Shown: positions 1-64,000 of the stretch, piece by piece
Layout of the letters: each line of letters starts with the position of its first letter
Position numbering within the stretch: the stretch's first letter is position 1
From: Candidatus Avimonas merdigallinarum
GTDB lineage: Bacteria; Bacillota; Clostridia; Oscillospirales; Acutalibacteraceae
Reading direction: 5' to 3'
DNA: 64,000 nt
Assembly: GCA_904377855.1 (NCBI GenBank)
Contig: CAJFGS010000021.1
Location: forward strand, 1 to 64,000
The notes under the pieces: generated by a model
Databases searched by the model: none
The model's input: the letters and a program-made list of their open reading frames with translations, nothing else
Told to the model about the DNA's origin: nothing
Position numbers and translations under genes: made by a program

Positions 1-221
1 GGGCCTTCCAGAGCCTCTGCTTTGCTATACCCTTTTTGAATCATCTTTTTTCGCCACCACCATCCTTTTTGGGACTTGACTTCTAATAGTTAATCTTTCT
101 TTGTTTGAAATAGGGGAATAACGCAACAGGGCCGGCATGGCCCGCGGCCCCCTCTTCCGCCCTGCCGGCGGGGAGCCGCGTGCTTTCCGAGCCCTTGTGT
201 TTTCTGTCAGGCAGCCTGCCG

Positions 222-656
222 CTAAACCGCTTTGTACAGGGCGTAGCCCATCCCCGCCAGCACCAGCACGCCCGCGAGGGCAATCCCGTACAGGGCGTAT
301 TCCTGCGATTCTTCCGCAGCGCGATCCTCCGCCTTGGCCAGCCCCGCGGCGGGCGTCGCCTCCACCGCCTGAGCCCCCGACAGGCGGCGTTCGGCCTGCC
401 CTGTCCCTGCAATCGGTTCCTCCGGCGCGGCAGCTGCATCCTCCGGGGCCTCCAGCCCGCAGCAGCCCAGGGAAGCGTCCTCCACGATTTCCCACTCCAC
501 CGGTTCGGTATACACAAAAATCTGCACGGTATTGCCCTGTTCGTCCACCCGGGTGGTCCAGTATCCGGGCTCCTCTTCCGAGGCGGCGACCGCCAGGCTC
601 ATCCCGCCCAAAAGGGCGAAGGCGGTAACACCCACCGAAATCCACTTCTTTTTCAT
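222..656 (-). CDS. Small secreted, membrane-anchored protein of unknown function
   Basis: This 144-residue protein starts with MKKK followed by a hydrophobic stretch ending in AVAA, a clear signal peptide of about 26 residues. The middle is acidic and rich in Ala, Glu and Pro. Residues about 119-141 (YGIALAGVLVLAGMGYALYK) form a C-terminal membrane span, so the mature protein is probably a short extracellular domain tethered at its C-terminus. A longer reading frame continues upstream, but an AAGGAG ribosome binding site at about 669-674 (complement) fixes the start at 656. A Cys-Cys pair (GCCGLE) lies in the mature part. I recognise no family. It is transcribed away from the cysteine desulfurase cluster. 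Confidence 0.7.
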   Translation of the reverse strand: MKKKWISVGVTAFALLGGMSLAVAASEEEPGYWTTRVDEQGNTVQIFVYTEPVEWEIVEDASLGCCGLEAPEDAAAAPEEPIAGTGQAERRLSGAQAVEATPAAGLAKAEDRAAEESQEYALYGIALAGVLVLAGMGYALYKAV

Positions 657-943
657 ACTGACGATCACTCCTTTGTCCCCTGTTTTTGTAGGGAGGCTCT
701 CCTTATGCTTCCATTGTATCCCCCGGCCGGGCGGAAAGCTACCGGTTTTGGTTACAATCGGATTACACTTCTGAAACCTTCCCGGGAAACTGATTACAGC
801 TTTGTCAACATTCCGGCAAACCTTCTGCGAACAAGCCAAATTTCCCCACGCACACCGCCGCCGGGATGAAAATTATGGACAACATTATTCCGCTTTTTCG
901 GGGGATTTTCCGTGATTCTTCCAACCTATCCGGAAAAAGGCGG

Positions 944-972
944 TTGTCAGGCGGACAAATATGGTATATAAT
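944..972 (+). promoter_or_regulatory. Sigma-A type promoter of the cysteine desulfurase/sortase/thiI cluster
   Basis: TTGTCA (944-949), a 17-bp spacer and TATAAT (967-972) lie about 100 bp before the TTG start of the cysteine desulfurase gene. The roughly 420 bp between the divergent genes hold no other feature I can support. Confidence 0.7.
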
Positions 973-1073
973 AAAGTGCTAAGATTTGTGCTCAGGCCGG
1001 TCCGGCCCGGATCGGCGGACAGCGTCCCCCGCCGGGCGGGAAGCCCAAGGCGGGGCGGGCGGGAGGGGACTTT

Positions 1074-2213
1074 TTGGACATCGCGTATCTCGACAACAGC
1101 GCTACCACCCGCGTCTGCCCGCAGGCGGCGGAAAAGGCGCTCCAAATGATGACGGCCTGCTACGGCAACCCTTCCTCCCTGCACTCCCTGGGCGCGGCCG
1201 CGGAACGGGAGCTGAACGCCGCCCGGCAGAAGGTGGCCCGCCTGCTTGGCTGCCGACCGCAGGAAGTAATCTTTACCTCCGGCGGGACCGAGTCCAACAA
1301 CCTGGCCGTCCTGGGGGCGGCGCAGGCCAAAATCCGCGCCGGGCGGCATATTGTCACCACCGCGGTAGAGCACGCTTCGGTTGCGGCCGCATGCAGCGAA
1401 TTGGAACGGCAGGGATGGGAAGTCACCCGGCTGGTTCCCGATCCCGGCGCCGCGCTGACGGCGCAGCAGGTCGCCGCCGCCTGCCGGCCGGACACCGTAC
1501 TGGTCTCCGTTATGATGGTAAACAACGAAACCGGCGCCCGGTTCCCGGTCGACCGGATTGTACCGGCCGTCCGCCGGGCCGCCCCCGGCGCCCTCATCCA
1601 CTGCGATGCGGTGCAGGCGGCGGGGAAACTCCCCCTCAACGCCGCCCGGCTCGGCCTGGACCTGATGACGGTCAGCGCCCACAAAATCCACGGGCCGAAG
1701 GGCTCCGGCGCACTGTATATCCGGAAAGGGGCGCGGATCCTGCCCCGCTCCTTCGGCGGGGGGCAGGAAAACGGGCTGCGGCCCGGCACCGAGGCCCTCC
1801 CCCTGCACGCCGCCTTCGGCGCGGCGGCGGAAGCCCTCCCCCCCTTTGCCGAGCAGGAGGCGCTGTACGACAGCCTGCGCCGGCGGCTGACCGACGGGCT
1901 GGCGGGGCGGGAAGGCTTTGCCCTGAATTCCCCCCCGGACGGGGTGCCGTATATCCTGAATTTATCGGTGCTAGGCGTCCGCAGCGAAACCCTGCTGCAT
2001 TTCCTGGCCGAGCGGGGGGTCTTTGTCTCCAGCGGCTCGGCCTGCTCCAAAGGGAAAAAAAGCCCGGTGCTGACGGCGCTCGGCTTTTCGGGGGAACGGA
2101 TCGACTCCGCCCTGCGGGTCAGCTTTACCCATACAACCACACCGGACGAGGTGGATCGGTTCCTCGCCGCCCTGTATGAAGCGGCCTCCTCCCTCGTCCG
2201 CCGTACCCGATAA
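1074..2213 (+). CDS. Cysteine desulfurase (NifS/IscS family, PLP-dependent)
   Basis: This 379-residue class V aminotransferase-fold enzyme removes sulfur from L-cysteine and holds it as a persulfide for delivery to acceptors. The N-terminus has the family signature YLDNSATT. The PLP Schiff-base lysine is K204 in SAHKIHGPKG, and the persulfide cysteine is C324 in SSGSACSKGK, so both key residues are present and the length is normal. The start is a TTG at 1074 preceded by a GGGAGGGG ribosome binding site; no in-frame ATG fits the conserved N-terminus better. thiI lies 1.9 kb downstream on the same strand, a common pairing in Firmicutes, where a dedicated desulfurase feeds ThiI for 4-thiouridine and thiazole synthesis. 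Here the two are unusually separated by a sortase gene. Confidence 0.93.
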   Translation: MDIAYLDNSATTRVCPQAAEKALQMMTACYGNPSSLHSLGAAAERELNAARQKVARLLGCRPQEVIFTSGGTESNNLAVLGAAQAKIRAGRHIVTTAVEHASVAAACSELERQGWEVTRLVPDPGAALTAQQVAAACRPDTVLVSVMMVNNETGARFPVDRIVPAVRRAAPGALIHCDAVQAAGKLPLNAARLGLDLMTVSAHKIHGPKGSGALYIRKGARILPRSFGGGQENGLRPGTEALPLHAAFGAAAEALPPFAEQEALYDSLRRRLTDGLAGREGFALNSPPDGVPYILNLSVLGVRSETLLHFLAERGVFVSSGSACSKGKKSPVLTALGFSGERIDSALRVSFTHTTTPDEVDRFLAALYEAASSLVRRTR

Positions 2214-2258
2214 CCACCCATCCAGCGCTTTCCCAGCGATCGAAAGGAAGGAACGACG

Positions 2259-4079
2259 ATGGCCAATATTCCGGAAGAGAAAAAATATACGCCCGGCGCC
2301 CCCCAAAGCGGGCAGGAGGATGCCCGCCCGGCGCGCAGTTCCTGGCAGGAAGCGCAGCCGGCTGCTTCCTCCCCCCTGCATTCCTGGGAAGAAGGGCCCC
2401 CTGCCGCAGGCTCCGGGCCGTCTATCCCGGCGGATTTGTCGGCCGACGAAGCCGAGCTGCTGGAGCAGACCCTGGCGGAAATCCGCCTGCGCCGGGCCCG
2501 GGCCGCCCAGGCTCAGCCGGCAGCGCCGCTGGGCGGGAATGCCGTGAGCATGGTGCCGGAAGAGGATGCGCCCGCCCAGGACGAGGCCCTGGCCGAAGCG
2601 CTCCCCGACGGGGCGGCGGTCCCGGCGGAGGGGCCGGCGGCAGCCGCCACCCGCGGGCAGCGGTTTGCCGGCCGCCTGCTGTACATACTCGGCGGCTTTA
2701 TCCCCCACCGCGGGGATTCCGCGGCAGAAATCGTGCGCAAATGCATCTTTATCGTGGCGCTCATTACCCTGATCGGCTCCCTCTCCTACATTATCAACGA
2801 CATGTTGATCCAGCCCATGATCGGGGAGATGAACTACAACACCGTCCGGAGCTGGTACGATCCGGAAAACCCCGTGGACCCGCCGGCAGATTACGATCCC
2901 GCGAATTATCCCGAGGGGATCATGGATTCCTTTAAGGCGCTGTACGCCATGAATTCGGACGTCCGCGGCTGGATGACCTACACCGATCCCAGCCAGAACT
3001 GGCTGAAAATCGATTATCCCGTGATGTATTCGGGGGACAACAGCTATTACCTGGACCATAACTTCCAGAAGGCCAAGCATAAGGACGGCGCGCTGTTCTT
3101 TGACGAGCGCAACCACATCGATTCCCCGCAGTCCGAGAATAAGGTGCTGATCGTTTACGGCCACAATATGGCGAGCGGCCATATGTTCGCGCGGCTGAAC
3201 TATTTCCTGAATACCCGCAACGGCCTCAACTACGCCCGCTCCGCCCCGACGATTAACTTGGATACGCTGTACGAGCGGAGCGAATACAAGGTCTTTGCGG
3301 TCATGCTGCTCAACACCCGCTCGGAGGACGGGCCCTATTTCGACTACCTGCGCACCAGCTTCTCGGGCGACGCGGACTTCATGAACTTCGTGGCCAATAT
3401 CCGCGCCCGTTCCCTGTTCGATTATTCGGACGTGGACGTCAACACGGACGACGAACTGCTCATCCTCTCCACCTGCACGGGCGAAAGCGACGCCAAATTC
3501 CCCGAAGGCCGCTGCGTGGTCGTCGCCCGGAAGGTGCGGGACGGCGAAAGCTCCTTGGTAAACACCGGTTCCATCGTGCGCAACAGCGATGTGATCATGC
3601 CGCTGGCCTGGTACACCAACCAGGATATGGAGCCGCATGCGTATTACAGCGGGAATTTCACCATCCCCGGCCTGTGGTCGGACGACGGAACCACCGTCCC
3701 GCCTACTTCCTCCACCGATGACAACACGGGGGATACCACCGGCACCGACGGCACGACGACCCGGCCCCCGGTAGTGGTCCCGCCGTCTACTACGCCGCCC
3801 ACTTCGCCGCCTTCGACCGATCCGACGGATCCGACCAACCCCACGGATCCCACCGACCCGACCGAGCCGACCGAGCCCACTGACCCAACCGATCCCACCG
3901 ATCCGACGGATCCGACCGACCCAACCGATCCCACCGATCCGACCGAGCCGTCGGAGCCGACCGAGCCTACCGACCCAACGGAGCCGACCGAGCCGTCGGA
4001 GCCCACGGAACCTACCGGTTCCACGACGCTCCCGGAAACTTCTGAGCAAACGGGGGAGCAGACACAGCCGGCTGCATAA
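2259..4079 (+). CDS. srtB: Class B sortase with long cytoplasmic head and Asp-Pro-Thr repeat tail
   Basis: This is a membrane-bound transpeptidase that would attach surface proteins to peptidoglycan. Residues 1-160 form a Pro/Ala/Glu-rich cytoplasmic head, about 163-185 are a membrane anchor, and 220-430 are the class B sortase domain. The catalytic triad is visible: H302 (VYGHNMASGH), C406 (LSTCTGES) and R418 (EGRCVVVAR). Residues 520-586 are a low-complexity DPT/EPT tail, which is unusual because class B sortases normally end soon after the domain; at 606 residues the protein is more than twice the usual length. It starts 45 bp after the desulfurase stop with a GGAAGGAA ribosome binding site. 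The following CinA-fusion gene carries a degenerate paralogue. A likely substrate ending in SPETG is encoded at 29219-33337. Confidence 0.93.
   Translation: MANIPEEKKYTPGAPQSGQEDARPARSSWQEAQPAASSPLHSWEEGPPAAGSGPSIPADLSADEAELLEQTLAEIRLRRARAAQAQPAAPLGGNAVSMVPEEDAPAQDEALAEALPDGAAVPAEGPAAAATRGQRFAGRLLYILGGFIPHRGDSAAEIVRKCIFIVALITLIGSLSYIINDMLIQPMIGEMNYNTVRSWYDPENPVDPPADYDPANYPEGIMDSFKALYAMNSDVRGWMTYTDPSQNWLKIDYPVMYSGDNSYYLDHNFQKAKHKDGALFFDERNHIDSPQSENKVLIVYGHNMASGHMFARLNYFLNTRNGLNYARSAPTINLDTLYERSEYKVFAVMLLNTRSEDGPYFDYLRTSFSGDADFMNFVANIRARSLFDYSDVDVNTDDELLILSTCTGESDAKFPEGRCVVVARKVRDGESSLVNTGSIVRNSDVIMPLAWYTNQDMEPHAYYSGNFTIPGLWSDDGTTVPPTSSTDDNTGDTTGTDGTTTRPPVVVPPSTTPPTSPPSTDPTDPTNPTDPTDPTEPTEPTDPTDPTDPTDPTDPTDPTDPTEPSEPTEPTDPTEPTEPSEPTEPTGSTTLPETSEQTGEQTQPAA
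3816..4016 (+). repeat. In-frame Asp-Pro-Thr / Glu-Pro-Thr coding repeat
   Basis: About 22 tandem copies of a 9-bp unit (variants of CCGACCGAT) encode DPT or EPT/EPS triplets at the end of the sortase. The complement also reads open (Val-Gly-Ser repeats), but that is only a shadow of the repeat. Such tails are typical of wall-spanning stalks and are prone to length change by slippage. Confidence 0.9.
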
Positions 4080-4159
4080 TCCCTCCCGTACTGCTTTTTT
4101 GAAATCCGCTTTTTAAAATTCACCCGTTTTTGAAATCCACCCGAAAGGCCTGTCTGTCT

Positions 4160-5338
4160 ATGAAATCTGCCCTCCATGAAGTTTTGCTGATCAAGACCGG
4201 GGAACTGGCCCTCAAGGGCCTGAACCGGGGCACGTTTGAAGCGATCCTGATGAAAAACCTGCGGTACCGCTTAAAGCCGCTCGGCCCCTGCACCCTGCGG
4301 AAGGCCCAGTCCGCCATTTATGTGGAGCCGGAAAGCCCTTCGTTCGACATGGACGAGGCCAGCGACCGGGTATCCAAGGTTTTCGGGATCGCGGCGTACA
4401 GCCGGGCATGCGTGGTGGAAAAGGAGATCGGCGCCATCCTGGAGGCGGCCGCGTCCTATCTGGCGGACGAACTGGCGGACGCCGGGACCTTCAAGGTGGA
4501 GGCCAAGCGGAGCGATAAGTCCTTCCCGCTGCAATCCCCCGCGATCTGCGAGCAGGCCGGCGGCTATCTTCTGGAGCGGTTCCCCCACCTAAGGGTGGAC
4601 GTGCACGCTCCCGATGTGCTCGTGATGATTGAAATCCGGGACTTCGGCGCCTATATCCACGCCCGCCAGCTTCCCGGCGCGGGCGGGATGCCGGTCGGCT
4701 CCGCCGGCCGGGCCGGGCTGCTGATTTCCGGCGGCATCGATTCCCCGGTGGCCGGGTATATGATGGCCAAGCGGGGGGTGGAGCTTTGCTGCATCCACTT
4801 TGCGTCCCCGCCTTATACCAGCGAGCGGGCCGAAATGAAGGTGGTCTCCCTGCTCGAGCAGGTGGCGGCCTACGCCGGGCATATGGAACTGCACATCGTT
4901 CCCTTCACCCATATCCAGGAGGAAATCCAGCGCAGCTGCCCGGAGGATCTGTTCACCATCATCATGCGCCGCTTCATGATGCGGATTGCGACCGAAATCG
5001 GCAGGGCGGAAGGCTGCGGCGCCCTGGTGACCGGCGAAAGCGTCGGCCAGGTCGCCAGCCAGACCATCCCCGCCCTCGCCTGCACCGACGCGGCGGCCGG
5101 CCTGCCGGTTTTCCGCCCGCTGATTGGCATGGACAAGGAGGAAATCATCGCGGTTTCCCGCCGGATCGATACGTTTGATATTTCGATCCAGCCGTACGAG
5201 GACTGCTGCACGGTCTTCACCCCCCGGCATCCCCGCACCCGCCCCAAGCTGGAAAAGGTCCTGGAGGCCGAAGCCGCCCTGGACGCCCCGGCGCTGATTG
5301 CTCAAGCGGTGCAGGGCGTCCGCCGCCGTTCGATCTAA
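4160..5338 (+). CDS. thiI: tRNA 4-thiouridine synthetase ThiI
   Basis: ThiI adenylates uridine 8 of tRNA and inserts sulfur supplied by a cysteine desulfurase; in many bacteria it also feeds thiazole synthesis. The 392-residue protein opens with IKTGELALKGLNRGTFE, the ferredoxin-like/THUMP start, with the THUMP domain to about residue 165. The PP-loop ATP motif SGGIDSPVAGYMMAKRG follows at about 190. EDCCTVFTPRHP near the end matches the family. There is no C-terminal rhodanese domain, as is usual in Firmicutes. I chose the ATG at 4160, with AAAGG 11 bases upstream, rather than a TTG at 4130 that adds ten non-conserved residues. The sulfur donor is probably the desulfurase at 1074-2213. Confidence 0.93.
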   Translation: MKSALHEVLLIKTGELALKGLNRGTFEAILMKNLRYRLKPLGPCTLRKAQSAIYVEPESPSFDMDEASDRVSKVFGIAAYSRACVVEKEIGAILEAAASYLADELADAGTFKVEAKRSDKSFPLQSPAICEQAGGYLLERFPHLRVDVHAPDVLVMIEIRDFGAYIHARQLPGAGGMPVGSAGRAGLLISGGIDSPVAGYMMAKRGVELCCIHFASPPYTSERAEMKVVSLLEQVAAYAGHMELHIVPFTHIQEEIQRSCPEDLFTIIMRRFMMRIATEIGRAEGCGALVTGESVGQVASQTIPALACTDAAAGLPVFRPLIGMDKEEIIAVSRRIDTFDISIQPYEDCCTVFTPRHPRTRPKLEKVLEAEAALDAPALIAQAVQGVRRRSI

Positions 5339-5575
5339 AGGGCCCGCCGGCATAGGGAGCGGCGGGCAGGCCCGGGAGGGGCCTCGCCGGCGGCGCGCCG
5401 TTCCGGCTCTGCCGCACGCCGGGCGCCGGGCGGATTTCCTAGAGATTCCGGGCGCTCTGAAGGGCTGCCGGGCGGCTTACCTCCTTTTTTCCAGCGCCCC
5501 TTCTTGCGGGAACGATACAGAGTTTTATCATGGCATTGCCGCTTGGACGCACCCGGCGGCAGGAGGAATTACAGC

Positions 5576-8500
5576 ATGAATGCAGAAATCATCACCGTCG
5601 GCGCCGGGCTCCTGCTCGGCAATACGGCCAATGCAAGCGGGCAGTTCCTTTCCCATGAACTGGCTGCTTTCGGCATTGAGGTCACCCACCTTTCCACAGT
5701 CGGGGACGCTCCGTCCTCCCTGCGTGAAGCGCTGACGCATGCCCTCGGCCGGAGCGAACTGGTGGTGCTGGCCGGCGACGCGAAGGAAGAGGGGTCGGCG
5801 CAGGCGCTCGGCGTCCTGTCGGAGGTCCTTTCCCTCCCACTGGAACTGCATGAGGAAAGCTACGAACGGATCCAGGAATATTACCGCAACACCTGCCGGG
5901 AAATGCCGGCGGACGCCGACCGGCAGGCCCGGCTCCCGCGCGGGGCCACGGTTTTCCCCAACGATCACGGAACCGCGCCGGGCTGCGTGGTCAGCCGGTA
6001 CGGGCAGCAGATCTTCCTGCTGCCGGGGGAGCCCCGCGAGCTCATGCCGATGTTCAGCGACTATGTGGCCCCTTACCTGTCCAACTGCGCGGGGGGGACC
6101 ATCGTCTCCCGGACGGTCGGGGTGTTCGGCCTGTCCGAAACGGTGCTGACCGAACGGCTGGCCGACCTCATGAGCGAAGCCAACCCCAACGTGGCTTTAT
6201 ATGCCAAGGACGGGGAGGCCATCCTCCGGGTCACCGCCCACGCCGCAAACCGGGCGGACGCCCTCGCGCTGTGCGCCCCGGCGGTGGACGAAATCTGCCG
6301 GCGGCTGGGGGTCAACGTATACGGGGTGGATGTAGGCAGCCTGCAGAAGGCGGTCGTGGCGCTGCTGCTGGACAAGCAGCTGAAAATCGCCACGGCAGAA
6401 TCCTGCACGGCCGGCCTCCTCTCCGGCCGCCTGACCGAGGTCGCCGGCGTCTCGGCGGTGTTTGAGTGCGGGATCGCCGCCTATTCCAAAGAAATCAAGC
6501 GCAATATCCTCGGCGTGCCGGAGGACATCCTGGAGAAATACGGCGCCGTCAGCCCGGAAACCGCGCGCGCCATGGCGGTGGGGGCCCGCCGGGTGGGGAA
6601 CGCCAACCTGGGGGTAGGGATCACCGGCGTGGCCGGGCCGGATCCCAGCGAAGGCAAGCCGGTCGGCACCGTGTATGTTGCGCTGGCGGACGAAAAGCGG
6701 GTGTGGGTGAAAAAAATCGACACTAAGGAAGGGACAATCGATCGGGAATATGTCCGCTACCTTGCCACTTCCTACGCGCTGGATCTCGTCCGCCGGTATC
6801 TGGAGGCCCTGCCCACCGTCATGGCGGGTGGGGAAACGCTGGCCGTCCCTCCATCCCCTCCCGCGGCGGCGATCCCGGAGGCCGACGTCGCCCCCAAAAA
6901 GCGGCATCTCCTCCGGTCGGTCTTCCCCTGGAAGGGGGACAGCCGGAGCGACGTTATCCGCAAATCCGCCATCCTCGCGGTTTTCCTTTTGCTCATTGCC
7001 GCGGCGGGGATGATCCTGTACATGTACGTCTTCCAGCCGCTGGACAACCAGAGGCTGTACAGCCAGCTGGAGCTGCTTTATAATGTGAACAATCCCTCGG
7101 TCATCGAAAGCGATCTGGAGGGCGCGCCGGACGGGATGCTTTCCCAGTTCAACGCGCTGTATATGCGCAACAGCGATGTGCGCGGCTGGCTGCGGATCGA
7201 AGGCACCAACATCAATTATCCCGTCATGCGGGGGACGGACAGCGGATTCTACCGCACCCACAATTTCGATAAGCAGCCCACCATGTACGGCACCCCGTAT
7301 TTTGATCCCGAGGCCGCGCTGGTTTCCTCCGAATCGGTGAACCGGACGCTGGTGATCTACGGGAACAACGTGGGCGGCGGGCAGATGTTCTCCGATCTGA
7401 CCAGCTATTATAACAACCTGGAGTTCCTGCAGGAGCATCCCGTCATCGAAATGAACACCCTTTACCACAACGCCAAGTGGAAGATTTTTTCGGTCATGGC
7501 GGCTTCTTCGCCCGAAGACGGGGGCTTTGATTATACCTGCAATGTTTTCTCGGACGAAACCGATTTCCTGAGTTTTGCGGGCGAGCTGCGGATCCGCTCG
7601 CTGTATACCTATCCTGACGGGGTGGTAGACGTGCAGGAGGGCGATTCCCTTCTCCTGCTCTCCACCGATTTTGAGGACGTAGCCGGGTTCAACGGCGCCC
7701 GCCTGGTCATCGCGGCCCGCCAGATGCGGGAAGGGGAAAACGAAGACGTGGATTTAGGCGGCGTCGTCCTGAACAGCAGCGCCGTCATGCCCGACGGGTG
7801 GAAGGGCAGCCCCACGCAGAGCGTCAGCCGCACCAGCCGGCCCAGCGGTTCCGCCATTACCGGCGGCAGCACCGGCGAAACGGAATCCTCCTCCAGCACC
7901 CAGGATCTCACCTCCACGACGCCGACGGATTCCACGACGGAGGAATCCACCCGCCGGCCGTCCACCACCCCGACGAGTCCTGCCACCACGACGACCACGA
8001 CAACCGGGGAAACATCCGGCACTTCCGGCACGACGGCAACCACCACGACCACAATGGACGACACGGTGGGGCCGACCACCCAGCCGGATCCCAACCCGCC
8101 GACGTCCTCTACCAGCGGGCCTACGACCACTACGACCACGCCGCCCCCGCCGTCGGATAACACGCCGCCCATCCTTGCCGGGTCCCGGCTGGAATCGGAA
8201 TACCTGGAAAATTGTAAGGTGAGGAACCTGCGCACCGGGGAAAAAATTGAGCCGGAAACCAAGGAGGAACTCCAGTACCTGCTGGCCCAGCTCGTAAAAT
8301 CCGAATTGGGGACGGCCTCTACCTTCGGCACGCCGGGCACGCCGGGATACATGGCCGCGCAGAAGGCCCAGGCGATCGCTTCGTACACCTACATCCTTTA
8401 TTATAACCGCGCCTACCACGGCGATTTCTACCCCTGCTATCTGCCGGCTTTGGATCTGTCCAACCCGACCGACAAGCAGATTTACGACGCCGTAGGCGAG

Positions 8501-9103
8501 GTGGTCGGGATCAAAATCCTGTCCGGCAGTTCGCCCATCTGCGCCATGTACTTCTCCTCGTCGCCCGGGGTGACGGCGGACAACAAATATGTATACGGCG
8601 GCGCCCTCCCCTACGGCAGCGTCATCAGCGAGTACGACGATGAGGCGCACGTCGGGGATTCCGACTGGGAAACGGTCCTCACATATTCGCAGGCCGATAT
8701 CCTCGAACGGGTGGAAGACTACCTGGCTGACCCGGATGAGGGATATTTCCCCGAAGCTTCCATCGAGGGGGATTTCGCCATCCTGTCCTACGACCCCTAT
8801 GGGAAGTTCGCGCTGGAAACCAACATCACCTACCTCGATAAAAACGGGTACACCCGCTGCCTGTCCGGATACCAGTTCCGCGCCGCGCTGGGGCTGCGCT
8901 CCCAGGCGATCCAGGTGCTTTCCGTGCGGGACGGTACCGTCACCCTGCAGACGCAGGGCTGGGGGCACTGCGTGGGGATGAGCCAATGGGGAGCCGTCGG
9001 ATATGCCCAGGAAGAGGGATGGGATTACCGGAAGATCCTCAGCCACTATTATTCCATCACCACCTCCTCCGCCCACCGGCTGGTCGCCCCCGTTTGGGGC
9101 TGA
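5576..9103 (+). CDS. cinA: CinA - membrane span - inactive sortase B - SpoIID fusion protein
   Basis: One uninterrupted 1175-residue frame with a strong AGGAGG at 5561-5566. Residues 1-160 match the MoCF-like N-domain of CinA (AEIITVG, FPNDHGTAPG, FLLPGEPRELMPMF), but the GGLGPTxDD loop is replaced by AGDAKEEGS. Residues 255-412 are an intact PncC-type NMN amidase domain (TAESCTAGLLSGRLTEVAG, GVSAVFECGIAAYS, GITGVAGPDPS). Residues 464-487 are a membrane span. Residues 490-720 clearly parallel the sortase at 2259-4079 (NSDVRGW, NYPVMRG), but the catalytic His is N597 (IYGNNVGG) and Cys is D698 (LLSTDFE); only R709 remains. Residues 740-865 are a Thr/Ser/Pro linker. Residues 870-1165 are a SpoIID/LytB domain (VKSEL, AAQKAQAIASYTY, GWGHCVGMSQWGA). 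Predicted topology is CinA inside and SpoIID outside. CinA alone is normally about 415 residues, so the fusion is the oddity. Confidence 0.9.
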   Translation: MNAEIITVGAGLLLGNTANASGQFLSHELAAFGIEVTHLSTVGDAPSSLREALTHALGRSELVVLAGDAKEEGSAQALGVLSEVLSLPLELHEESYERIQEYYRNTCREMPADADRQARLPRGATVFPNDHGTAPGCVVSRYGQQIFLLPGEPRELMPMFSDYVAPYLSNCAGGTIVSRTVGVFGLSETVLTERLADLMSEANPNVALYAKDGEAILRVTAHAANRADALALCAPAVDEICRRLGVNVYGVDVGSLQKAVVALLLDKQLKIATAESCTAGLLSGRLTEVAGVSAVFECGIAAYSKEIKRNILGVPEDILEKYGAVSPETARAMAVGARRVGNANLGVGITGVAGPDPSEGKPVGTVYVALADEKRVWVKKIDTKEGTIDREYVRYLATSYALDLVRRYLEALPTVMAGGETLAVPPSPPAAAIPEADVAPKKRHLLRSVFPWKGDSRSDVIRKSAILAVFLLLIAAAGMILYMYVFQPLDNQRLYSQLELLYNVNNPSVIESDLEGAPDGMLSQFNALYMRNSDVRGWLRIEGTNINYPVMRGTDSGFYRTHNFDKQPTMYGTPYFDPEAALVSSESVNRTLVIYGNNVGGGQMFSDLTSYYNNLEFLQEHPVIEMNTLYHNAKWKIFSVMAASSPEDGGFDYTCNVFSDETDFLSFAGELRIRSLYTYPDGVVDVQEGDSLLLLSTDFEDVAGFNGARLVIAARQMREGENEDVDLGGVVLNSSAVMPDGWKGSPTQSVSRTSRPSGSAITGGSTGETESSSSTQDLTSTTPTDSTTEESTRRPSTTPTSPATTTTTTTGETSGTSGTTATTTTTMDDTVGPTTQPDPNPPTSSTSGPTTTTTTPPPPSDNTPPILAGSRLESEYLENCKVRNLRTGEKIEPETKEELQYLLAQLVKSELGTASTFGTPGTPGYMAAQKAQAIASYTYILYYNRAYHGDFYPCYLPALDLSNPTDKQIYDAVGEVVGIKILSGSSPICAMYFSSSPGVTADNKYVYGGALPYGSVISEYDDEAHVGDSDWETVLTYSQADILERVEDYLADPDEGYFPEASIEGDFAILSYDPYGKFALETNITYLDKNGYTRCLSGYQFRAALGLRSQAIQVLSVRDGTVTLQTQGWGHCVGMSQWGAVGYAQEEGWDYRKILSHYYSITTSSAHRLVAPVWG

Positions 9104-9219
9104 GCCCGGCTGCCTTCCGCAGAGCGGGAGCAGGGACCGGCTGCCTCCGGTTCCCGCGCGGCGGAGAGGCAGGGCGCTTTCCCTTCCTGCGGCTGGCGGG
9201 AGCATGCATCGGTATGTCT

Positions 9220-9257
9220 AAGGGGCTGCTGCAAACAAGCGTTTGCAGCAGCCCCTT
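9220..9257 (+). terminator. Strong hairpin terminator after the CinA fusion
   Basis: AGGGGCTGCTGCAAAC (9221-9236), a 4-base AAGC loop and its perfect complement (9241-9256) form a 16-bp stem, extended one further pair outward. The following bases are TTCTT. It lies between the fusion gene and the converging small gene and may serve both strands. Confidence 0.75.
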
Positions 9258-9303
9258 CTTGCCGTGAAATTTCCTGGCTCCGCTAGAAGATGGGGCCAGG
9301 GCT

Positions 9304-9486
9304 TTACAAATCGTCGGCGTCCTGTTCCGGCATTTCCCCCTGCTCGGGGGTGCCGGTATAGCTTCCCAGAACGTCGGAGGGAATCTCCCCCCTCCCCTGC
9401 CTTTGCAGGGTGCGGGCCTCCTCCCCGCCGAGGGAGCCTGGGGCTTTCCCTGCCGGGGATTTCCGGCGCTTGCGTTCTTGTTCCAT
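9304..9486 (-). CDS. Small conserved hypothetical protein ending in DADDL
   Basis: A 60-residue protein with a basic, low-complexity N-terminus (MEQERKRRKSP) and a C-terminus reading IPSDVLGSYTGTP and then QDADDL. From memory this C-terminal pattern (GSYTGTP with an acidic QDADDL end) recurs in short uncharacterised proteins of Clostridia, which makes it likely to be a real gene; no function is known to me. An AAGGAGG ribosome binding site lies at about 9496-9502 (complement), 9 bases before the ATG. It follows rubrerythrin on the same strand and could be co-transcribed with it. Confidence 0.65.
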   Translation of the reverse strand: MEQERKRRKSPAGKAPGSLGGEEARTLQRQGRGEIPSDVLGSYTGTPEQGEMPEQDADDL

Positions 9487-9567
9487 CCTTGCAGTCCTCC
9501 TTCCCGGCGCAGGGCCGCGTCCCCGGGAGACGGGATAGGCCCCCTCCCGGAGCGGCCGGCGCCCGCT

Positions 9568-10107
9568 TTAGTAATTTTCGGCTTTCATCTGGAAATAGGC
9601 CTGCGGGTGGCGGCAGGCCGGGCATTCCTGGGGCGGCACCTCCCCGCAGTAGACATACCCGCAGTTGAGGCAGACCCACAACGTGCCCTGCTCCCGCTTG
9701 AATACCTTGCCGCTTTCGATATTGTCCAGCAGCTTGCGGTAGCGCTCCTCGTGTTCCTTTTCCACCGAAGCGACCAGGTCGAACACGGCGGCGATGTCCC
9801 GGAAGCCCTCCTCCCGGGCGACTTCGGCGAACCCCTTGTACATCTCCACCCATTCGTAATGCTCGCCGGCAGCGGCGTCGGCCAGGTTCTCCGGCGTGCC
9901 CGGCATGGCGCCGCCCTTGAGCCGCTTGAACCAGAGCTCGGCGTGCTCCTTTTCGTTGTTCGCCGTTTCATTAAAGATATTGGCGATTTGGATATACCCG
10001 TCCTTCCGGGCCTGGGCGGCATAGAATGTGTACTTGTTGCGCGCCTGGCTCTCCCCGGCAAAAGCGGCCATCAGATTGGCCTCGGTGCGGCTTCCTTTCA
10101 ACTCCAT
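9568..10107 (-). CDS. rbr: Rubrerythrin
   Basis: A non-heme diiron peroxidase that reduces hydrogen peroxide in anaerobes, taking electrons through its own rubredoxin centre. The 179-residue protein has the four-helix erythrin domain with metal ligands in [20 protein letters not shown] and [13 protein letters not shown]-terminal rubredoxin-like site has [10 protein letters not shown] and [12 protein letters not shown] longer frame begins at 10149, but MELKGSRTE at 10107 is the typical family start and is preceded by GGAAGGG. It is divergent from the two-component genes. Rubredoxin (41461-41622) and ferredoxin (50467-50637) in this window are possible redox partners. Confidence 0.95.
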
Positions 10108-10320
10108 GGACAACCATTCCCTTCCTGATTTTGATTGGATTTCCTCCATAGTATGGCGCCCGCGGGACGGTTTATGCGGAAAAAGCGGCCCCGTTTTCCG
10201 CCCAAACCGAAGAAAAGTCGGGGAAACTTTAAAGACTGTTCATACAACCCGCGGAAAGTCTGGTAAAATAAATAAAGACGTGAAAAATAAACCGCCACGG
10301 AACAGAGGAGGTTTTGCGGT

Positions 10321-11028
10321 ATGGCAAACGGGAAAATCATGGTCGTCGACGACGACAGCAATATCTGCGAGCTGCTCCGGCTCTACCTGGAAAAAGAGGA
10401 TTTCGAGGTCTGCATTGCGGAAAACGGCGCGCGGGCGCTGGAGATCTTCGACAGCGAAAAGCCCGATCTGATGCTCCTGGACATCATGATGCCCCAGCTG
10501 GACGGCTGGCAGGTGTGCCGGGAGATCCGGAAGAAATCCTCCTGCCCGATTATCATGCTGACGGCGAAGGGGGAAGTGTTCGACAAGGTGCTGGGGCTGG
10601 AACTCGGCGCCGACGATTACGTGGTCAAGCCCTTTGAGGCGAAGGAAGTCGTGGCCCGGGTCAAGGCGGTGCTCCGCCGCGCCGGCGGGCAAAATGAAAA
10701 AAAGACCAAGGAAGTCCGCTATGACGGGCTGTACATCAACATGGAAAATTATGAGCTCCGGGTGCGGGGGAAGCAGATCGACACCCCGCCCAAGGAGATG
10801 GAACTCATCTACCATCTTGCCAGCAACCCGAACCGGGTGTACACCCGCGATCAGCTGCTGGACGAAGTGTGGGGCTTTGAATACTACGGGGACAGCCGCA
10901 CGGTGGACGTCCACATCAAGCGGCTGCGCGAGAAGCTGGACGGCGTGTCCGATCAGTGGACGCTGAAAACCGTCTGGGGCGTAGGGTACAAGTTCGAAGT
11001 TCACGACAAGAACCCGGAGGAAAAATAA
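10321..11028 (+). CDS. OmpR/PhoB-family response regulator
   Basis: A 235-residue DNA-binding response regulator. The receiver domain (1-120) has the acidic pocket VVDDD, phosphoacceptor D54 (LLDIMMP), T81 (MLTAKGE) and K103 (VVKPFEA), all intact. Residues about 135-228 are a winged-helix domain (YTRDQLLDEVWG, DSRTVDVHIKRLREKL, VWGVGYKFE). AGAGGAGG lies just before the start. The histidine kinase gene follows after 73 bp and an HtrA-type protease gene comes next. This order recalls the CssRS secretion-stress system that controls htrA in Bacillus, so secretion or envelope stress is a reasonable but unproven signal. Confidence 0.93.
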   Translation: MANGKIMVVDDDSNICELLRLYLEKEDFEVCIAENGARALEIFDSEKPDLMLLDIMMPQLDGWQVCREIRKKSSCPIIMLTAKGEVFDKVLGLELGADDYVVKPFEAKEVVARVKAVLRRAGGQNEKKTKEVRYDGLYINMENYELRVRGKQIDTPPKEMELIYHLASNPNRVYTRDQLLDEVWGFEYYGDSRTVDVHIKRLREKLDGVSDQWTLKTVWGVGYKFEVHDKNPEEK

Positions 11029-11101
11029 CCGGCCTGCGTTATTCCGGCCCTTCACCTGGCCGGCCACGGCCCTGGCAATCCCTGTGAAAGGAGGGGCTGC
11101 G

Positions 11102-12550
11102 TTGTTCAAAAGCATCTTTGCCAAATATTTTACCGTCATATCCCTCATTATCGTCATCAGCTTTGTCGCCATGGGCGGGATGCAGCTGCTGTTCGCCACC
11201 CAGTACTGGGTATCCGAGAAGCAGGCCCTCCTGGAGGAAAACACCCTCACCATGGCCAAGATGACCGCCGAGCATACCGCGCAGGATACGCTCAACCCCA
11301 ATCAGTACAACATCCAGGGGGATCTCCTCGCCCCTTATATGGGAATTATGGCGGACGCGCTGGACGCAACCGTGCTGGTGGTGGGGAACGACGGGACGGT
11401 CATCCTCTGCTCCGACCCGCTTCTCATGAGCGGGGATCACATGCTGACGGCCTCCGTCCAGTCCAAGATGGACGGAGACCGCTTCTTTGAGGTAGGGAAA
11501 CTAGGCGGGTTCTATGTCAGCCGCCAGTACACTGCCGGGGAGCCGATTGTCCTGGAAAGCCAGCAGCTCCAGGTGGGGTATGTGTTTGTTTCCACCTCTG
11601 CCACCGGGCTGAGCGAATACCTGATGAACAACCTGCAGGTCTTTTTCCTCTCCGCGCTCGGGGTGCTGACGCTGACCTTTATCGTCCTGTATATCATGAC
11701 CTACCGCATGGTGCGCCCGCTTCGCCAGATGGCCGCGGCCACCCGCAGCTTCGGCATGGGGGACTTCAGCTACCGCATCCCGGTCCACGGGAAGGACGAG
11801 GTGGCGGAACTGGCCGCCTCCCTGAACAATATGGCGGTTTCCCTTTCTTCGGTGGAGGGGATGCGCCGCAGCTTTGTGGCCAATGTGTCCCATGAGCTGA
11901 AAACCCCGATGACCACCATCGCCGGCTTTATCGACGGGATTCTGGACGGCACCATCCCGGAGGAAAAGCGGGAGCATTATCTGAAGATTGTCTCGGACGA
12001 AGTCAAGCGCCTTTCCCGGCTGGTGAAGTCGATGCTGGACCTCTCCCGCATCGACAACGGCGAGCTCCGGCTCAAGCCGGTCCGCTATGACCTGACGGAA
12101 CAGGTCTGCACCGTCCTCCTCTCCTTTGAAAAGCGGATCGAAGAAAAGGAGATCCGGGTGGAAGGGCTGGAAGACTGCCCGCGCATCGAGGTAAACGCCG
12201 ATTTTGACCTGCTGGGACAGGTAATTTACAACCTGGTGGACAATGCCGTCAAATTTATTGACGTCGGCGGCACCCTGTGGGTTCGGCTCGAACGGCGGGA
12301 CGGCCGGGTCTACTGCGCCGTGCGCAACACCGGCGGCGGCATCCCCGCCGAGGAGATGCCCCACATCTTTGAACGGTTTTATAAAAGCGACCGTTCCCGT
12401 TCCCTGGACAAAAACGGGATGGGCCTTGGCCTGTATATTGTGAAAACGGTCATCAACCTCCACCATGGGGAGATCGTGGTCCGTTCGACCGAGGGCGGGT
12501 ACACCGAATTCGAATTCTGGCTGCCGGACGCAGAACTGCTCAAACGCTGA
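11102..12550 (+). CDS. Sensor histidine kinase (HAMP, HisKA, HATPase_c)
   Basis: A 482-residue membrane kinase paired with the preceding regulator. It has an N-terminal membrane span (about 8-30), an extracellular sensor of about 140 residues, a second span (about 178-200), a HAMP segment, and the dimerisation domain with phosphoacceptor His in FVANVSHELKTPMTT. The ATP-binding domain has the N box NLVDNAVKF and G boxes GGGIPAEEMPHIFERFY and GMGLGLYIVKT. The start is a TTG at 11102 with AAAGGAGG 7 bases upstream; the in-frame GTG at 11084 would put that ribosome site inside the gene, so it is unlikely. Confidence 0.92.
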   Translation: MFKSIFAKYFTVISLIIVISFVAMGGMQLLFATQYWVSEKQALLEENTLTMAKMTAEHTAQDTLNPNQYNIQGDLLAPYMGIMADALDATVLVVGNDGTVILCSDPLLMSGDHMLTASVQSKMDGDRFFEVGKLGGFYVSRQYTAGEPIVLESQQLQVGYVFVSTSATGLSEYLMNNLQVFFLSALGVLTLTFIVLYIMTYRMVRPLRQMAAATRSFGMGDFSYRIPVHGKDEVAELAASLNNMAVSLSSVEGMRRSFVANVSHELKTPMTTIAGFIDGILDGTIPEEKREHYLKIVSDEVKRLSRLVKSMLDLSRIDNGELRLKPVRYDLTEQVCTVLLSFEKRIEEKEIRVEGLEDCPRIEVNADFDLLGQVIYNLVDNAVKFIDVGGTLWVRLERRDGRVYCAVRNTGGGIPAEEMPHIFERFYKSDRSRSLDKNGMGLGLYIVKTVINLHHGEIVVRSTEGGYTEFEFWLPDAELLKR

Positions 12551-12679
12551 CGGCAATTTACAATTGGATAAAATTTTATTCAGGAATTCCCGCCTTTTTC
12601 TTCAAGGAATGGACACAAATAGCGGATAAAATAAAATCACAACAAGGGCAAAAATATCTTCCGAAAGGACGGATTTTAT

Positions 12680-14230
12680 ATGACCGACTGGTTTGATAAA
12701 AAAGAAAACGGCACCCCCGAATCGACGCCGGAACAAAACGGCGCTTCCCCGGCTGCTCCGGAAGAAAAGCAGCCCGCCGCCGGCTGGTCTTCTCCGGCCT
12801 CTTCCGTCGTCCCTCCCGCTTCCTTTGGTGACAGCGGGGAGAGCGCACCGGCCTCCTCCGCAGCGCCGGCGGGCGAGGCGAACAACGTGACCTACCGGTA
12901 CGGCGTCAACGCCCCCAGCCCGGTCCCCTCCAACGAATCGGACAGCACGCACGCCGGGACGGGAACCTCCGCCCCGCAAAACGCGGCCCATTCCACGGGG
13001 GGATACCAGCCGCAGGGGAATTACAACCCGTACGGCTGGCAGCAGCCCTCCTATCCGGGAGGCGCGCCAAGCCAGCCTCCCAAGAAGCCGAAGAAAAAGG
13101 GCGCGACCGTCGCCATTGCCACCCTCAGCGTGGTCTGCGCAGCCTTGATTGTTACCCTGTCGGTGCTCCTGGCCGTGGCAATCAGCGACAACCAGCTGCC
13201 GACGGATACGTCCAGTCCCAACTCGTCCACCACCGGCACCACCAACGGGGTCAATGAAAACGCCCCGACGCTGGATATCCAGGAGCCGGCGGAGGAAGGG
13301 CTGGCCACCCCCGCCATCGTGCAGAAGAACCTCGATTCTGCCGTGGTCATCACTATGTACCAGAACAATGCATACTATGGGAACCGCCTGGTCCAGGCGG
13401 GCGCAGCGACCGGAATCATCTGGACGGCCGACGGGTATATCATCACCAACGCCCACGTCGTCTACGACGAGGACAACGCCAAGGTGTACGACCGGATCGA
13501 TGTGGAAACCTACGACGGCACCCTTTATGAAGGCGCCCAAATCGTCGGCTATGACACCTACACCGACTTGGCGGTGATCAAGGTGGACGCGGAGAACCTC
13601 TCCCCCGCGGAATTCGGGGATTCCTCCCAGCTGCAGCTGGGGGACAGAGTGGTGGCCATTGGCAACGCCGGCGGGCTGAACTGGACGGTCACCCAGGGGA
13701 TTGTCTCCGGCCTGGCGCGGGACGTATATGAAGACACCGGCTACGCCATCAAATGCCTGCAGGTCGACGCGGCGATCAACCCCGGCAACTCGGGCGGCCC
13801 GCTGATGAATTCGCAGGGCCAGGTGGTGGCCATCAATTCCGCTAAAATTGCCGCGCAGGATTACGAAGGGCTGGGCTTCTCCATCCCGATCAATGAAGCA
13901 AAAACCATCCTGGACGACCTGGTGAAATACGGCTACGTCAAAGGGCGGGTAATGCTGGGCATCTCGGGTTCCTCCCTGTACGGCACCGGCTTCCTGATTC
14001 AGGAAATCCAGCCCGACTCCTGCCTTGCCGGGACGGAAGCCCAGGCGGGGGATGTCATTACCGCGATCAACGGGACCACCATCGCCGACTTTGAGGCGCT
14101 GCAGACCGAACTTTCGAAGTACAGCGTGGGCGATACGATTGAACTGACCCTCCTGCGGTACGACAACCGCACCCATTCCACCCGGGAACTGACGGTCCAG
14201 TGCACGCTGATAGAATCCACCCTCAATTAA
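12680..14230 (+). CDS. htrA: HtrA/DegP-type membrane-anchored serine protease with PDZ domain
   Basis: A 516-residue quality-control protease at the outer face of the membrane. Residues 1-140 are a long Pro/Ser/Ala/Gln-rich cytoplasmic region, followed by a PKKPKKK stretch and a membrane span at about 143-168. The trypsin-like domain has H259 (ITNAHVV), D296 (YTDLAVIKV) and S371 (NPGNSGGPL), a complete triad. Residues about 415-505 are a PDZ domain. The length is somewhat above usual because of the cytoplasmic region. It lies 129 bp behind the histidine kinase, suggesting that the two-component system controls it. An AAAGGA ribosome site precedes the ATG. Confidence 0.94.
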   Translation: MTDWFDKKENGTPESTPEQNGASPAAPEEKQPAAGWSSPASSVVPPASFGDSGESAPASSAAPAGEANNVTYRYGVNAPSPVPSNESDSTHAGTGTSAPQNAAHSTGGYQPQGNYNPYGWQQPSYPGGAPSQPPKKPKKKGATVAIATLSVVCAALIVTLSVLLAVAISDNQLPTDTSSPNSSTTGTTNGVNENAPTLDIQEPAEEGLATPAIVQKNLDSAVVITMYQNNAYYGNRLVQAGAATGIIWTADGYIITNAHVVYDEDNAKVYDRIDVETYDGTLYEGAQIVGYDTYTDLAVIKVDAENLSPAEFGDSSQLQLGDRVVAIGNAGGLNWTVTQGIVSGLARDVYEDTGYAIKCLQVDAAINPGNSGGPLMNSQGQVVAINSAKIAAQDYEGLGFSIPINEAKTILDDLVKYGYVKGRVMLGISGSSLYGTGFLIQEIQPDSCLAGTEAQAGDVITAINGTTIADFEALQTELSKYSVGDTIELTLLRYDNRTHSTRELTVQCTLIESTLN

Positions 14231-14259
14231 CCGCAGGGAAACAACCCTTTCAAAAACAG

Positions 14260-14301
14260 AGGACGGGATACCGGCCAATGGCCGGTATCCCGTCCTTTTT
14301 G
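14260..14301 (+). terminator. Intrinsic terminator after htrA
   Basis: AGGACGGGATACCGGCC, a 3-base AAT loop and the exact complement give a 17-bp stem followed by TTTTT. It lies 30 bp after the htrA stop. Confidence 0.93.
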
Positions 14302-14746
14302 CTGCTGCCGTGTTGCCGGCTGACGGTTCTGCTGGCGGGAGAATAGGAAGGCTTTCGCAGCCGAGCCCCAGATGTGGGAACCGCTGCGCAGAAGGAGCCC
14401 GTACCTAAACAAACGCCGCTTCCGGCGATGCAGCGGCCCGTTTCCGGACGGCGGGGCGCGCGGTGCAGGGATGGGATACGATGCGCCGCGCGGCCAAGCC
14501 GACAGCACGCCCTTCCGCGGCCTGTGCAGGCTCGCCGGTTCATGGATAGTCTGATTTGGCGCCCATTTGCCGCAGGCTATCGTCAACCCTGCCTCGGTCA
14601 CCCTGCCGCCTGCCGGCAGTCCGGCGGGCCGCCCGCGCAGGATAGTGCCCCCCCCGACGGCCGGAAAGAGCCGCCCGCCCCGCGCTTTCCGGCCGGAGCT
14701 GCCTCGCTGGGGCGGGGCAGCCCGTCCAGGCCGATCCCGACTCCGT
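14302..14746. other. GC-rich intergenic region without a supportable gene
   Basis: About 445 bp between convergent htrA and the DUF4130 gene. Frames are open on both strands only because stop codons are rare at this GC content. None has a ribosome binding site with a recognisable protein, and I see no clear RNA family. Confidence 0.5.
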
Positions 14747-15709
14747 TTACTCCCTTTCCTGCACGCGGCTGCCGGGGGCTATTTCCTCTGTCTGCGCCGC
14801 CCCTGGGCCGGGTAAGGGCGCCGGCATTCCCTCGGGCAGCACCGGCGGGGCGGTCACCACCCCCGATTCCACCGCCGCACGGCTGATGTCGGAGGGGAGC
14901 GCCGTGGGCGGCGCGGTGTCCAGCGAGGTCATTTCCACCATATTCTTCCAAAAACGCTTGGGCATATGCTGCCGGCGCAGGCGGGGGTTCACCCGTTCCC
15001 GGATCGCCACCGCGTCGTAAAACCGCTTCCAGAGCTGCCGGAACGCCCGTTCGTCCGGCGCATACTCCGGGAGGCGGAAATCCCCCGCCGACGTCAGGTA
15101 CCATTCCCGGGTGTCGTACACCCCGGCGGCCTGCCGGTTTTCATCGTGGAGGATAAACGGCATGGTGCGGTAACGGTCGGCAAAATCCGGCATCAGCAGG
15201 GCCAGCACATCGTTTTCCGGGGTAATCCGGGCATAGTACACCCCATTCTCCATCCGGGCGAAGCGGACGAACTGCCGGAGGGATCCCGCCTCCTTCGACA
15301 CCCGGGCGGCAAGCCGGTCCAGGGCCATCACCCGGGGATCGGTCAGGCGGCTGCAGACCGACGGGCCCACCCGCATCCCCAGCCGGATAAACCGGTAGAT
15401 CACATCCCCCTTCCCCTCCTCGTTGGAAAGGAAGGCCGTCCAGATCCGCTCGTAAACGTCAGCCCCGAGCCGCCGGCGTACCCCGGCGGCAACCCGCTCC
15501 GCCTTTTCCGCATCGGCCGGGATATCCTCCACCCAGGCCCCGAGCTGGGTCTGGTACTGCCCGCCCACAATCGCTGCAGGGGGCGGCTTATGGGTATACG
15601 ATTCAAAAACCGCGGTCAGCAGCCCCTCCAGGGTGTCGTCGTACCGGAAGATCACCCTCTCCCCCTCCCCGGGCCGGGCCGGGGAAATCACATAGCCGGG
15701 ATCGACCAT
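14747..15709 (-). CDS. DUF4130 / TIGR03915-type putative DNA-metabolism protein
   Basis: A 320-residue protein that matches the family found next to the radical SAM DNA-repair protein of the preceding gene. It opens with YVISPARPGEGERVIFRYDDTLEG, and the region FLSNEEGKGDVIYRFIRLGMRVG and the later FRQLWKRFYDAVAIRERVNPRLRRQHMPKRFWKNMVE are typical as I recall the family; the biochemical function is unknown. An upstream extension of the frame is a shadow of the radical SAM gene. GGAAGGAGGG before 15709 sets the start, which overlaps the upstream gene end by 22 bp, so the pair is translationally coupled. A Pro/Ala-rich tail follows the conserved part. SOS-type boxes upstream of the operon support a role in the DNA-damage response. 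Confidence 0.82.
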   Translation of the reverse strand: MVDPGYVISPARPGEGERVIFRYDDTLEGLLTAVFESYTHKPPPAAIVGGQYQTQLGAWVEDIPADAEKAERVAAGVRRRLGADVYERIWTAFLSNEEGKGDVIYRFIRLGMRVGPSVCSRLTDPRVMALDRLAARVSKEAGSLRQFVRFARMENGVYYARITPENDVLALLMPDFADRYRTMPFILHDENRQAAGVYDTREWYLTSAGDFRLPEYAPDERAFRQLWKRFYDAVAIRERVNPRLRRQHMPKRFWKNMVEMTSLDTAPPTALPSDISRAAVESGVVTAPPVLPEGMPAPLPGPGAAQTEEIAPGSRVQERE

Positions 15710-17049
15710 GGCAGGCCCTCCTTCCGCCCGGCCTGTCCTCCCGTCCCGTCCGCCTCCGCCGTCCCGGACAGGGCCGGAACCGACGGGGCGGGGAAAAAGG
15801 AAAGCTGTTCCGCTCCCAGTGCAAAGGGCAGGCCGCGGGGGTTGCGGCGGGTGTCCGCCGTCAGGTTCTGATAAATGAAGGAGGGGCTCAGCCGCACGCC
15901 GGGGTACATCTGCCCCCGGCAGGTGATGAAATAGACCGCCCGCCGGAGGACCACCCCTATTTTCTTCAAATCCTCGAAGGTCAGCTTCCCGGCCCGCCGG
16001 GCCGTCAGGATCCGCTGCGCGGATTTCGGCCCGATCCCCGGCACCCGCAGCAGGACCTCCCGATCGGCGCGGTTGACCTCCACGGGGAAGTCGCCGAGAT
16101 GCCGCAGCGCCCACCCGCATTTGGGGTCCAGCAGGGGATCCAGCGACGGCTGGCGTTCGCTGAGGAGTTCCTCCGCGCAAAACCCGTACTGCCGGATCAG
16201 CCAGTCCGCCTGGTACAGCCGGTGCTCCCGGAGCAGGGGAGGCGGCTGATCCCGCGGCAGCAGCGCGTTGGTCCCCACCGGGATATAGGCGGAATAAAAC
16301 ACCCGCTTGAGGCCGTACTGCTTATACAGCCCCTGGCTCAGGCGCAGGATCTGCCAGTCGGTATCCGGGGTGGCCCCGATGATCATCTGGGTGGCCTGCC
16401 CCGCGGGGGCAAATACCGGCGCGTGCCGGAAGACGGCGAGCTCCTGGCTGTTCTGCCGGAGGGTGTCCCGGATCGCCGCCATTGGCCGGAGGATATTCTC
16501 CTTGGTTTTATTGGGGGCGAGGACCCTGAGGCTCCGCTCGCTGGGGAGCTCGATATTCACGCTCATGCGGTCGCAGAGCATCCCCAGCTTGGTCACCAGT
16601 TCCGGGGAGCAGCCGGGGATCGCCTTGGCATGGATATAGCCGTTGAAGCGGTACTTTCCCCGGAGCAGCTCCAGCACCCGGCACATCCGCTCCATCGACG
16701 CGTCCGGGCTCTGCATCACGCCGGAACTCAGGAAAAGCCCCTCGATGTAATTCCGCTTGTAAAATTCGATGGTCAGGCTGGCCAGCTCGTCCGGGGTGAA
16801 GGCGGCGCGGGGCACGTCGTTGCTGCACCGGTTGACGCAGTACTGGCAGTCGTAGATGCAGTAATTGGTCATCAGCACCTTCAAAAGGGAAATGCACCGC
16901 CCGTCGGCGGCGAAGCTGTGGCAGATCCCGCCGGCGCTCGCGCTGCCTACCATCCCGTCCCGCCCGCCCCGGCTGGCCCCGCTGGACGTGCAGGCCGCGT
17001 CGTATTTGGCGGAATCGGTCAATATGCTCAGCTTGTCCATCAAATCCAT
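15688..17049 (-). CDS. Putative DNA modification/repair radical SAM protein (TIGR03916 type)
   Basis: A 453-residue radical SAM enzyme. The [4Fe-4S]-binding motif CxxxCxxC is seen in NYCIYDCQYCVNRC near residue 68. The conserved start MDLMDKLSILTDSAKYDAAC and the neighbouring DUF4130 gene identify the family. A helix-hairpin-helix DNA-binding motif, LLRVPGIGPKSAQRILTAR, lies around residue 345, fitting a DNA substrate. The reaction is not known to me. The start at 17049 has AAAGGAGG 6 bases upstream; the frame also runs 60 bases further through the promoter, which is not coding. The promoter overlaps two LexA-like sites, so damage induction is likely. Confidence 0.88.
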   Translation of the reverse strand: MDLMDKLSILTDSAKYDAACTSSGASRGGRDGMVGSASAGGICHSFAADGRCISLLKVLMTNYCIYDCQYCVNRCSNDVPRAAFTPDELASLTIEFYKRNYIEGLFLSSGVMQSPDASMERMCRVLELLRGKYRFNGYIHAKAIPGCSPELVTKLGMLCDRMSVNIELPSERSLRVLAPNKTKENILRPMAAIRDTLRQNSQELAVFRHAPVFAPAGQATQMIIGATPDTDWQILRLSQGLYKQYGLKRVFYSAYIPVGTNALLPRDQPPPLLREHRLYQADWLIRQYGFCAEELLSERQPSLDPLLDPKCGWALRHLGDFPVEVNRADREVLLRVPGIGPKSAQRILTARRAGKLTFEDLKKIGVVLRRAVYFITCRGQMYPGVRLSPSFIYQNLTADTRRNPRGLPFALGAEQLSFFPAPSVPALSGTAEADGTGGQAGRKEGLPWSIPAM

Positions 17050-17076
17050 GGCGGCGCCTCCTTTGCTGTCCTCCCC

Positions 17077-17116
17077 AGTATAGAACAAATTTTCGTATTT
17101 GTCAAACATTTGTTCT
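17077..17116 (-). promoter_or_regulatory. Sigma-A promoter overlapped by two LexA (SOS) boxes
   Basis: On the minus strand, TTGACA (17100-17105), a 17-bp spacer and TATACT (17077-17082) form a near-perfect promoter. AGAACAAATGTTTG (17103-17116) matches the Gram-positive SOS consensus CGAACRNRYGTTYC at 12 of 14 positions and overlaps the -35. CGAAAATTTGTTCT (17082-17095) matches at about 11 of 14 and sits between -35 and -10. Bound LexA would block this promoter. Confidence 0.82.
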
Positions 17117-17163
17117 TTTTTGCGGAGTTCCTTCCCCCTTCAGGACAGCGGGGAAGCCCCGCC

Positions 17164-17871
17164 TCAGCGCCCGTCCCCCGGATAAAGGCACCAGCGGTTT
17201 TTCCCCGCTTTTTTCGCCCGGCACAGGGCCGCCTCCGCCTTTTGCCGGAGGGAGGCGGCCGTCCCGCCGTCCCGCGGGAAAAGCGCCGCGCCGGCCGCCG
17301 CGTCGATCCCCTGCCGGCGGAAGCAGCCCAGCAGTTCCGCCAGGCAGCGGGACAGGGAGGCCGGGCCGGCCAGCCGGTCGGTAAAAAGGAGCAGCCGCTC
17401 CCCGCCCACCCATTCGGCCAGGACCGCGCCGGGGAAAACGCAGCGCAGGCGGGCGGCCAATTCCCCGCGCACCGCGTCCCCCGCCCCTTCCCCCAGGCGG
17501 CCGATCCGCCGGCCGAAGCCTTCCAGCTCCACGAGGATCAGGGCGCCCCGCTTCACCGAGCCGGAGGCGAGAAGGGCGGAAAGCCGGGCCTCTGGCGGAT
17601 GTCCGGCGCCAGCGGAGGCCCGGCCGGAAAACGCGGAGCCCGGCGCCCCCGTATTGGGGGAGGGCGACCCTTTTTCCCCTCCCGGCCGGCAGCGGACGGC
17701 GCAGACCCCCGCGGCGGCGGCCGCACTGCATGTCAACAGCAGGCAGAGGAAAAAGGCGGCGCCACCCCAGCCGCTCCAGCGGTAAAACAGCACGCCGCCG
17801 ATCACCCCGGCCGTTGAGCAGGCCAGGGAAAACAGGAACAGAGGGGCCGGGTTTTCAGCGGACGGTTTCAT
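17164..17871 (-). CDS. Membrane protein with degenerate GGDEF-like domain
   Basis: A 235-residue protein with one or two N-terminal membrane segments (about 9-55), a Gly/Pro-rich linker, and a C-terminal domain with diguanylate-cyclase-like landmarks. These are ALILVELEGFGRRIGRLGEGAGD, then VGGERLLLF in place of the catalytic GGDEF loop, then KAEAALCRAKKAGKNRW, close to the usual end of the domain. With GGDEF changed to GGERL, cyclic-di-GMP synthesis is unlikely; a binding or scaffold role is possible. The ATG at 17871 has GGAAGGGGAG upstream. The family assignment is by pattern only and moderately sure. Confidence 0.65.
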   Translation of the reverse strand: MKPSAENPAPLFLFSLACSTAGVIGGVLFYRWSGWGGAAFFLCLLLTCSAAAAAGVCAVRCRPGGEKGSPSPNTGAPGSAFSGRASAGAGHPPEARLSALLASGSVKRGALILVELEGFGRRIGRLGEGAGDAVRGELAARLRCVFPGAVLAEWVGGERLLLFTDRLAGPASLSRCLAELLGCFRRQGIDAAAGAALFPRDGGTAASLRQKAEAALCRAKKAGKNRWCLYPGDGR

Positions 17872-18687
17872 GGGCTGTTCTCCCCTTCCGGAAAATGACG
17901 CCCGGCCCGGCCGGGCGTCTGCGTCCCTGTTCCCGTGCGGGCAGGTACCCCGCGGTTCCCCCGCGTGCCCCGCCGCCCGAAGCAGGCCGTCTGCGGGCCT
18001 CTGCCGTCTTTTCCTGCCGCTTGGGGAGGAAACGCTTATCACCCCATAAATATGCAGGAGGGCGGCGGGAGGTGCAATCCGCTCGCCTGTTCGCGCTTTC
18101 GCGGATCCCCCCGCCAAAGCGCCGGCCGGCCACGAACGCCTCAAGCCCCCCGCCTTCCGGCGGCCGCGCGGGGCGCGGGGCGCGCCTTACCGCTGCCGGG
18201 AAAAAGGGCCGTGCTGCCGCAATGCAGCGGGGAATCGAAACCGCCCGGAAACGGGTGGAGGACTGCTGTCACATCGCCGGCGAACCCGTCCCCTTTGGGT
18301 TCCCGGTTTCTCACCAAGCGGCGCGCCCTCCGCGGAAACTCCCGGGGTTCCGCGCGCAAGCCATTCCCCGAAAGGCGGCGCGGCTCCTTTCGCGCATTGG
18401 CCAGGGGTTTCCTTCCCCGGTTCAGCCTGGTCAAAGCGGCAAAAGGGGTTGTGCCGGCGGCAAGCCTTCTGCACACTCCCCACAAAGCGAAGGCGGGCCG
18501 TCACCGGACGGCCCGCCTTTCGCATCGTATTTCCCTGTGTTTCCCGAATAACGGAGCATCCCCGCCCCGGCCGTATCCTCGGACGCGGCCTCTTTCGCCG
18601 GGAGCGCGGCCCCGCTTTGCCCGGTGGGAAAGCCCCTCCAGCGGGCAGCGGCAGCAGGGAGGCTTCCCTTCCGCCGCCGGGAGGCAG
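17872..18687. other. Long GC-rich intergenic region, no supportable gene
   Basis: About 815 bp between the GGDEF-like gene and metK, both on the minus strand. Overlapping open frames on both strands have Arg/Pro/Gly-rich translations typical of non-coding GC-rich DNA. A 13-bp stem (18490-18502 with 18507-18519) is a possible weak metK terminator, but its T-run is poor. Many other short inverted repeats occur at 18200-18420. I cannot match the region to a known RNA. Confidence 0.45.
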
Positions 18688-19872
18688 TCAAAGCCCCAGA
18701 TAGGCCCGCAGTTCCGCCGCCTTATCGGTCTTTTCCCAGTTCACGCCGAGATCCTCCCGCCCGATGTGGCCGTAGGCGGCCAGCGGCCGGTAGATCGGGC
18801 GGCGCAGGTCGAGCTGGGCGATAATCGCCGCCGGCCGGAAGTCGAACACGGCGGAAACCGCCTCGGCCAGCTTGTCGTCCGGCACCACCCCGGTGCCCGA
18901 CGTGTCCGCCAGCACCGACACCGGGTGCGCCACCCCGATGGCATAGGCCAGCTGGATTTCGCAGCGCTTTGCCAGCCCGGCCGCCACCACGTTTTTGGCC
19001 GCATACCGCGCCATGTAGGAGGCGGAGCGGTCCACCTTGGTCGGGTCCTTTCCCGAAAATGCGCCGCCCCCGTGGCGGGCGTACCCGCCGTAGGTGTCCA
19101 CGATAATCTTCCGCCCGGTGAGGCCGCTGTCCCCCTGCGGGCCGCCCACCACAAAACGGCCGGTCGGGTTGACGAAAATCTTGGTGCCGTCGTCCAGCAG
19201 GCCGGCCGGAAGGATCGGGCGGACCACCTTCTCGATGATATCCCGCCGGATGGTTTCCAGCGACACTTCCTCGCTGTGCTGGGTGGAGACCACCACCGCC
19301 TCCACCCGCACCGGGGTGTAGCCGTCGTATTCCACCGTGACCTGGGTCTTGCCGTCCGGCCGGAGATAGGGCAGTTCCCCGGATTTGCGCACCTCGGCCA
19401 GCCGGCGGGCCAGCCGGTGGGCGAGGGAAATCGGCAGCGGCATGAGCTCCGGGGTTTCGTCGCAGGCAAACCCGAACATCATCCCTTGGTCCCCCGCGCC
19501 GATCCGGTCGTAGTCCTCCCCTTCGGCGCCCCGGATTTCCAGGGCCTCGTTCACCCCCATGGCAATATCGGGGGATTGCTCGTCAATCGCAGTGAGCACC
19601 GCGCAGGTGTTCCCGTCAAACCGCTGGGCGGCGTTATCGTACCCGATGTCCCGGATCACCTGGCGGGCGATCTTCGGGATATCCACATAGCAGGAGGTGG
19701 AAATCTCCCCCATGACCAGCACAAGGCCGGTGGTCGCAATCGTCTCGCAGGCGACGTGGGCGTCCGCGTCCTTCGCGAGGATCGCGTCCAGCACCGCGTC
19801 GGAAATCTGGTCGCACACCTTATCGGGATGCCCTTCGGTTACGGATTCCGAAGTAAAAAAGCGTTTTTCCAT
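18688..19872 (-). CDS. metK: S-adenosylmethionine synthetase
   Basis: MetK makes S-adenosylmethionine from methionine and ATP. The 394-residue length is normal. Family motifs are complete: [20 protein letters not shown] at the start, [16 protein letters not shown], the loop [15 protein letters not shown] with its KDxxKVDRS signature, and [19 protein letters not shown]. An AAAGGAG site precedes the ATG. Expression is predicted to be controlled by the SAM-I riboswitch immediately upstream. SAM made here would serve the radical SAM protein and methyltransferases of the window. Confidence 0.98.
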
Positions 19873-19940
19873 GGATTTGTCTCCTTTTTGTCATTCGTCG
19901 GCTTGTCATTCGTGGCCGGGTCAACCGCCCGGTATGCCGC

Positions 19941-20087
19941 AAAAAAACGCGCCGGGCAGCAGCACGGCGCGTTGCCACCTCATCTGCCGGCCAAAGGCCG
20001 CAGGACTTAGCACCTTGCCCCGTTTATCACGGTTGGCAGGTTGCCGGGCTTCACAGGGCCTGTCCCCTCCGCCGCTCTTGATAAGGA
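19941..20087 (-). promoter_or_regulatory. SAM-I (S-box) riboswitch with intrinsic terminator
   Basis: On the minus strand the aptamer starts CTTATCAAGAG at about 20086 and continues with GGGGACAGGCCCTGTGAAGC, CCGGCAACC, AAGGTGCTAAGTCC and GATGAG, the ordered S-box landmarks. A stem of AACGCGCC...GGCGCGTT with a run of seven T (19941-19972) follows as the expression-platform terminator. When SAM is abundant, metK transcription should stop here. Confidence 0.95.
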
Positions 20088-20108
20088 AATATTCAGTTGA
20101 GCCTTCTT

Positions 20109-20137
20109 ATTATACCGGATCCCGCCGGATTTGTCAA
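20109..20137 (-). promoter_or_regulatory. Consensus promoter of metK
   Basis: On the minus strand, TTGACA (20132-20137), 17-bp spacer and TATAAT (20109-20114), a perfect sigma-A promoter, placed just before the SAM riboswitch. Confidence 0.9.
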
Positions 20138-20203
20138 CGCCGGGCGGAATTTGTCCCTTTCCAAGATAAGTAGTGATGGCCCAAACTCCGGCGGTTTCAC
20201 CAA

Positions 20204-20440
20204 ACGGCCGACACTATCCGCACCCACAACACCACCTTGAAAAAGCGTCTGCTTGCATACAGCCGCCGTTATCCGGCGATCTGCCAGCAGACCAACGCAG
20301 ACCCGGAAACGGGCTGCATGGAGTTTGACATTGAGAAAGGCCGCTTCTCTTGGCCTTTGACCGCCCCATGCAGTGAGGAACGGCGGGAAGCGGTGCGGCA
20401 GTTTGCCAGAGAGAACAACGCCGCTGAAAGACTGAAATGA
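20204..20440 (+). pseudogene. Relic of a conjugative-element hypothetical protein
   Basis: The frame reads DTIRTHNTTLKKRLLAYS followed by a Glu/Arg-rich end (SEERREAVRQFARENN) and a stop at 20440. From memory this resembles a short protein family found in integrative conjugative elements of Firmicutes. The homology-like stretch runs upstream of any plausible start codon, with only a TTG at 20237 and no ribosome binding site, and a stop at 20174-20176. I therefore read it as a 5'-truncated remnant. It lies directly behind the metK promoter, where base composition turns AT-richer. Confidence 0.5.
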
Positions 20441-20521
20441 GGTAGATTTGTTCACAGCCTTATGGTATAATTTTCTTAAACAACAGAGCGGCAAATCGGA
20501 ATTTGAAAGGAGTACATAGAT

Positions 20522-20875
20522 ATGAAAATTACGGAACAATTTGAAAAAGAAATTACCCCGTTTTTCTGGGTAGAACATGAAGAAAGTGCTTCTGTCTGCC
20601 TAAATGTAGGAGAGTACCTACAAGAGATTTTTGATGCTCGTGCGGATGAAGGATTTGAGGGAAACGGTTATGATTGGGGAAGTTTAGCACAAGTATTTTT
20701 GGACGAACAGTGTTCAGATTTACGAGAAAAAATAGACTTTGACCCAGAGGGCAGTATGTTCTGTGCCTATTCAAAAGATAAAAATGCTCTGGCAGACTTT
20801 ATTCTTCGTTTCAAAAAAGCCTGTGAGGATAAGCCCCTTATTTTAGATTTATTTAGTCGGGCTGAATTAGACTAA
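20522..20875 (+). CDS. Imm51 family immunity protein
   Basis: A 117-residue acidic cytoplasmic protein. The segment EGNGYDWGSLAQVFLDEQ, then FDPEGSMFCAYSKD, and the ending LFSRAELD match the Imm51 family of polymorphic-toxin immunity proteins as I know it. A GAAAGGAG site lies upstream of the ATG and a TATAAT at 20466-20471. Its AT-rich codon use contrasts with the neighbours, which suggests recent acquisition. No toxin gene is next to it, so it is an orphan immunity gene that may protect against neighbours' toxins. Confidence 0.82.
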   Translation: MKITEQFEKEITPFFWVEHEESASVCLNVGEYLQEIFDARADEGFEGNGYDWGSLAQVFLDEQCSDLREKIDFDPEGSMFCAYSKDKNALADFILRFKKACEDKPLILDLFSRAELD

Positions 20876-21253
20876 AAATTCAATCCGATAACTTCCCATT
20901 TATCGGGGCGTTTGCCACCAGCTTAAACAACGAAATACATCCACCGAGAACAGCTATTTCCATTTTGAAAACGGCTGCTCTTTTATTTTGCCTATGGGCA
21001 GAAAGGTGCGACCAGTCATGACGAAACCGAGGGAGAAACCCGCGAGGAATTGACCGCCGGCGGTATGAGAAATTTTAATAAGTTGTCGGGATTTCCGTCA
21101 ATTTGACGGGAGTTTTCAATTTCCCGCCTTTCGCCGGGAATCCCGACCGATGATTCCATTTTCCCTCTGTTTCTTCATGGCCGGCTGTTTTCCGCCCAGG
21201 GGCAAAAAAGCGGGCTTGGGGAGGCTGAATGGCGCTCCCCAAACAAAACGGCT
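20876..21253. other. Mobile-element debris between Imm51 and an XRE gene
   Basis: About 380 bp without an intact gene. Around 20994-21068 one frame reads YGQKGATSHDETEGETR and then EELTAGGM without a start, which looks like the tail of an element-borne gene. Together with the relic at 20204-20440 it suggests decay of an integrated element. Confidence 0.4.
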
Positions 21254-21763
21254 TTATCCTTTCTTCCGTGTCAGGAAAACCCCAAGTACTGCGCCTGTGA
21301 AGAAAAGCGGCGCAAGCCGGACGAACAGCCATTCCGCGGCGTGAAAAACCGCCCCGGCCACGGCGGTTTCCGGGTCGCTGTAATCCCACCCCAAGTAAGG
21401 GCTGCCGCATGCAATGAAAACGGCGGCAAGGAGGACTATTGCCGCGCACAATGCGATAAACAGGCAATGAACGGTTTTTCGCCGCATCTCCTTCCTTTGT
21501 GCAAGCTGCAGGTTTATCACCTCCAGCTTTTCGGAAATGGCCTTTAAGTCGTCCGCCTTCGGCTCCGCCACAGTTTCTCCGAGCAGGGTGCTTACAGGCG
21601 TTTCCAGCGCCTCGGATATGGAGAGCAGCATATCCGAATCGGGGACCGACAATCCCTGCTCCCATTTGGAGATGGTCTGCCGCACCACGTTCAGCTTGAC
21701 GGCAAGCTCCTCCTGCGAGAGCCCTTTGGATTTCCGGATCGCTTTCATGTTTTCGCTTAACAT
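21254..21763 (-). CDS. XRE-family helix-turn-helix regulator with two membrane spans
   Basis: A 169-residue protein. Residues 1-60 are a Cro/C1-type HTH (IRKSKGLSQEELAVKLNVVRQTISKWEQGLSVP), followed by a short coiled-coil-like segment (DDLKAISEKLEVINLQLAQRKE). Two hydrophobic spans lie at about 98-118 and 143-163, so the DNA-binding domain is held at the membrane. This layout is frequent in Clostridia, often next to membrane or transport genes, but ligand and targets are unknown. A GGAAGGAGG site precedes the start. A comparable XRE protein with a zinc ribbon lies at 58846-59451. Confidence 0.88.
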   Translation of the reverse strand: MLSENMKAIRKSKGLSQEELAVKLNVVRQTISKWEQGLSVPDSDMLLSISEALETPVSTLLGETVAEPKADDLKAISEKLEVINLQLAQRKEMRRKTVHCLFIALCAAIVLLAAVFIACGSPYLGWDYSDPETAVAGAVFHAAEWLFVRLAPLFFTGAVLGVFLTRKKG

Positions 21764-22121
21764 AGGGAACCTCCTTCCTTGTTAACACGATTGTATGAAA
21801 AACAGCCCGTTGCCGCAAGCAACGCATCATAACATTTCGGTTGCGCCGGGGCCATATACGCGGGTTTTCGCCCTTTTGTGCCTGCAATCATTCTTTCCAG
21901 CAGCGCAAGGCAGCCGCAGGCACGAACTGTTCTTCCGCTAGGGTGTTATCCGCAAAACCGATGGGGTTTGTGCCATCACCCTCCATCCTGAAAAGGGAAC
22001 GGGCATTCGCCCCTTTTGCCCCACGCCGCCCGGCGCCCCCCGCCGGCAGGTCTGCCAACGCATTGCGCCGGCCCGGTTTGTATGATATACTGGCGGCAAA
22101 TGGGATGAACGGAGGCGCAGT
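21764..22121. other. Intergenic region between divergent XRE and DMP19 genes
   Basis: About 360 bp. TATGATATACTGG just before the DMP19 ribosome site contains a -10-like hexamer (TATACT). No other feature can be supported. Confidence 0.4.
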
Positions 22122-22481
22122 ATGGACGAAAAAGCCGTCCGGTGGAACCGGTTTATCGAAGAAATCTGTTTTCGGGATGTCAAAACGCTCTCCAGGGAGC
22201 AACGAATCGCCGTCCTTTGCTTTTGGTATGACGCCGAGATGAACAGCGGCGGTTACAGCGGCTATATGGATGGCTATCCCGATACCGACCCCGCGGAATT
22301 GGCCGAGGCGCTCCTTTCCGTTGGAGGCCAAGAGATCGCGGAAAACTACCGCAAAGCCGTCCTTGAAGGAAGAAAGGACGACTGGGTTGAGACGGACACG
22401 GCGTATTACCGGTTTTCCCCTTCGCTGTGCGATTGCCTGCAGGAATATGTTGAAAAAAATAAGGACATCCTTTTTGATTGA
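22122..22481 (+). CDS. DMP19/DUF4375-like protein
   Basis: A 119-residue cytoplasmic acidic protein. The stretch EQRIAVLCFWYDAEMNSGGY is the kind of motif seen in the DMP19/DUF4375 family, whose members often have N-x-G-G-F/Y in this position. The DMP19 founder is a DNA-mimic protein, and relatives are often found among toxin-immunity loci; neither role is shown here. A GGAGG site precedes the ATG at a good distance. It sits in the same AT-richer patch as Imm51, so an immunity role is a reasonable guess. Confidence 0.72.
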   Translation: MDEKAVRWNRFIEEICFRDVKTLSREQRIAVLCFWYDAEMNSGGYSGYMDGYPDTDPAELAEALLSVGGQEIAENYRKAVLEGRKDDWVETDTAYYRFSPSLCDCLQEYVEKNKDILFD

Positions 22482-22634
22482 CAGAGGCTGTTTTCCCTGC
22501 ATCGGCCGATCCTCGCCATGAAAGCCTCGTCCGGCTGAAAGAGCGGGAAAGCGGGGCGCCGGCAGCCCCATCATACAGGGAGGGGGAGCGGAATCTGCCG
22601 CCCCCGCCGGGGCTTTCCCGCTCCCCCGGCCCGA

Positions 22635-23258
22635 TCAGCCCAGGTGGATAGCCCGGCGGATCGGCTTTATCGCCGCAGTGAGCAAGGGGACCAGCACCAC
22701 GCCCAGGATCACGCCCTTGAGCGCGTTGAACGGCAGGGAAACCACCGCGTACCCCATCACCAGCTCCTGGGTGAGCGCCTGGCCGAGGAACAGCCGGAGG
22801 TACAGCGGGGCGACCACCAGGTTGCTCAGGAAGCCGACAACCAGCATGACGGCAATCCCCGCCACGGCGGGGACAAGGAACCGCACGGCCACCGGGCGGT
22901 TTTTGCGCTCCAGCCAGCGGTAGAGCAGCGTATACGGGAGCACAAAGGCGCAGCCTATCAGGAAATTCTGGAGGTTGCCGAACCCCATCTGCGTGCCCAG
23001 CCCCTTGGTCAGCATTTCCAGGAGGTTTTTCACCAGTTCCACCGCCACGCCGCAGGCCGGGCCGAACAGCACCCCGCCCAGCACCGCGGGGAGATCGCCG
23101 AAATCCATCTTCAGGTGGGGGGCGGAGGGCAGCAGGGGGAATTCCAGCAGCATCAGGACATACGCAATCGCGGCGAGCAGCGCCGTGGCCACCGCGACGA
23201 GGAGGGGGCGGCGGCCCGTTTGTGCCTTTCCGCTTTGGAGTTTGTTGGTCATTTTCAC
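22635..23258 (-). CDS. ribU: Riboflavin ECF transporter substrate-binding subunit RibU
   Basis: An S component of an energy-coupling factor transporter, about 207 residues with five to six membrane helices. Landmarks are LEFPLLPSAPHLKMDFGDLPA, PACGVAVELVKNLLE and GFGNLQNFLIG, typical of RibU. An FMN riboswitch directly upstream supports riboflavin as substrate. Three starts compete: ATG 23264 touches the GGAAAGG site, ATG 23252 is far from it, and GTG 23258 is 6 bases away, so I chose the GTG. The shared EcfAAT module is not in this window. Confidence 0.92.
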   Translation of the reverse strand: MKMTNKLQSGKAQTGRRPLLVAVATALLAAIAYVLMLLEFPLLPSAPHLKMDFGDLPAVLGGVLFGPACGVAVELVKNLLEMLTKGLGTQMGFGNLQNFLIGCAFVLPYTLLYRWLERKNRPVAVRFLVPAVAGIAVMLVVGFLSNLVVAPLYLRLFLGQALTQELVMGYAVVSLPFNALKGVILGVVLVPLLTAAIKPIRRAIHLG

Positions 23259-23301
23259 ATGCATCCTTTCCGGGCTGTCTGCATCGCGTGCGCGCAAACG
23301 C

Positions 23302-23480
23302 AAAAAGCCCCGCAGCAAAGCACTGCGGGGCGAAAACGCATAACCTGCGCGTGTCTTCTTCCATCCGGACTATACCGTCGGCTCTGGAATCGCACCAGAT
23401 CAGCAAAAAGCTCGCGGGCTTCCCCTGTGGGCAGGGGTTACCGCCGGTGGGGAATCGCACCCCGCCCCGAAGACAGCCTG
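23302..23480 (-). promoter_or_regulatory. FMN riboswitch (RFN element) with terminator
   Basis: On the minus strand the element shows CTTCGGGGCGGGGTG, ATTCCCCACCGGCGGTAA, GCCCGCGAGC, GATCTGGTGCGATTCCAGAGC, and CCGACGGTATAGTCCGGATG in order, the RFN landmarks. A terminator stem GCCCCGCAGTG...GCTGCGGGGC with TTTTT lies at 23302-23332, before the ribU start. Confidence 0.95.
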
Positions 23481-23535
23481 TTTCATTTTTTTGCCATTCC
23501 ATCCCCGCGCAGGGGAATGGGATGGACTATTTATT

Positions 23536-23564
23536 ATAGTACTCCCGATCCCTTCCCCCGTCAA
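23536..23564 (-). promoter_or_regulatory. Promoter of ribU
   Basis: On the minus strand, TTGACG (23559-23564), 17-bp spacer and TACTAT (23536-23541), upstream of the FMN riboswitch. Confidence 0.7.
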
Positions 23565-23654
23565 GAGGGATTATTGCTCAATTCCCTTCCGGCCAAACGC
23601 CCATCCTTTGGGAATTTTTAAGGGTCCCCTCCCCTTCCGATTTCCCGGAATCGA

Positions 23655-23683
23655 TTGTATTCGAGGGATAAATGCGCTATAAT
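23655..23683 (+). promoter_or_regulatory. Promoter of the DUF3048 lipoprotein gene
   Basis: TTGTAT (23655-23660), 17-bp spacer and TATAAT (23678-23683), 55 bp before the ATG. Confidence 0.75.
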
Positions 23684-23738
23684 GGGATTCGCCCCACCAC
23701 GGCAAAAGAATATCGCAGAGAAAAGAGAGGAAAAATCC

Positions 23739-24824
23739 ATGATGTGTAAAGCGCATCGCCTAATCGCGGCTGTCCTGGGCGCCGCCTGCCTGCTTTCGCT
23801 GTCCGCCTGCAGCGGGCAGGAAGGGCCGGAGGGAGAGAGCTCCTCCCCCGCCGGGCAGAGCAATGCTTCCACCACCGGCGGCACGGAGGGACCCGGCACC
23901 CAGCCTCCTGTGACCAACGACGTCAACCCGCTGACCGGCGTGGCGGATATCACCCCCGGCGCTTCCGTCCGCCCGATTGCCCTCATGGTGGAAAACAGTT
24001 CCACCGCCCGGCCCCAGCTTGGGCTGGATGAGGCCGACGTTTTCCTGGAAGCGGAAACCGAGGGCGGCATCACCCGGATTATGGCGGTGTTCGCCGGCGC
24101 TTCCCGGGTGCCGGACGAAATCGGCCCCCTGCGCAGCGCCCGCAGCCCCTTTGTCACCGTCGCCCAGTCGCTGGACGCCGTCTACTGCCATGCGGGAGGG
24201 AGCACCCTGGGCCTTGCCAACATCCAGAAGTTTGGGCTGGACGATGTGAACTTCCTCTCTAACGCCTCCCAGGCCGGCTGGCGGGATCCGGAGCTCAGTT
24301 CGCAGCGCGGCACGGAGCACAGCCTCCTGTCCGGCGGGCAGAAGCTGACGGATTTCATCACCGGCCAGGGGTACGCCGCCTCTACCGACAACCCCTCCCC
24401 CTTCCAGTTTGATTCGCCCAAGGCGGGGGACGGCCTGGGGAACAAGGTGCAGCTCTCCTTCTCCGGCCTGCAGCGGGTCTGCTTCCTGTATGACGAGGCC
24501 ACCCAGCTGTATAACAAATACAACGGCACCCTGGATAAGATGGAGCCCCATGTGATGGTGGACGGCACGCAGATTGCCGTGACCAACGTGGTGATTATGT
24601 ACGACGAGAAGTACAACGAGGACGCCGACCACATCAATTTCCGGCTGAACGCCGGGGACGGCGTCTTCCTCACCGGGGGCACCAGCCGGAACATCCGCTG
24701 GACCCGGACCGCGGACCGCCTCTCCTTTACCAAGGAGGACGGCAGCGCCCTCTCCTTCAACCCGGGCAAGACGTACATCTGCCTGGTGACCCAGGGGAAC
24801 CGCGTCGCCACGATTCTGCAGTAA
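23739..24824 (+). CDS. DUF3048 domain lipoprotein
   Basis: A 361-residue exported protein with a lipoprotein signal peptide: a hydrophobic run ends in the lipobox LSAC, so the mature protein is membrane-tethered through Cys24. A Ser/Thr/Gly-rich linker precedes the DUF3048 domain, which includes NPLTGVADI, RPIALMVENSSTARPQLGLDEADVF and, later, IGPLRSARSPFV. The family (YerB-like) is widespread in Firmicutes and its role is unknown to me. The ATG at 23739 is preceded by AGAGAGGA; the frame runs upstream without start signals. A terminator follows closely, so it is probably a single-gene unit. Confidence 0.9.
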   Translation: MMCKAHRLIAAVLGAACLLSLSACSGQEGPEGESSSPAGQSNASTTGGTEGPGTQPPVTNDVNPLTGVADITPGASVRPIALMVENSSTARPQLGLDEADVFLEAETEGGITRIMAVFAGASRVPDEIGPLRSARSPFVTVAQSLDAVYCHAGGSTLGLANIQKFGLDDVNFLSNASQAGWRDPELSSQRGTEHSLLSGGQKLTDFITGQGYAASTDNPSPFQFDSPKAGDGLGNKVQLSFSGLQRVCFLYDEATQLYNKYNGTLDKMEPHVMVDGTQIAVTNVVIMYDEKYNEDADHINFRLNAGDGVFLTGGTSRNIRWTRTADRLSFTKEDGSALSFNPGKTYICLVTQGNRVATILQ

Positions 24825-24876
24825 CCCCGCCCCCTGCCGGCTCCCCGCAGGAAGGCTGCATAACGGAAACGATGAA

Positions 24877-24912
24877 AACCCGCTTGCGGGCTGACAGCCC
24901 GCAAGCGGGTTC
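24877..24912 (+). terminator. Terminator after the DUF3048 gene
   Basis: AACCCGCTTGCGGGCT, GAC loop and the exact complement form a 16-bp stem followed by CTTTAT. The convergent alpha-galactosidase gene ends 120 bp further on. Confidence 0.8.
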
Positions 24913-25031
24913 TTTATGCCTTCCTATCCAGGGGGAGAGAGTGGGAGGGGGCCCGGGGAGTTGCCGCCCCGGCCCTTCCGGCCGTTTCCTCCCCGCCGCT
25001 GGCGCCCGGGATCCCGGACGCCAGCGGCGTA

Positions 25032-27230
25032 TCACCCTTTCCTTGTCAGGGTAAAGGAGAGGGCCTCAAAATCCCTCATGGCATAGGGCGTCGCCAGGCC
25101 GGCAAACATCAGCTCGTCCCCGCCGAAATCGGCGTCCAGCTCGTCGATATGGTACACCGCCTGCGGATCCAGCCCCTGGAGCTTTATCCGCCGGGCCGGG
25201 GCCCCGGGGGTGGCCAGCCGCAGGACATACACCATAAAGGCGCGGCCCCGATCCGGGGAGACGAACATCCAGGCCGCGTCGTCCGCGCCGGCCTCCGCCC
25301 TTCCCTCGAACGGGCTGGCCAGCCGGTAAAAGTCCCCCTGCGCAACCAGGTCGCTTACCGAACGGTAGGACGCGGTCTGCTCCGCGATCGCCGCCCGCTC
25401 CTCTTCGGAAAGGGAGAGCGGGTTGAGCTCATACCCGAAGGAAGCGCTCATGGCCACCAGCCCCCGGGTGCCGAAGGGGGTGACCCGCCCGATCTGATGG
25501 TTGGGCACCGCCGACACATGGGCGGTCATGCAGCGGGGCGGGTAGACCAGAGAGGTGCCCCACTGGATCTTCAGCCGCTCTATGGCGTCCGAATTGTCGC
25601 TGGTCCAGGTTTGCGGCATATAATACAGCATCCCCGCGTCAAAGCGGCCGCCGCCCCCCGAGCAGCCTTCGAAAACCACCTGCGGGAAGCGGGAAGTCAA
25701 ATCCCCCAACAAGTCATACAGCCCGAGCATATACCGGTGCAGCAGCTCCGGCTGGCGGTCGGCCGGAAGCCCCGCGGAGTACTGGTCGGTGATATGCCGG
25801 TTCATGTCCCACTTGATATAGGAGATGTCGTTTTCCTCAAGGAGCCGGCCGATGGTTTCCTTCAGATAGGCGACCACCTCCGGCCGGGAGAGATCCAGTA
25901 CCAGCTGGTTCCGCCCTAAGCAGAAGGGCCGCCCCTCCTGCCGGATCGCCCAGTCGGGGTGGGCGCGGTACAGCTCGCTGTCCTCCGATACCATCTCCGG
26001 CTCAACCCACAGTCCGAACTTCATCCCGTTTTCCCGGCAGCAGTCGATGACCGGCTTGAGGCCGTCCGGCAGTTTCCCCCGGTGGACGAACCAATCGCCC
26101 AGGGAGGTAGTGTCGTTGTCCCGGTGGCCGAACCAGCCGTCGTCCAGCACAAAGGTGTCGATCCCCAGCCCCCGGCAGCTTTGGATCAGCGCCTTGAGCT
26201 TCTCCTCGTCAAAATCAAAATAGGTGGCTTCCCAGTTGTTGATGACAATGGGATTGGGGCGATCCGTCCCCTTCACCCGGCCCAGATGCTCCCGGAACAC
26301 CCGGTGGAAATTCCGGGACATCCGGCCCAGCCCTTCCGCGCTGTAAGTCAGCACCGCCTCCGGGGTGACGAAACTCTCCCCCGGCTCCAGCTTCCAGGAG
26401 AAATCAAACGGGTTCAGCCCGATCTGCATCCGGGTGGTACAAAAGCCGTCCGCCTCGGCCGCCGCCAGGAAATTGCCGCTGTAAATCAGGGTGGCGCCGT
26501 AAACCTCCCCTGCCGTTTCGTCCGCATTCGGGGCGGCCAGCGCCAGGAACGGGTTCATCTGATGGCTGGAGGCGCCCCGGCGGCTCTCCAATGCCTGCAT
26601 CCCATGCCGGAGGGGGCGGCGGTCCACCTGCCGCTCCCGCAAATGCGCGCCGTACAGCCCGATAAGGTCATAATCCATCGAGGGCAGGTCCACGCTGGCG
26701 CTCAGCGCGCGGGACACCCGCACGATATCGTCGGTGGTATTGACCACCCGGGCATGGCGGGTGATTACGTCGCTGTCCTCATACACGGTGTAGCTTACGA
26801 CTACCGTGAGGCCGGTCGTCGGATCGGCCAGGGTGACTTCCAGGGTGGCGTCCCCCCCGTCCAGCGACGGCAGGCCCGGCAGCGGGGGCTTGGCGGGCAG
26901 AATGGCGTGGGAAACATACTTCAGATCCAGCAGGCGGCTCCCATCGGAAAAGGCCGCCTCCACCGCCGGGGAGCGGTAATCGCCCGTACCGTAGAAGGGG
27001 TATTCCGCCGGGATGAGGTCCAGGCTCTCGTCCGGCGCGGTGGAGCCCGCCCAGTTGGGGGAAAACCCGGTGGGGCAGGTGCGGAACAGCCGGGTCAAAT
27101 CCACCGGGCGGAGCCGCCGGCCCCAATACTCATGGAAAAGGTAATTCCCCTTGTAAACCCGGAAGATATACGACGTATGGGCAGTGTCCAGCTGGAAGGT
27201 GCGCGTTTCGCTTTGGTAGGTGATTGGCAT
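25032..27230 (-). CDS. Alpha-galactosidase, glycoside hydrolase family 36
   Basis: A 732-residue cytoplasmic retaining glycosidase that removes alpha-1,6-galactose from raffinose-type sugars. An N-terminal beta-sandwich (1-320) precedes the TIM barrel, with FVLDDGWFGHRDND and KFGLWVEPEMVSEDSELYR. Nucleophile D475 lies in YIKWDMNRH and acid/base D545 in TWTSDNSDAIERL, close to the positions in Geobacillus-type enzymes. EGCSGGGGRFD is the substrate-contact loop. Length is typical. No signal peptide is seen, so substrate must be imported, and no transporter is adjacent. AAAGGA lies 13 bases before the ATG, a rather long spacing. Confidence 0.95.
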   Translation of the reverse strand: MPITYQSETRTFQLDTAHTSYIFRVYKGNYLFHEYWGRRLRPVDLTRLFRTCPTGFSPNWAGSTAPDESLDLIPAEYPFYGTGDYRSPAVEAAFSDGSRLLDLKYVSHAILPAKPPLPGLPSLDGGDATLEVTLADPTTGLTVVVSYTVYEDSDVITRHARVVNTTDDIVRVSRALSASVDLPSMDYDLIGLYGAHLRERQVDRRPLRHGMQALESRRGASSHQMNPFLALAAPNADETAGEVYGATLIYSGNFLAAAEADGFCTTRMQIGLNPFDFSWKLEPGESFVTPEAVLTYSAEGLGRMSRNFHRVFREHLGRVKGTDRPNPIVINNWEATYFDFDEEKLKALIQSCRGLGIDTFVLDDGWFGHRDNDTTSLGDWFVHRGKLPDGLKPVIDCCRENGMKFGLWVEPEMVSEDSELYRAHPDWAIRQEGRPFCLGRNQLVLDLSRPEVVAYLKETIGRLLEENDISYIKWDMNRHITDQYSAGLPADRQPELLHRYMLGLYDLLGDLTSRFPQVVFEGCSGGGGRFDAGMLYYMPQTWTSDNSDAIERLKIQWGTSLVYPPRCMTAHVSAVPNHQIGRVTPFGTRGLVAMSASFGYELNPLSLSEEERAAIAEQTASYRSVSDLVAQGDFYRLASPFEGRAEAGADDAAWMFVSPDRGRAFMVYVLRLATPGAPARRIKLQGLDPQAVYHIDELDADFGGDELMFAGLATPYAMRDFEALSFTLTRKG

Positions 27231-27618
27231 GGCTTGTCCATCCTTTCTGCGCTTTTCTCCGGCGCCAGTGCCGGTCGGGGATTTGCCTGTGTTATCTTTT
27301 CGCCGTGTTCCCGCCGGTCCGTCCGGCAGCGTCCCCGCCCCGTTCTTTCCATGCAGGGAAGAGGCCCGCCTATCCGCCGGTTATCCTGCGGAATTTCCTT
27401 TATTGTACAATGGTTTCCCTTGCAGGGCAAGGGGGGAAAACCAAGAATCGTGCCGCCGATTATCGGCAGTTTTTCCAAAAATGTTCCTCACACCGGTTTC
27501 CCCCGGGCTCCGTGGGTTCCCCGCCGTCGAACGGCGGAAGGTCGGGGCCGATGGCCCGGCCGTATCCTCCGCCGGAAAGGATTTTTTGCTCCGGGAGATA
27601 AAAATCTGGAAATAGGGC
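27231..27618. other. Intergenic region upstream of the alpha-galactosidase gene
   Basis: About 390 bp between the galactosidase start and the tRNA promoter. No regulator or RNA is recognised. Open frames on both strands lack ribosome sites and protein-like character. Confidence 0.4.
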
Positions 27619-27647
27619 TTGCAAATCTGGACGTTTCGGTGTAGAAT
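27619..27647 (+). promoter_or_regulatory. Promoter of tRNA-Arg
   Basis: TTGCAA (27619-27624), 17-bp spacer and TAGAAT (27642-27647), about 64 bp before the mature tRNA. Confidence 0.65.
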
Positions 27648-27710
27648 AGTATAGCTTTCAGTGTACAGCGAGTGCAATGGTTGCTCTCCGGTATAGAAGG
27701 CATCAGAAAT

Positions 27711-27787
27711 CCGCCCGTGGCGAAGCTGGATATCGCAGCAGATTCCGATTCTGAAGGCCGGGGGTTCGAATCCCTCCGGGCGGGCCA
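27711..27787 (+). tRNA. tRNA-Arg (anticodon CCG)
   Basis: The acceptor stem CCGCCCG pairs with CGGGCGG, followed by discriminator G and encoded CCA. The D stem GCGA/TCGC, anticodon loop TTCCGAT with anticodon CCG, and T loop TTCGAAT all fold. It reads CGG codons, common in this GC-rich sequence. The terminal pair of the anticodon stem is a G-A mismatch. A terminator follows immediately. tRNA 3' ends are frequent integration sites, and the island-like stretch begins here. Confidence 0.9.
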
Positions 27788-27790
27788 TGA

Positions 27791-27808
27791 TGGGTTGACG
27801 AAAAAGAT
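27791..27808 (+). repeat. 18-bp direct repeat, left copy
   Basis: TGGGTTGACGAAAAAGAT, the 5' half of the tRNA-Arg terminator, occurs again exactly at 28994-29011. The two copies flank about 1.2 kb carrying the Imm26 gene. This is what an old integration or recombination at the tRNA 3' flank would leave. Confidence 0.8.
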
Positions 27809-27825
27809 GTCAACCCATTTTTCTT
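27791..27825 (+). terminator. Terminator of tRNA-Arg
   Basis: TGGGTTGAC (27791-27799) pairs with GTCAACCCA (27809-27817), followed by TTTTTCTT. Confidence 0.85.
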
Positions 27826-27914
27826 GGTATCCATGCGGGCTAGCGGGCTTTTTGGAGGGAAAACCGGGAAACGGGTTCACCGTAGATGTCCAAAGGGTTC
27901 CGCGCCCCAAGGGC

Positions 27915-27967
27915 AAAAAAGCGGAGTTTCCTGCTGAATGAATCAGGAGGAAACCCCGCTTTTTTTA
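27915..27967. terminator. Bidirectional hairpin left of Imm26
   Basis: A-run, GCGGAGTTTCCTGCTGA, loop, TCAGGAGGAAACCCCGC, T-run: a stem that could end transcription on either strand. A near-copy lies at 28738-28786 on the other side of the immunity gene. Confidence 0.75.
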
Positions 27968-28157
27968 TTTTTCCGAGATTTTCCTCAGAAGTGCCCGTAG
28001 TAGTTTCCCGCCAAATTGTGTTATATTAGCAGAGCGAATATCCATTGACACACCATTCTCATCATCCATAGCCAGAAGGGAAGGCATATATGATAAGAAG
28101 TATTGAAGAAATGAATAACAATCCGCTTTCAATGAGACGAAAAAAAGGTATCAAGCG

Positions 28158-28703
28158 TTGTCGGAGGATATTAAGAAAAAGCTGGAGGAATTGGGCGAAC
28201 AGGATCCGAGGGAATACCAGCTCAAGGTCATCAAAAGGAAGCGGATCATCCCCCAAAAAGGCGACATCTTTTTAGTCAGCCCCCGGGATTCCCTGTATTT
28301 CTACGGGCTGGTTATGGAAGGAGGGATAAAAAACATCAACGGGGAAGGCTTAAGCTCTGTTATGATTTTCAGGGATAAGGCGATATCGGTGGAGGACACC
28401 AATTTCACTCCCAATTTTAACAATCTTCTCATCCAGCCGGCCATGGTAGGGAGAGAATATTGGACAAGGGGATACTTTTACAATATTGGCCATACGGAGG
28501 AATCGTTTGAGCATATCAGCTATGGCTATTATAATATAGCTAAGGGAAAGTATTGTAATGAATACGAGCAGGAAATTCCCGAACCTGCAGACCTTCGTTT
28601 AGTGGGCGCATATGGTGTCTCAACGGGCATTGGTATTGCCTCTGAAATCAACCAAGAACTCATCATAGACAGCCGTCTGCTTGAGATTCCCACCCAAAAA
28701 TAG
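28158..28703 (+). CDS. Imm26-type immunity protein, N-terminus probably frameshifted
   Basis: The 181-residue frame contains RIIPQKGDIFLVSPRDSLYF and YGLVMEGG, which resemble the Imm26 immunity family (GDIF motif). The only in-frame start is a TTG at 28158 without a ribosome site. A good site (GAAGGGAAGG) and ATG instead lie at 28090 in another frame that reads MIRSIEEMNNNPLS; the immunity frame upstream of the TTG then reads NETKKRYQALSEDIKKKLEE, which would join it well. One missing base between 28118 and 28131 would explain both, so the gene is either a recent pseudogene or carries a sequencing error. No toxin gene is adjacent. The AT-rich composition suggests transfer. Confidence 0.7.
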   Translation: MSEDIKKKLEELGEQDPREYQLKVIKRKRIIPQKGDIFLVSPRDSLYFYGLVMEGGIKNINGEGLSSVMIFRDKAISVEDTNFTPNFNNLLIQPAMVGREYWTRGYFYNIGHTEESFEHISYGYYNIAKGKYCNEYEQEIPEPADLRLVGAYGVSTGIGIASEINQELIIDSRLLEIPTQK

Positions 28704-28737
28704 TCCATAAGGCTTCCAACGCGAGGATACGCGAATG

Positions 28738-28786
28738 AGCGGGGTTCCCGCCTGAAATCAATCAGGCTGGGAACCCCGCTTTTCTT
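28738..28786. terminator. Hairpin right of Imm26, near-copy of the one at 27915
   Basis: AGCGGGGTTCCCGCCTGA, loop, TCAGGCTGGGAACCCCGCT and TTTCTT. It resembles the hairpin at 27915-27967 in sequence and arrangement and serves as terminator for the immunity gene. Confidence 0.75.
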
Positions 28787-28900
28787 GTTTATGCGGATTT
28801 TCCCGTGCCAGGGGTCACCGGCACGGTTCAAATAGATACTTTGAAAAGAAAGCCGGGATGCCTTATGCGATAAGAAATGGAATACCGCCATAGCCGGCCA

Positions 28901-28931
28901 GGGCGTCTGAGAAATCAGACGCCCTTTTTTT
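28901..28931 (+). terminator. Isolated intrinsic terminator
   Basis: GGGCGTCTGA, GAAA loop, TCAGACGCCC, then seven T. There is no intact gene in the 115 bp between this and the previous terminator. Confidence 0.85.
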
Positions 28932-28993
28932 GTGCCCAATTTTGAAAAAGGAGAATCTTCCTATGAACTCCCCTCGTTCCTGCTGGTGTGTTT

Positions 28994-29011
28994 TGGGTTG
29001 ACGAAAAAGAT
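28994..29011 (+). repeat. 18-bp direct repeat, right copy
   Basis: Exact second copy of TGGGTTGACGAAAAAGAT (left copy 27791-27808), here without the complementary arm that makes the left copy a terminator. Confidence 0.8.
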
Positions 29012-29161
29012 ACCCGCTAAAAATGAGAATTCCGGGTTCGGAACGAGTCCGTCTTCATTTTTACACGGCGATTTTCTGATTTTTACTTTTTGATGTCTCA
29101 TTTTCGCCCAAAGCAACAGCCCTTCCAAATTGGCCTGCGCATAGGGAGTGCGGCATAGGAA

Positions 29162-29215
29162 AAAGAGTCCGGAATTTGGAACTCAGAAATGAGGAGGCCA
29201 AATTCCGGACTCTTT
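29162..29215 (-). terminator. Terminator of the wall-anchored phosphoesterase gene
   Basis: AAAGAGTCCGGAATTTGG and its perfect complement (29198-29215) form an 18-bp stem with an 18-base loop, starting 3 bp after the stop codon of the minus-strand gene. A-rich sequence on the plus strand gives the T-run. Confidence 0.8.
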
Positions 29216-29218
29216 AAA

Positions 29219-32200
29219 TTAGCGAGCGCGCCGTTTACGCGAATGCAGCAAGAATGCCACCCCCGTCAGGCTTACCGTCGCTAACGCACAAGGTATCCAT
29301 AAAGTGCGGACAGGCTCGCCGGTTTCGGGGGAAACGGTGTCGTTTCCTTCCTCGGGTTTGTCTGTATCTCCACCGGCAGGAGGCGTATCCGGTTCCGGAT
29401 CGGTTTCGTCGGTAGGCGACGTATCCGGGTCAGTAGTCCCACTGTCCGCCGTTGCGGTAACAAAGCGAGACAGGGCGGAACGCTGTACGCCGGTTTCCTC
29501 CGAGGATGCCTGTACATACCAGTAGTACGCTGTTTCCGGCTCCAGCCCTTCCAGCGTCACCTGTGCTTTTTCGCCGCTGGCGACATCTTCGGCCTGTCCG
29601 ACCGTCTGCTCGGTATACACATTCAGGGTAAAGGAATCGGTAGTCAAGGTGCGCGGCGTCCCGTCAAAATCGACGCTCAGGTGGTACACGTCGTGATCCT
29701 GGTCGCCGCCGTCGTAGGTATCCGTATCGTCGTAGAAATTGAAATCGTCCAGCAGCGGCGAATAGGCGTTCATAAACACATAGTTGTTTTCCAGGTCAAA
29801 ATACAGGAATTTGATGTATTGGCTGCCGCCCTGGGGATCCGCCTGGTAGTCGGTACAGATCAGGTAAACCGGACGCTCGGCCGTACCATCTCCATCGTCG
29901 TCATACCGCTGTACGTTGATGGCCGCGCCGTGATAGTGGCCGTTGAGGACGGCGAAAATGTTGCTGTGTTTGGAGACAACCTCCTCCAGCATGTATTCGC
30001 CCGTCTGATCCAGCTTGCCGTCCTTATTGATAAAGCGGTGGAAGCAGAGGATGGCTTTGCGGTCGCTGTACTGGTCAAGGACCTGGTTCATCCAGGCCGC
30101 CTCGTCCTCGAAGGCGTCCCAGCTCATGTACAGGATGATGAAATCCTGCCCATTTTCGGAAATCAGGTCGTAATGCCCCTTGTTGTTCTCATAGCTCCCG
30201 CCATAGTAATCGCGGCCGGCATAGCGTTCCTCGCCAAAATATTTGTAATACTGGTCGTACCATTCCCGGCCGTACTGGACGTCATGGTTGCCGGCCAGCA
30301 CCCCATAAGGAAGCCCCGCGTCATCAAGGATTTGCATCGCGACGTCCGCTTCCTCCCATTGGAACTGCTTGTTGTACTGGTTGACAATATCGCCGGTGTG
30401 GATCAGGTATTTGGTCTTTAACTGCTCGCTGTTTTCCACGATCCATTCGTTCATCCCGTGGAAATTCTCAGGAAAGTTCTGCGCGTAATACTGGGTATCG
30501 GTGATCCAGGCAAAGCTGAAGTCATAGGCGTCGGTGGAGGGGAAGCCGTTCATCGGGAAGCGCCCGTCTTCACCAACCGTCGTGCCTTCTGTGTTCAGCA
30601 CGGGAGCTGGGTCGGCGGAGGGGCCGTTGCCCTCGGGGCGGTTCTGCACCACAACCGTAATCTTCCCGTCCCGTACATAACCCGCGGCCGGGATTTCGGC
30701 GCGCAGCTCCGTCTGGCCGGAGGCGAGACACGTCCACGTCCCGTCGGCATGATTCAGCGCGTACATCTGGACGGTGCGGCCGTCCGCCGACCCGTTCCAG
30801 GTCAGCTCCACCGTATCGCCGTCAGCCAGTTCCCCGGTTTCCACCTCAAAGCGATGGTAAGGCGCGTCATAGGAAACCTGTGTGGTCAGCCCGTCCGCCC
30901 AGTCCGCGGCCTGCCCGCCGCTGATCGGGTAATCGCCGCTGCCGGCGTACACCGCCGTGAAGCCGTCGCCCGGCGTGTAGGAAGCGCCAACTTTAAAGGA
31001 CAAATCGGTATGATCCCCATTAGGATCAGTCACCACGGCGCTGAGCGTCGCATCCGTGCCGTCAACCTGCGACTGGAGATTGCTGAAAACCGGGTTTTCC
31101 TCCGGCGTGTGGAAGACGATAGACTCTTCCGTGACATTGCCCGCCGCGTCGGCGGCTGTCACCGTAAGTTCATGATCCCCCATGGGCAGCGCCGTTGTGG
31201 AAGCGGTATACGGCAGGGAGATCTCCTCGCCGTCCAGTTCCGCCGTCAAGGCAACCGCCCCGTCCTCGCCGCTGACCGCCGCTTTGATGGTGAAGACGCC
31301 CTTCACGGTTTCGCCGTCCGCCGGGCTGAGCTCCACCACAGGGGCGGTGTTGTCCACCGTCACCGTGCTGGTCACGGTTTTCCCGTCCGCTTCCGCCGTC
31401 AGGGTGTGTTCCCCGTCGCTGAATTTTGTCGTATCCCACATAGCAGCCTGAGCGTTGAGCTTTTCCGCCGGGATGGTGAAGACAACGTCCAGCCACTCCT
31501 GCATGCCTTCCGCATCGCCAATGTTGTAGTTTTTGTCCGGATCCAGGTTATCCGGCTGCAGGACGGTGCCGTCCGCCAGCGTCAAATAGAAATTCTTGGC
31601 CTTGATATCATCGTTGTTTTCCGGGGAATCCGGGCGGATCGTCGCCAGAGTGGAACCAGCCCAGATGGTGATGGTCAGCTTCGCGCTGCCGTCCTCTTGG
31701 TATTCCAGGTACTTTTTGTCCACAAACACCGTACGGGTATCGGGGTCGCCCTTGACCGCCAGGCCCAGGATGTCGTCACCCACGGCGATCCCGTTTTTAT
31801 AGTAGCTGCTCAGGCCGGTGATCTTGGCGGTAAAATACACGCCGCTTTCCATCGCCCCGGCCGTTTCCAAAGGCAGGCCATCCACCTGGATCGTGGCCTT
31901 AGAAGGTGGGTTGGGCACGGCCGCGCTGACCGTTACCTGCCCGCTGACCAGCGCTCCGTCGCTAGGCAGAAGCCGTACATCCTCCGGCTGGATATGCTCG
32001 ATTTGGATCGTGCTTTTCACCGATTCGCCCTTGTTCATTGACACCGTCGAGTCCGTTGCCGTCGCATACACCTCAATTGAAGCGCAGTTGAGCAGCTCGC
32101 TGCCGGGAATGGTCACATAATACAGGCCGTCGCTGGAAGGGTTCTTGCCCTTAAAGGAAACATAGTCTGTCCCGGTGTCCTTTTTAAGCAGGATCTGGAA

Positions 32201-33337
32201 ATCAATGATGCTGCTCTCATCCTCAATGGAGGCTTTCAGTTCCAGGTCGGTTCCCTCTTGATGGCTCTGCGGGAGATCTACCAATGTCACGACCGGCGCC
32301 GTCTTGTCGTCGGCGTTGGTGAAGGGCGAATTTTTCGTCCGCACGCTGGGAACCTGCCAGGTATAGACGGAGCCGGGCGAAGGGGTTTTCGCCGCTTCCA
32401 CAATGTTGGGCTTGCCGATTTTCACCGACTTGGTATAATTGTCGCTGGCGCGGTTCGGGGTGCGGTACTGGACGCACTCCCCTTCCACGAAGTCATTGGT
32501 ACCACTTCCCGTGCCGATGTCCCCGTAGCTAATATCGGACGTCCCAATCACGGGGCGGACATGCAGCACCTGCTTTCCGGAATTGTGGATCCCATTGGCC
32601 TTGACCCGCACCAGGTTTTCCCCTTCAACCAGGGCGGAGCCGTAGTAGTCGTTGAACTGCTCGACCGTGTATCCGCCGGCCGCCTCCATCTCCGGGGTCT
32701 GGAGCCAGAGAACCACTGCTTGTCCGGATTTCAGGACAAACCCCTCCAGTTCAGCGCCGATGGTCTCGGTTTCGCCGCTGTTTTCCTTGTCCTCATGGAC
32801 AATGCGGTAATTGCTCAGATCAAGATCCTCTTCGTAGTTGTTGAAGAGCTCAATATATTCATAGGCATCTTTGCCTTTGCCCAGGCCGTCCACATCCGCC
32901 GTATCCGGGACGACTTCCGTAATCAGCAGGCAGGGGAGGTTCTGGTAATCCAGGCCGTTGTCCACGTTGCAGAGGGAAACGCTGCTGCTCTCAGAGCTGC
33001 CGTCCGCATATTCCGCCGTCACATAGAATTCCAGGGTGGCGTTCCATGCGGAATTGCGGGCAACCACGGCGCTGTAGCCGTTCTCGGCATCCCCCGTCAT
33101 CGCCATCGACTTCCAGACGAATTCCTCGCAGGGGCGGTACCACAGCAGCACCTGCTCCGTGTCCGTCCTTTCCACCTGAGCGGTAATCTCGATATCATCA
33201 TCGGGCGTATATTCCGCTTCATAATCCACATATATGCCCGTATCGGGATCGGCTGCCGCAGCCGCCAATGGGGACGCCCCCATGGAGGCCACCATGCACA
33301 GGGACAGCAACGCCCCGATGATTCGCCTTTTTTGCAT
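29219..33337 (-). CDS. Sortase-anchored giant surface metallophosphoesterase with lamin-tail and Ig-like domains
   Basis: A 1372-residue secreted protein. A signal peptide (about 1-29, ending AAAAA) is followed by a chitobiase/Ig-like region, then a lamin-tail domain at about 135-300 (LLITEVVPDTADVDG, AYEYIELFNN, LDLSNYRIV). Several Ig-like repeats follow (DDKTAPVVTLVD, VDNTAPVVELSPADG). A calcineurin-type phosphoesterase domain lies at about 945-1190 with metal motifs WITDTQ, HTGDIVNQ, LAGNHDVQYG, CFHRF and LNGHYHG. A fibronectin-III-like domain (GLEPETAYYWYVQASS) and an acidic Thr/Asp/Pro linker precede SPETG (1336-1340), a hydrophobic span and the tail RKRRAR. SPxTG is the kind of signal used by class B sortases such as C. 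difficile SrtB, so the sortase at 2259-4079 is the likely anchoring enzyme. The substrate is unknown. Composition is less GC-rich than the flanks. Confidence 0.93.
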   Translation of the reverse strand: MQKRRIIGALLSLCMVASMGASPLAAAAADPDTGIYVDYEAEYTPDDDIEITAQVERTDTEQVLLWYRPCEEFVWKSMAMTGDAENGYSAVVARNSAWNATLEFYVTAEYADGSSESSSVSLCNVDNGLDYQNLPCLLITEVVPDTADVDGLGKGKDAYEYIELFNNYEEDLDLSNYRIVHEDKENSGETETIGAELEGFVLKSGQAVVLWLQTPEMEAAGGYTVEQFNDYYGSALVEGENLVRVKANGIHNSGKQVLHVRPVIGTSDISYGDIGTGSGTNDFVEGECVQYRTPNRASDNYTKSVKIGKPNIVEAAKTPSPGSVYTWQVPSVRTKNSPFTNADDKTAPVVTLVDLPQSHQEGTDLELKASIEDESSIIDFQILLKKDTGTDYVSFKGKNPSSDGLYYVTIPGSELLNCASIEVYATATDSTVSMNKGESVKSTIQIEHIQPEDVRLLPSDGALVSGQVTVSAAVPNPPSKATIQVDGLPLETAGAMESGVYFTAKITGLSSYYKNGIAVGDDILGLAVKGDPDTRTVFVDKKYLEYQEDGSAKLTITIWAGSTLATIRPDSPENNDDIKAKNFYLTLADGTVLQPDNLDPDKNYNIGDAEGMQEWLDVVFTIPAEKLNAQAAMWDTTKFSDGEHTLTAEADGKTVTSTVTVDNTAPVVELSPADGETVKGVFTIKAAVSGEDGAVALTAELDGEEISLPYTASTTALPMGDHELTVTAADAAGNVTEESIVFHTPEENPVFSNLQSQVDGTDATLSAVVTDPNGDHTDLSFKVGASYTPGDGFTAVYAGSGDYPISGGQAADWADGLTTQVSYDAPYHRFEVETGELADGDTVELTWNGSADGRTVQMYALNHADGTWTCLASGQTELRAEIPAAGYVRDGKITVVVQNRPEGNGPSADPAPVLNTEGTTVGEDGRFPMNGFPSTDAYDFSFAWITDTQYYAQNFPENFHGMNEWIVENSEQLKTKYLIHTGDIVNQYNKQFQWEEADVAMQILDDAGLPYGVLAGNHDVQYGREWYDQYYKYFGEERYAGRDYYGGSYENNKGHYDLISENGQDFIILYMSWDAFEDEAAWMNQVLDQYSDRKAILCFHRFINKDGKLDQTGEYMLEEVVSKHSNIFAVLNGHYHGAAINVQRYDDDGDGTAERPVYLICTDYQADPQGGSQYIKFLYFDLENNYVFMNAYSPLLDDFNFYDDTDTYDGGDQDHDVYHLSVDFDGTPRTLTTDSFTLNVYTEQTVGQAEDVASGEKAQVTLEGLEPETAYYWYVQASSEETGVQRSALSRFVTATADSGTTDPDTSPTDETDPEPDTPPAGGDTDKPEEGNDTVSPETGEPVRTLWIPCALATVSLTGVAFLLHSRKRRAR

Positions 33338-33441
33338 TCAATAGACATCTCCTTTTCAAACATCCTGTATCCATACGACAGAGTACTGTAAAACAGGTAT
33401 GTAATCGGCGTGTTATACGTCGGTTAATCCGGAATTAAATG

Positions 33442-33471
33442 AAACAGCCCCGTCGAAAAACGGGGCTGTTT
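33442..33471 (-). terminator. Terminator after the phosphatase gene
   Basis: AAACAGCCCCGT, CGAAAA-type loop and ACGGGGCTGTTT make a 12-bp stem; on the minus strand it lies about 95 bp after the phosphatase stop. The rest of 33338-33566 has promoter-like AT-rich sequence (TATAAT at about 33495) but no gene. Confidence 0.7.
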
Positions 33472-33566
33472 AGCTTCCTAATACTTAAGTATAGAGTATA
33501 ATAGCCCAGGTCCAGGCCCTTTATGTTGCGCTTTGAAAGGAGATGTAACATAAAGTTTACAGATAC

Positions 33567-34031
33567 TTATAAGATTTTCTGTTTATTCAATTGCGCCAGT
33601 AACCCTCGGCAGCCCTCCTCCACATCCCGCCAGGTCGCTTCAAAATCGCCGGTGTACCACGGGTCGGCAACTTCACCGGGGTGATCGGTAAAATCCATCA
33701 ACAGGTGCATTTTGTCGGAAAAGTCGCCGCCGCAAATCCGGTACATATTGCGTATATTGGCCTGGTCCATCCCAATCAGCAGGTCGTACTGTTCATAGTC
33801 ACGGTTCTTAAGCGGACGGGCGGTTTTCCCGGAACAATCAATGCCATGTTCAGCCAGCTTGCGACGGACAGGCGGATAAACCGGGTTGCCGATTTCCTCT
33901 GTACTGGTTGCCGCGGAGGCGATCTCGAATTGGCTCTCTCGTCCTGCTTTCTTTACCATATCTTTCATCACGAACTCGGCCATTGGGCTTCGGCAGATAT
34001 TGCCGTGGCAGATGAAAAGTATCTTTGTCAT
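33567..34031 (-). CDS. Low-molecular-weight protein tyrosine phosphatase
   Basis: A 154-residue cytoplasmic phosphatase of normal length. The N-terminal P-loop CHGNICRS (nucleophile C8, R14) and the general-acid loop DPWYTGDF near residue 122 are complete. NPVYPPVRRKLAEHGI and the later YDLLIGMDQANI are family-typical. Such enzymes dephosphorylate tyrosine on BY-kinases, often in capsule control, or arginine on heat-shock regulators; neither partner is visible here. It lies between the surface protein and a recombinase, inside the island-like stretch. A terminator is downstream. Confidence 0.95.
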   Translation of the reverse strand: MTKILFICHGNICRSPMAEFVMKDMVKKAGRESQFEIASAATSTEEIGNPVYPPVRRKLAEHGIDCSGKTARPLKNRDYEQYDLLIGMDQANIRNMYRICGGDFSDKMHLLMDFTDHPGEVADPWYTGDFEATWRDVEEGCRGLLAQLNKQKIL

Positions 34032-34113
34032 ATTTGAAATTCCCCATCCTCAACTTACAGTGTAACAAAAAAGAGGGAACGGGGCAAGGCACATCGGCCT
34101 TCCCGTTCCCTCT

Positions 34114-35727
34114 TTATATTAGCGGCTGCGATATTTCCAGTCCGCCGACAAAGCGGATACGGATTTCTTCTTTGGAGAGTACAGTAACTCTTTCCACGAT
34201 ACGGTACACCAGGGTATCGGAGTATTCCGTCAGGTCGAGATCTTCCGCCGAAACCATAGCCATGACCTCCTTGGCCTTGGCTTCCTGCGCCTCCATCTGT
34301 TTAGCGGAATGCTCCGCCCGTTTTTTCTTCTGCTTAAGCTGAAGAAGTTCGTCGTTTATCAGTTTCAGCTTGCGGTCAATGACTTCGTTTTCTTCGGCGG
34401 CCATCGGCAGCAGCCGGTCGAATTCCTGCTCCAGTTCTTCTATCCGGCCCTGCAACGCCTGGGGGCTCTCGCCGTCTGTCTCCCCCGCCAGGCAGTCGAT
34501 TAGCGTCTCTCGCAGGGATGCTGCCATTTCTTCCTGGTGGCCGTCCACCAAGGAACGTATCGCCTCCAAGATGGCATGGTGCAGGGATTCTTCGACGAGG
34601 CTGGGGGATTTCCCGCAGGCTTTCGGCCCAAACTCCAGCCGGTTGATGCATCGCCAGACGATTTCCTTTCTCCCATGGATATTCCATGTCACTCGGCGGT
34701 AGTAGCTGCCGCATTCCCCGCAAACCAGCCGCTCCGACAACGCGTATTTGCTGGTGAACCGTCCCCGGTTAGTTTTCGACTTTTTTGCGTTGGCAGCCTT
34801 TTTGCTGTTGCGCCGGGCGAATTCTTCCTGGATGCGGAAAAACATTTCCCGTGGGATGATCGCTGGATGGCTGCCATGTATGTAGTATTGCGTGACTTCT
34901 CCTTGGTTTTTCTTAACCTTGCCCTCCAGAAAATTGGTGGTATAGGTCTTTTGCAAGAGAGTGTCGCCCATATACCGTTCATTCCGCAGTATCCGTTTAA
35001 TGGACTCTTTGCTCCAGGTTTTTCCGCCAGTTGCCGTCAAAACGCCTTGGCTTTCCAGCTTTTCTTTTATGGCCTCCAGGCTGCTGCCGTCCAAAAAGTC
35101 GCGGGCCATCATTAAAATGGCGTCTGCTTGCTCCGGTATGATTTCCGGCCGGCCGTCAGGCCCCTTGCGATAGCCAAGGCTGTTTTTGTATCGAAAGGAA
35201 AACTTTCCCTGATTGTATCTCATACGGATACCCTTGGTGACGTTGCTGCTGATGGATTCGCTTTCCGCTTGGGCGAAGGCGCTCAGGCAGGTGAGGATCA
35301 TTTCGCTCGTCATGTTGGAGGTATCGATATTCTCCTTCTCGAAAATCACGGTGATCCCCCAGCTTTTCAGAAGGCGGACATAACGAATACAGTCCAGGGT
35401 GTTGCGGGCAAACCGGGAGATTGATTTCGTCAGGATGAGGTCGATCTTCCCTTTGCGGCAGAGGTCAATCATCCGGTTGAATTCATCCCGATTTTTGGTG
35501 CGTACCCCGGAGATGCCGTCGTCCGCGAAAATCCCGACCAGTTCCCAGTCTTCGTGGTTGGTGATCTTGTCGGTGTAGTACGCCACCTGCACCTCGAAAC
35601 TGTTTTGCTGCTCTTCTTCCTCGGTACTTACCCGGCAGTAGGCGGATACCCGCAGCTTGCGTTTCCGCTTACGTGTGTTCGCCAGCATCGGGTTGGCTGG
35701 GATTACCGTTATATGCTTTTCCGGCAC
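34114..35727 (-). CDS. Large serine recombinase (site-specific integrase)
   Basis: A 537-residue recombinase. The resolvase domain at the N-terminus has catalytic S34 in AYCRVSTEEEE and the arginine-rich SRFARNTLDCIRYVR. A recombinase domain (LGYRKGPDGRPEI, WSKESIKRILRNERYMGD) and a zinc ribbon (LVCGECGSYYRRV and a later C-x-n-C pair) follow. A coiled coil (GRIEELEQEFDRLLPMAAEENEVIDRKLKLINDE) precedes the C-terminus. All parts look intact and the length is normal for the family. Such enzymes integrate and excise transposons and conjugative elements. It is 17 bp from a truncated second recombinase on the same strand. Confidence 0.95.
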   Translation of the reverse strand: MPEKHITVIPANPMLANTRKRKRKLRVSAYCRVSTEEEEQQNSFEVQVAYYTDKITNHEDWELVGIFADDGISGVRTKNRDEFNRMIDLCRKGKIDLILTKSISRFARNTLDCIRYVRLLKSWGITVIFEKENIDTSNMTSEMILTCLSAFAQAESESISSNVTKGIRMRYNQGKFSFRYKNSLGYRKGPDGRPEIIPEQADAILMMARDFLDGSSLEAIKEKLESQGVLTATGGKTWSKESIKRILRNERYMGDTLLQKTYTTNFLEGKVKKNQGEVTQYYIHGSHPAIIPREMFFRIQEEFARRNSKKAANAKKSKTNRGRFTSKYALSERLVCGECGSYYRRVTWNIHGRKEIVWRCINRLEFGPKACGKSPSLVEESLHHAILEAIRSLVDGHQEEMAASLRETLIDCLAGETDGESPQALQGRIEELEQEFDRLLPMAAEENEVIDRKLKLINDELLQLKQKKKRAEHSAKQMEAQEAKAKEVMAMVSAEDLDLTEYSDTLVYRIVERVTVLSKEEIRIRFVGGLEISQPLI

Positions 35728-35744
35728 GAGGGATGCCCTCCTTC

Positions 35745-36368
35745 CTATACAACCTTATCGTTTACCAGCCGCAGGCGGAGTGAACCGTCACTCTGCAGGA
35801 TCACCTGTTTAACGGTTTGTTCGAATAATTCCCGATCCAACTCTTTGTCCTCCGTATGTTCCTGGAACAGTGTCAGAAGGCGGAGGGTGACATGGTCGGA
35901 TTCCCGGATACGGCAGGTCTTGTACTTCTCAGCAGCGCATTCCAGGATGAGGGGGAGCAGCCTGTCCGGTTCCACCTCACGCTGATTCAGCATCTGGTTG
36001 ATTTCATTGGTAAGGCGGGCAGCCTGCAGGGAGATGCTCTGCCCCGAAACAGGTTCTGGTTCGGCCATCCGCGGCTCACGGCAGACAGCCAGCAACTTTT
36101 CTGCAACCGACGCTAGTAATGTTGCATCGTCCAGAGGCCCAATGCTAGTCTGGCAAACTTTGCAATCCCAATGAATCCGCGGCAAGTTCTTGCTGTTACG
36201 AGTTAGTATAGTACCGCACTGGCCACACGTTACTTTTTTCTGCAGGAATCGGCTGGGGGATTGCGGTGTGGCCTTGCCTTTTCGCATGGAAACGATCTGC
36301 TCACCCAATTCCCCGCTGAGAATCGGCGGATACGCTTCTCCGTTCCAATAGCGGGTATCATCCAACAC
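35745..36368 (-). pseudogene. Truncated serine recombinase, C-terminal part
   Basis: The 207-residue frame begins (GTG) inside the recombinase domain: VLDDTRYWNGEAYPPILSGEL, then a zinc ribbon (VTCGQCGTILTR, WDCKVCQTSIG), and an Arg/Leu-rich helical end. The resolvase catalytic domain is absent, and a few in-frame residues with the same character (CIRRVLDD) extend upstream of the first possible start, so the 5' half is missing rather than misplaced. The promoter of the next gene (36397-36425) lies within the expected missing part. It may be the broken partner of the intact recombinase, or a small accessory protein if the GTG is used. Confidence 0.65.
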
Positions 36369-36396
36369 CCGCCGTATGCATCGGCTGGCCGGGCAT

Positions 36397-36425
36397 TTGA
36401 CAAAACCCCGCCCCGATGATATAAT
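36397..36425 (+). promoter_or_regulatory. Consensus promoter of the GAP-family gene
   Basis: TTGACA (36397-36402), 17-bp spacer and TATAAT (36420-36425), both hexamers perfect. It abuts the truncated end of the recombinase gene. Confidence 0.88.
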
Positions 36426-36538
36426 ACGGAAAAATCCATAGGAATTTCACCCGTCACCGGACGGGCAAAGCGTTAAAATCACGCCGTAGGTCTTTGTGGT
36501 GTGGTTTTGGCGCTTATTTTTTGGGAGGAATTTGTTCT

Positions 36539-37219
36539 ATGCTGGTTCTTTTTGGCACCACGATAACGGCGAGTTTTTTTGACAGCCTCAACCCTTCGGC
36601 CATCGCGCAACAAATGCTGCTCCAGGCCATGGTGAAAAACAAACGGCACATCGTATATTTTATTTTGGGGATAGGGCTTGCCAATTTGGCATTGGGCCTG
36701 GCGGTTTACTATGGGATCGCGGCCTGGGCCTGGCGGCTGTTTTCCGCCGCCGCAGGAGTCTATCCCCTTGTTGTGTACGGCGCGGAGCTTGGCGGCGGGC
36801 TGCTATGCCTCGGGGCCGGCATAGCGCTTGTCATAAAAACGGCGCGGCGGGGGAAAGGGGAAGCGGGAAGCGAAAGCGCTCCGAAAGCCCCCGCGCGCCT
36901 TTCCCCCTTGTCCCTGTTTTTGATGGGAGCCGCTTTTTGCGCCATAGAGCTGACCAGCGCCATGCCGTACTTTGGCTTTCTAGCCATGCTCGCCGGCTAT
37001 AACCCGGCGTTCCCGCTTGTATTTGGATTTATCCTTTTATATACCTTTGTCTACGTCTTCCCTTTGATCCTGCTCTATTTCGGCTACAACAAGCTGCAGG
37101 GCACCAAAGGGATCCAGCGCCTGGAGCGGGTATTAAACCGGGTCTCGGCCTATATCGTGCCCGGCTGCATCAGCCTGCTGGGGATCCTTCTGGCTGTTCA
37201 CGGCGGGACCTCCCTGTGA
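36539..37219 (+). CDS. GAP-family (LysE-like) six-helix membrane protein
   Basis: A 226-residue integral membrane protein with about six hydrophobic helices. The N-terminal motif FFDSLNPSAIAQQ (Asn-Pro-Ser/Ala near the start of helix 1) and a second NP motif around AGYNPAFPLVFG fit the LysE/CcdA-like superfamily that includes GAP/SfLAP proteins. Substrate is unknown; relatives export glycolipids or act as thiol-redox carriers. A cytoplasmic basic loop (KTARRGKGEAG) separates the halves. GGGAGGAA 8 bases before the ATG at 36539 decides the start; the frame continues 45 bases upstream. Confidence 0.78.
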   Translation: MLVLFGTTITASFFDSLNPSAIAQQMLLQAMVKNKRHIVYFILGIGLANLALGLAVYYGIAAWAWRLFSAAAGVYPLVVYGAELGGGLLCLGAGIALVIKTARRGKGEAGSESAPKAPARLSPLSLFLMGAAFCAIELTSAMPYFGFLAMLAGYNPAFPLVFGFILLYTFVYVFPLILLYFGYNKLQGTKGIQRLERVLNRVSAYIVPGCISLLGILLAVHGGTSL

Positions 37220-37775
37220 CCGGCCGAGGGGCTCCGGCCGGCGAAGCCGCTGCCACGGCCCCGCATCCTGAAATCATAAAAGCCGGAGCCTGGCAAGGCC
37301 TATTGCCGGCAAGCGCCCCAAAACGTACGGGGATTCCTTTTGCCCGCATCCCTGCACTGCGGACCGTAAACGGGGGATTTCCGTTGCCAACAGCAGCTCC
37401 CTATCATGGAAAGCCTTTTGTCAGCGGCTCTCTTCGCTCGATACTTGAAGCGAAAACTTTTTACGGGGGCGCTTCCGCGGGCAGAGCCCGCGGCTTCCCA
37501 AACTTCGCCCCGCGGCCGGGAAACGCACTGCGGGCTGTTTCTCGCGGCCCGGCGGTCCTTTAGGACCGCCGCAGACGGTTTTGTCCTGCGGCGGTTTTTT
37601 CTTGTAAATATCCCCCGGCTGTGCCGGGGGATATTTACTTTGCCCGGCGCCCCGCCGTTCCTTCTCTTCCTCGCCCGGCGCATGGATTTGCGCCCGGCCG
37701 CATACAATGAGACAGGGCGGCGGTCCGGGCCGCCCCGTCCACCGGCTGAATCACCGCATCGGGAGGGAACGGGCA
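37220..37775. other. Intergenic region with terminators and a 15-bp palindrome
   Basis: About 555 bp. CCGCCGCAG (37566-37574) pairs with CTGCGGCGG (37586-37594) followed by TTTTTT, an intrinsic terminator. TAAATATCCCCCGGC (37605-37619), TGT and its perfect complement (37623-37637) form a further hairpin. No coding signal is seen before the NodB-like gene. Confidence 0.6.
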
Positions 37776-38576
37776 ATGAATAGGGGGAAATACCGCATAC
37801 TGACCAAGCGGCATCTGGCGGCGCTGGCCGTCCTTGTTTTCCTGCTGGCGGCGCTCATTCTCGCCGCGGCCGTCCTTGCCCCCTACGCGTATGCGAACGC
37901 GGCGGCCGAGGCGGGGCGGCGGCTCCCGATTTGCTGCACCGACCGGGCCGACCGGGTGGTCAGCCTGACCTTTGATTTTGCCGCCGCGCAGGACGGCGGG
38001 GACGGCCGCGAAACCGAAGAAATCCTGGCGGTCCTCGCCCGCTATCACGCCGCCGCCTCGTTTTTCGTTACGGGGGAATGGGCGCAGCGGCACCCGGAAA
38101 CGGTGATGGCGCTGCACGGCGCGGGGCACGAGGTCATGAACCTCACCGACACCTATCCGCATCTGCCCGGCCTGCCGCGCGACGAGATCATCCACGAAAT
38201 CCAGGCCTGCAGCGATAAAATCCAGGCGCTGACCGGCGTGCGCCCCGCCCTGTTCCGCGCGCCCTACGGCGAATACGACGACGCCCTGCTTCAAACCGCC
38301 GACATGCTGGGGACGCCCTGCGTCCAATGGGACGTGGATTTTCCCGGCACAGAGGATCTTTCTGCAGGCGAAGCCGCCCGACGGACAGCCGCGCAGGTTT
38401 CCTCCGGCTCGATCGTTCGGTTTCGCTCCGGGGCGGGAAATATACCGCAGGCGCTGGAGGAAGTCCTCCGCTCCCTGCAGGCGGACGGCTATGCCTTCCT
38501 GCCGGTTTCCGCGATGGTTTACACCGAAAATTACGCGCTCAACCAGGAGGGCCGCCAGATTTCCCTGGGCGGCTGA
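37776..38576 (+). CDS. NodB-fold (polysaccharide deacetylase-like) protein lacking metal ligands
   Basis: A 267-residue protein with an N-terminal membrane anchor (about 13-38) and an extracellular NodB domain. The landmarks are recognisable: VSLTFDFAAAQDG, ASFFVTGEWAQRHPETV, GHEVMNLTDTYPHL, FRAPYGEYD and GSIVRF. The metal site, however, is gone: TFDD reads TFDF, and the usual H-T/S-x-x-H reads L123-T-D-T-Y127. The end motif LLHD reads VRFR. It resembles sporulation PdaB-type proteins, some of which are also degenerate. A structural or binding role is more likely than deacetylation. GGGAGGGAA before 37776 sets the start. The SASP gene follows 310 bp later. Confidence 0.85.
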   Translation: MNRGKYRILTKRHLAALAVLVFLLAALILAAAVLAPYAYANAAAEAGRRLPICCTDRADRVVSLTFDFAAAQDGGDGRETEEILAVLARYHAAASFFVTGEWAQRHPETVMALHGAGHEVMNLTDTYPHLPGLPRDEIIHEIQACSDKIQALTGVRPALFRAPYGEYDDALLQTADMLGTPCVQWDVDFPGTEDLSAGEAARRTAAQVSSGSIVRFRSGAGNIPQALEEVLRSLQADGYAFLPVSAMVYTENYALNQEGRQISLGG

Positions 38577-38885
38577 CGCCCGGCGCGCCGCGCCCGGTTT
38601 TGTAAAAAAACAAACGCGTAAAAACAGCCTTTTGACACAGAATAAATTTGTTACAAAACAAAGAAGAAAATGCTGCCGATGCTGTCCCGCCGCTCCCGCG
38701 CTCAAAGGCATAAAATCCTCCCTCGTCAAATAAAAATGCGGAACGGCGGCTGGAAAAAAACGCGTCGGATTCCGCAAGTTTCCTGTAATAATCCTTTTCC
38801 CCGGGAAAACAATACTATCGGCAAACGCAATGAATCGGACGGCGGAATCCCCGCCATCCATAAAATTAAGGAGTGTAGAAAAATC

Positions 38886-39077
38886 ATGGCTAGCAACAAG
38901 AATCTTGTCCCTGAAGCCCGCGAAGGCCTGAACCGTTTCAAGATGGAAGCTGCGAACGAAGTCGGCGTGAACCTGAAGCAGGGTTACAACGGCGACCTGA
39001 CCTCCAAGCAGGCCGGTTCCATCGGCGGCCAGATGGTCAAAAAGATGATTCAGCAGTACGAGAACGGCCTGAAGTAA
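38886..39077 (+). CDS. Alpha/beta-type small acid-soluble spore protein
   Basis: A 63-residue DNA-binding protein that coats spore DNA and protects it from UV and heat. It has the two conserved family parts: REGLNRFKMEAANEVGV with the region cut by the GPR protease during germination, and GGQMVKKMIQQYE. AAGGAG lies 12 bases before the ATG. The roughly 310-bp gap before it is AT-richer; AATACTA at 38811-38817 resembles a sigma-G -10, with TGTAATA about 20 bp upstream, slightly too far. Its presence shows that the organism is, or recently was, a spore former. Confidence 0.96.
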   Translation: MASNKNLVPEAREGLNRFKMEAANEVGVNLKQGYNGDLTSKQAGSIGGQMVKKMIQQYENGLK

Positions 39078-39224
39078 TTCCGGCGTTTTCAAAGCCCTTT
39101 TGGAAAGCCGCCCGGGAGACAGCCGTTTCCCGGGCGGCCGTCCGGTTTATCGGTGTTCCCGCTCTCCATTGTTTCCCCTTTTCCCCGGTCCCGACAGATT
39201 CCCGGAAAATTTCGCCGGGAGCCC

Positions 39225-39252
39225 TTGACAAATACGGAAAATCGGATATAAT
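39225..39252 (+). promoter_or_regulatory. Promoter of tRNA-Gln
   Basis: TTGACA (39225-39230), 16-bp spacer and TATAAT (39247-39252), 44 bp before the tRNA. Confidence 0.85.
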
Positions 39253-39296
39253 AATAACGCTGTCCCTTGACTGGGCGGTGTTCCCCCTCGATAGAT

Positions 39297-39371
39297 TGCG
39301 GAATTGTGTAAGGGTAGCACGACAGACTCTGACTCTGTTTGTCTGGGTTCGAATCCTAGTTCCGCAGCCAT
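39297..39371 (+). tRNA. tRNA-Gln (anticodon CTG)
   Basis: The acceptor stem TGCGGAA pairs with TTCCGCA, followed by G and an encoded CCA. The anticodon stem ACAGA/TCTGT encloses loop CTCTGAC with anticodon CTG, and the T loop is TTCGAAT. It reads CAG codons. It has its own promoter and terminator. Confidence 0.93.
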
Positions 39372-39373
39372 GA

Positions 39374-39405
39374 AGCCTGGACGCAGACGCGTCCAGGCTT
39401 TTTTG
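39374..39405 (+). terminator. Terminator of tRNA-Gln
   Basis: AAGCCTGGACGC, AGAC loop, GCGTCCAGGCTT and a T-run. Confidence 0.9.
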
Positions 39406-39445
39406 TGCATTTTTATCCACACGGTATCTGGAAAGGAGCTTTCAC

Positions 39446-41257
39446 ATGCTGCACCCACTGGCCAACGACGTTTCCCTGAGAGGGCTGCTGGCCGAGCGGC
39501 GGAACCTGGACAGGCAGTACCTGCTCAGCCTGACCGATGAAAACCTGCTGCGCCCCTATTACATGGAGGCCGGCCTTCTGCGGATGATGTATATGCCCTC
39601 CGACATGCACGGAGGCTGGGAATCCCCCTACTCCCACATCAAGGGCACCGTCTGCGGGCACTGGCTCAGCGCCGCCGCCCATATCGTGGCGGAAACCGGT
39701 GATCCCCTGCTGAAGGTGCGGGGGGATTTCATCGTCAGGGAAATCGGCCGCTGCCAGCAGGAGCACGGGAACGGCTGGTGCTTCCCCATCCCGGAGCTGT
39801 ACCTGCACTGGCTCAAGCGGGGGAAGCACACCTGGGCGCCCCAATACGTCTGCCATAAGGTGATGATGGGGCTGCTGGACATGGCGGTCCTGACCAAAAA
39901 CGCCGAAGCCCTCGAAATCCTGGAAAAGGCGGCGGACTGGTTCCTGCGGTTCACCGAGGACATCACGCCGGACCACATGGCGGAAATGATGACCGAGGAA
40001 ACCGGCGGGATGATGGAACTGTTCGCCGATCTGTACGCCGTCACCGGCAAGGAAGAGCACCGCGTGCTCATGGAGCGGTACGCCCGCCGGGATCTCCTGC
40101 AGGCGCTGGAGGCCGGGGAGGATCCCCTGACCAACCAGCACGCCAACACCACCATCCCGGAAATCCATGGCGCCGCGCGCGCGTACGAGGTCACGGGGGA
40201 CGAACGGTACCGGAAGCTGGTGGAGCGGTATTGGGAAATCGCGGTGGAGAAGGACGGCATGTTTTCCACTGGGGGGCACACCAGCGGTGAAATCTGGACC
40301 CCGGAGGGGCGGCAGGACAGCCGGCTCGGGAATATGAACCAGGAGCACTGCACGGTATACAACATGATGCGGCTGGCCGATTACCTGTTCCGCTGGACGG
40401 GGGAAAGCCGCTATGCCGATTATTGGGAGCGCAATTTTTACAACGGCATCCTCGCCCAGGGCTTCCGCCCGGAAAACCGGTGGGAAGGCGCCGGCGGGGA
40501 CAGCCTGAGGAAAACCGAGGGGATCGTCGCGTACTACCTGCCCCTGGAAGCCGGCGCGCACAAGCATTGGGGCTCGGCCACCGGCGATTTCTGGTGCTGC
40601 CACTGCACCCTGCTCCAGGCAAACGCCAAGCTGTACCGGTCGCTTTACGCCCTGGAGGAGGACCGGCTGGTGGTCAGCCAGTATTTTGATACGGACTTCG
40701 CCTTTTCGATTCACGACGTGCCGGTCAAGGCCAGCCAGTCCACCGGGCTGGAGGAAACCCGCCTGCAGGCGGCCCGCCCGCAGGAGTGGAAAAGCACCCT
40801 CCGCCTCCAGTGCGAGCGGCCGGCCCGGTTTACCCTGGCGTTCCGCCTCCCCTGGTGGCTGGCGGGCAAAGCCACCGTCCTGGTGGACGGGCAGCCGGCC
40901 GACTACGAAACCGACGGGAAAGGGTACGCCTGCCTGACCCGGGAATGGGACAAGCAGGAAGTGGCCATCCGGCTGCCCAAAGCGGTGACCCTCTGGTCGC
41001 TGGCGGACAGGGCGGACACCGCCGCCTTCCTGGACGGGCCGGTCGCCCTGGCGGGCTTGACCGACAGGGAAACCACCCTGTACTATGAGGAGGATCCCGC
41101 CGAAATCCTGATTCCCCACGACGAACGGCATTGGGCGGCCTGGGGCGGCGACTGGAAGACCGTCGGCCAGCCGGTCAACCTGGTGTTCAAGCCGCTGTAC
41201 GCCATCGGCAACGAAACCTATACGGTCTACTTCCCCCTGAAAAAGCAGAAATCCTAA
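39446..41257 (+). CDS. Glycoside hydrolase family 127 (beta-L-arabinofuranosidase-like)
   Basis: A 603-residue cytoplasmic enzyme. GH127 members such as bifidobacterial HypBA1 remove beta-L-arabinofuranose from plant hydroxyproline-rich glycans using a zinc-held cysteine nucleophile. Here the Zn/nucleophile set is visible: Glu and Cys in MNQEHCTVYNMMRLADYLF and the Cys pair in FWCCHCTLLQANAKLY. The (alpha/alpha)6 barrel covers about 1-420, and beta-sandwich domains follow. No signal peptide is seen and no transporter or regulator is adjacent. AAAGGAG precedes the ATG. It sits 40 bp behind the tRNA-Gln terminator, which is also a typical insertion position. Confidence 0.92.
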   Translation: MLHPLANDVSLRGLLAERRNLDRQYLLSLTDENLLRPYYMEAGLLRMMYMPSDMHGGWESPYSHIKGTVCGHWLSAAAHIVAETGDPLLKVRGDFIVREIGRCQQEHGNGWCFPIPELYLHWLKRGKHTWAPQYVCHKVMMGLLDMAVLTKNAEALEILEKAADWFLRFTEDITPDHMAEMMTEETGGMMELFADLYAVTGKEEHRVLMERYARRDLLQALEAGEDPLTNQHANTTIPEIHGAARAYEVTGDERYRKLVERYWEIAVEKDGMFSTGGHTSGEIWTPEGRQDSRLGNMNQEHCTVYNMMRLADYLFRWTGESRYADYWERNFYNGILAQGFRPENRWEGAGGDSLRKTEGIVAYYLPLEAGAHKHWGSATGDFWCCHCTLLQANAKLYRSLYALEEDRLVVSQYFDTDFAFSIHDVPVKASQSTGLEETRLQAARPQEWKSTLRLQCERPARFTLAFRLPWWLAGKATVLVDGQPADYETDGKGYACLTREWDKQEVAIRLPKAVTLWSLADRADTAAFLDGPVALAGLTDRETTLYYEEDPAEILIPHDERHWAAWGGDWKTVGQPVNLVFKPLYAIGNETYTVYFPLKKQKS

Positions 41258-41460
41258 AAGGCCCCGCAGCGGCCGCCCTGTCTCCCCCGCTTGGGCGGGT
41301 TTCCCCCGCCGCGGCGGCCGCGCCCCCAAAGCGCCCCTCCGGCCCGGAGGGCGCCGCCCCCTTCCATAAGCGGGGGAGGATGCGCCGGCGAACAAAAGCA
41401 AAAGGACAGGGAGACGCCCGCCGTGGTTACGGGCGCGCAGCTTCCTGCAGGCGCTTTCTC

Positions 41461-41622
41461 TTACTCCTGGACCTCAAACTGGTCCTTGCCCACGCCGCAG
41501 ACGGGGCAGACGAAATCCTCGGGCAGATCCTCAAAGGGGGTGCCGGGGGCAATCCCCTGATCCTCCGCCCCTTCTTCCGGGTCGTACACGTACCCGCAGA
41601 CAGCGCATACATATTTCGCCAT
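41461..41622 (-). CDS. Rubredoxin
   Basis: A 53-residue one-iron electron carrier. The four ligands are in [13 protein letters not shown] and [12 protein letters not shown]. Length and the internal [20 protein letters not shown] are canonical. AAAGGAGAGG precedes the ATG at 41622; upstream frame extension is not coding. It probably donates electrons to rubrerythrin or similar oxygen-defence proteins. Confidence 0.97.
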
Positions 41623-41783
41623 GGTATCCTCTCCTTTCTGAATGCCAGTTGCTATTTTACGGCGGCTCCCTCCCGGAAGCACGCCGGTAAAACCGGGAAA
41701 ACGGCGCCGGCGGTTGCCGACCGGCCGAAACAGCGGTATAATGGCGGTATATCCTGCAAAATATAGATAAAGGAGCATCCTCT

Positions 41784-42131
41784 ATGATTCGTTTCGCCAA
41801 CCAGGCCCAGCCTGAAATCCGGGAAAACATGCGGGGAGGGGAGGGCGCCGTCACCCTGACGCCGGCCTTCCAGCCGGGGGACTGCCAGGCAAAGCTGCGC
41901 CTTTTCTCCCGGATTACCCTGCCGGCCGGCGCCTCCATCGGCTACCACGTCCACGAAGGGGAGGAAGAGCTGTTCTACTTCCTCTCCGGCACCGCCGAAT
42001 TCAACGACAACGGCACGCTGCACACGGTGCATGCCGGGGACGCGACCGTGACCGGGTCGGGGCAGGGGCATTCGGTGCGCAATACCGGGGACGCCCCGGT
42101 GGAAATCCTCGCCGTCATTGCCGCGCTGTAA
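41784..42131 (+). CDS. Small cupin-domain protein
   Basis: A 115-residue single-domain cupin. The two cupin motifs are GYHVHEGEEELFYFLSG (His, His, Glu metal ligands) and the shorter GDATVTGSGQGHSVRNTG (His). The substrate is unknown; such proteins range from sugar isomerases to dioxygenases and sensors. It is divergent from rubredoxin, and AAAGGAG precedes the start. Confidence 0.93.
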   Translation: MIRFANQAQPEIRENMRGGEGAVTLTPAFQPGDCQAKLRLFSRITLPAGASIGYHVHEGEEELFYFLSGTAEFNDNGTLHTVHAGDATVTGSGQGHSVRNTGDAPVEILAVIAAL

Positions 42132-42432
42132 GCCGGGCCTGTCCGCCGGCTTATTCCAACTATAAACCATCCGGCCGGGAAAGGCAAGCGGGTTTCCGGA
42201 ATTTTTTGCAGGCACGGATCTTCCCGCCTGAAAGCCGCCCGCTAGGGAGTATTCCCCCGGCGGACCGCTTTATGCGGCTTCGCCCGACAGAGTGCGGCAG
42301 GCCGGCAGATTCTCCCGCCGCGCTTTTTTAACGGGCTGGACGGTCCCTTTCTCCCGCTTTTGCGCGGGGCTTCCGGCGCCGGCAGCGCGGCGGGAGGCCG
42401 GCAGGAGGGGAGAACTTTTCCATTTTCACTCC
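42132..42432. other. Intergenic region after the cupin gene
   Basis: About 300 bp of GC-rich sequence. I see no gene or RNA before the promoter at 42433. Confidence 0.4.
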
Positions 42433-42461
42433 TTGCCGGGAGGGGAAAAACCCGCTATAAT
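42433..42461 (+). promoter_or_regulatory. Promoter of the VTT-family membrane protein gene
   Basis: TTGCCG (42433-42438), 17-bp spacer and TATAAT (42456-42461), 48 bp before the ATG. Confidence 0.75.
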
Positions 42462-42508
42462 AGGGAAAATAGACACAGTCCCCTACTACCCCGGGCGGAG
42501 GAAATCGA

Positions 42509-43276
42509 ATGAAGAAAAAGAAAAACCGCCCGTATTGGGCGCTGCTGGCGCTGGGCCTGGCGGTGGCTGCCGCCGCCATCCTGGTGTTCCAGATACTGAA
42601 AATGGATCCCGCGGATTTCGCGGCGCGATTCAAAGATTCGTTTGCCGCAATCCCCGTGCTGATCGGGCTGTACCTTCTGAAGGCGGCGACGGTCGTGCTG
42701 CTGCCCCAGCCGCTGATGTACCTTCTGACCGGGCTGCTGTTTTCTCCCCTCATCGCGTTTTTGCTGACCCTGGGATTCCTGCTGATGGAATTTTCCCTGG
42801 ATTATTTTATCGGCTGGCGGTTTGGGAAAAAATGGGTGGATAAGCTGCTCGCTTTCCTGCGGGGGCGGAGCAAAACCCTGGACCGCCTGCTGGCGGCGGA
42901 CGCCCTCGACCGCTTCAGCTCGATTGCGGCGCTGCGGATTCTCCCGGGCGTTTCCACCGACAGCGTGAGCCTGCTTGCCGGCGCGCAGGGCGTCCGGTTC
43001 CCGCGGTATCTCGCTGCTTCCTATGCGGGGGCGCTCCCCCAGGCGGTCGCCCTGACCCTCATGGGTTCCTCCGCGCACGACCCGCTGTCCCCCCAGTTCC
43101 TGATCCCGATGGGCGTTTTCCTGCTCGTCCTTGTGACGGTCGGGGTGGTTTACTGGAAAATGTCCCGCCGAGGCAAAGGGAAAGGGAAGGGCTCCGGTTC
43201 GGCCGCGCCGCCCCTCCCTCCCGCGGCGGAACCGCCTGAGCTGGCGGAGGAGCCGCAGGCGACCGCCTCGGAATGA
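42509..43276 (+). CDS. VTT-domain (TVP38/TMEM64, DedA-superfamily) membrane protein
   Basis: A 255-residue integral membrane protein with an N-terminal span (about 9-28) and a VTT domain with re-entrant helices. Landmarks are LLPQPLMYLLTGLLFSP, FGKKWVDKLLAF and LRILPGVSTDSVSLLAGAQG. The C-terminus is a basic then Pro/Glu-rich cytoplasmic tail. Related proteins scramble or flip phospholipids and undecaprenyl phosphate. The next gene, 114 bp downstream, makes cardiolipin, so the pair may act together in membrane lipid supply. A GGAGG site precedes the ATG. Confidence 0.88.
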   Translation: MKKKKNRPYWALLALGLAVAAAAILVFQILKMDPADFAARFKDSFAAIPVLIGLYLLKAATVVLLPQPLMYLLTGLLFSPLIAFLLTLGFLLMEFSLDYFIGWRFGKKWVDKLLAFLRGRSKTLDRLLAADALDRFSSIAALRILPGVSTDSVSLLAGAQGVRFPRYLAASYAGALPQAVALTLMGSSAHDPLSPQFLIPMGVFLLVLVTVGVVYWKMSRRGKGKGKGSGSAAPPLPPAAEPPELAEEPQATASE

Positions 43277-43390
43277 CGGCCCCCCTGTACTCCCCCGGCG
43301 GATAGATTCCCTTTTTCAGCGCTCCCGGCCCCGGCGCCGGAGCAGCTGCGTTATCAAGCCTTCGCCCCCCCGCGAAAGGAGGAACGCCCG

Positions 43391-44965
43391 ATGAAGAAAA
43401 AACCGGACCACGCCCGGCAGGATCATCCCCTGGAGGCCGCCGGCGCGCTGGCTACCTACCTGCGCATCGGGATCATCGCCCTGATGGTCCTCGTCCAGCT
43501 GGCCCTGATGTGGGTCGTCACCTATTTCCTGAGGACCAGCGCCGCGTTTATATACGTACTGTTCGATATCGTCGCCCTGTTCACCGTGGTCTCCCTGGTA
43601 AACAAGCATGACAGCTCCGCCTACCGGATCGCCTGGCTGGTCATTGTGCTGACCATCCCTATCTTCGGCCTGCTGCTATACTTTGCCTGGGGACGGATAG
43701 ACTTCAGCAAAAAAGAGAGGGGAGCCGTCAAGGAATCCTTTGCCGCGGGCTTTGCCCATCTCCGGCAGGACGGGGATACCGCCGCCGCATTCGCCCGGGA
43801 GTGCCCCGGCTGTAAAACCTACGCGGGGGCGTTAAAGGAGAACGGCTACCCGCTGTACCGCGGCACCGACGCGCGGTATTTCCCCAGCGGGGAGGAATAC
43901 TTCGCCCAGCTGGAGCAGGATCTCAAAGAGGCGAAAGCCTTCATATTTATCGAATATTTCATCATCGCGACCGGCGTGCTGTGGGACCGTATCCACAAGA
44001 TCCTGCTGGAAAAGCTCCGCCAGGGGGTGGAGGTCCGGGTGCTGTACGACGACGTGGGATGCTTTTTCCGGATCCCGGACAACTTCGACCGGCTTTTGAA
44101 GGCGGAGGGCTTTCAGGCGGCGGTTTTCAGCCCGGCCCACCGTTTCGTCTCCGACCTGTATATGAATTACCGCAACCACCAGAAAATCGTCGTCATCGAC
44201 GGGCAGGTGGGGTACTGCGGCGGGATCAACTTGGGGGACGAATATATCAACGTCCACTCCAAGCTGGGGCACTGGAAGGACGTCGGCATCCGCCTGTCCG
44301 GCAGCGCGGTACGCAGCCTGACGGTGACCTTTTTGCAGATGTGGGACATCTCGGCCCATCATGTCGGGGAGGATTTCTCCCGCTACCTGGCGGAGCAGCC
44401 GGCGCCGGGGGCGGAGGGGTATTTCCAGCCCTACGCCGACGGGCCGGCAAACAATCCCCGGAACCCGGCGCTGGACCTCATCCGCCAGGCGGCCGGCGGG
44501 GCGCGGGACTATCTGTGGCTGACCTCCCCCTACCTGATTATCGACCACGACTTGAGCGACGACCTCTGCCTGACGGCCCGCAGCGGGGTGGACGTGCGGA
44601 TCATCACCCCCGCCGTCCCCGATCACTGGTACGTCGGGCTGGTCAACCGGGAGAACTACCGCCATCTGCTCGAAGCCGGGGTGCGGATTTACGAATACAC
44701 CCCGGGGTTCATCCACGCCAAGCTGATGGTGTTTGACGATCGGTGCGCCACGGTGGGCTCGGTCAACCTGGATTTCCGCAGCCTGTACCTGCATTACGAA
44801 AACGGCGTGTTCCTCTGCGGCGCGCCCGCGGTGGCCGAGGTCAAAAAGGATATCGAGCACACCCTCTCCCTCTCCCGCGAGATTACGCTGGAGGAGGTCC
44901 TGCGCCGCCCGTGGTACCGCAAACTCGCCGGCGCGGTGTTCAACCTGTTCGCCCCGCTGATGTAA
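43391..44965 (+). CDS. cls: Cardiolipin synthase (phospholipase D family)
   Basis: This enzyme joins two phosphatidylglycerol molecules to make cardiolipin at the membrane. The 524-residue protein has two N-terminal spans (about 18-40 and 45-70, then a third hydrophobic segment near 80-98) and two PLD domains. The HKD motifs are NHQKIVVIDGQVGYCGGINLGDEY and FIHAKLMVFDDRCATVGSVNLDFRS, both complete. The length is slightly above average. AAAGGAGG precedes the ATG. A terminator follows 55 bp after the stop. It probably forms a unit with the VTT protein. Confidence 0.96.
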   Translation: MKKKPDHARQDHPLEAAGALATYLRIGIIALMVLVQLALMWVVTYFLRTSAAFIYVLFDIVALFTVVSLVNKHDSSAYRIAWLVIVLTIPIFGLLLYFAWGRIDFSKKERGAVKESFAAGFAHLRQDGDTAAAFARECPGCKTYAGALKENGYPLYRGTDARYFPSGEEYFAQLEQDLKEAKAFIFIEYFIIATGVLWDRIHKILLEKLRQGVEVRVLYDDVGCFFRIPDNFDRLLKAEGFQAAVFSPAHRFVSDLYMNYRNHQKIVVIDGQVGYCGGINLGDEYINVHSKLGHWKDVGIRLSGSAVRSLTVTFLQMWDISAHHVGEDFSRYLAEQPAPGAEGYFQPYADGPANNPRNPALDLIRQAAGGARDYLWLTSPYLIIDHDLSDDLCLTARSGVDVRIITPAVPDHWYVGLVNRENYRHLLEAGVRIYEYTPGFIHAKLMVFDDRCATVGSVNLDFRSLYLHYENGVFLCGAPAVAEVKKDIEHTLSLSREITLEEVLRRPWYRKLAGAVFNLFAPLM

Positions 44966-45018
44966 CGCAGCGCCAAAAAGGGCAGCCCGGCAATCCACGG
45001 CAGCCTTATTCAATACGG

Positions 45019-45056
45019 AACGGGACCGGCATGACGTTTGTCATGCCGGTCCCGTT
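45019..45056 (+). terminator. Terminator after the cardiolipin synthase gene
   Basis: AACGGGACCGGCATGAC, GTTT loop and the exact complement give a 17-bp stem. The rest of the gap to 45344 is GC-rich and shows no gene. Confidence 0.75.
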
Positions 45057-45344
45057 TGATTGACGGATTCCCGGTAAAGCGGCGGCCGGACAGCGGTGTC
45101 TCCAACCGGCCCCGCTTGATTGGACGAACTTCCCGCGTGCATGCGCCTGCCGGACTGCGGGCGGGAACATGGCCGCGGTTCTTCGGGCGCCGATGTCCCC
45201 AACCGGCCGCCGCACGAAGCGGCCGCCCCGAAGCCCTCCCACCCCCTCCACCGTCAACAGGGGGAAGCCCTGCCCTGTCCGCAGGGAAGGCGGCTCCCCG
45301 TCCCTCACATCGCCTCCCCGCGGCCGGGGCGCAGGGACTATGGA

Positions 45345-46268
45345 TTACTCGAATTCGCTGGCAATCACCTTCCCGCAGCCCGCGGGGGAATACACCCACC
45401 GGTCGATATGCCCCTTCTCGATAAAATAACGGGGCGGCGTCCGCTCCTGCACGCCGTCGGCGGTATCGATAATCACCAGCTTGAGCTTCATCTTGTCCGG
45501 CAGGATGCTCTTGATGTATACTCCCGCACGCTGCCCCGGCCTGACGCCCTCCCGCGGCTCGGCCAGCCCGGCAAGGTTGGGGGTGAGTTCCACAAACACC
45601 CCGTATTCCTCCACCGAGCGGATAATTCCCGCCACCGTTTCCCCCTGCTCAAACAGGGCGGCGTTCTCCTCCCAGGTACCAAGCAGTTCCCGCTGGGAAA
45701 GGCAGATCCGCCCGTTTTCCAGGGAGGATACCACCCCCAGGATATCCATCCCCGGCGCAAACCGATCGGACGGGTGGGAAATCCGGCTGACCGACAGGCT
45801 GGCAATCGGCATCAGCGCGGGGAGGCCGCAGCCGACGTCGCAGAACGCGCCGAACGATTCCAGCCGGGTGACCCGGGCCGGGATAATGTCGCCGCACCGC
45901 AGGGCGTCCAGGTATTCCGCCCGGCACTTCTCCTGTGCCTCCCGGCGGGAAAGCACCGCCCGGCGCCCTCCCCCCGGCGTATCCTCAAACCCCTTGACGA
46001 CAAAGCAGACCGGCTTGCTTACCCGGGAAATCAGGGCGATATCCCGGGTGGTCCCTTCCGCAATCCCCACCGCCCCGTCGTAATAGGGGATGATCCCCTC
46101 CATGCAGGGCAGTTCCACATGCAGGTTATGTTCCGCGTCGCAAAGCACCGCCCGCGCCTCCAGCACCCGCCCGTCCAGCGCCGCTTCGGCCAGGCCGGCG
46201 GCCGTGCGCAGGGCGTTCTGGTTGCGGGGGGTGTCGATCAGATGTCCCTCCGGATAATAACGGTTCAT
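45345..46268 (-). CDS. S1 RNA-binding domain protein
   Basis: A 307-residue cytoplasmic protein related to ribosomal protein S1 of Firmicutes. At least two S1 domains are visible: one near LRCGDIIPARVTRLESFGAFCDVGCGLPALMP, and one near FEQGETVAGIIRSVEEYGVFVELTPNLAGLAEP, each with the G-x-F/V-V/C core. An N-terminal part (VLEARAVLCDAEHNLHVELP) precedes them. Such proteins affect translation initiation or RNA stability. The start at 46268 has AAAGGA 12 bases upstream; the frame continues upstream without a better site. Confidence 0.88.
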   Translation of the reverse strand: MNRYYPEGHLIDTPRNQNALRTAAGLAEAALDGRVLEARAVLCDAEHNLHVELPCMEGIIPYYDGAVGIAEGTTRDIALISRVSKPVCFVVKGFEDTPGGGRRAVLSRREAQEKCRAEYLDALRCGDIIPARVTRLESFGAFCDVGCGLPALMPIASLSVSRISHPSDRFAPGMDILGVVSSLENGRICLSQRELLGTWEENAALFEQGETVAGIIRSVEEYGVFVELTPNLAGLAEPREGVRPGQRAGVYIKSILPDKMKLKLVIIDTADGVQERTPPRYFIEKGHIDRWVYSPAGCGKVIASEFE

Positions 46269-46591
46269 TTTTACCCATTCCTTTCTCGACGGAACCGCGC
46301 CGCTTTCCTGTCCTCCCGGAAGCATCCCCGACCGGCGGCCGCGCCCTTTCCTCATCACCCCATCTATATGCGGGAAAAACGGCCCGCATACATGGAAAAT
46401 TCCCCAGGCCTTCGCCGCGCCCTCCCCGGGCCCTCCGCCTGCCCCGTTCCCGCTTCAGCCATCGCCCGGCGCGGGACACCGGGCCTTTTTGCTTCCCGCT
46501 CCCCGCTGGGCCGCCCGGCGCCACCTTTTTGTACCCTTTTGCACATTCGGACAGAATATTGACAATAGGCGGCAAAGGCGGCGCGCAGGCG

Positions 46592-46621
46592 TTGCAATCC
46601 GCCGGCCGGACAAGGTATAGT
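46592..46621 (+). promoter_or_regulatory. Promoter of the ROK-family gene
   Basis: TTGCAA (46592-46597), 18-bp spacer and TATAGT (46616-46621). The remaining gap from 46269 contains no gene. Confidence 0.6.
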
Positions 46622-46675
46622 AAAAGCATAACGCAGCGGCGGCAAAAAACTGCCCGCCGGCAAGGAGGGCATGTT

Positions 46676-48061
46676 ATGAAAGTTTATGGCATTGATGTGG
46701 AAATCCGAAATATCCCGAGCCTGGATACGGGATTTATCCCGATGGCCGCGTATACCCGCGCGTTTGAGCGCTCGGCCGAAAACGGCCGGGAACTGGTGAT
46801 CGCGGTGGAACGCAACCAGGGGCAGGTGGCCGTGCGCCGCTGCAAAATCCACGGCACCCCCGAGATGGCGGAAGCGGACGCGGTCTATGTGGATCGCACG
46901 GTGAAAATGCTGCTGTGGGCCTACGGCGGGTGGAAGGTATCCATCTGCGGGGACGACGCCCTCGGCCGGCAGATTGCCGACGCTTACCGGCCTGGCGGGT
47001 CCCGGGAATTCGACGCAGATTTCATGAGCCGGGTTTACGAACGGGATTTTGAAGTCGCCAGCCTCCCCCTCGACGCCGCGCCGCAGGAGAAGTCGGCCAC
47101 CACGCCGGTGGGCCGGCATCTGGAAGGGTGCCGCATCGGGTTTGACGCTGGCGGGAGCGACCGGAAGGTATCGGCCGTCGTGGACGGCGTGCCGGTCTAT
47201 TCGGAGGAAGTGGTCTGGTTCCCCAAAACCAACAGCGACCCGGATTACCATTACGAAGGGATTGTCAGCGCCTTCAAAGCCGCCGCCGCAAAGATGCCCC
47301 GGGTGGACGCCATCGGCATCTCGTCCGCCGGCGTGTATGTGGACAACCGCGCGATGGTCGCCTCCCTTTTCCTCCAGGTGCCCCGCGACCAGTTTGACAA
47401 GAAGGTGAAGGATATCTATCTCCGCGCCGCCAAAGAGATCGGCGATGTCCCGGTACAGGTTGCCAACGACGGGGACGTTACCGCCCTGGCCGGCGCAATG
47501 AGCCTCGAGGAAAACCGCATCCTCGGCATCGCCATGGGGACTTCGGAAGCCGTCGGGTATGTGGACGCGGCCGGCAATATCACCGGCTGGCTGAACGAGC
47601 TCGCTTTCGCCCCGGTGGATCTGCAGGCCGACGCAATGGTGGACGAATGGTCCGGCGATAAAGGCTGCGGCGTCAAATATTTCTCGCAGGACAGCGTGAT
47701 CAAGCTGGCTCCCCGGGCCGGCATCGCGTTGGACGAATCCCTCTCCCCCGCGGAAAAGCTCAAAGTGGTACAGGGGGAAATGGACAAGGGCAACCCCCTT
47801 GCAAAAGAAATTTACCATTCCATCGGTATATACCTCGGTCATACGCTGGCCTATTACGCCGCTTTTTATGACATCGGGCATGTCCTTCTCCTCGGCCGGG
47901 TGATGTCCGGCGAAGGCGGCGACATCATCCTCGCGGAGGCGGGCCGCGTCCTGCGGGAGGAATACCCGGACGCCGCCGGGATGGAGCTTCACCTCCCGGA
48001 CGAGAAAATCCGCCGGGTGGGGCAGTCGGTCGCCGCGGCGAGCCTGCCGGAAATTCGCTGA
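46676..48061 (+). CDS. ROK-family protein with N-terminal extra domain and altered zinc motif
   Basis: A 461-residue cytoplasmic protein. Residues from about 150 on form the ROK fold: the phosphate-1-like motif GFDAGGSDRKVSAVVDG, IGISSAGVYVDNR, and VQVANDGDVTALAGAMS with the putative catalytic Asp. Residues 1-145 are an additional domain without a helix-turn-helix (MKVYGIDVEIRNIPSLDTGF). The ROK zinc signature CxCGxxGCxE is not present; the region reads GDKGCGVKYFSQ. It may be a sugar kinase variant or a non-enzymatic sensor. CAAGGAGG upstream supports the ATG at 46676 rather than the out-of-frame ATG at 46671. It has its own promoter and terminator. Confidence 0.85.
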   Translation: MKVYGIDVEIRNIPSLDTGFIPMAAYTRAFERSAENGRELVIAVERNQGQVAVRRCKIHGTPEMAEADAVYVDRTVKMLLWAYGGWKVSICGDDALGRQIADAYRPGGSREFDADFMSRVYERDFEVASLPLDAAPQEKSATTPVGRHLEGCRIGFDAGGSDRKVSAVVDGVPVYSEEVVWFPKTNSDPDYHYEGIVSAFKAAAAKMPRVDAIGISSAGVYVDNRAMVASLFLQVPRDQFDKKVKDIYLRAAKEIGDVPVQVANDGDVTALAGAMSLEENRILGIAMGTSEAVGYVDAAGNITGWLNELAFAPVDLQADAMVDEWSGDKGCGVKYFSQDSVIKLAPRAGIALDESLSPAEKLKVVQGEMDKGNPLAKEIYHSIGIYLGHTLAYYAAFYDIGHVLLLGRVMSGEGGDIILAEAGRVLREEYPDAAGMELHLPDEKIRRVGQSVAAASLPEIR

Positions 48062-48136
48062 TCCCGTCTCTTCCCTTTAGACCTCTTCTTCAGTATGGCG
48101 CCTCCCACAAGGCTGCATACTGCTTTTATCCCACAG

Positions 48137-48173
48137 CAAAAACACCCTGTCCGGTCTGGACAGGGTGTTTTTG
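48137..48173 (+). terminator. Terminator of the ROK gene
   Basis: AAAAACACCCTGTCC, GGTCT loop, GGACAGGGTGTTTTT, usable in either direction. Confidence 0.88.
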
Positions 48174-48449
48174 CTGCCAATAGGCCTTCCGTTTCATCCC
48201 GCGAAAGCTGTAAGGAGGCCGCGCGGTGTGCCCTTTCCCCTAAGCGGGGGGACGGTACGGCCCGCCGTTCCCCGCCCCGGAGCGCTCTGGACACTGCCTG
48301 CCGGGGAAGGAAACGGGGCCTGGGCCGGCTCCCTATGCCCGCCGTCCAAGAACCCGCACGGCGGGTTCTTGGACTGTCGTACGGGTTCCTAAAGCCGCCG
48401 CGCGAGCCGGAGGCGTCCCCCCCTTCGGCCGGCGCGGCCCTGCCGCAGG

Positions 48450-48490
48450 GCAAAAAGGCGGGCAGGCTGTTCATGCAGCCTGCCCGCCTC
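48450..48490 (-). terminator. Terminator of rsmI
   Basis: On the minus strand GGCGGGCAGGCTG, CATGAA loop, CAGCCTGCCCGCC and TTTTT, 16 bp after the rsmI stop. Confidence 0.88.
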
Positions 48491-48505
48491 CTGTACCATT
48501 TGATG

Positions 48506-49330
48506 CTATCGCGCAATCCGGCGGTAAATCTCCCCTTTTTTTACGCCGGTCTCCGCCGCGGCGCGCTTGGCCGCCTCCGATGCGGAGAGCCCTTCCTCCA
48601 TATACCGGGCGGCCTGCTCCGCCGCCTGTTCGGGGGAAACGCCCTCCTTTGCCGGCGGGGCGGCGCCTTCAACCACCAGCACAATCTCCCCGCGCGGGGT
48701 TTCCTCCCGGAACCGGCGGGCGGCTTCCCCCAGGGTGGTGCGGAGCACCTCCTCATGGATTTTGGTCAGTTCCCGCACAATCGCCACCCGGCGGTCGCCA
48801 AACGCCGCAAACAGGTCCTCCAGCGTGGAGGGGAGCTTGTGCGGCGCTTCGTAAAACACCATGGTCCGCCGCTCGTCCCGCAGGGAGTCGAGATGCTCCT
48901 TCCTCCCCCGCCTGTTCACGCTGAGGAACCCCTCAAAGGTAAAGCGGCCGGTGGGCAGCCCCGCAACCGCCAGGGCGGTGATGACGGCGCTCGGCCCCGG
49001 CACAACCCCGACGGGGATCCCCCGCTCATGGCAGAGCGCCACCAGATCCTCGCCCGGATCCGAAATGGCCGGCATCCCCGCATCGGTGACCAGGACCGCG
49101 TTCTCCCCCGCCTCCAGGCGGGCGGCAATCTGCTCCCCCCGCTCCCGCTTGTTGTGCTCGTAATAGCTCACCAGCGGCTTCTTTATCCCGAAATGGTTCA
49201 AAAGCCCCAGGGTTACCCGCGTATCCTCCGCGGCGATAAAGTCGCAGTCCTTCAGCGCTTCCACCGCCCGCGGGGACAGGTCGGATAAATTGCCGATCGG
49301 TGTCCCTACCAGGGTCAGTCTGCCGGCCAT
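48506..49330 (-). CDS. rsmI: 16S rRNA 2'-O-ribose C1402 methyltransferase RsmI
   Basis: RsmI methylates the 2'-OH of C1402 in the ribosomal decoding centre using SAM. The 274-residue protein has the tetrapyrrole-methylase fold: LTLVGTPIGNLSDLSPRAVEAL, then CDFIAAEDTRVTLGLLNHF, YYEHNKRERGEQI, VTDAGMPAISDPG, VVPGPSAVITALAVAGLP and FYEAPHKL. The start at 49330 has AAAAGGAGGGG. It is the last gene of the yaaO-to-yabC-like run, in the place of Bacillus yabC. Confidence 0.96.
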   Translation of the reverse strand: MAGRLTLVGTPIGNLSDLSPRAVEALKDCDFIAAEDTRVTLGLLNHFGIKKPLVSYYEHNKRERGEQIAARLEAGENAVLVTDAGMPAISDPGEDLVALCHERGIPVGVVPGPSAVITALAVAGLPTGRFTFEGFLSVNRRGRKEHLDSLRDERRTMVFYEAPHKLPSTLEDLFAAFGDRRVAIVRELTKIHEEVLRTTLGEAARRFREETPRGEIVLVVEGAAPPAKEGVSPEQAAEQAARYMEEGLSASEAAKRAAAETGVKKGEIYRRIAR

Positions 49331-49494
49331 AGTGCCGTCCCCTCCTTTTCCCCTCTTTTGCAAAGCCCTCCCGCGGAAACGTCCCATCGGCTGCCGCGGA
49401 AACCCACTGCGCAAAAAGAGAAGAATGACATTTTCCAATTTGTATTATTTCGATTGATTGTTCATATAGTTTATGAAATAAGGCGCATTCCGCC

Positions 49495-50214
49495 TTATTT
49501 CGGGCTTTGCAGCAGCACAGGTTCCACCTGCAGGCCGGGCCTGCCGCCCTTTCGGGCCTCGCAGAGGAGAAGCCAGGGGGCGTCCTGAATCCGCCGCTGC
49601 ACAAAGCGGAGGCGCTTTGGTTCCAGTCCCGCCTCCCGCAGCAGGAGGAGCACGTCGGCCGCCCGCTGGGGCCGGTGGCAGAAGCAAAGCCGCCCGCCGT
49701 GCCGCAGGAGGCCGGCGGCGGCACGGGCCGCGTCGGAAAAGGTGCAGCCGGGGAGGGCGGGATCCGCCGTCTCATGCCGGGCAATCCGGGAGGCGTCCCC
49801 GGGGCAGACCGCGCCCCCGCCCGCCGGGAAATAGGGCGGGTTCATCGCAGCCAGATCCATGCTTCCCGGCGGGAGGGCCTCCCGCCAGCGGCGCAGATCG
49901 GCATCGTGCACCCGGATGCGGCCGGAAAAGCCGCTGTCCTGCGCCGAAAGGCGGGCCAATTCCGCCGCCTCCGGCTGGATTTCCAGCCCGTCTACCTGGA
50001 GTTCGGGGCGTTCCCGGCACCAGAGGACAGGGAGGATCCCGCAGCCCGTCCCCAAATCCACCGCACGGAGGGCCGGGCGGCCCGCTGCCGCCGGCTTCGC
50101 CGGGAGCGCTTCCAGGGAAAACCGGGCCAGCAGCAGCGCATCCTCCCCAAAGCGGTGCGCCTCCGACATCCAGACCCCCGCCCCGCCGCCGAGCGGCTCC
50201 CATTGCCTTTCCAT
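49495..50214 (-). CDS. TrmN6-like tRNA adenine-N6 methyltransferase
   Basis: A 239-residue SAM-dependent methyltransferase. Motif I is VDLGTGCGILPVLWC and the adenine-methylase motif is AAMNPPYFPAGGG. The N-terminus MERQWEPLGGGAGVWMSEAHRFGEDALLLARF is the usual start of this COG4123 family, related to E. coli YfiC/TrmN6, which methylates A37 of tRNA-Val. In Bacillus the homologue yabB has the same position, next to the rsmI gene. The tRNA target here is inferred only. GGAAGG lies before the start; the long upstream frame extension is not coding. Confidence 0.9.
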   Translation of the reverse strand: MERQWEPLGGGAGVWMSEAHRFGEDALLLARFSLEALPAKPAAAGRPALRAVDLGTGCGILPVLWCRERPELQVDGLEIQPEAAELARLSAQDSGFSGRIRVHDADLRRWREALPPGSMDLAAMNPPYFPAGGGAVCPGDASRIARHETADPALPGCTFSDAARAAAGLLRHGGRLCFCHRPQRAADVLLLLREAGLEPKRLRFVQRRIQDAPWLLLCEARKGGRPGLQVEPVLLQSPK

Positions 50215-50420
50215 CTCCGCCGCCTTCCTTTCCAAAAATTTCCCGGCAGCCCCCCAGGGGATCGCCGGCCGGCCTTTCTTCCTCCCTGCCTCCGTCGCAG
50301 GCGGCGGGAAGCGCCCGATCCCCCGGCCTTTCGGCGGTGCCGGACGCCCGCCAACGCCGGGCCGGCCCTTTGCGCAGAAGGAAAGGGAGGCGGCCCCGCC
50401 GGAAAAACAGCGGAAAAAGA

Positions 50421-50453
50421 CATTGCCGGGCGGCCTTCGGCCGTCCGGCAATG
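50421..50453 (-). terminator. Terminator of the ferredoxin gene
   Basis: ATTGCCGGACGGCC, GAA loop, GGCCGCCCGGCAAT with a G-T pair, then GTCTTTTT on the minus strand. Confidence 0.75.
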
Positions 50454-50466
50454 GTGGGTGCAGAAC

Positions 50467-50655
<189 letters not shown>

Positions 50656-50841
50656 TTATGTTCGTTTTTATCATAACACAAAGATGTAAAAAATCAACGG
50701 TTTTTCACGAAAAAAGTTCTTCCAGCCGGAGAGGGAGCAATCCGGGGACGGGAAGGGAACCCGCCCCTCTCCCGGGCAGGCCCGGGCTGGCAACCCGCCG
50801 CTTTAAGCAGCCGGGGCCGGCCGCCTGAACGGGGAGGCGGG

Positions 50842-51708
50842 CTATTTTTCCAGCCCGGCCAGCTCCTCCTGCTCCTTCTTCTCCACCCGGATGCGGCCGT
50901 CCCGCACCACTTTCACGTCCCGGACGTTCACCGAAACCGGCGGGGAATCGGGCGATTTGTCCAGCCGCACCTTCAGCATGCCGGTCAGCAGGCTGACCTC
51001 GGTCACAACCCCTTTCCCCTCCTTGGTGGAGACCAGCGCGCCGGCCTTCGGGGTGATTTTCAAAAGGGATTCATACGCCTCCTGCTCATATTTCAGGCAG
51101 CACATCAGCCGCCCGCAGGCGCCGGAGATTTTGGTCGGGTTCAGGGAAAGCCCCTGTTCCTTCGCCATCTTGATGGACACCGGCTGGAAATCGTTCAGGA
51201 ACTGGGTGCAGCAGAACGGCCGCCCGCAGGTCCCCAGCCCGCCGAGCATTTTCGCCTCGTCCCGCACCCCGATCTGCCGCAGTTCAATCCGGGTGCGGAA
51301 AACCGACGCCAGATCCTTCACCAGCTCCCGGAAATCCACCCGGCCGTCGGCGGTGAAGTAAAACAGGATTTTGGAATTGTCGAAGGTATATTCCACCCGG
51401 GTGAGCTTCATGTCCAGCTTATGCGCCGCAATCTTTTCCTGGCAGATGGCGAACGCCTTCGCCTCTTTCTCCGCATTTTCCCGGGAACGGCGGATATCCT
51501 CCGCCGTGGCGGGGCGGACCACCTTCTTCAGGGGCTTGACGATTTCGGATTCCTCCACCTCGCGGTTTTCCGCGACCACTTCGCCGCATTCCATGCCGCG
51601 GGCGGTCTCCACCACCACCATGCTCCCCTTCTCCAGGGTATGCCCGTCCGGATCGAAAAAGTACACCTTGCTCATGCTTTTAAAGCGCACGCCTACAATT
51701 TCGGCCAT
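50842..51708 (-). CDS. ricT: PSP1-domain protein RicT (YaaT)
   Basis: A 288-residue cytoplasmic protein. The PSP1 domain and family-typical cysteines are present: LGGLGTCGRPFCC and SGACGRLMCCLKYE. In Bacillus subtilis RicT works with RicA and RicF in RNase Y-dependent RNA maturation, sporulation, competence and biofilm control. Upstream MAEIVGVRFKSMSKVYFFDPDG is the usual N-terminus. GAGG lies 7 bases before the start at 51708; the longer frame is not coding. It follows holB as in Bacillus. Confidence 0.94.
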   Translation of the reverse strand: MAEIVGVRFKSMSKVYFFDPDGHTLEKGSMVVVETARGMECGEVVAENREVEESEIVKPLKKVVRPATAEDIRRSRENAEKEAKAFAICQEKIAAHKLDMKLTRVEYTFDNSKILFYFTADGRVDFRELVKDLASVFRTRIELRQIGVRDEAKMLGGLGTCGRPFCCTQFLNDFQPVSIKMAKEQGLSLNPTKISGACGRLMCCLKYEQEAYESLLKITPKAGALVSTKEGKGVVTEVSLLTGMLKVRLDKSPDSPPVSVNVRDVKVVRDGRIRVEKKEQEELAGLEK

Positions 51709-51982
51709 ACAAACCTCATTTCTCGCCGCCAAGCAAAACGGGCTTCCGCTGCGCCTCTCCGCGGCGGGGAGGGCGCGCCCGGGCCTTAAGGCGGGGGACC
51801 CGCCGTCATATTCCACGTCCGGCCGAAAGCGCGGGAAGCCCCCCGGCTGTGCGGGCCGTACTCTTTCAATATACCATGAAAACGGCCTGTCCGCAAGGAG
51901 CAAGCCGTCGTTTTCCCCTTTTCACAGCGATTCCCGGAAAATTTTTCCTGTTTCAACCCGTCCTGTCCGGCCCGGTTCCGCG

Positions 51983-52975
51983 CTACCGCCCGGCCGCCGA
52001 ACGCAGGCGGCTGCACAGGAGGGTGAGGAACAGCGTGTAATTGATGTTCCTGAGCCGGTCGGCCTGCAGCCCCTCCACCGTGCTCACGAGCGCCAAAAGC
52101 TGCCCGCGGGTCAGGGTGCGGGCCAGCTTTGCCGCCGTTTCGGGGGCTGCCGAAAGGCCCGTCCCCTCGGCGCCGAAGCGCAGCGCCGCCGCATCCCGGA
52201 AAATCAGCCACAGGGCGCCGAGTACCCCGTCCGCGAGCCCTTTGTCCTTTTCCAGCCGCCCGGTCAGCCGCAGCAGCGTGAGCTCGTCCGGCGCGGCCAC
52301 CGCCTCGGCAAAGGAGGGGGCGAGCGCGAGCACCTTCTGGAACGTCCCTTCCGACAATCCCTGCACCGCCTGCCCGATCCATCCGCCGAACACCGCGACC
52401 GCCTGCTTCACCGCCTCCCCGTCCGCGTCGGGCAGGAGACGGCGGACCGCCTCCTCCGCTTCCTCCGGCGCTACCGGGGCGAGGGGGATGCAGACGGCCC
52501 GGGACTGGATTGTGGGCAGGAGCTGCGCCCGGTTCTCGCAGGTCAGGATAAACAGCGCATGGGCAGGCGGCTCCTCCAGGATTTTGAGCAGCGCGTTCTG
52601 CGCCTGCTCAGTCATGCCTTGCGCGCCGGCCAGGATCACCGCCCGGCGGGGCGCTTCGTTGGGCAGGATATACGCCTTGTCCCGGATCTCCCGCACCGTT
52701 TCGATATGAAAGGAACGGGCCGCCCCGTCGCCGCCCGTTTCCACGATGTCGGGATGGTTCCCGCCCGCCGCTTTGATGCAGGCCGCGCACCGGCCGCAGG
52801 GCTTCTCCCCCTCCCCCATGCAGACGGCCGCCTTCGCAATCAGGCGGGCCAGGGTCCGCCGCCCGCTGCCGGACGGCCCCTCCAGCAGCAGCGCATGCGG
52901 AAGCCGCCCCCCGTCCACAAAGGAGGAGAGCAGCTGCTTCGCTTGTGTATTCCCGGCAAATCCGTCAAACCGCAT
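51983..52975 (-). CDS. holB: DNA polymerase III delta prime subunit
   Basis: A 330-residue clamp-loader subunit of the replicative polymerase. It has a P-loop (LLEGPSGSGRRTLARLIA), a zinc module with CGRCAACIKAAGGNHPD, the ILAGAQGMTEQAQNALLKILEEPP segment and SRA (QSRAVCI) in place of the arginine-finger SRC. The Walker A lysine is changed (GSGRRT instead of GxGKT), as is common for delta prime, which usually does not hydrolyse ATP. It lies 41 bp behind darA. Confidence 0.94.
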   Translation of the reverse strand: MRFDGFAGNTQAKQLLSSFVDGGRLPHALLLEGPSGSGRRTLARLIAKAAVCMGEGEKPCGRCAACIKAAGGNHPDIVETGGDGAARSFHIETVREIRDKAYILPNEAPRRAVILAGAQGMTEQAQNALLKILEEPPAHALFILTCENRAQLLPTIQSRAVCIPLAPVAPEEAEEAVRRLLPDADGEAVKQAVAVFGGWIGQAVQGLSEGTFQKVLALAPSFAEAVAAPDELTLLRLTGRLEKDKGLADGVLGALWLIFRDAAALRFGAEGTGLSAAPETAAKLARTLTRGQLLALVSTVEGLQADRLRNINYTLFLTLLCSRLRSAAGR

Positions 52976-53016
52976 GAGGCTTCCAACCTATCCGCGCAAG
53001 GCCCGCGTCCCGGGCC

Positions 53017-53337
53017 TTACAGTTTTTCATACCGCTCAATATTCATCACAAACACCGTCGCGCCGCCCACCGTGACCTCCACCGGGAAGGAGGCGTACGC
53101 CGACGTGCCGTAGGAGGTGCTGGGGATCATCTGGGTGCGCTTTTTGGAATGCTTTTCAATCGTGGAAAGCACCTGATCCACCCTCTCGTCGTCCACGCCG
53201 ACAAGGAAGGTGGTGTTGCCCGCCATCAGGAATCCGCCGGTGGTGGCCAGCTTGGTCACGGAAAACCCTTCCTTGGTCAGGGCGGTGGATACCGTGCTGC
53301 TGTCGTCCTTATTCACAATTGCCAATACCAGTTTCAT
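53017..53337 (-). CDS. darA: Cyclic di-AMP receptor DarA/PstA (PII-like)
   Basis: A 106-residue PII-like protein that forms trimers and binds cyclic di-AMP, a signal of osmotic and cell-wall homeostasis. MKLVLAIVNKDDSSTVSTALTKEGFSVTKLATTGGFLMAGNTTFLVG is canonical, including the TTGGFL nucleotide-contact loop. Its length and place before holB match Bacillus yaaQ. GGAGG precedes the ATG. Confidence 0.96.
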   Translation of the reverse strand: MKLVLAIVNKDDSSTVSTALTKEGFSVTKLATTGGFLMAGNTTFLVGVDDERVDQVLSTIEKHSKKRTQMIPSTSYGTSAYASFPVEVTVGGATVFVMNIERYEKL

Positions 53338-53385
53338 CGTTGCTTCCTCCGTTTCTTTGATATGGGCTGCACGGCGGCATCCGGG

Positions 53386-54123
53386 TTATCCCGCGGCCCG
53401 CCGGAGCATTTCGGTGACAATTTCCGCGCAACTCTCCGCCGCGGCTTTCTCGAACTCGTCGAACGAGACGTGGGCGCCTTCCCCCGCAAGGTCGGAGATC
53501 GCCCGCACAATGACGAACGGGACGGCGTTGGCATAAGCGGCCTGGGCGATCGCCCCGCCTTCCATTTCCACCGCCGCCGCGCCGAACCGGGACGCGATTT
53601 CCCGTTTCACCCCGTCGTCCGATACAAAGACGTCCCCCGACGCGATAATCCCCTCCCGGGTTTTCCCCGCGCCGAGCACCGCGTCCGCCGCCGTCCGGAA
53701 GGCGGAAACCAGCCGGGGGTCGGCGTCGAACCGGGTGGGGCGGGTCCCGTCCCCGCCGTCCGGGCCGAAGTCCATATAGCCCTTCACATGCCCGAAGGCC
53801 GTGATGTCAAAATCATGCTGCACCGCCCCGGCGCCGATCACCAGGTCGCCCACCGAAAGCCCGGCCGCCACGCCGCCGGCCACGCCGGTATTCACCAGGG
53901 CCGCCACATGGAAGCGGTCGATCATCGCCTGCGCGCACAGCGCGGCGCAGACCTTGCCGACCCCGCACTGCGCCACCACCGCGGGCACGCCCTCCAGCGT
54001 CCCGTAATGGAAGTCCATCCCCGCTACCCGGAGGGTGGAAGCGTCCTCCATGCGCGCGGTAAGAAGCGCCACCTCGGAGGCCATCGCACCGATAATCCCC
54101 CAGATTCCCTTGATTTTTTCCAT
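53386..54123 (-). CDS. mtnN: 5'-methylthioadenosine/S-adenosylhomocysteine nucleosidase
   Basis: A 245-residue hydrolase that splits adenine from methylthioadenosine and S-adenosylhomocysteine, by-products of SAM use. GIIGAMASEVALL, VNTGVAGGVAAGLSVGDLVIG, SGDVFVSDD and AVEMEGGAIAQAAYANAVPFVIVRAISD carry the active site, including the catalytic Glu (MASE) and Asp (RAISD). Two ATGs six bases apart are possible; AGGG fits the inner one. It occupies the position where the Bacillus cluster has tmk. It complements metK functionally. Confidence 0.96.
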   Translation of the reverse strand: MEKIKGIWGIIGAMASEVALLTARMEDASTLRVAGMDFHYGTLEGVPAVVAQCGVGKVCAALCAQAMIDRFHVAALVNTGVAGGVAAGLSVGDLVIGAGAVQHDFDITAFGHVKGYMDFGPDGGDGTRPTRFDADPRLVSAFRTAADAVLGAGKTREGIIASGDVFVSDDGVKREIASRFGAAAVEMEGGAIAQAAYANAVPFVIVRAISDLAGEGAHVSFDEFEKAAAESCAEIVTEMLRRAAG

Positions 54124-54156
54124 TGGCATCGCCCTCGCTCTTTCCTTCCGTTCAGC

Positions 54157-54203
54157 TTCCCAGTGGCAAGGACTTCCCAGTGGGAAGTCCTTGCCACTGG
54201 GAA
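54157..54203. repeat. Near-perfect 47-bp palindrome
   Basis: TTCCCAGTGGCAAGGACTTCCC (54157-54178), a 3-base AGT centre and its perfect 22-base complement (54182-54203). There is no T-run on either side and it lies upstream of mtnN, so it is not a simple terminator. It resembles a small palindromic repeat element. Confidence 0.85.
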
Positions 54204-54356
54204 ACCCTCCCCGCTGGGAGGCCCGCATTTTCGGGGCCGGCCCTGCCGCGGCAGCCCGGCGGGATTTCCTTAGAAATATTATACAGGAATTCCCCGCCGG
54301 TTACAAGGGATTTTCCTTTGCGGCGGGGGGCCGGGCCCCTGCCGGCTCCGCCGCTT

Positions 54357-55739
54357 TTACTTTAGCACAACCAGGCGGTCGAAACCCGCCTCTTTCAGGC
54401 GAACGGCCAGCTCCGCGGTAATCCGTTCGCCGGGGACCACCGCCGCCACCCCCGGCGGGCAGGGGCAGGCCGCCCGCGCCGCGATCCGGCCGGCAGCTTC
54501 GGGGGCGGGGACCGTCTCGCAGGGGGCGAGAAGCGCCTCCCGCGGGGAGCAGACCACTTCGGGCGGGGACCCGTCCCAGGCGTATGGGGCCGCCTTCGCC
54601 CCTTTGCCGGGAACGCCCCGGCCAAGGAAACGGCCCCGACGCCGGGCGGCCGGCAGCCCCCGGATCGCCCCGCGCAGCCGCTCCAGCTCCGCCGGCGTAT
54701 TGAACGGCGTGAGGATAAACACCACATACCGCCCGTCCGCATACTCCGGCTCGCAGCCCTGCGCGCGGAAGAACTCCGCCGCCTCGCCGCCCTCTACCCC
54801 GATGCTGCGGGTATCCAGCGTCAGCCGGGCTGGATCCTGCAGCGGGCCGCCCAGCACGTCGATTTCTTCCTCCCACGCGGTTTTCCGCAGCCCCGCCGTC
54901 TCCTCGGCGGTCAGCCGGTACGCCTCCCTGCCGGCCCGCACCCACCAGTCCCGCGCGAGATCCAGGGAACCCAGCACCGGGAAGCCCGGGGAGGTGGAGC
55001 CAAACAGGGCCATCGCCGCTTTCGCCTCCGCCCGCCCGGCCCAGGGGACGCCGTCCGCCTTCCGGCCGATGTGGAGCATCGCGCCGCCGGTCAGCACCGG
55101 GAGGGTCTTGTGGGCGGAATCGGCCGTCATCGCCGCGCCCTGCGCCAGCGGATGCCGGCCGAACGCCCCCAGATGGCTGCCGTGGGCGTTGTCCACCAGC
55201 AGGGGGACGCCCGCCGCCCGGCACACCGCGGCAATCCGCGGGACGTCCGCCAGCCGGCCGTAATAATCCGGGCTGGTGATGTATACGGCGCGTATATTTT
55301 TGTCCTGTTTCAACGATTCTGCAATCCCGCCCGCCTCCGGCCGGCCGTCCTCTCCCGGCCAGAGCCAGGCCGGCTCCATCCCCAGGAGGGCGGCGGCATG
55401 GACGGCGGAGCGGTGGGCGTTGCGCAGGAAGAGCACCCGGCCGCCCGGGCCTCCGCCCAGCAGCAGCATCGTCTGGATGCACAGCGTGCACCCGCCGGCG
55501 CTGAACAGCGTTTCCGCCGCGCCAAACGCCTCGGCCGCCAGCTTTTCCGCCTGTTCAATCACATCGCCGCCGTCGTACAGGCTGCCGGTTTCGGGCAGCT
55601 CGGTCAAATCCAGCGCCAGGGAGCTAATCTCCCCCAGCAGGCCGGCCCGCCCCTTGTGCCCCGGCGTATGAAAGGAAGCGCGTCCCTTGGCGGCATACCC
55701 CCGCAGGGCGTCCGCCAGCGGCGCGCCGGTGTTAAACAT
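54357..55739 (-). CDS. Orn/Lys/Arg decarboxylase-family PLP enzyme
   Basis: A 460-residue fold-type I PLP enzyme. FHTPGHKGRAGL is the family start, the Schiff-base lysine lies in SAHKTLPVLTGG, and DNAHGSHLGAFGRHP holds the cofactor-binding Asp. The small C-terminal domain follows. The substrate may be arginine, lysine or ornithine and cannot be told from sequence. It is in the place of Bacillus yaaO. The ATG at 55739 lies inside the last codons of the upstream racemase-like gene (8-bp overlap), so translation is probably coupled; a TTG at 55754 in the same frame is less likely. Confidence 0.93.
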   Translation of the reverse strand: MFNTGAPLADALRGYAAKGRASFHTPGHKGRAGLLGEISSLALDLTELPETGSLYDGGDVIEQAEKLAAEAFGAAETLFSAGGCTLCIQTMLLLGGGPGGRVLFLRNAHRSAVHAAALLGMEPAWLWPGEDGRPEAGGIAESLKQDKNIRAVYITSPDYYGRLADVPRIAAVCRAAGVPLLVDNAHGSHLGAFGRHPLAQGAAMTADSAHKTLPVLTGGAMLHIGRKADGVPWAGRAEAKAAMALFGSTSPGFPVLGSLDLARDWWVRAGREAYRLTAEETAGLRKTAWEEEIDVLGGPLQDPARLTLDTRSIGVEGGEAAEFFRAQGCEPEYADGRYVVFILTPFNTPAELERLRGAIRGLPAARRRGRFLGRGVPGKGAKAAPYAWDGSPPEVVCSPREALLAPCETVPAPEAAGRIAARAACPCPPGVAAVVPGERITAELAVRLKEAGFDRLVVLK

Positions 55740-56796
55740 ATTCCCGGCGGGCAAAGGCGCTCAGCCCCACCGGATCCACCTCAAAGGAGACGATGTCCCC
55801 CGGCGCGCAGTCGATATCGGTCACATCCACCGTCAACGCGGTCAGCCCCGCCCGGCCGAGGAGGGGGGCCCGCTTCCCGTTGATTTCGCAGGTCTGCCGG
55901 CGGTCAAACAGGCCGCGGCGGCGGTTCGGCTCCTCCGGGAACAGGCCGTCGGCCAGGCCCGCCGGCACCACCGCCACCCGGGTGGCTCGCTTGACGCAGC
56001 AGCGCCCGTCCTCCCCGACCGTGCCGCCGGCGGCCAGCCATTTCACGTCGCAGATTTCCGACACCGCGCGGCCCACTTTCTTGAGGCTGCCCCGTTCCTT
56101 CCGGGCCGCCTTGGGGGATTCGCCCCGGCCGAACAGTTCCGCCCCCACCCGGACGGCCGAAAGCCGCATCTCGGGGCAGAGGGCGAGCTGGTTGACATCC
56201 GCCATGTGCGCAAAGCCGGGGGTCAGCCCCTCCCGGCGGATAGCGGCGAGCACCCGCCCAAAATCCTTCACCTGCTGCGCGCGGCGGGAGGCCTTCCCCT
56301 CGCTGCCGTAGGGCAGGACGGTAAACACCCCGGTCAGTTCCAGGTTGCCGAGATGCTTGACGGTCTGGGCCGCTTTCGCCGCGTCCTGCGGGGAGAAGCC
56401 GAAGCGCCCCATGCCGAAATCAAAGCAGAGCTGGATCCGGGCGCGGCGGTGGAGCTTCCTGCCGAGCGAACTGAGCAGGACGGCGCTGTCGTTGGAGCCG
56501 ACCGCCGCCACCAGATCGTTTTCCAGGATGGCCCGGATATCCTCCTCCCCGGAATAGGGGGTAAGGAGCAGGATATCCAGCCCCCGCACGGCGTCCGCTA
56601 TCCGCACCGCCTCCTCCAGGCGGGAAACCGCGACGGTCCGCACCCCTTCGTTCGCCAGCAGCTGGGCGACGGCCGCGTCGCCCAGGCCGTAGGCGTTCGC
56701 TTCCAGCACCGGGATCATCGGGGTGTCGCCCACCTGCCGCTGCAGGAAGCGGTAATTCTGCAGGATTCGTTCGGTCTGGACCAGCAGCGTAATCAT
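55732..56796 (-). CDS. Alanine-racemase-fold protein lacking both catalytic residues
   Basis: A 354-residue protein with the alanine racemase N-terminal barrel and C-terminal domain. The PLP site normally reads V-V-K-A-N-A-Y-G; here it is PVLEANAYGLGD, so the Schiff-base lysine is E32. The second catalytic residue, Tyr in GYADG, is L281 in PAGLADGLFPE. Other parts remain recognisable (FDFGMGRFGF, SAVRVGAELFGRG, TRVAVVP). Racemase activity is therefore very unlikely. It overlaps the PLP decarboxylase gene by 8 bp, so it may assist or regulate that enzyme or bind PLP non-covalently; this is inference. GGAGG lies before the ATG. Confidence 0.88.
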   Translation of the reverse strand: MITLLVQTERILQNYRFLQRQVGDTPMIPVLEANAYGLGDAAVAQLLANEGVRTVAVSRLEEAVRIADAVRGLDILLLTPYSGEEDIRAILENDLVAAVGSNDSAVLLSSLGRKLHRRARIQLCFDFGMGRFGFSPQDAAKAAQTVKHLGNLELTGVFTVLPYGSEGKASRRAQQVKDFGRVLAAIRREGLTPGFAHMADVNQLALCPEMRLSAVRVGAELFGRGESPKAARKERGSLKKVGRAVSEICDVKWLAAGGTVGEDGRCCVKRATRVAVVPAGLADGLFPEEPNRRRGLFDRRQTCEINGKRAPLLGRAGLTALTVDVTDIDCAPGDIVSFEVDPVGLSAFARREYV

Positions 56797-56933
56797 CGGG
56801 GCATCCTCCTATATAAAAAGAATAAATTACTTAAAATAGAAGTATTCGGCCTATGTTATCTAATCAACGTTTCCATATGCTGCAAAATGCAATCCCCGTC
56901 AAGGCAAATGCCTGCAAACCTGCGCAGACGATA

Positions 56934-57512
56934 TCATCGCCTACCGTTAGTCTGCAAAAAAGGGAACTTTGCCCTTAAAAAATACCGATATTCCTCCGGC
57001 GACGCTGGATCGCCATACTCTTTTTCTATCGTATTCCTTAGCCAACGGAGTTTGCTTTCTCCCATCTCTTCATACTTCCGGAAAACAATTTTCCCGTTTT
57101 CGACCGCTTCCATTATTGCCGTGTAAGCGTCTGGAATATATTCACAATGCAATCCCTTCACGGCATGCTCGCAGACGAATGTAAATGGAATTTCATGGAA
57201 CGCCCGGCCGTCCGGCAGCAATTCCGTGGAATAAATATAGCCTTGCACCCCTCTGTATGTATCTACAGCGGCATCTGGGTAATATTCGTCCAACTGCAAA
57301 ATACCATCTTTGGTAAAGCCGTAGCTTGCCCATTTTTTCCACGGGCCCCTTGGAGCATATCCGGTCTCTTTACAATATTTCTCAACGGCATTGCTTAAAT
57401 ATACCAAGGTGTTTTCCCTTTTCGCGGAGAAGTAAACATATGGTATTCCATGGTTGGAAATTTGGGGCTTTAGGCACTGGAGCCCTCCGACTGAAGAAGC
57501 GTGATAGTACAT
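56934..57512 (-). CDS. Conserved hypothetical protein
   Basis: A 192-residue cytoplasmic protein. It starts MYYHASSVGGLQCLKPQISN, then GIPYVYFSAKRENTLVYLSN. The opening pattern (YHAS, a short gap, then VYFS) recalls ADP-ribosyltransferase-like folds, but I cannot see a full active site and do not assign a function. I recall similar proteins in other Firmicutes. Codon use is AT-richer than in neighbours. AGGG is 5 bases before the ATG. It separates the racemase-like gene from queG on the same strand. Confidence 0.8.
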   Translation of the reverse strand: MYYHASSVGGLQCLKPQISNHGIPYVYFSAKRENTLVYLSNAVEKYCKETGYAPRGPWKKWASYGFTKDGILQLDEYYPDAAVDTYRGVQGYIYSTELLPDGRAFHEIPFTFVCEHAVKGLHCEYIPDAYTAIMEAVENGKIVFRKYEEMGESKLRWLRNTIEKEYGDPASPEEYRYFLRAKFPFLQTNGRR

Positions 57513-57648
57513 ATTCCCTCATCCCCTTTTTTCACCTCTCGTGCGCAGAAAAGACGTTTGGGGCGGAAGCCATCCTGCTGTCAAGCCGGCGGGAAAAGCC
57601 GTTCCCCCCGGGCGCGCGCCCTGTGGGGGCGCTGCTTTCATTATACCG

Positions 57649-58515
57649 TTATCTCCCGTTTGCGTCAATCAGCGACAGATTCCGCGCCAGCACCTTTTTC
57701 CCCCGCCAGCCGTAGGCTTTCCCCCGCAGATCCTCCAGCGATTCCAGGGTCAGGGCGGGGGTGTACCGCCCCCCAAAGCAGGGATGCGGATCGATCCGGG
57801 CGTCCCGGTTCATCGGGCACGCCTCCTGGCAGGCGTCGCAGCCCCAGGCCATCCCGCTATGCTGCAGGAGGCGGGCCTCCGCCTGGGTGAGTTCCCCCTT
57901 TTTCTGGGTGATGGCCGACAGGCAGGTCTCCCTGCCGGCGTCCGGGGCGGCGAGGCAGGCACCCGGACAGGCGGCGGCGCACCGCCCGCAGCCGGGGCAG
58001 CGGGGCGGCTCGGCCGGGACGGGGCCGGCGAGGGGGAGGCCGGTCACAACCGCGCCAATGAAGACCCACGAACCATACACCGGGTGGATGAGCAGCCCAT
58101 TCTCCCCCACCACGCCCAGCCCTGCCAGCGCCGCGGCCCGCACCTCCGGGATCGGGGAGCTGTCGATAAAGGGGAGGAACTGCTCGCCGGGGAAGGCCTC
58201 CGCCAGCCGGGAAGCGGCCTGTTCCAGCACCCCGCCGGCGGCGTGGTGATAATCCGGCACCCGGGCGTAGCGGGACAGGTTGCTCCGCCCGCCAGGAGAA
58301 CCCCCGCCTGCCGTTCCCTCGTCCGGGAAGCGGTAGGGGAAAAGGGCGGCGATGACCGTGCGGGCCGGCGCTTCCGGCGGGAAGGCTTCCGCCAGCCTCT
58401 CCCGCCCCCGGCAAGGGAGCAGCCGCCCCTCCACCGCCGAAAAGGGGCAGAACCCGTGCAGGGGCAGTCCCGATTCTTCCAGAATCCGCTTTACCGTTTC
58501 CTGTCTGTCCCCCAT
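57649..58515 (-). CDS. queG: Epoxyqueuosine reductase QueG-like iron-sulfur protein
   Basis: A 288-residue cobalamin-dependent reductase candidate for the last step of queuosine synthesis in tRNA. The N-terminal DUF1730 part (LSRYARVPDYHHAAGGVLEQAA, then IDSSPIPEVRAAALAGLG, GENGLLIHPVYGSWVFIG) precedes two [4Fe-4S] clusters, CPGCGRCAAACPGAC and CDACQEACPMNRD. It is somewhat shorter than E. coli QueG, which has a C-terminal HEAT region absent here, as is usual in Clostridia. GGGGAGGAAG precedes the start at 58515; a longer frame is not supported. No other queuosine gene is in the window. Confidence 0.88.
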   Translation of the reverse strand: MGDRQETVKRILEESGLPLHGFCPFSAVEGRLLPCRGRERLAEAFPPEAPARTVIAALFPYRFPDEGTAGGGSPGGRSNLSRYARVPDYHHAAGGVLEQAASRLAEAFPGEQFLPFIDSSPIPEVRAAALAGLGVVGENGLLIHPVYGSWVFIGAVVTGLPLAGPVPAEPPRCPGCGRCAAACPGACLAAPDAGRETCLSAITQKKGELTQAEARLLQHSGMAWGCDACQEACPMNRDARIDPHPCFGGRYTPALTLESLEDLRGKAYGWRGKKVLARNLSLIDANGR

Positions 58516-58737
58516 AGGGCTTCCTCCCCTTTCTCCGCGTCCGCCGGCGCGCAGCCAGCCCGCTCGCCGGGCTTTTCCTCTATTATACCACATCCTCCCG
58601 CTTCCGTCCCCCTCTTGCGCGGGCAAAATCCGGCGGAAAAGGGGCGGAGGCAGTCTCCGGCACCGGCTCCACGGCCGGGGGCCCCTCTTTTCCGCCGCCT
58701 CGCCAGCGCGGCGCGTTCCTGCCGGATGGCCCGAATA

Positions 58738-58769
58738 AACGCAGCGGACCGTTTCCGATCCGCTGCGTT
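58738..58769 (-). terminator. Hairpin downstream of the XRE/zinc-ribbon gene
   Basis: AACGCAGCGGA, a 10-base loop and TCCGCTGCGTT form an 11-bp stem, about 75 bp after the stop on the minus strand. The T-run is weak. The rest of the gap 58516-58845 holds no gene. Confidence 0.55.
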
Positions 58770-58845
58770 CGCCTGCCTTTCGGCGGCGGGATATTGCCTT
58801 TTACAGGGCCGCCGCCCCCTGCTCAGGAGGCTGGAAAACCGGGAT

Positions 58846-59451
58846 TTATCGCACGATGCGGTGCCTGCACATCCCGGTTTTGCCGCATGCCGGGCACTTC
58901 AGCCGGCGTTTTGTAAGGGCGTGGTAACCTTTCACGTACTCGCTCATGGTGGGGACAAAATGGGCCTTGCAGTGCGGGCACTCAAAGCAGCCCGCCCTGG
59001 CGTCCAGCATGGCGGCCGCCCCGACGCCTGCCGCCGCCGTTGCCGCTGCAAGCACAAGCAGGGCTGCCCGCGCAATCGTCGGCATCGCTATAAACGCCGC
59101 GATGACCACCAGGGAGCAAACCGCTATCACCGTTATCACGCCGCAGACAATCGACAGCGCCATGCGTTTCTTGTTTTCTTCGTTTTCTCTCATAAGATTC
59201 ATCATGTTCTCCTCCGCTTTCTTCCGATAGTCCGGTTCCGAGACCCGTTCGCCTGTCAGAAGGTCGTTGACGGTAATGTGCAGTGCGCCGCACAGCGGCA
59301 GCATCAGGGATGCCTCCGGAAGCCCTTTCCCCCGCTCCCATTTGGAAACGGTTTTATCGCTGATCAACAGGATATCGGCAAGCTGCCGCTGCGTCAGGTT
59401 CTGCGCTTTCCGCGTCTGCGCTATGAACCGGCCAATCCGGATTTGGTCCAT
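58846..59451 (-). CDS. XRE-family regulator with two membrane spans and a zinc ribbon
   Basis: A 201-residue protein. Residues 1-65 are a helix-turn-helix (TRKAQNLTQRQLADILLISDKTVSKWERGKGLPEASLM). Two membrane spans lie at about 98-120 and 125-147, and the C-terminus has two CxxC pairs (CFECPHCKAHF; LKCPACGKTGMC) as in a zinc ribbon. The membrane link suggests envelope sensing. GGAAAGGAGG precedes the ATG. It is related in layout to the protein at 21254-21763. Confidence 0.9.
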   Translation of the reverse strand: MDQIRIGRFIAQTRKAQNLTQRQLADILLISDKTVSKWERGKGLPEASLMLPLCGALHITVNDLLTGERVSEPDYRKKAEENMMNLMRENEENKKRMALSIVCGVITVIAVCSLVVIAAFIAMPTIARAALLVLAAATAAAGVGAAAMLDARAGCFECPHCKAHFVPTMSEYVKGYHALTKRRLKCPACGKTGMCRHRIVR

Positions 59452-59696
59452 GCCTTTTCCTCCTTTCCGCCTCGATTATATCGCATGAAGGATGGGATAA
59501 ACACCCAGGCTGCGTTGAGTTTTGCGCCTCGCCGGAGCGTCGAGCAAAAATTCCCGGCCGCCGGACGCCGCTCCCCGTCGACGGCGGGGGAAGGTGGCCC
59601 CGGGCACGGCCCCGGAGGGAGAACCCTTCTCGCCGCGGCTGTACGCCCTGTAAAAAAGCCCGGGCGGGATCCGGCCGGTGGTCGTCCGCCAATGAA

Positions 59697-59732
59697 AAAG
59701 GGCGGCCGCCTTCCCATTGGCAGCCGCCCTTT
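59697..59732 (-). terminator. Terminator of the kinase/membrane protein pair
   Basis: AAAGGGCGGC and GCCGCCCTTT pair around a 16-base loop, directly after the kinase stop codon at 59737. The gap 59452-59696 holds no gene. Confidence 0.75.
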
Positions 59733-59736
59733 TCTT

Positions 59737-60252
59737 TTAAAGCAGAGACGCCAGGCGGCCGGCCACCTCTTCCGGGGTGAGGCCGTCGGTCGCTATCTTC
59801 CGGGTGTCCAGCCCCGGGTAGAGGGCGAGGCGCTGCAAGCTCCGCCCGATTACGTCCGGGGTGCGCGCCCCGGCGGCGATGTCCCGGCCAAGCCGCTCCC
59901 GCAGCGTCTGCTCGGAGCAGAGGAGGGAGGCCTTTATCACCCGCACCCCTTCCGGCGGCAGCCCGCCGTCCGGGAAAAGGCGGCGGAGGATCTGGGCATA
60001 GATCCCGTCCTCATGCAGCACCCAGCAGAAAATCACGGTGTCGATCCATGGGTTTTGGAGGAAGCGGCGCAGGAGGAAATCGATATTGTCCAGCGCCATC
60101 GCTTTGTTTTCCGCGTTGGCCGAAAAGGGATGGATATCCCAGCACCGGTCGCCGTCCAGGAACACGCAGCGATCCAGCCGGTTTTTCAGCGCGCGGCAGG
60201 CGGCGGTCTTCCCCACGCCCATGGCCCCGCCGACCATCAGCAGCGTCTTCAT
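59737..60252 (-). CDS. P-loop nucleotide kinase of unknown substrate
   Basis: A 171-residue AAA_33-like P-loop protein. The Walker A motif is MVGGAMGVGKTAACRALK, and LDGDRCWDIHPF holds the likely substrate-side Asp. VIKASLLCSEQTLRERLGRD fits the lid region of small-molecule kinases. The substrate may be a nucleoside, sugar or antibiotic. Its ATG overlaps the end of the upstream membrane protein gene (ATGA-type overlap, 60249-60252), so the two are coupled. The long upstream frame is a shadow of that gene. Confidence 0.85.
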   Translation of the reverse strand: MKTLLMVGGAMGVGKTAACRALKNRLDRCVFLDGDRCWDIHPFSANAENKAMALDNIDFLLRRFLQNPWIDTVIFCWVLHEDGIYAQILRRLFPDGGLPPEGVRVIKASLLCSEQTLRERLGRDIAAGARTPDVIGRSLQRLALYPGLDTRKIATDGLTPEEVAGRLASLL

Positions 60253-60908
60253 TCCGCCGCCTCCCCGTAATTGGCACGGTAAAATTCCTCCGCCGGGAGC
60301 ATCAGCACCAGGCGGTGCTTCCCCCGCAGATGCAGCCAGATCACCGCCGCCATAATCACCGAGCCCGCCAGGCAGATCATCATATCCTCCATGGTATCCC
60401 CCGCGCCCGTGGCGGTCATATTCTGCGAATCGTGCCCGGTCAGCAGGAAGCCCACGTACTCGAACATCTCCCACAGCCCCGCGATAAACTGGGAGAAGAA
60501 AAAGGCAAAGCCCGTGGCGGCCAGCGCATCCTTTCCAATCGGGGCGGACCGATCCTCCCGTACCATCCAGTACAGGCACAGCCCGACAAGGGTGAACAGG
60601 AACCCGCTTAGGCAGTGGGCGGCCAGATCGTACCACCAGAGATAGGTATACAGCCCCAGCACCGTCCCGAGGTGGAAGGCCAGGGCAATGAAGATAAGCA
60701 ACACCGCGTCCATAAGGGGCGCCTTTTTCAGCCGGAAAATCCGCCGGATAAGGGGGAATGCCAGCAAAAACAGCAGCCCCGCCAGGCCGCCCAGCCCCCG
60801 CGCGGCATTCCCGCCCGAAAGCAGCACGTACCCGCCCGCGGCAAAACAGACAATCCCATAAAGGACCGCCGTCACCAGCAAAAATTTCCCATATCGAAGG
60901 TTCTTCAT
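60249..60908 (-). CDS. DUF2238/YjdF-like multi-span membrane protein
   Basis: A 219-residue membrane protein with about six spans. The conserved segments WWYDLAAHCLSGFLFTLVG, FIAGLWEMFEYVGF and DTMEDMMICLAGS match the YjdF/DUF2238 pattern of polar residues inside helices. The function is unknown. Of two in-frame ATGs (60917 and 60908), only 60908 is a proper distance from GGAGAGG. It is translationally coupled to the kinase gene. Confidence 0.8.
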   Translation of the reverse strand: MKNLRYGKFLLVTAVLYGIVCFAAGGYVLLSGGNAARGLGGLAGLLFLLAFPLIRRIFRLKKAPLMDAVLLIFIALAFHLGTVLGLYTYLWWYDLAAHCLSGFLFTLVGLCLYWMVREDRSAPIGKDALAATGFAFFFSQFIAGLWEMFEYVGFLLTGHDSQNMTATGAGDTMEDMMICLAGSVIMAAVIWLHLRGKHRLVLMLPAEEFYRANYGEAAE

Positions 60909-60988
60909 CTCATCCATCCTCTCCGGTTCCCTTTCCCCGGATTTTGGCCAAAACCATTGCCCGGCCCCTCCCGGGACCGCTCCCGCCT

Positions 60989-61018
60989 ATTGTATCATAC
61001 GGCGGGGAAAAAGTCGAA
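60989..61018 (-). promoter_or_regulatory. Candidate promoter of the membrane protein/kinase pair
   Basis: On the minus strand, TTCGAC (61013-61018), 18-bp spacer and TACAAT (60989-60994). The rest of the 60909-61296 gap is a terminator (61157-61185) and GC-rich sequence. Confidence 0.5.
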
Positions 61019-61156
61019 CCCCGGCCGGAGGCGGCATCCCGTTCCGTCCGGACGGCGCATCCCCACGGCCCGGCGCCAATTTTCCCCCCGCGTCGGATTC
61101 CCCGCACACCTTATAGCATATGCTCCCGTGTACACGGACATGCAGGCAGGGATACG

Positions 61157-61185
61157 GAAAAGGGGCGGATTCGAAAATCCGCCCC
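61157..61185 (-). terminator. Terminator of the TIM-barrel lipoprotein gene
   Basis: GGGGCGGATT, TTCG-type loop, AATCCGCCCC and TTTTCC on the minus strand. Confidence 0.75.
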
Positions 61186-61296
61186 CTGCACGGCCCGCAT
61201 TTTCGGCCGGACGGCTTCATCAGCAGCCGACGGCCCCGGAGCCACCGTCCGCCCCTTCCGATGCCGATACTGTCGTCGGCAGAAACTACCGGCGTA

Positions 61297-62532
61297 TCAA
61301 TCTTGGAGTGAATACCACGTTCTTACCTGATGCACCGCGATGCCGAAATTCCGGTCGGGGAAGGCCTGGAGCAGCATGGCGTTCAGCTTGCCGAGCTCGG
61401 ACGCCATCACCGCCTTGCCCTCCTCCATGTAGGATACCGGGTCGCCCTCCGACGACTTGGTTTCCGCCCCAAGGATAATTTTGCAGCCGTATTTCTGAGC
61501 GAAAGCAATCTCTTCCTTGGAAACGTTATACATCGCTTCCGCCGTATCCCGATAGGACATAATCGCAATAGTGTCGCAGCTCTTCGCCATCAGCTCCGCC
61601 AGCACAATCGTCCGGCCGCTCCCGTCCTCGACCGTGTCCTCCAGCCAGAAGGGGATATCCCATTCCAGCAGCATGCCGGCTTCTTCCGCCGCCGGCACCG
61701 CTTTTTCAAGCACAAAATCCGCAAACCACTGCATCACCTTCGCCCGATTATCGGAAAAGTCCGAATGCTGGTGAGGCTCCACATCCAGATGCATGGCGTA
61801 AAATTTTTCGTCGGCGGAAGCGGCTTCCTGATACCCGTTCACCTTATTGACGTAACTGGTAAACCCTGTATTGCCGGGATTGATCCACGCAACATCGCCG
61901 GAAAGCGCTGCGACCCGCATCCCCAGCGCCTTTGCCTGCTTGACAAAAGCCCGCACGTCCGCATAGGAGGTGCCGCCGGATTCCCGCATACCGTCAACAC
62001 ACAGGTAAATTTCCGACGCGCCGTTGGCTGCAAGGAAATCGAGGTACCGCGTGCCGGAAGCCCCCTTGATCGAGCTGATGTCCCACCACCATACGCCCAG
62101 TGTATTTTTATCCCCCGGCTGGCGGAACTGCATGGTCGTGCCGGAGGCGGAAGGCTGCGTAGTTGTCGTACTTCCACCGCCCGCCGATTGGCTTGCCGAC
62201 TGGCTGGAGGTAGGCTTCTTGGTGGTGGTCGGCTTTTCCGTCGTTGCTGCCGGCCCGGTGGGATCGGGCGCCCCGGCTACCGGCTGTGTTGTTCCGGCAG
62301 TAGTGCTTGCCCCTTCCGTCGTCGGCTCCGGTTCGGCCTCCTCAGCCGTCGTCAAGCCCATACTCCCCGTCCCCGCCGTGGTGGTGCTTTCTGACGTTTC
62401 GGTGCCCGACGATCCGGCGGAACTGTCCGCCCCCGCCGGTTCCACGGCCGAAGAGCAGGCCGTCAAAAGCAGGATCAAAAGAGAAAAAGCGGCAAAAATA
62501 CTTATCCATTTTTTGTAAAGCCTCGTGCCCAT
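61297..62532 (-). CDS. Lipoprotein with Ser/Thr linker and TIM-barrel-like domain
   Basis: A 411-residue exported lipoprotein. The signal peptide ends in the lipobox LLTAC, followed by about 110 residues of Ser/Thr/Pro/Gly-rich linker. From about 135 on, a domain of regular alpha/beta units is seen: LGVWWWDISSIKG, YLDFLAANGASEIYLCVDG, GMRVAALSGDVAWINPGN, FYAMHLDVEPHQH, MLLEWDIPFW and IAIMSYRDTAEAMYN. This looks like a glycoside-hydrolase-type TIM barrel, with HLDVEPH the probable active-site strand. I cannot name a substrate. GGAGG is 7 bases before the ATG. Confidence 0.85.
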   Translation of the reverse strand: MGTRLYKKWISIFAAFSLLILLLTACSSAVEPAGADSSAGSSGTETSESTTTAGTGSMGLTTAEEAEPEPTTEGASTTAGTTQPVAGAPDPTGPAATTEKPTTTKKPTSSQSASQSAGGGSTTTTQPSASGTTMQFRQPGDKNTLGVWWWDISSIKGASGTRYLDFLAANGASEIYLCVDGMRESGGTSYADVRAFVKQAKALGMRVAALSGDVAWINPGNTGFTSYVNKVNGYQEAASADEKFYAMHLDVEPHQHSDFSDNRAKVMQWFADFVLEKAVPAAEEAGMLLEWDIPFWLEDTVEDGSGRTIVLAELMAKSCDTIAIMSYRDTAEAMYNVSKEEIAFAQKYGCKIILGAETKSSEGDPVSYMEEGKAVMASELGKLNAMLLQAFPDRNFGIAVHQVRTWYSLQD

Positions 62533-62653
62533 TACACATCCTCCAATGAATATACCGGGTCCCCTGCTTGCAAATGCACAAAGCGCGAATGCCGCCTTCG
62601 CCGGCCGGTCGGCTCACTGCAGGCCCTGGAATTTGGCATTGTGCCTTTCTTTT

Positions 62654-62682
62654 ATAATACTTCCGAGCGGCTCAAACGTCAA
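62654..62682 (-). promoter_or_regulatory. Promoter of the TIM-barrel lipoprotein gene
   Basis: On the minus strand, TTGACG (62677-62682), 17-bp spacer and TATTAT (62654-62659). From here to 62909 no gene is seen. Confidence 0.75.
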
Positions 62683-62909
62683 TACCGCCGGCCGGCTAAA
62701 CCGTCGCGTTTAGGATAGGGACGGGCGCGCACCCCCGCCCCGGAAGCCCCCTGCCGCCTTGGGACGCCCGGCCGCGAGGCGCCCAGGGGCGAAAAGGGGC
62801 GGCCTGCGCCATCCGCCTATAAAAGCAGGGCTGTTGCAGGCGGATGGCCAGGCGTTCCTTCCCTGCGCAATCGAAGCCCCTCGGCGGGACCAGGATGCTC
62901 TGATTGCAG

Positions 62910-62937
62910 AAAAAGCGGGCCGTATGCCACGGCCCGC
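62910..62937 (-). terminator. Terminator of the FtsX-type permease gene
   Basis: GCGGGCCGT, 5-base loop, ACGGCCCGC and TTTTTC on the minus strand, 45 bp after the stop. Confidence 0.85.
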
Positions 62938-62981
62938 AAAGAGTATGCGAATCTGCCCCGCCGCGAGGGGTTGGCTGGGGA

Positions 62982-64000
62982 TTATTCGGTGCGCAGCGCG
63001 GTCACCGGATCCTTTTTCGCCGCCTTGCGGGAGGGGATCAGCCCGGCTATCAGGGTGAGCAGCATGCTCAGCAGCACCAGGATGACCGCCCCGGCCGCCG
63101 GCAGCGCCGCGTTGACCACATCCGTGCCCGCGAGCGCATGGATAATCGCGTTAATCGGGATGAGCAGCAGGCAGGTAATCCCCACGCCGATCAGCCCCGC
63201 GCACAGCCCGACGATAAACGTCTCCGCGTTGAACACCTGGGAGATATTCCGCTTGGAAGCGCCGATCGCCCGCAGGATGCCGATTTCCTTGGTGCGCTCC
63301 AGCACCGAGATATAGGTGATAATCCCGATCATAATGGAGGAGACCACCAGCGAAACCGCGACAAAGGCGATCAGCACATAGGTGATGATGTTCACAATGG
63401 TGGTGACCGAGGACATCAGCAGCCCCACATAGTCGGTGTAAACGATTTGATCCTCCGGCTTCACCCCGTTGTTGTACTCCTCGATGCAGGCGGAGACCGC
63501 GTCCTTGTTTTCGAAGCTGTCCACGTAAATGCTGATGGAGGAGGGCGCATCCAGGCTGACAAAGCCGAACGCGCTCATATTGTCGTCGTAGGTGCCGGGG
63601 GAAATATAGGCGTCGTAAATCATCAGCAGGACGTCGTCGTCCGGCGCCTGCATATACTGATCCAGGGCGGCGGCCAGCTGCGCCTCGCCCATTGACAGCA
63701 TCATTTCCGCCCTCTGCGGGTCGTCGCTGTACATCACCTTGAGCATGTCGGAGCACAGCGCCGCTTTATCGGACAGGCCCATGTTCGCCACGTAGGTTTT
63801 GGTGTCCGCAATCTTCGCCGCGTCGTCCGCCGGGGCGAAGGCCAGCCCGCTGAGCACATTGACGTCCGGCTGCTCCAGCTGCGCCTTCACCACCGCGCTG
63901 TCGGCGGTATGCTGGATGAGGTAATCGGTCAGCGCCCGGGTATAGCCGACCGTCCGGGTGAGGGGGGTGGCGTCGGCGTCCTCCGCCGGCCGGACCACGC
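62982..64000 (-). CDS. FtsX-like ABC transporter permease, C-terminal part (cut by window edge)
   Basis: At least 339 residues are visible; the N-terminus lies beyond the window. An extracellular part (MLSMGEAQLAAALDQYMQ, then SISIYVDSFENKDAVSACIEEYN) is followed by an FtsX domain with three spans: ITYVLIAFVAVSLVVSSIMIG, FIVGLCAGLIGVGITCLLLIP and a last span before IPSRKAAKKDPVTALRTE. Motifs SVLERTKEIGILRAIGASKRNI and DPVTALR are typical of MacB/FtsX-type ABC permeases that act in peptide or lipoprotein export and envelope stress. The ATPase partner is not in the window. Confidence 0.9.
   Translation of the reverse strand, partial: VVRPAEDADATPLTRTVGYTRALTDYLIQHTADSAVVKAQLEQPDVNVLSGLAFAPADDAAKIADTKTYVANMGLSDKAALCSDMLKVMYSDDPQRAEMMLSMGEAQLAAALDQYMQAPDDDVLLMIYDAYISPGTYDDNMSAFGFVSLDAPSSISIYVDSFENKDAVSACIEEYNNGVKPEDQIVYTDYVGLLMSSVTTIVNIITYVLIAFVAVSLVVSSIMIGIITYISVLERTKEIGILRAIGASKRNISQVFNAETFIVGLCAGLIGVGITCLLLIPINAIIHALAGTDVVNAALPAAGAVILVLLSMLLTLIAGLIPSRKAAKKDPVTALRTE

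Follow-up and report, generated by a model that had tools for sequence, protein, structure and literature searches.

A conserved fusion of CinA, an inactive sortase and a SpoIID domain in Candidatus Avimonas and related genera, with a possible role in wall remodelling

The amidase site of Thermus CinA is made up of Tyr, Lys and Thr residues, the Lys serving as general base; in the same protein Glu-156, Glu-187 and Lys-211 contact ADP-ribose or its metal and the ribose, closing the site from the KH domain (PMC4246079). Three acidic residues of the COG1058 ADP-ribose pyrophosphatase are essential by mutagenesis (PMC3680494). Nucleotide-enzyme folds have also been recruited to the envelope. The SteA-SteB-RipA system of Mycobacteriales features a dimeric, degenerate fold of this kind inside the cell which controls a wall hydrolase outside, and steA-steB fusions exist (PMC12977500). 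Similarly, in Glp/GlpR of Corynebacteriales, an enzyme of the MoCF type became a divisome scaffold with a membrane partner (PMC10522489).

The window, the whole stretch of 64,000 nucleotides analyzed from Candidatus Avimonas merdigallinarum, carries a gene in which a complete CinA (COG1058-KH-PncC) is followed by a transmembrane span, a pseudo-sortase B, a Thr/Pro linker and a SpoIID/LytB domain. The original prediction of one continuous frame with this domain order holds: the interval 5576-9103 of the plus strand is a single open frame of 1175 residues with zero internal stops, and its CinA, sortase and SpoIID parts all match profiles. The features of the gene are the following.

5561-5566, plus strand: Shine-Dalgarno sequence AGGAGG, 9 nt before the ATG at 5576, read from the printed sequence
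5576-9103, plus strand: fusion gene, 1175 residues
5576-6085, plus strand: COG1058 (MoCF-type) domain, residues 1-170, from profile match and alignment (PMC3680494, PMC4246079)
6107-6325, plus strand: KH domain of CinA, residues 178-250, from profile match; E188 and K211 invariant in the genus
6338-6802, plus strand: PncC NMN amidase domain, residues 255-409, with Y303, K308 and T350 intact
6962-7024, plus strand: single transmembrane span, residues 463-483, from hydropathy; N terminus inside by the positive-inside rule
7076-7735, plus strand: pseudo-sortase B, residues 501-720 (about), from alignment, model and structure matches
7826-8164, plus strand: Thr/Pro-rich linker, residues 751-863, sequence not conserved
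8165-9091, plus strand: SpoIID/LytB domain, residues 864-1172, from TIGR02669; catalytic Glu E910

Residues 1-410 match the NCBIfam CinA family NF001813 with 395 bits (cut-off 379), and the PncC part matches PF02464 with 169.7 (cut-off 23.5). Residues 926-1162 match SpoIID_LytB (TIGR02669) with 85.7 bits (cut-off 83.3). The match of residues 465-698 to the NCBIfam class B sortase family TIGR03064 (E 5.5e-31, 108 bits) lies under the 154-bit cut-off. Pfam alone missed both the sortase domain (E 0.047) and the SpoIID domain (E 0.11) of the fusion. Hydropathy reveals one hydrophobic span, at about residues 463-483, and none N-terminal of the CinA part; CinA is therefore likely to be cytosolic, the sortase and SpoIID domains extracellular, the inside/outside arrangement originally proposed. 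A full-length AlphaFold model built from nine sequences has a pLDDT of 49; the arrangement of the domains is not readable from it, and it was set aside as evidence on this point.

The fusion is real and conserved. Within the genus the uninterrupted architecture recurs in eight more assemblies (G001-G006, G008, G010), in two of which the match starts at residue 8; in G004 a contig end divides the gene, and its last part resides on another contig. One assembly of another genus (G034) also has the fusion. Among the named relatives are Candidatus Avimonas caecicola and Candidatus Avimonas faecium. When 298 genomes of the family were searched, G103, G200, G181, G306 and G348 were added, as were two genomes (G152, G232) in which the fusion lacks the start of COG1058; reading of the loci confirmed these cases. 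The fusion is thus conserved over the genus of the window and three more (g1, g24, g86 and g135 in all), and full-length fusions in relatives dispose of the possibility, raised with it, that homologues are always separate genes. Roughly one third of the CinA frames among the matches listed in the family are long enough for an extra domain, an approximate figure. The copy in G011 only looks split, since a run of N breaks its sequence there, and in G584, of the same order, the CinA-SrtB match is broken by a stop. No uninterrupted CinA-SrtB match was found outside the order among 246 genomes of the class, in a search in which any fused match would rank first. The genome of the window is 88% complete and in 75 contigs, which leaves room for an assembly or frame artefact; this explanation was rejected, and its probability is negligible, since nine assemblies of the genus, and three genera besides, have the same frame, at 45% to 78% identity over the fusion chain.

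The gene order in the window is iscS, live sortase, thiI, fusion, and the genes around the fusion are as follows.

944-972, plus strand: sigma-70-like promoter TTGTCA-17-TATAAT upstream of iscS, 11/12 matches, a consensus match only
1074-2213, plus strand: IscS/NifS-type cysteine desulfurase, at the head of the conserved locus, from profile and from the same place in relatives
2259-4079, plus strand: live class B sortase paralogue with a transmembrane segment and a Thr/Pro/Asp/Glu-rich tail; His, Cys and Arg present
4130-5338, plus strand: ThiI (tRNA 4-thiouridine sulfurtransferase), TIGR00342 above cut-off
10321-11028 and 11084-12550, plus strand: WalR/WalK-like two-component pair, below equivalog cut-offs
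12680-14230, plus strand: HtrA-like protease, below equivalog cut-off

Two locus types were distinguished by reading about 80 related loci. Type I loci consist of iscS, thiI and a CinA joined to, or adjoining, a live sortase, followed by a second gene encoding a degenerate CinA (CinA'), a transmembrane segment, often a dead sortase, and SpoIID. Type II loci, as that of the window, consist of iscS, live sortase and thiI, followed by CinA joined to a dead sortase and SpoIID. By comparison of profiles, CinA' is truly homologous to CinA: a profile built from 19 CinA' regions matches a profile made of unfused CinA only (E 1.4e-15 over 162 columns, 2.9e-19 over 305 columns), whereas five control families (IscS, ThiI, response regulator, HtrA, kinase) give E 0.088 or worse. 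Drift of the iterated profile, considered as the source of the weak first-pass CinA matches N-terminal of SpoIID in other genera, was rejected on these grounds. Given this relationship, the conserved theme is a CinA-type domain inside combined with SpoIID outside, and it holds for enzymatic and non-enzymatic CinA parts alike. The parallel CinA'-SrtB'-SpoIID gene of related genera, the live sortase paralogue and the loss of the catalytic Glu of COG1058 had not been noticed earlier.

The sortase domain of the fusion lacks the catalytic His-Cys-Arg set of active class B sortases. As stated in the original prediction, His is replaced by N597 (7364-7366) and Cys by D698 (7667-7669), both placed at the catalytic sites by the alignment; R709 is kept. 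The SrtB fold is retained, because the model of the domain (pLDDT 86, pTM 0.88), a check proposed at the outset, matches class B sortases of known structure, the top PDB matches being 2oqw, 5yfk and 5b23 (E about 1e-19). Catalytic His and Cys are missing in all of 30 SpoIID-fused sortase domains. CinA-sortase fusions without SpoIID carry 20 live and 6 dead sortases (6/26), two of the latter (L013, L142) being contig-end-cut and really triple fusions; among sortases alone, 48 are live and 6 dead (6/54). In the tree, the dead sortases of type II group in a single supported clade with 23 members (SH-aLRT 97). Nearly all live sortases are parted from the SpoIID-associated dead ones by a supported branch, with a few later sortase deaths on the live side. 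A single origin of all dead sortases is likely, on a tree which is unrooted and has some long branches.

Exactly two SrtB-type genes reside in the genome, the live one at 2259-4079 and the fusion; two other sortases sit in a pilus-like cluster on contig C13. Wherever the contig covers it, a live SrtB accompanies the SpoIID-fused dead sortase in the same locus. Both observations suit an explanation in which the main role falls to a heteromeric pair of sortases: the live one would be held or regulated by the dead one, or receive its substrate from it, while SpoIID opens the wall for anchoring and CinA fixes the protein in the membrane. Such a partnership as the main role appears rather improbable: dead sortases without a live neighbour occur at L082, L083 and L086, loci which lack SpoIID, and sorting-signal proteins were not linked to the SrtB of this locus, with two other sortases present in the pilus-like cluster. 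The rule that a SpoIID-fused sortase is dead in every case examined, with a live one nearby, makes the function of the pseudo-sortase directly testable.

The two halves of CinA differ in fate. The NMN amidase part was originally described as intact, and Y303, K308 and T350 are indeed present, in the fusion as in essentially all copies. The PncC part, the sole CinA/PncC found in the genome, is a predicted NMN amidase. The three essential residues of COG1058, one Glu and two Asp, correspond in the fusion to G11, D44 and A75. In the GxEx3G motif, G11 stands in place of the catalytic Glu, and the GGLGPTxDD loop is absent, as had been claimed, the protein being devoid of the GGL/IGPx3D motif. As essential acidic residues are replaced by G11 and A75, the COG1058 half is predicted to be inactive as ADP-ribose pyrophosphatase. 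The catalytic residues are lost across the whole genus of the window. The residues equivalent to Thermus Glu-156, Glu-187 and Lys-211 (E155, E188 and K211) are all kept; within the genus E155 is replaced by Gln in two species, E188 and K211 are invariant.

All 20 unfused full-length CinA proteins have the three COG1058 residues intact, whereas 16 of the 39 sortase-fused proteins have lost them, a count in which the N-interrupted G011 copy was entered as fused. The Fisher p value for loss versus fusion (0.005, G011 counted as unfused) is raw and ignores kinship, and reliance was for this reason placed on separate lineages: losses involve the entire genus of the window and several other lineages, and genus g135 wholly lacks the catalytic part of COG1058. 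The Tyr, Lys and Thr of PncC stay in sortase-fused CinA despite the loss of COG1058 residues. Some relatives have a stand-alone PncC without COG1058, and retention of a non-catalytic COG1058 is therefore not forced by PncC.

Pairwise dN/dS values, rough figures from the computable pairs only, many pairs being saturated or giving no value, are about 0.13 for COG1058, 0.08-0.23 for the dead sortase and 0.26 for SpoIID (one pair); the value for the linker is above 1 (one close pair). At this level of accuracy the pseudo-domains are under purifying selection and the linker is not. Because of this selection, and of the constant company of SpoIID, the dead sortase is more than a leftover; it is possible that it is a spacer or a wall-sensing module, as originally proposed. 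The same data bear on the explanation that CinA is a passenger, ancestral neighbours having been joined by loss of stops, with the tethered protein remaining an ordinary NMN amidase and no signal crossing the membrane. In many relatives cinA and srtB stand side by side as separate genes, which would fit, as would the intact PncC, the only CinA/PncC found in the genome, and the change of partner, live or dead sortase, between type I and type II loci. The explanation is nevertheless doubtful, since SpoIID proteins of other genera still have the degenerate CinA' as their cytosolic part, and COG1058 is under purifying selection after catalysis was lost, though a stand-alone PncC would suffice.

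The catalytic Glu of SpoIID (E910, 8303-8305) is present in the fusion, and kept in every domain covering that position; together with the TIGR02669 match it assigns the domain to SpoIID/LytB. The SpoIID part probably cleaves glycan. Its score against the stage II sporulation protein D equivalog TIGR02870 is 79 bits (cut-off 235), against 267 bits for a gene on contig C52, the canonical SpoIID of the genome. The longest frame of L003 is a neighbouring gene, and was left out as a canonical SpoIID reference. The idea that the fusion is the sporulation SpoIID of the genome was rejected, because the canonical SpoIID, SpoIIP and SpoIVA are all separate genes. A role of the fusion in sporulation, suggested originally, is weakly supported: the genome does have SpoIID, SpoIIP and SpoIVA, and SpoIIP lies on the same contig about 2.5 kb to the right of the window. 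Wall remodelling specific to engulfment is nonetheless very improbable. The separate canonical SpoIID, the housekeeping order iscS-srtB-thiI, the vegetative-type, sigma-70-like promoter site and the WalR/WalK-like and HtrA-like genes downstream (10321-14230), found there also in several species of the genus, all favour a vegetative wall role over engulfment.

Taken together, the original interpretation is partly supported. The reading preferred here, tentatively, is that the fusion remodels the wall as a transmembrane module: COG1058-KH, next to PncC, would bind nucleotides in the cytosol as a sensor or scaffold, the dead sortase would serve for docking, and the SpoIID domain would be gated. 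PncC would keep turning NMN into NaMN inside the cell. As metal-binding and catalytic residues are lost and ribose-holding ones kept, COG1058-KH would most likely bind a nucleotide without cutting it (ADP-ribose, or another phosphonucleotide reporting NAD turnover or the state of wall precursors), and it would act in the cytosol as a dimer, either as sensor or as scaffold. On the outer side, the dead sortase would be a non-catalytic dock beside the live sortase of the same locus, the wall, or both, and the flexible Thr/Pro linker would give SpoIID the reach to cleave glycan strands. The state of the ligand inside, or the binding of a partner, could position or gate the wall-cutting domain, and the wall would thereby be opened where the live sortase anchors proteins. 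Retention of the CinA'/transmembrane/dead sortase/SpoIID layout in other genera suggests that a CinA-type domain is kept inside even when unable to be an enzyme. The proposed sensor would not be universal, because g135 lacks the catalytic part of COG1058. Two further observations count against this reading: in type I loci the functional CinA is joined to a live sortase, and is hence not tied specifically to the dead sortase or SpoIID, and some relatives have an unfused CinA or a stand-alone PncC and lack the arrangement.

That NAD metabolism or cell state is coupled to the wall, as originally put forward, is plausible. The strictest form of this coupling, a single-chain switch that gates the lytic domain outside in response to a pyridine or adenine nucleotide sensed by the NAD-salvage enzyme, with the dead sortase coupling it to the live one, is unlikely; if true, it would be a new class of metabolism-to-cell-wall signalling. 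More broadly, the fusion suggests an undescribed wiring of metabolism or cell state to wall remodelling, and, should the CinA part be a sensor, a direct physical link between NAD or nucleotide status and the wall in mostly uncultured gut Clostridia.

We know of no described protein in which an enzyme of NAD salvage in the cytosol and a wall-cutting domain outside the cell are joined. The open-access literature, to which the search was confined (most subscription papers lie outside it), held nothing relevant on CinA-sortase fusions, on inactive or degenerate sortase domains, or on membrane NMN deamidase and peptidoglycan. Each domain is known; their combination in one protein or locus was not found described there. 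The fusion shares with CinA/PncC proteins with COG1058 (PMC4246079, PMC3680494) the three CinA domains in order and the Tyr, Lys and Thr of PncC, and differs in the lost Glu and Asp of COG1058, in being tethered to the membrane, and in its large extracellular half. With class B sortases (PDB 2oqw, 5b23, 4lfd) it has in common the fold, the length and the Arg; unlike them it lacks His and Cys, and is joined to CinA and SpoIID. The SpoIID of C. difficile, a lytic transglycosylase (PMC6221140), features the same catalytic Glu and a C-terminal GxGHxxGMSQ-type motif; the fusion, in contrast, is not a sporulation SpoIID, and shares its chain with a cytosolic enzyme and a pseudo-sortase. SteA-SteB-RipA resembles it in logic only (fold inside, transmembrane link, hydrolase outside), and the fusion is not classed as a member, having different domains, the wall-cutting domain on the same chain, and a sortase fold in between. 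Nor is it classed with Glp/GlpR, which is alike in the logic of a MoCF-type enzyme reused as envelope or division scaffold; the enzyme is MoeA there and CinA here, and Glp has a separate receptor and no wall-lytic domain.

CinA', a degenerate CinA relative, is joined through a membrane span (TM) to SpoIID, with no sortase domain, at five loci from other genera; in these proteins the COG1058-like and PncC-like parts are both still detectable. At two further loci CinA' and SpoIID are encoded by adjacent, separate genes, an arrangement which probably represents the unfused state.

L069, 9142-11535: CinA'-TM-SpoIID protein without sortase
L060, 3497-5878: same layout
L076, 3805-6129: same layout
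L092, 1475-3883: same layout
L093, 3307-5853: same layout
L097, 8834-11481: separate CinA' and SpoIID genes
L089, 10692-13095: separate CinA' and SpoIID genes

The thiI gene and the fusion are 237 bases apart (window 5339-5575) in the window species, and far closer in other species of the genus. This gap may host a regulatory element.

Additional features were annotated in the window and elsewhere in the genome; the pilus-like cluster includes two additional sortases and LPXTG-type proteins.

Window 15688-17109 (-): member of TIGR03916 (putative DNA modification/repair radical SAM protein), clearing the family's cut-off by a wide margin
Window 29219-33337 (-): open frame, 1372 residues
Contig C21, 66512-67132: SpoIIP, ~2.5 kb past the right end of the window
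Contig C13, 47689-52110: pilus-like cluster

A tandem repeat of 9/18/45 bases (window 3814-4017) marks the end of the live sortase gene (2259-4079). The PTDPTE-type tail which it encodes resembles the linker of the fusion, and is atypical among sortases.
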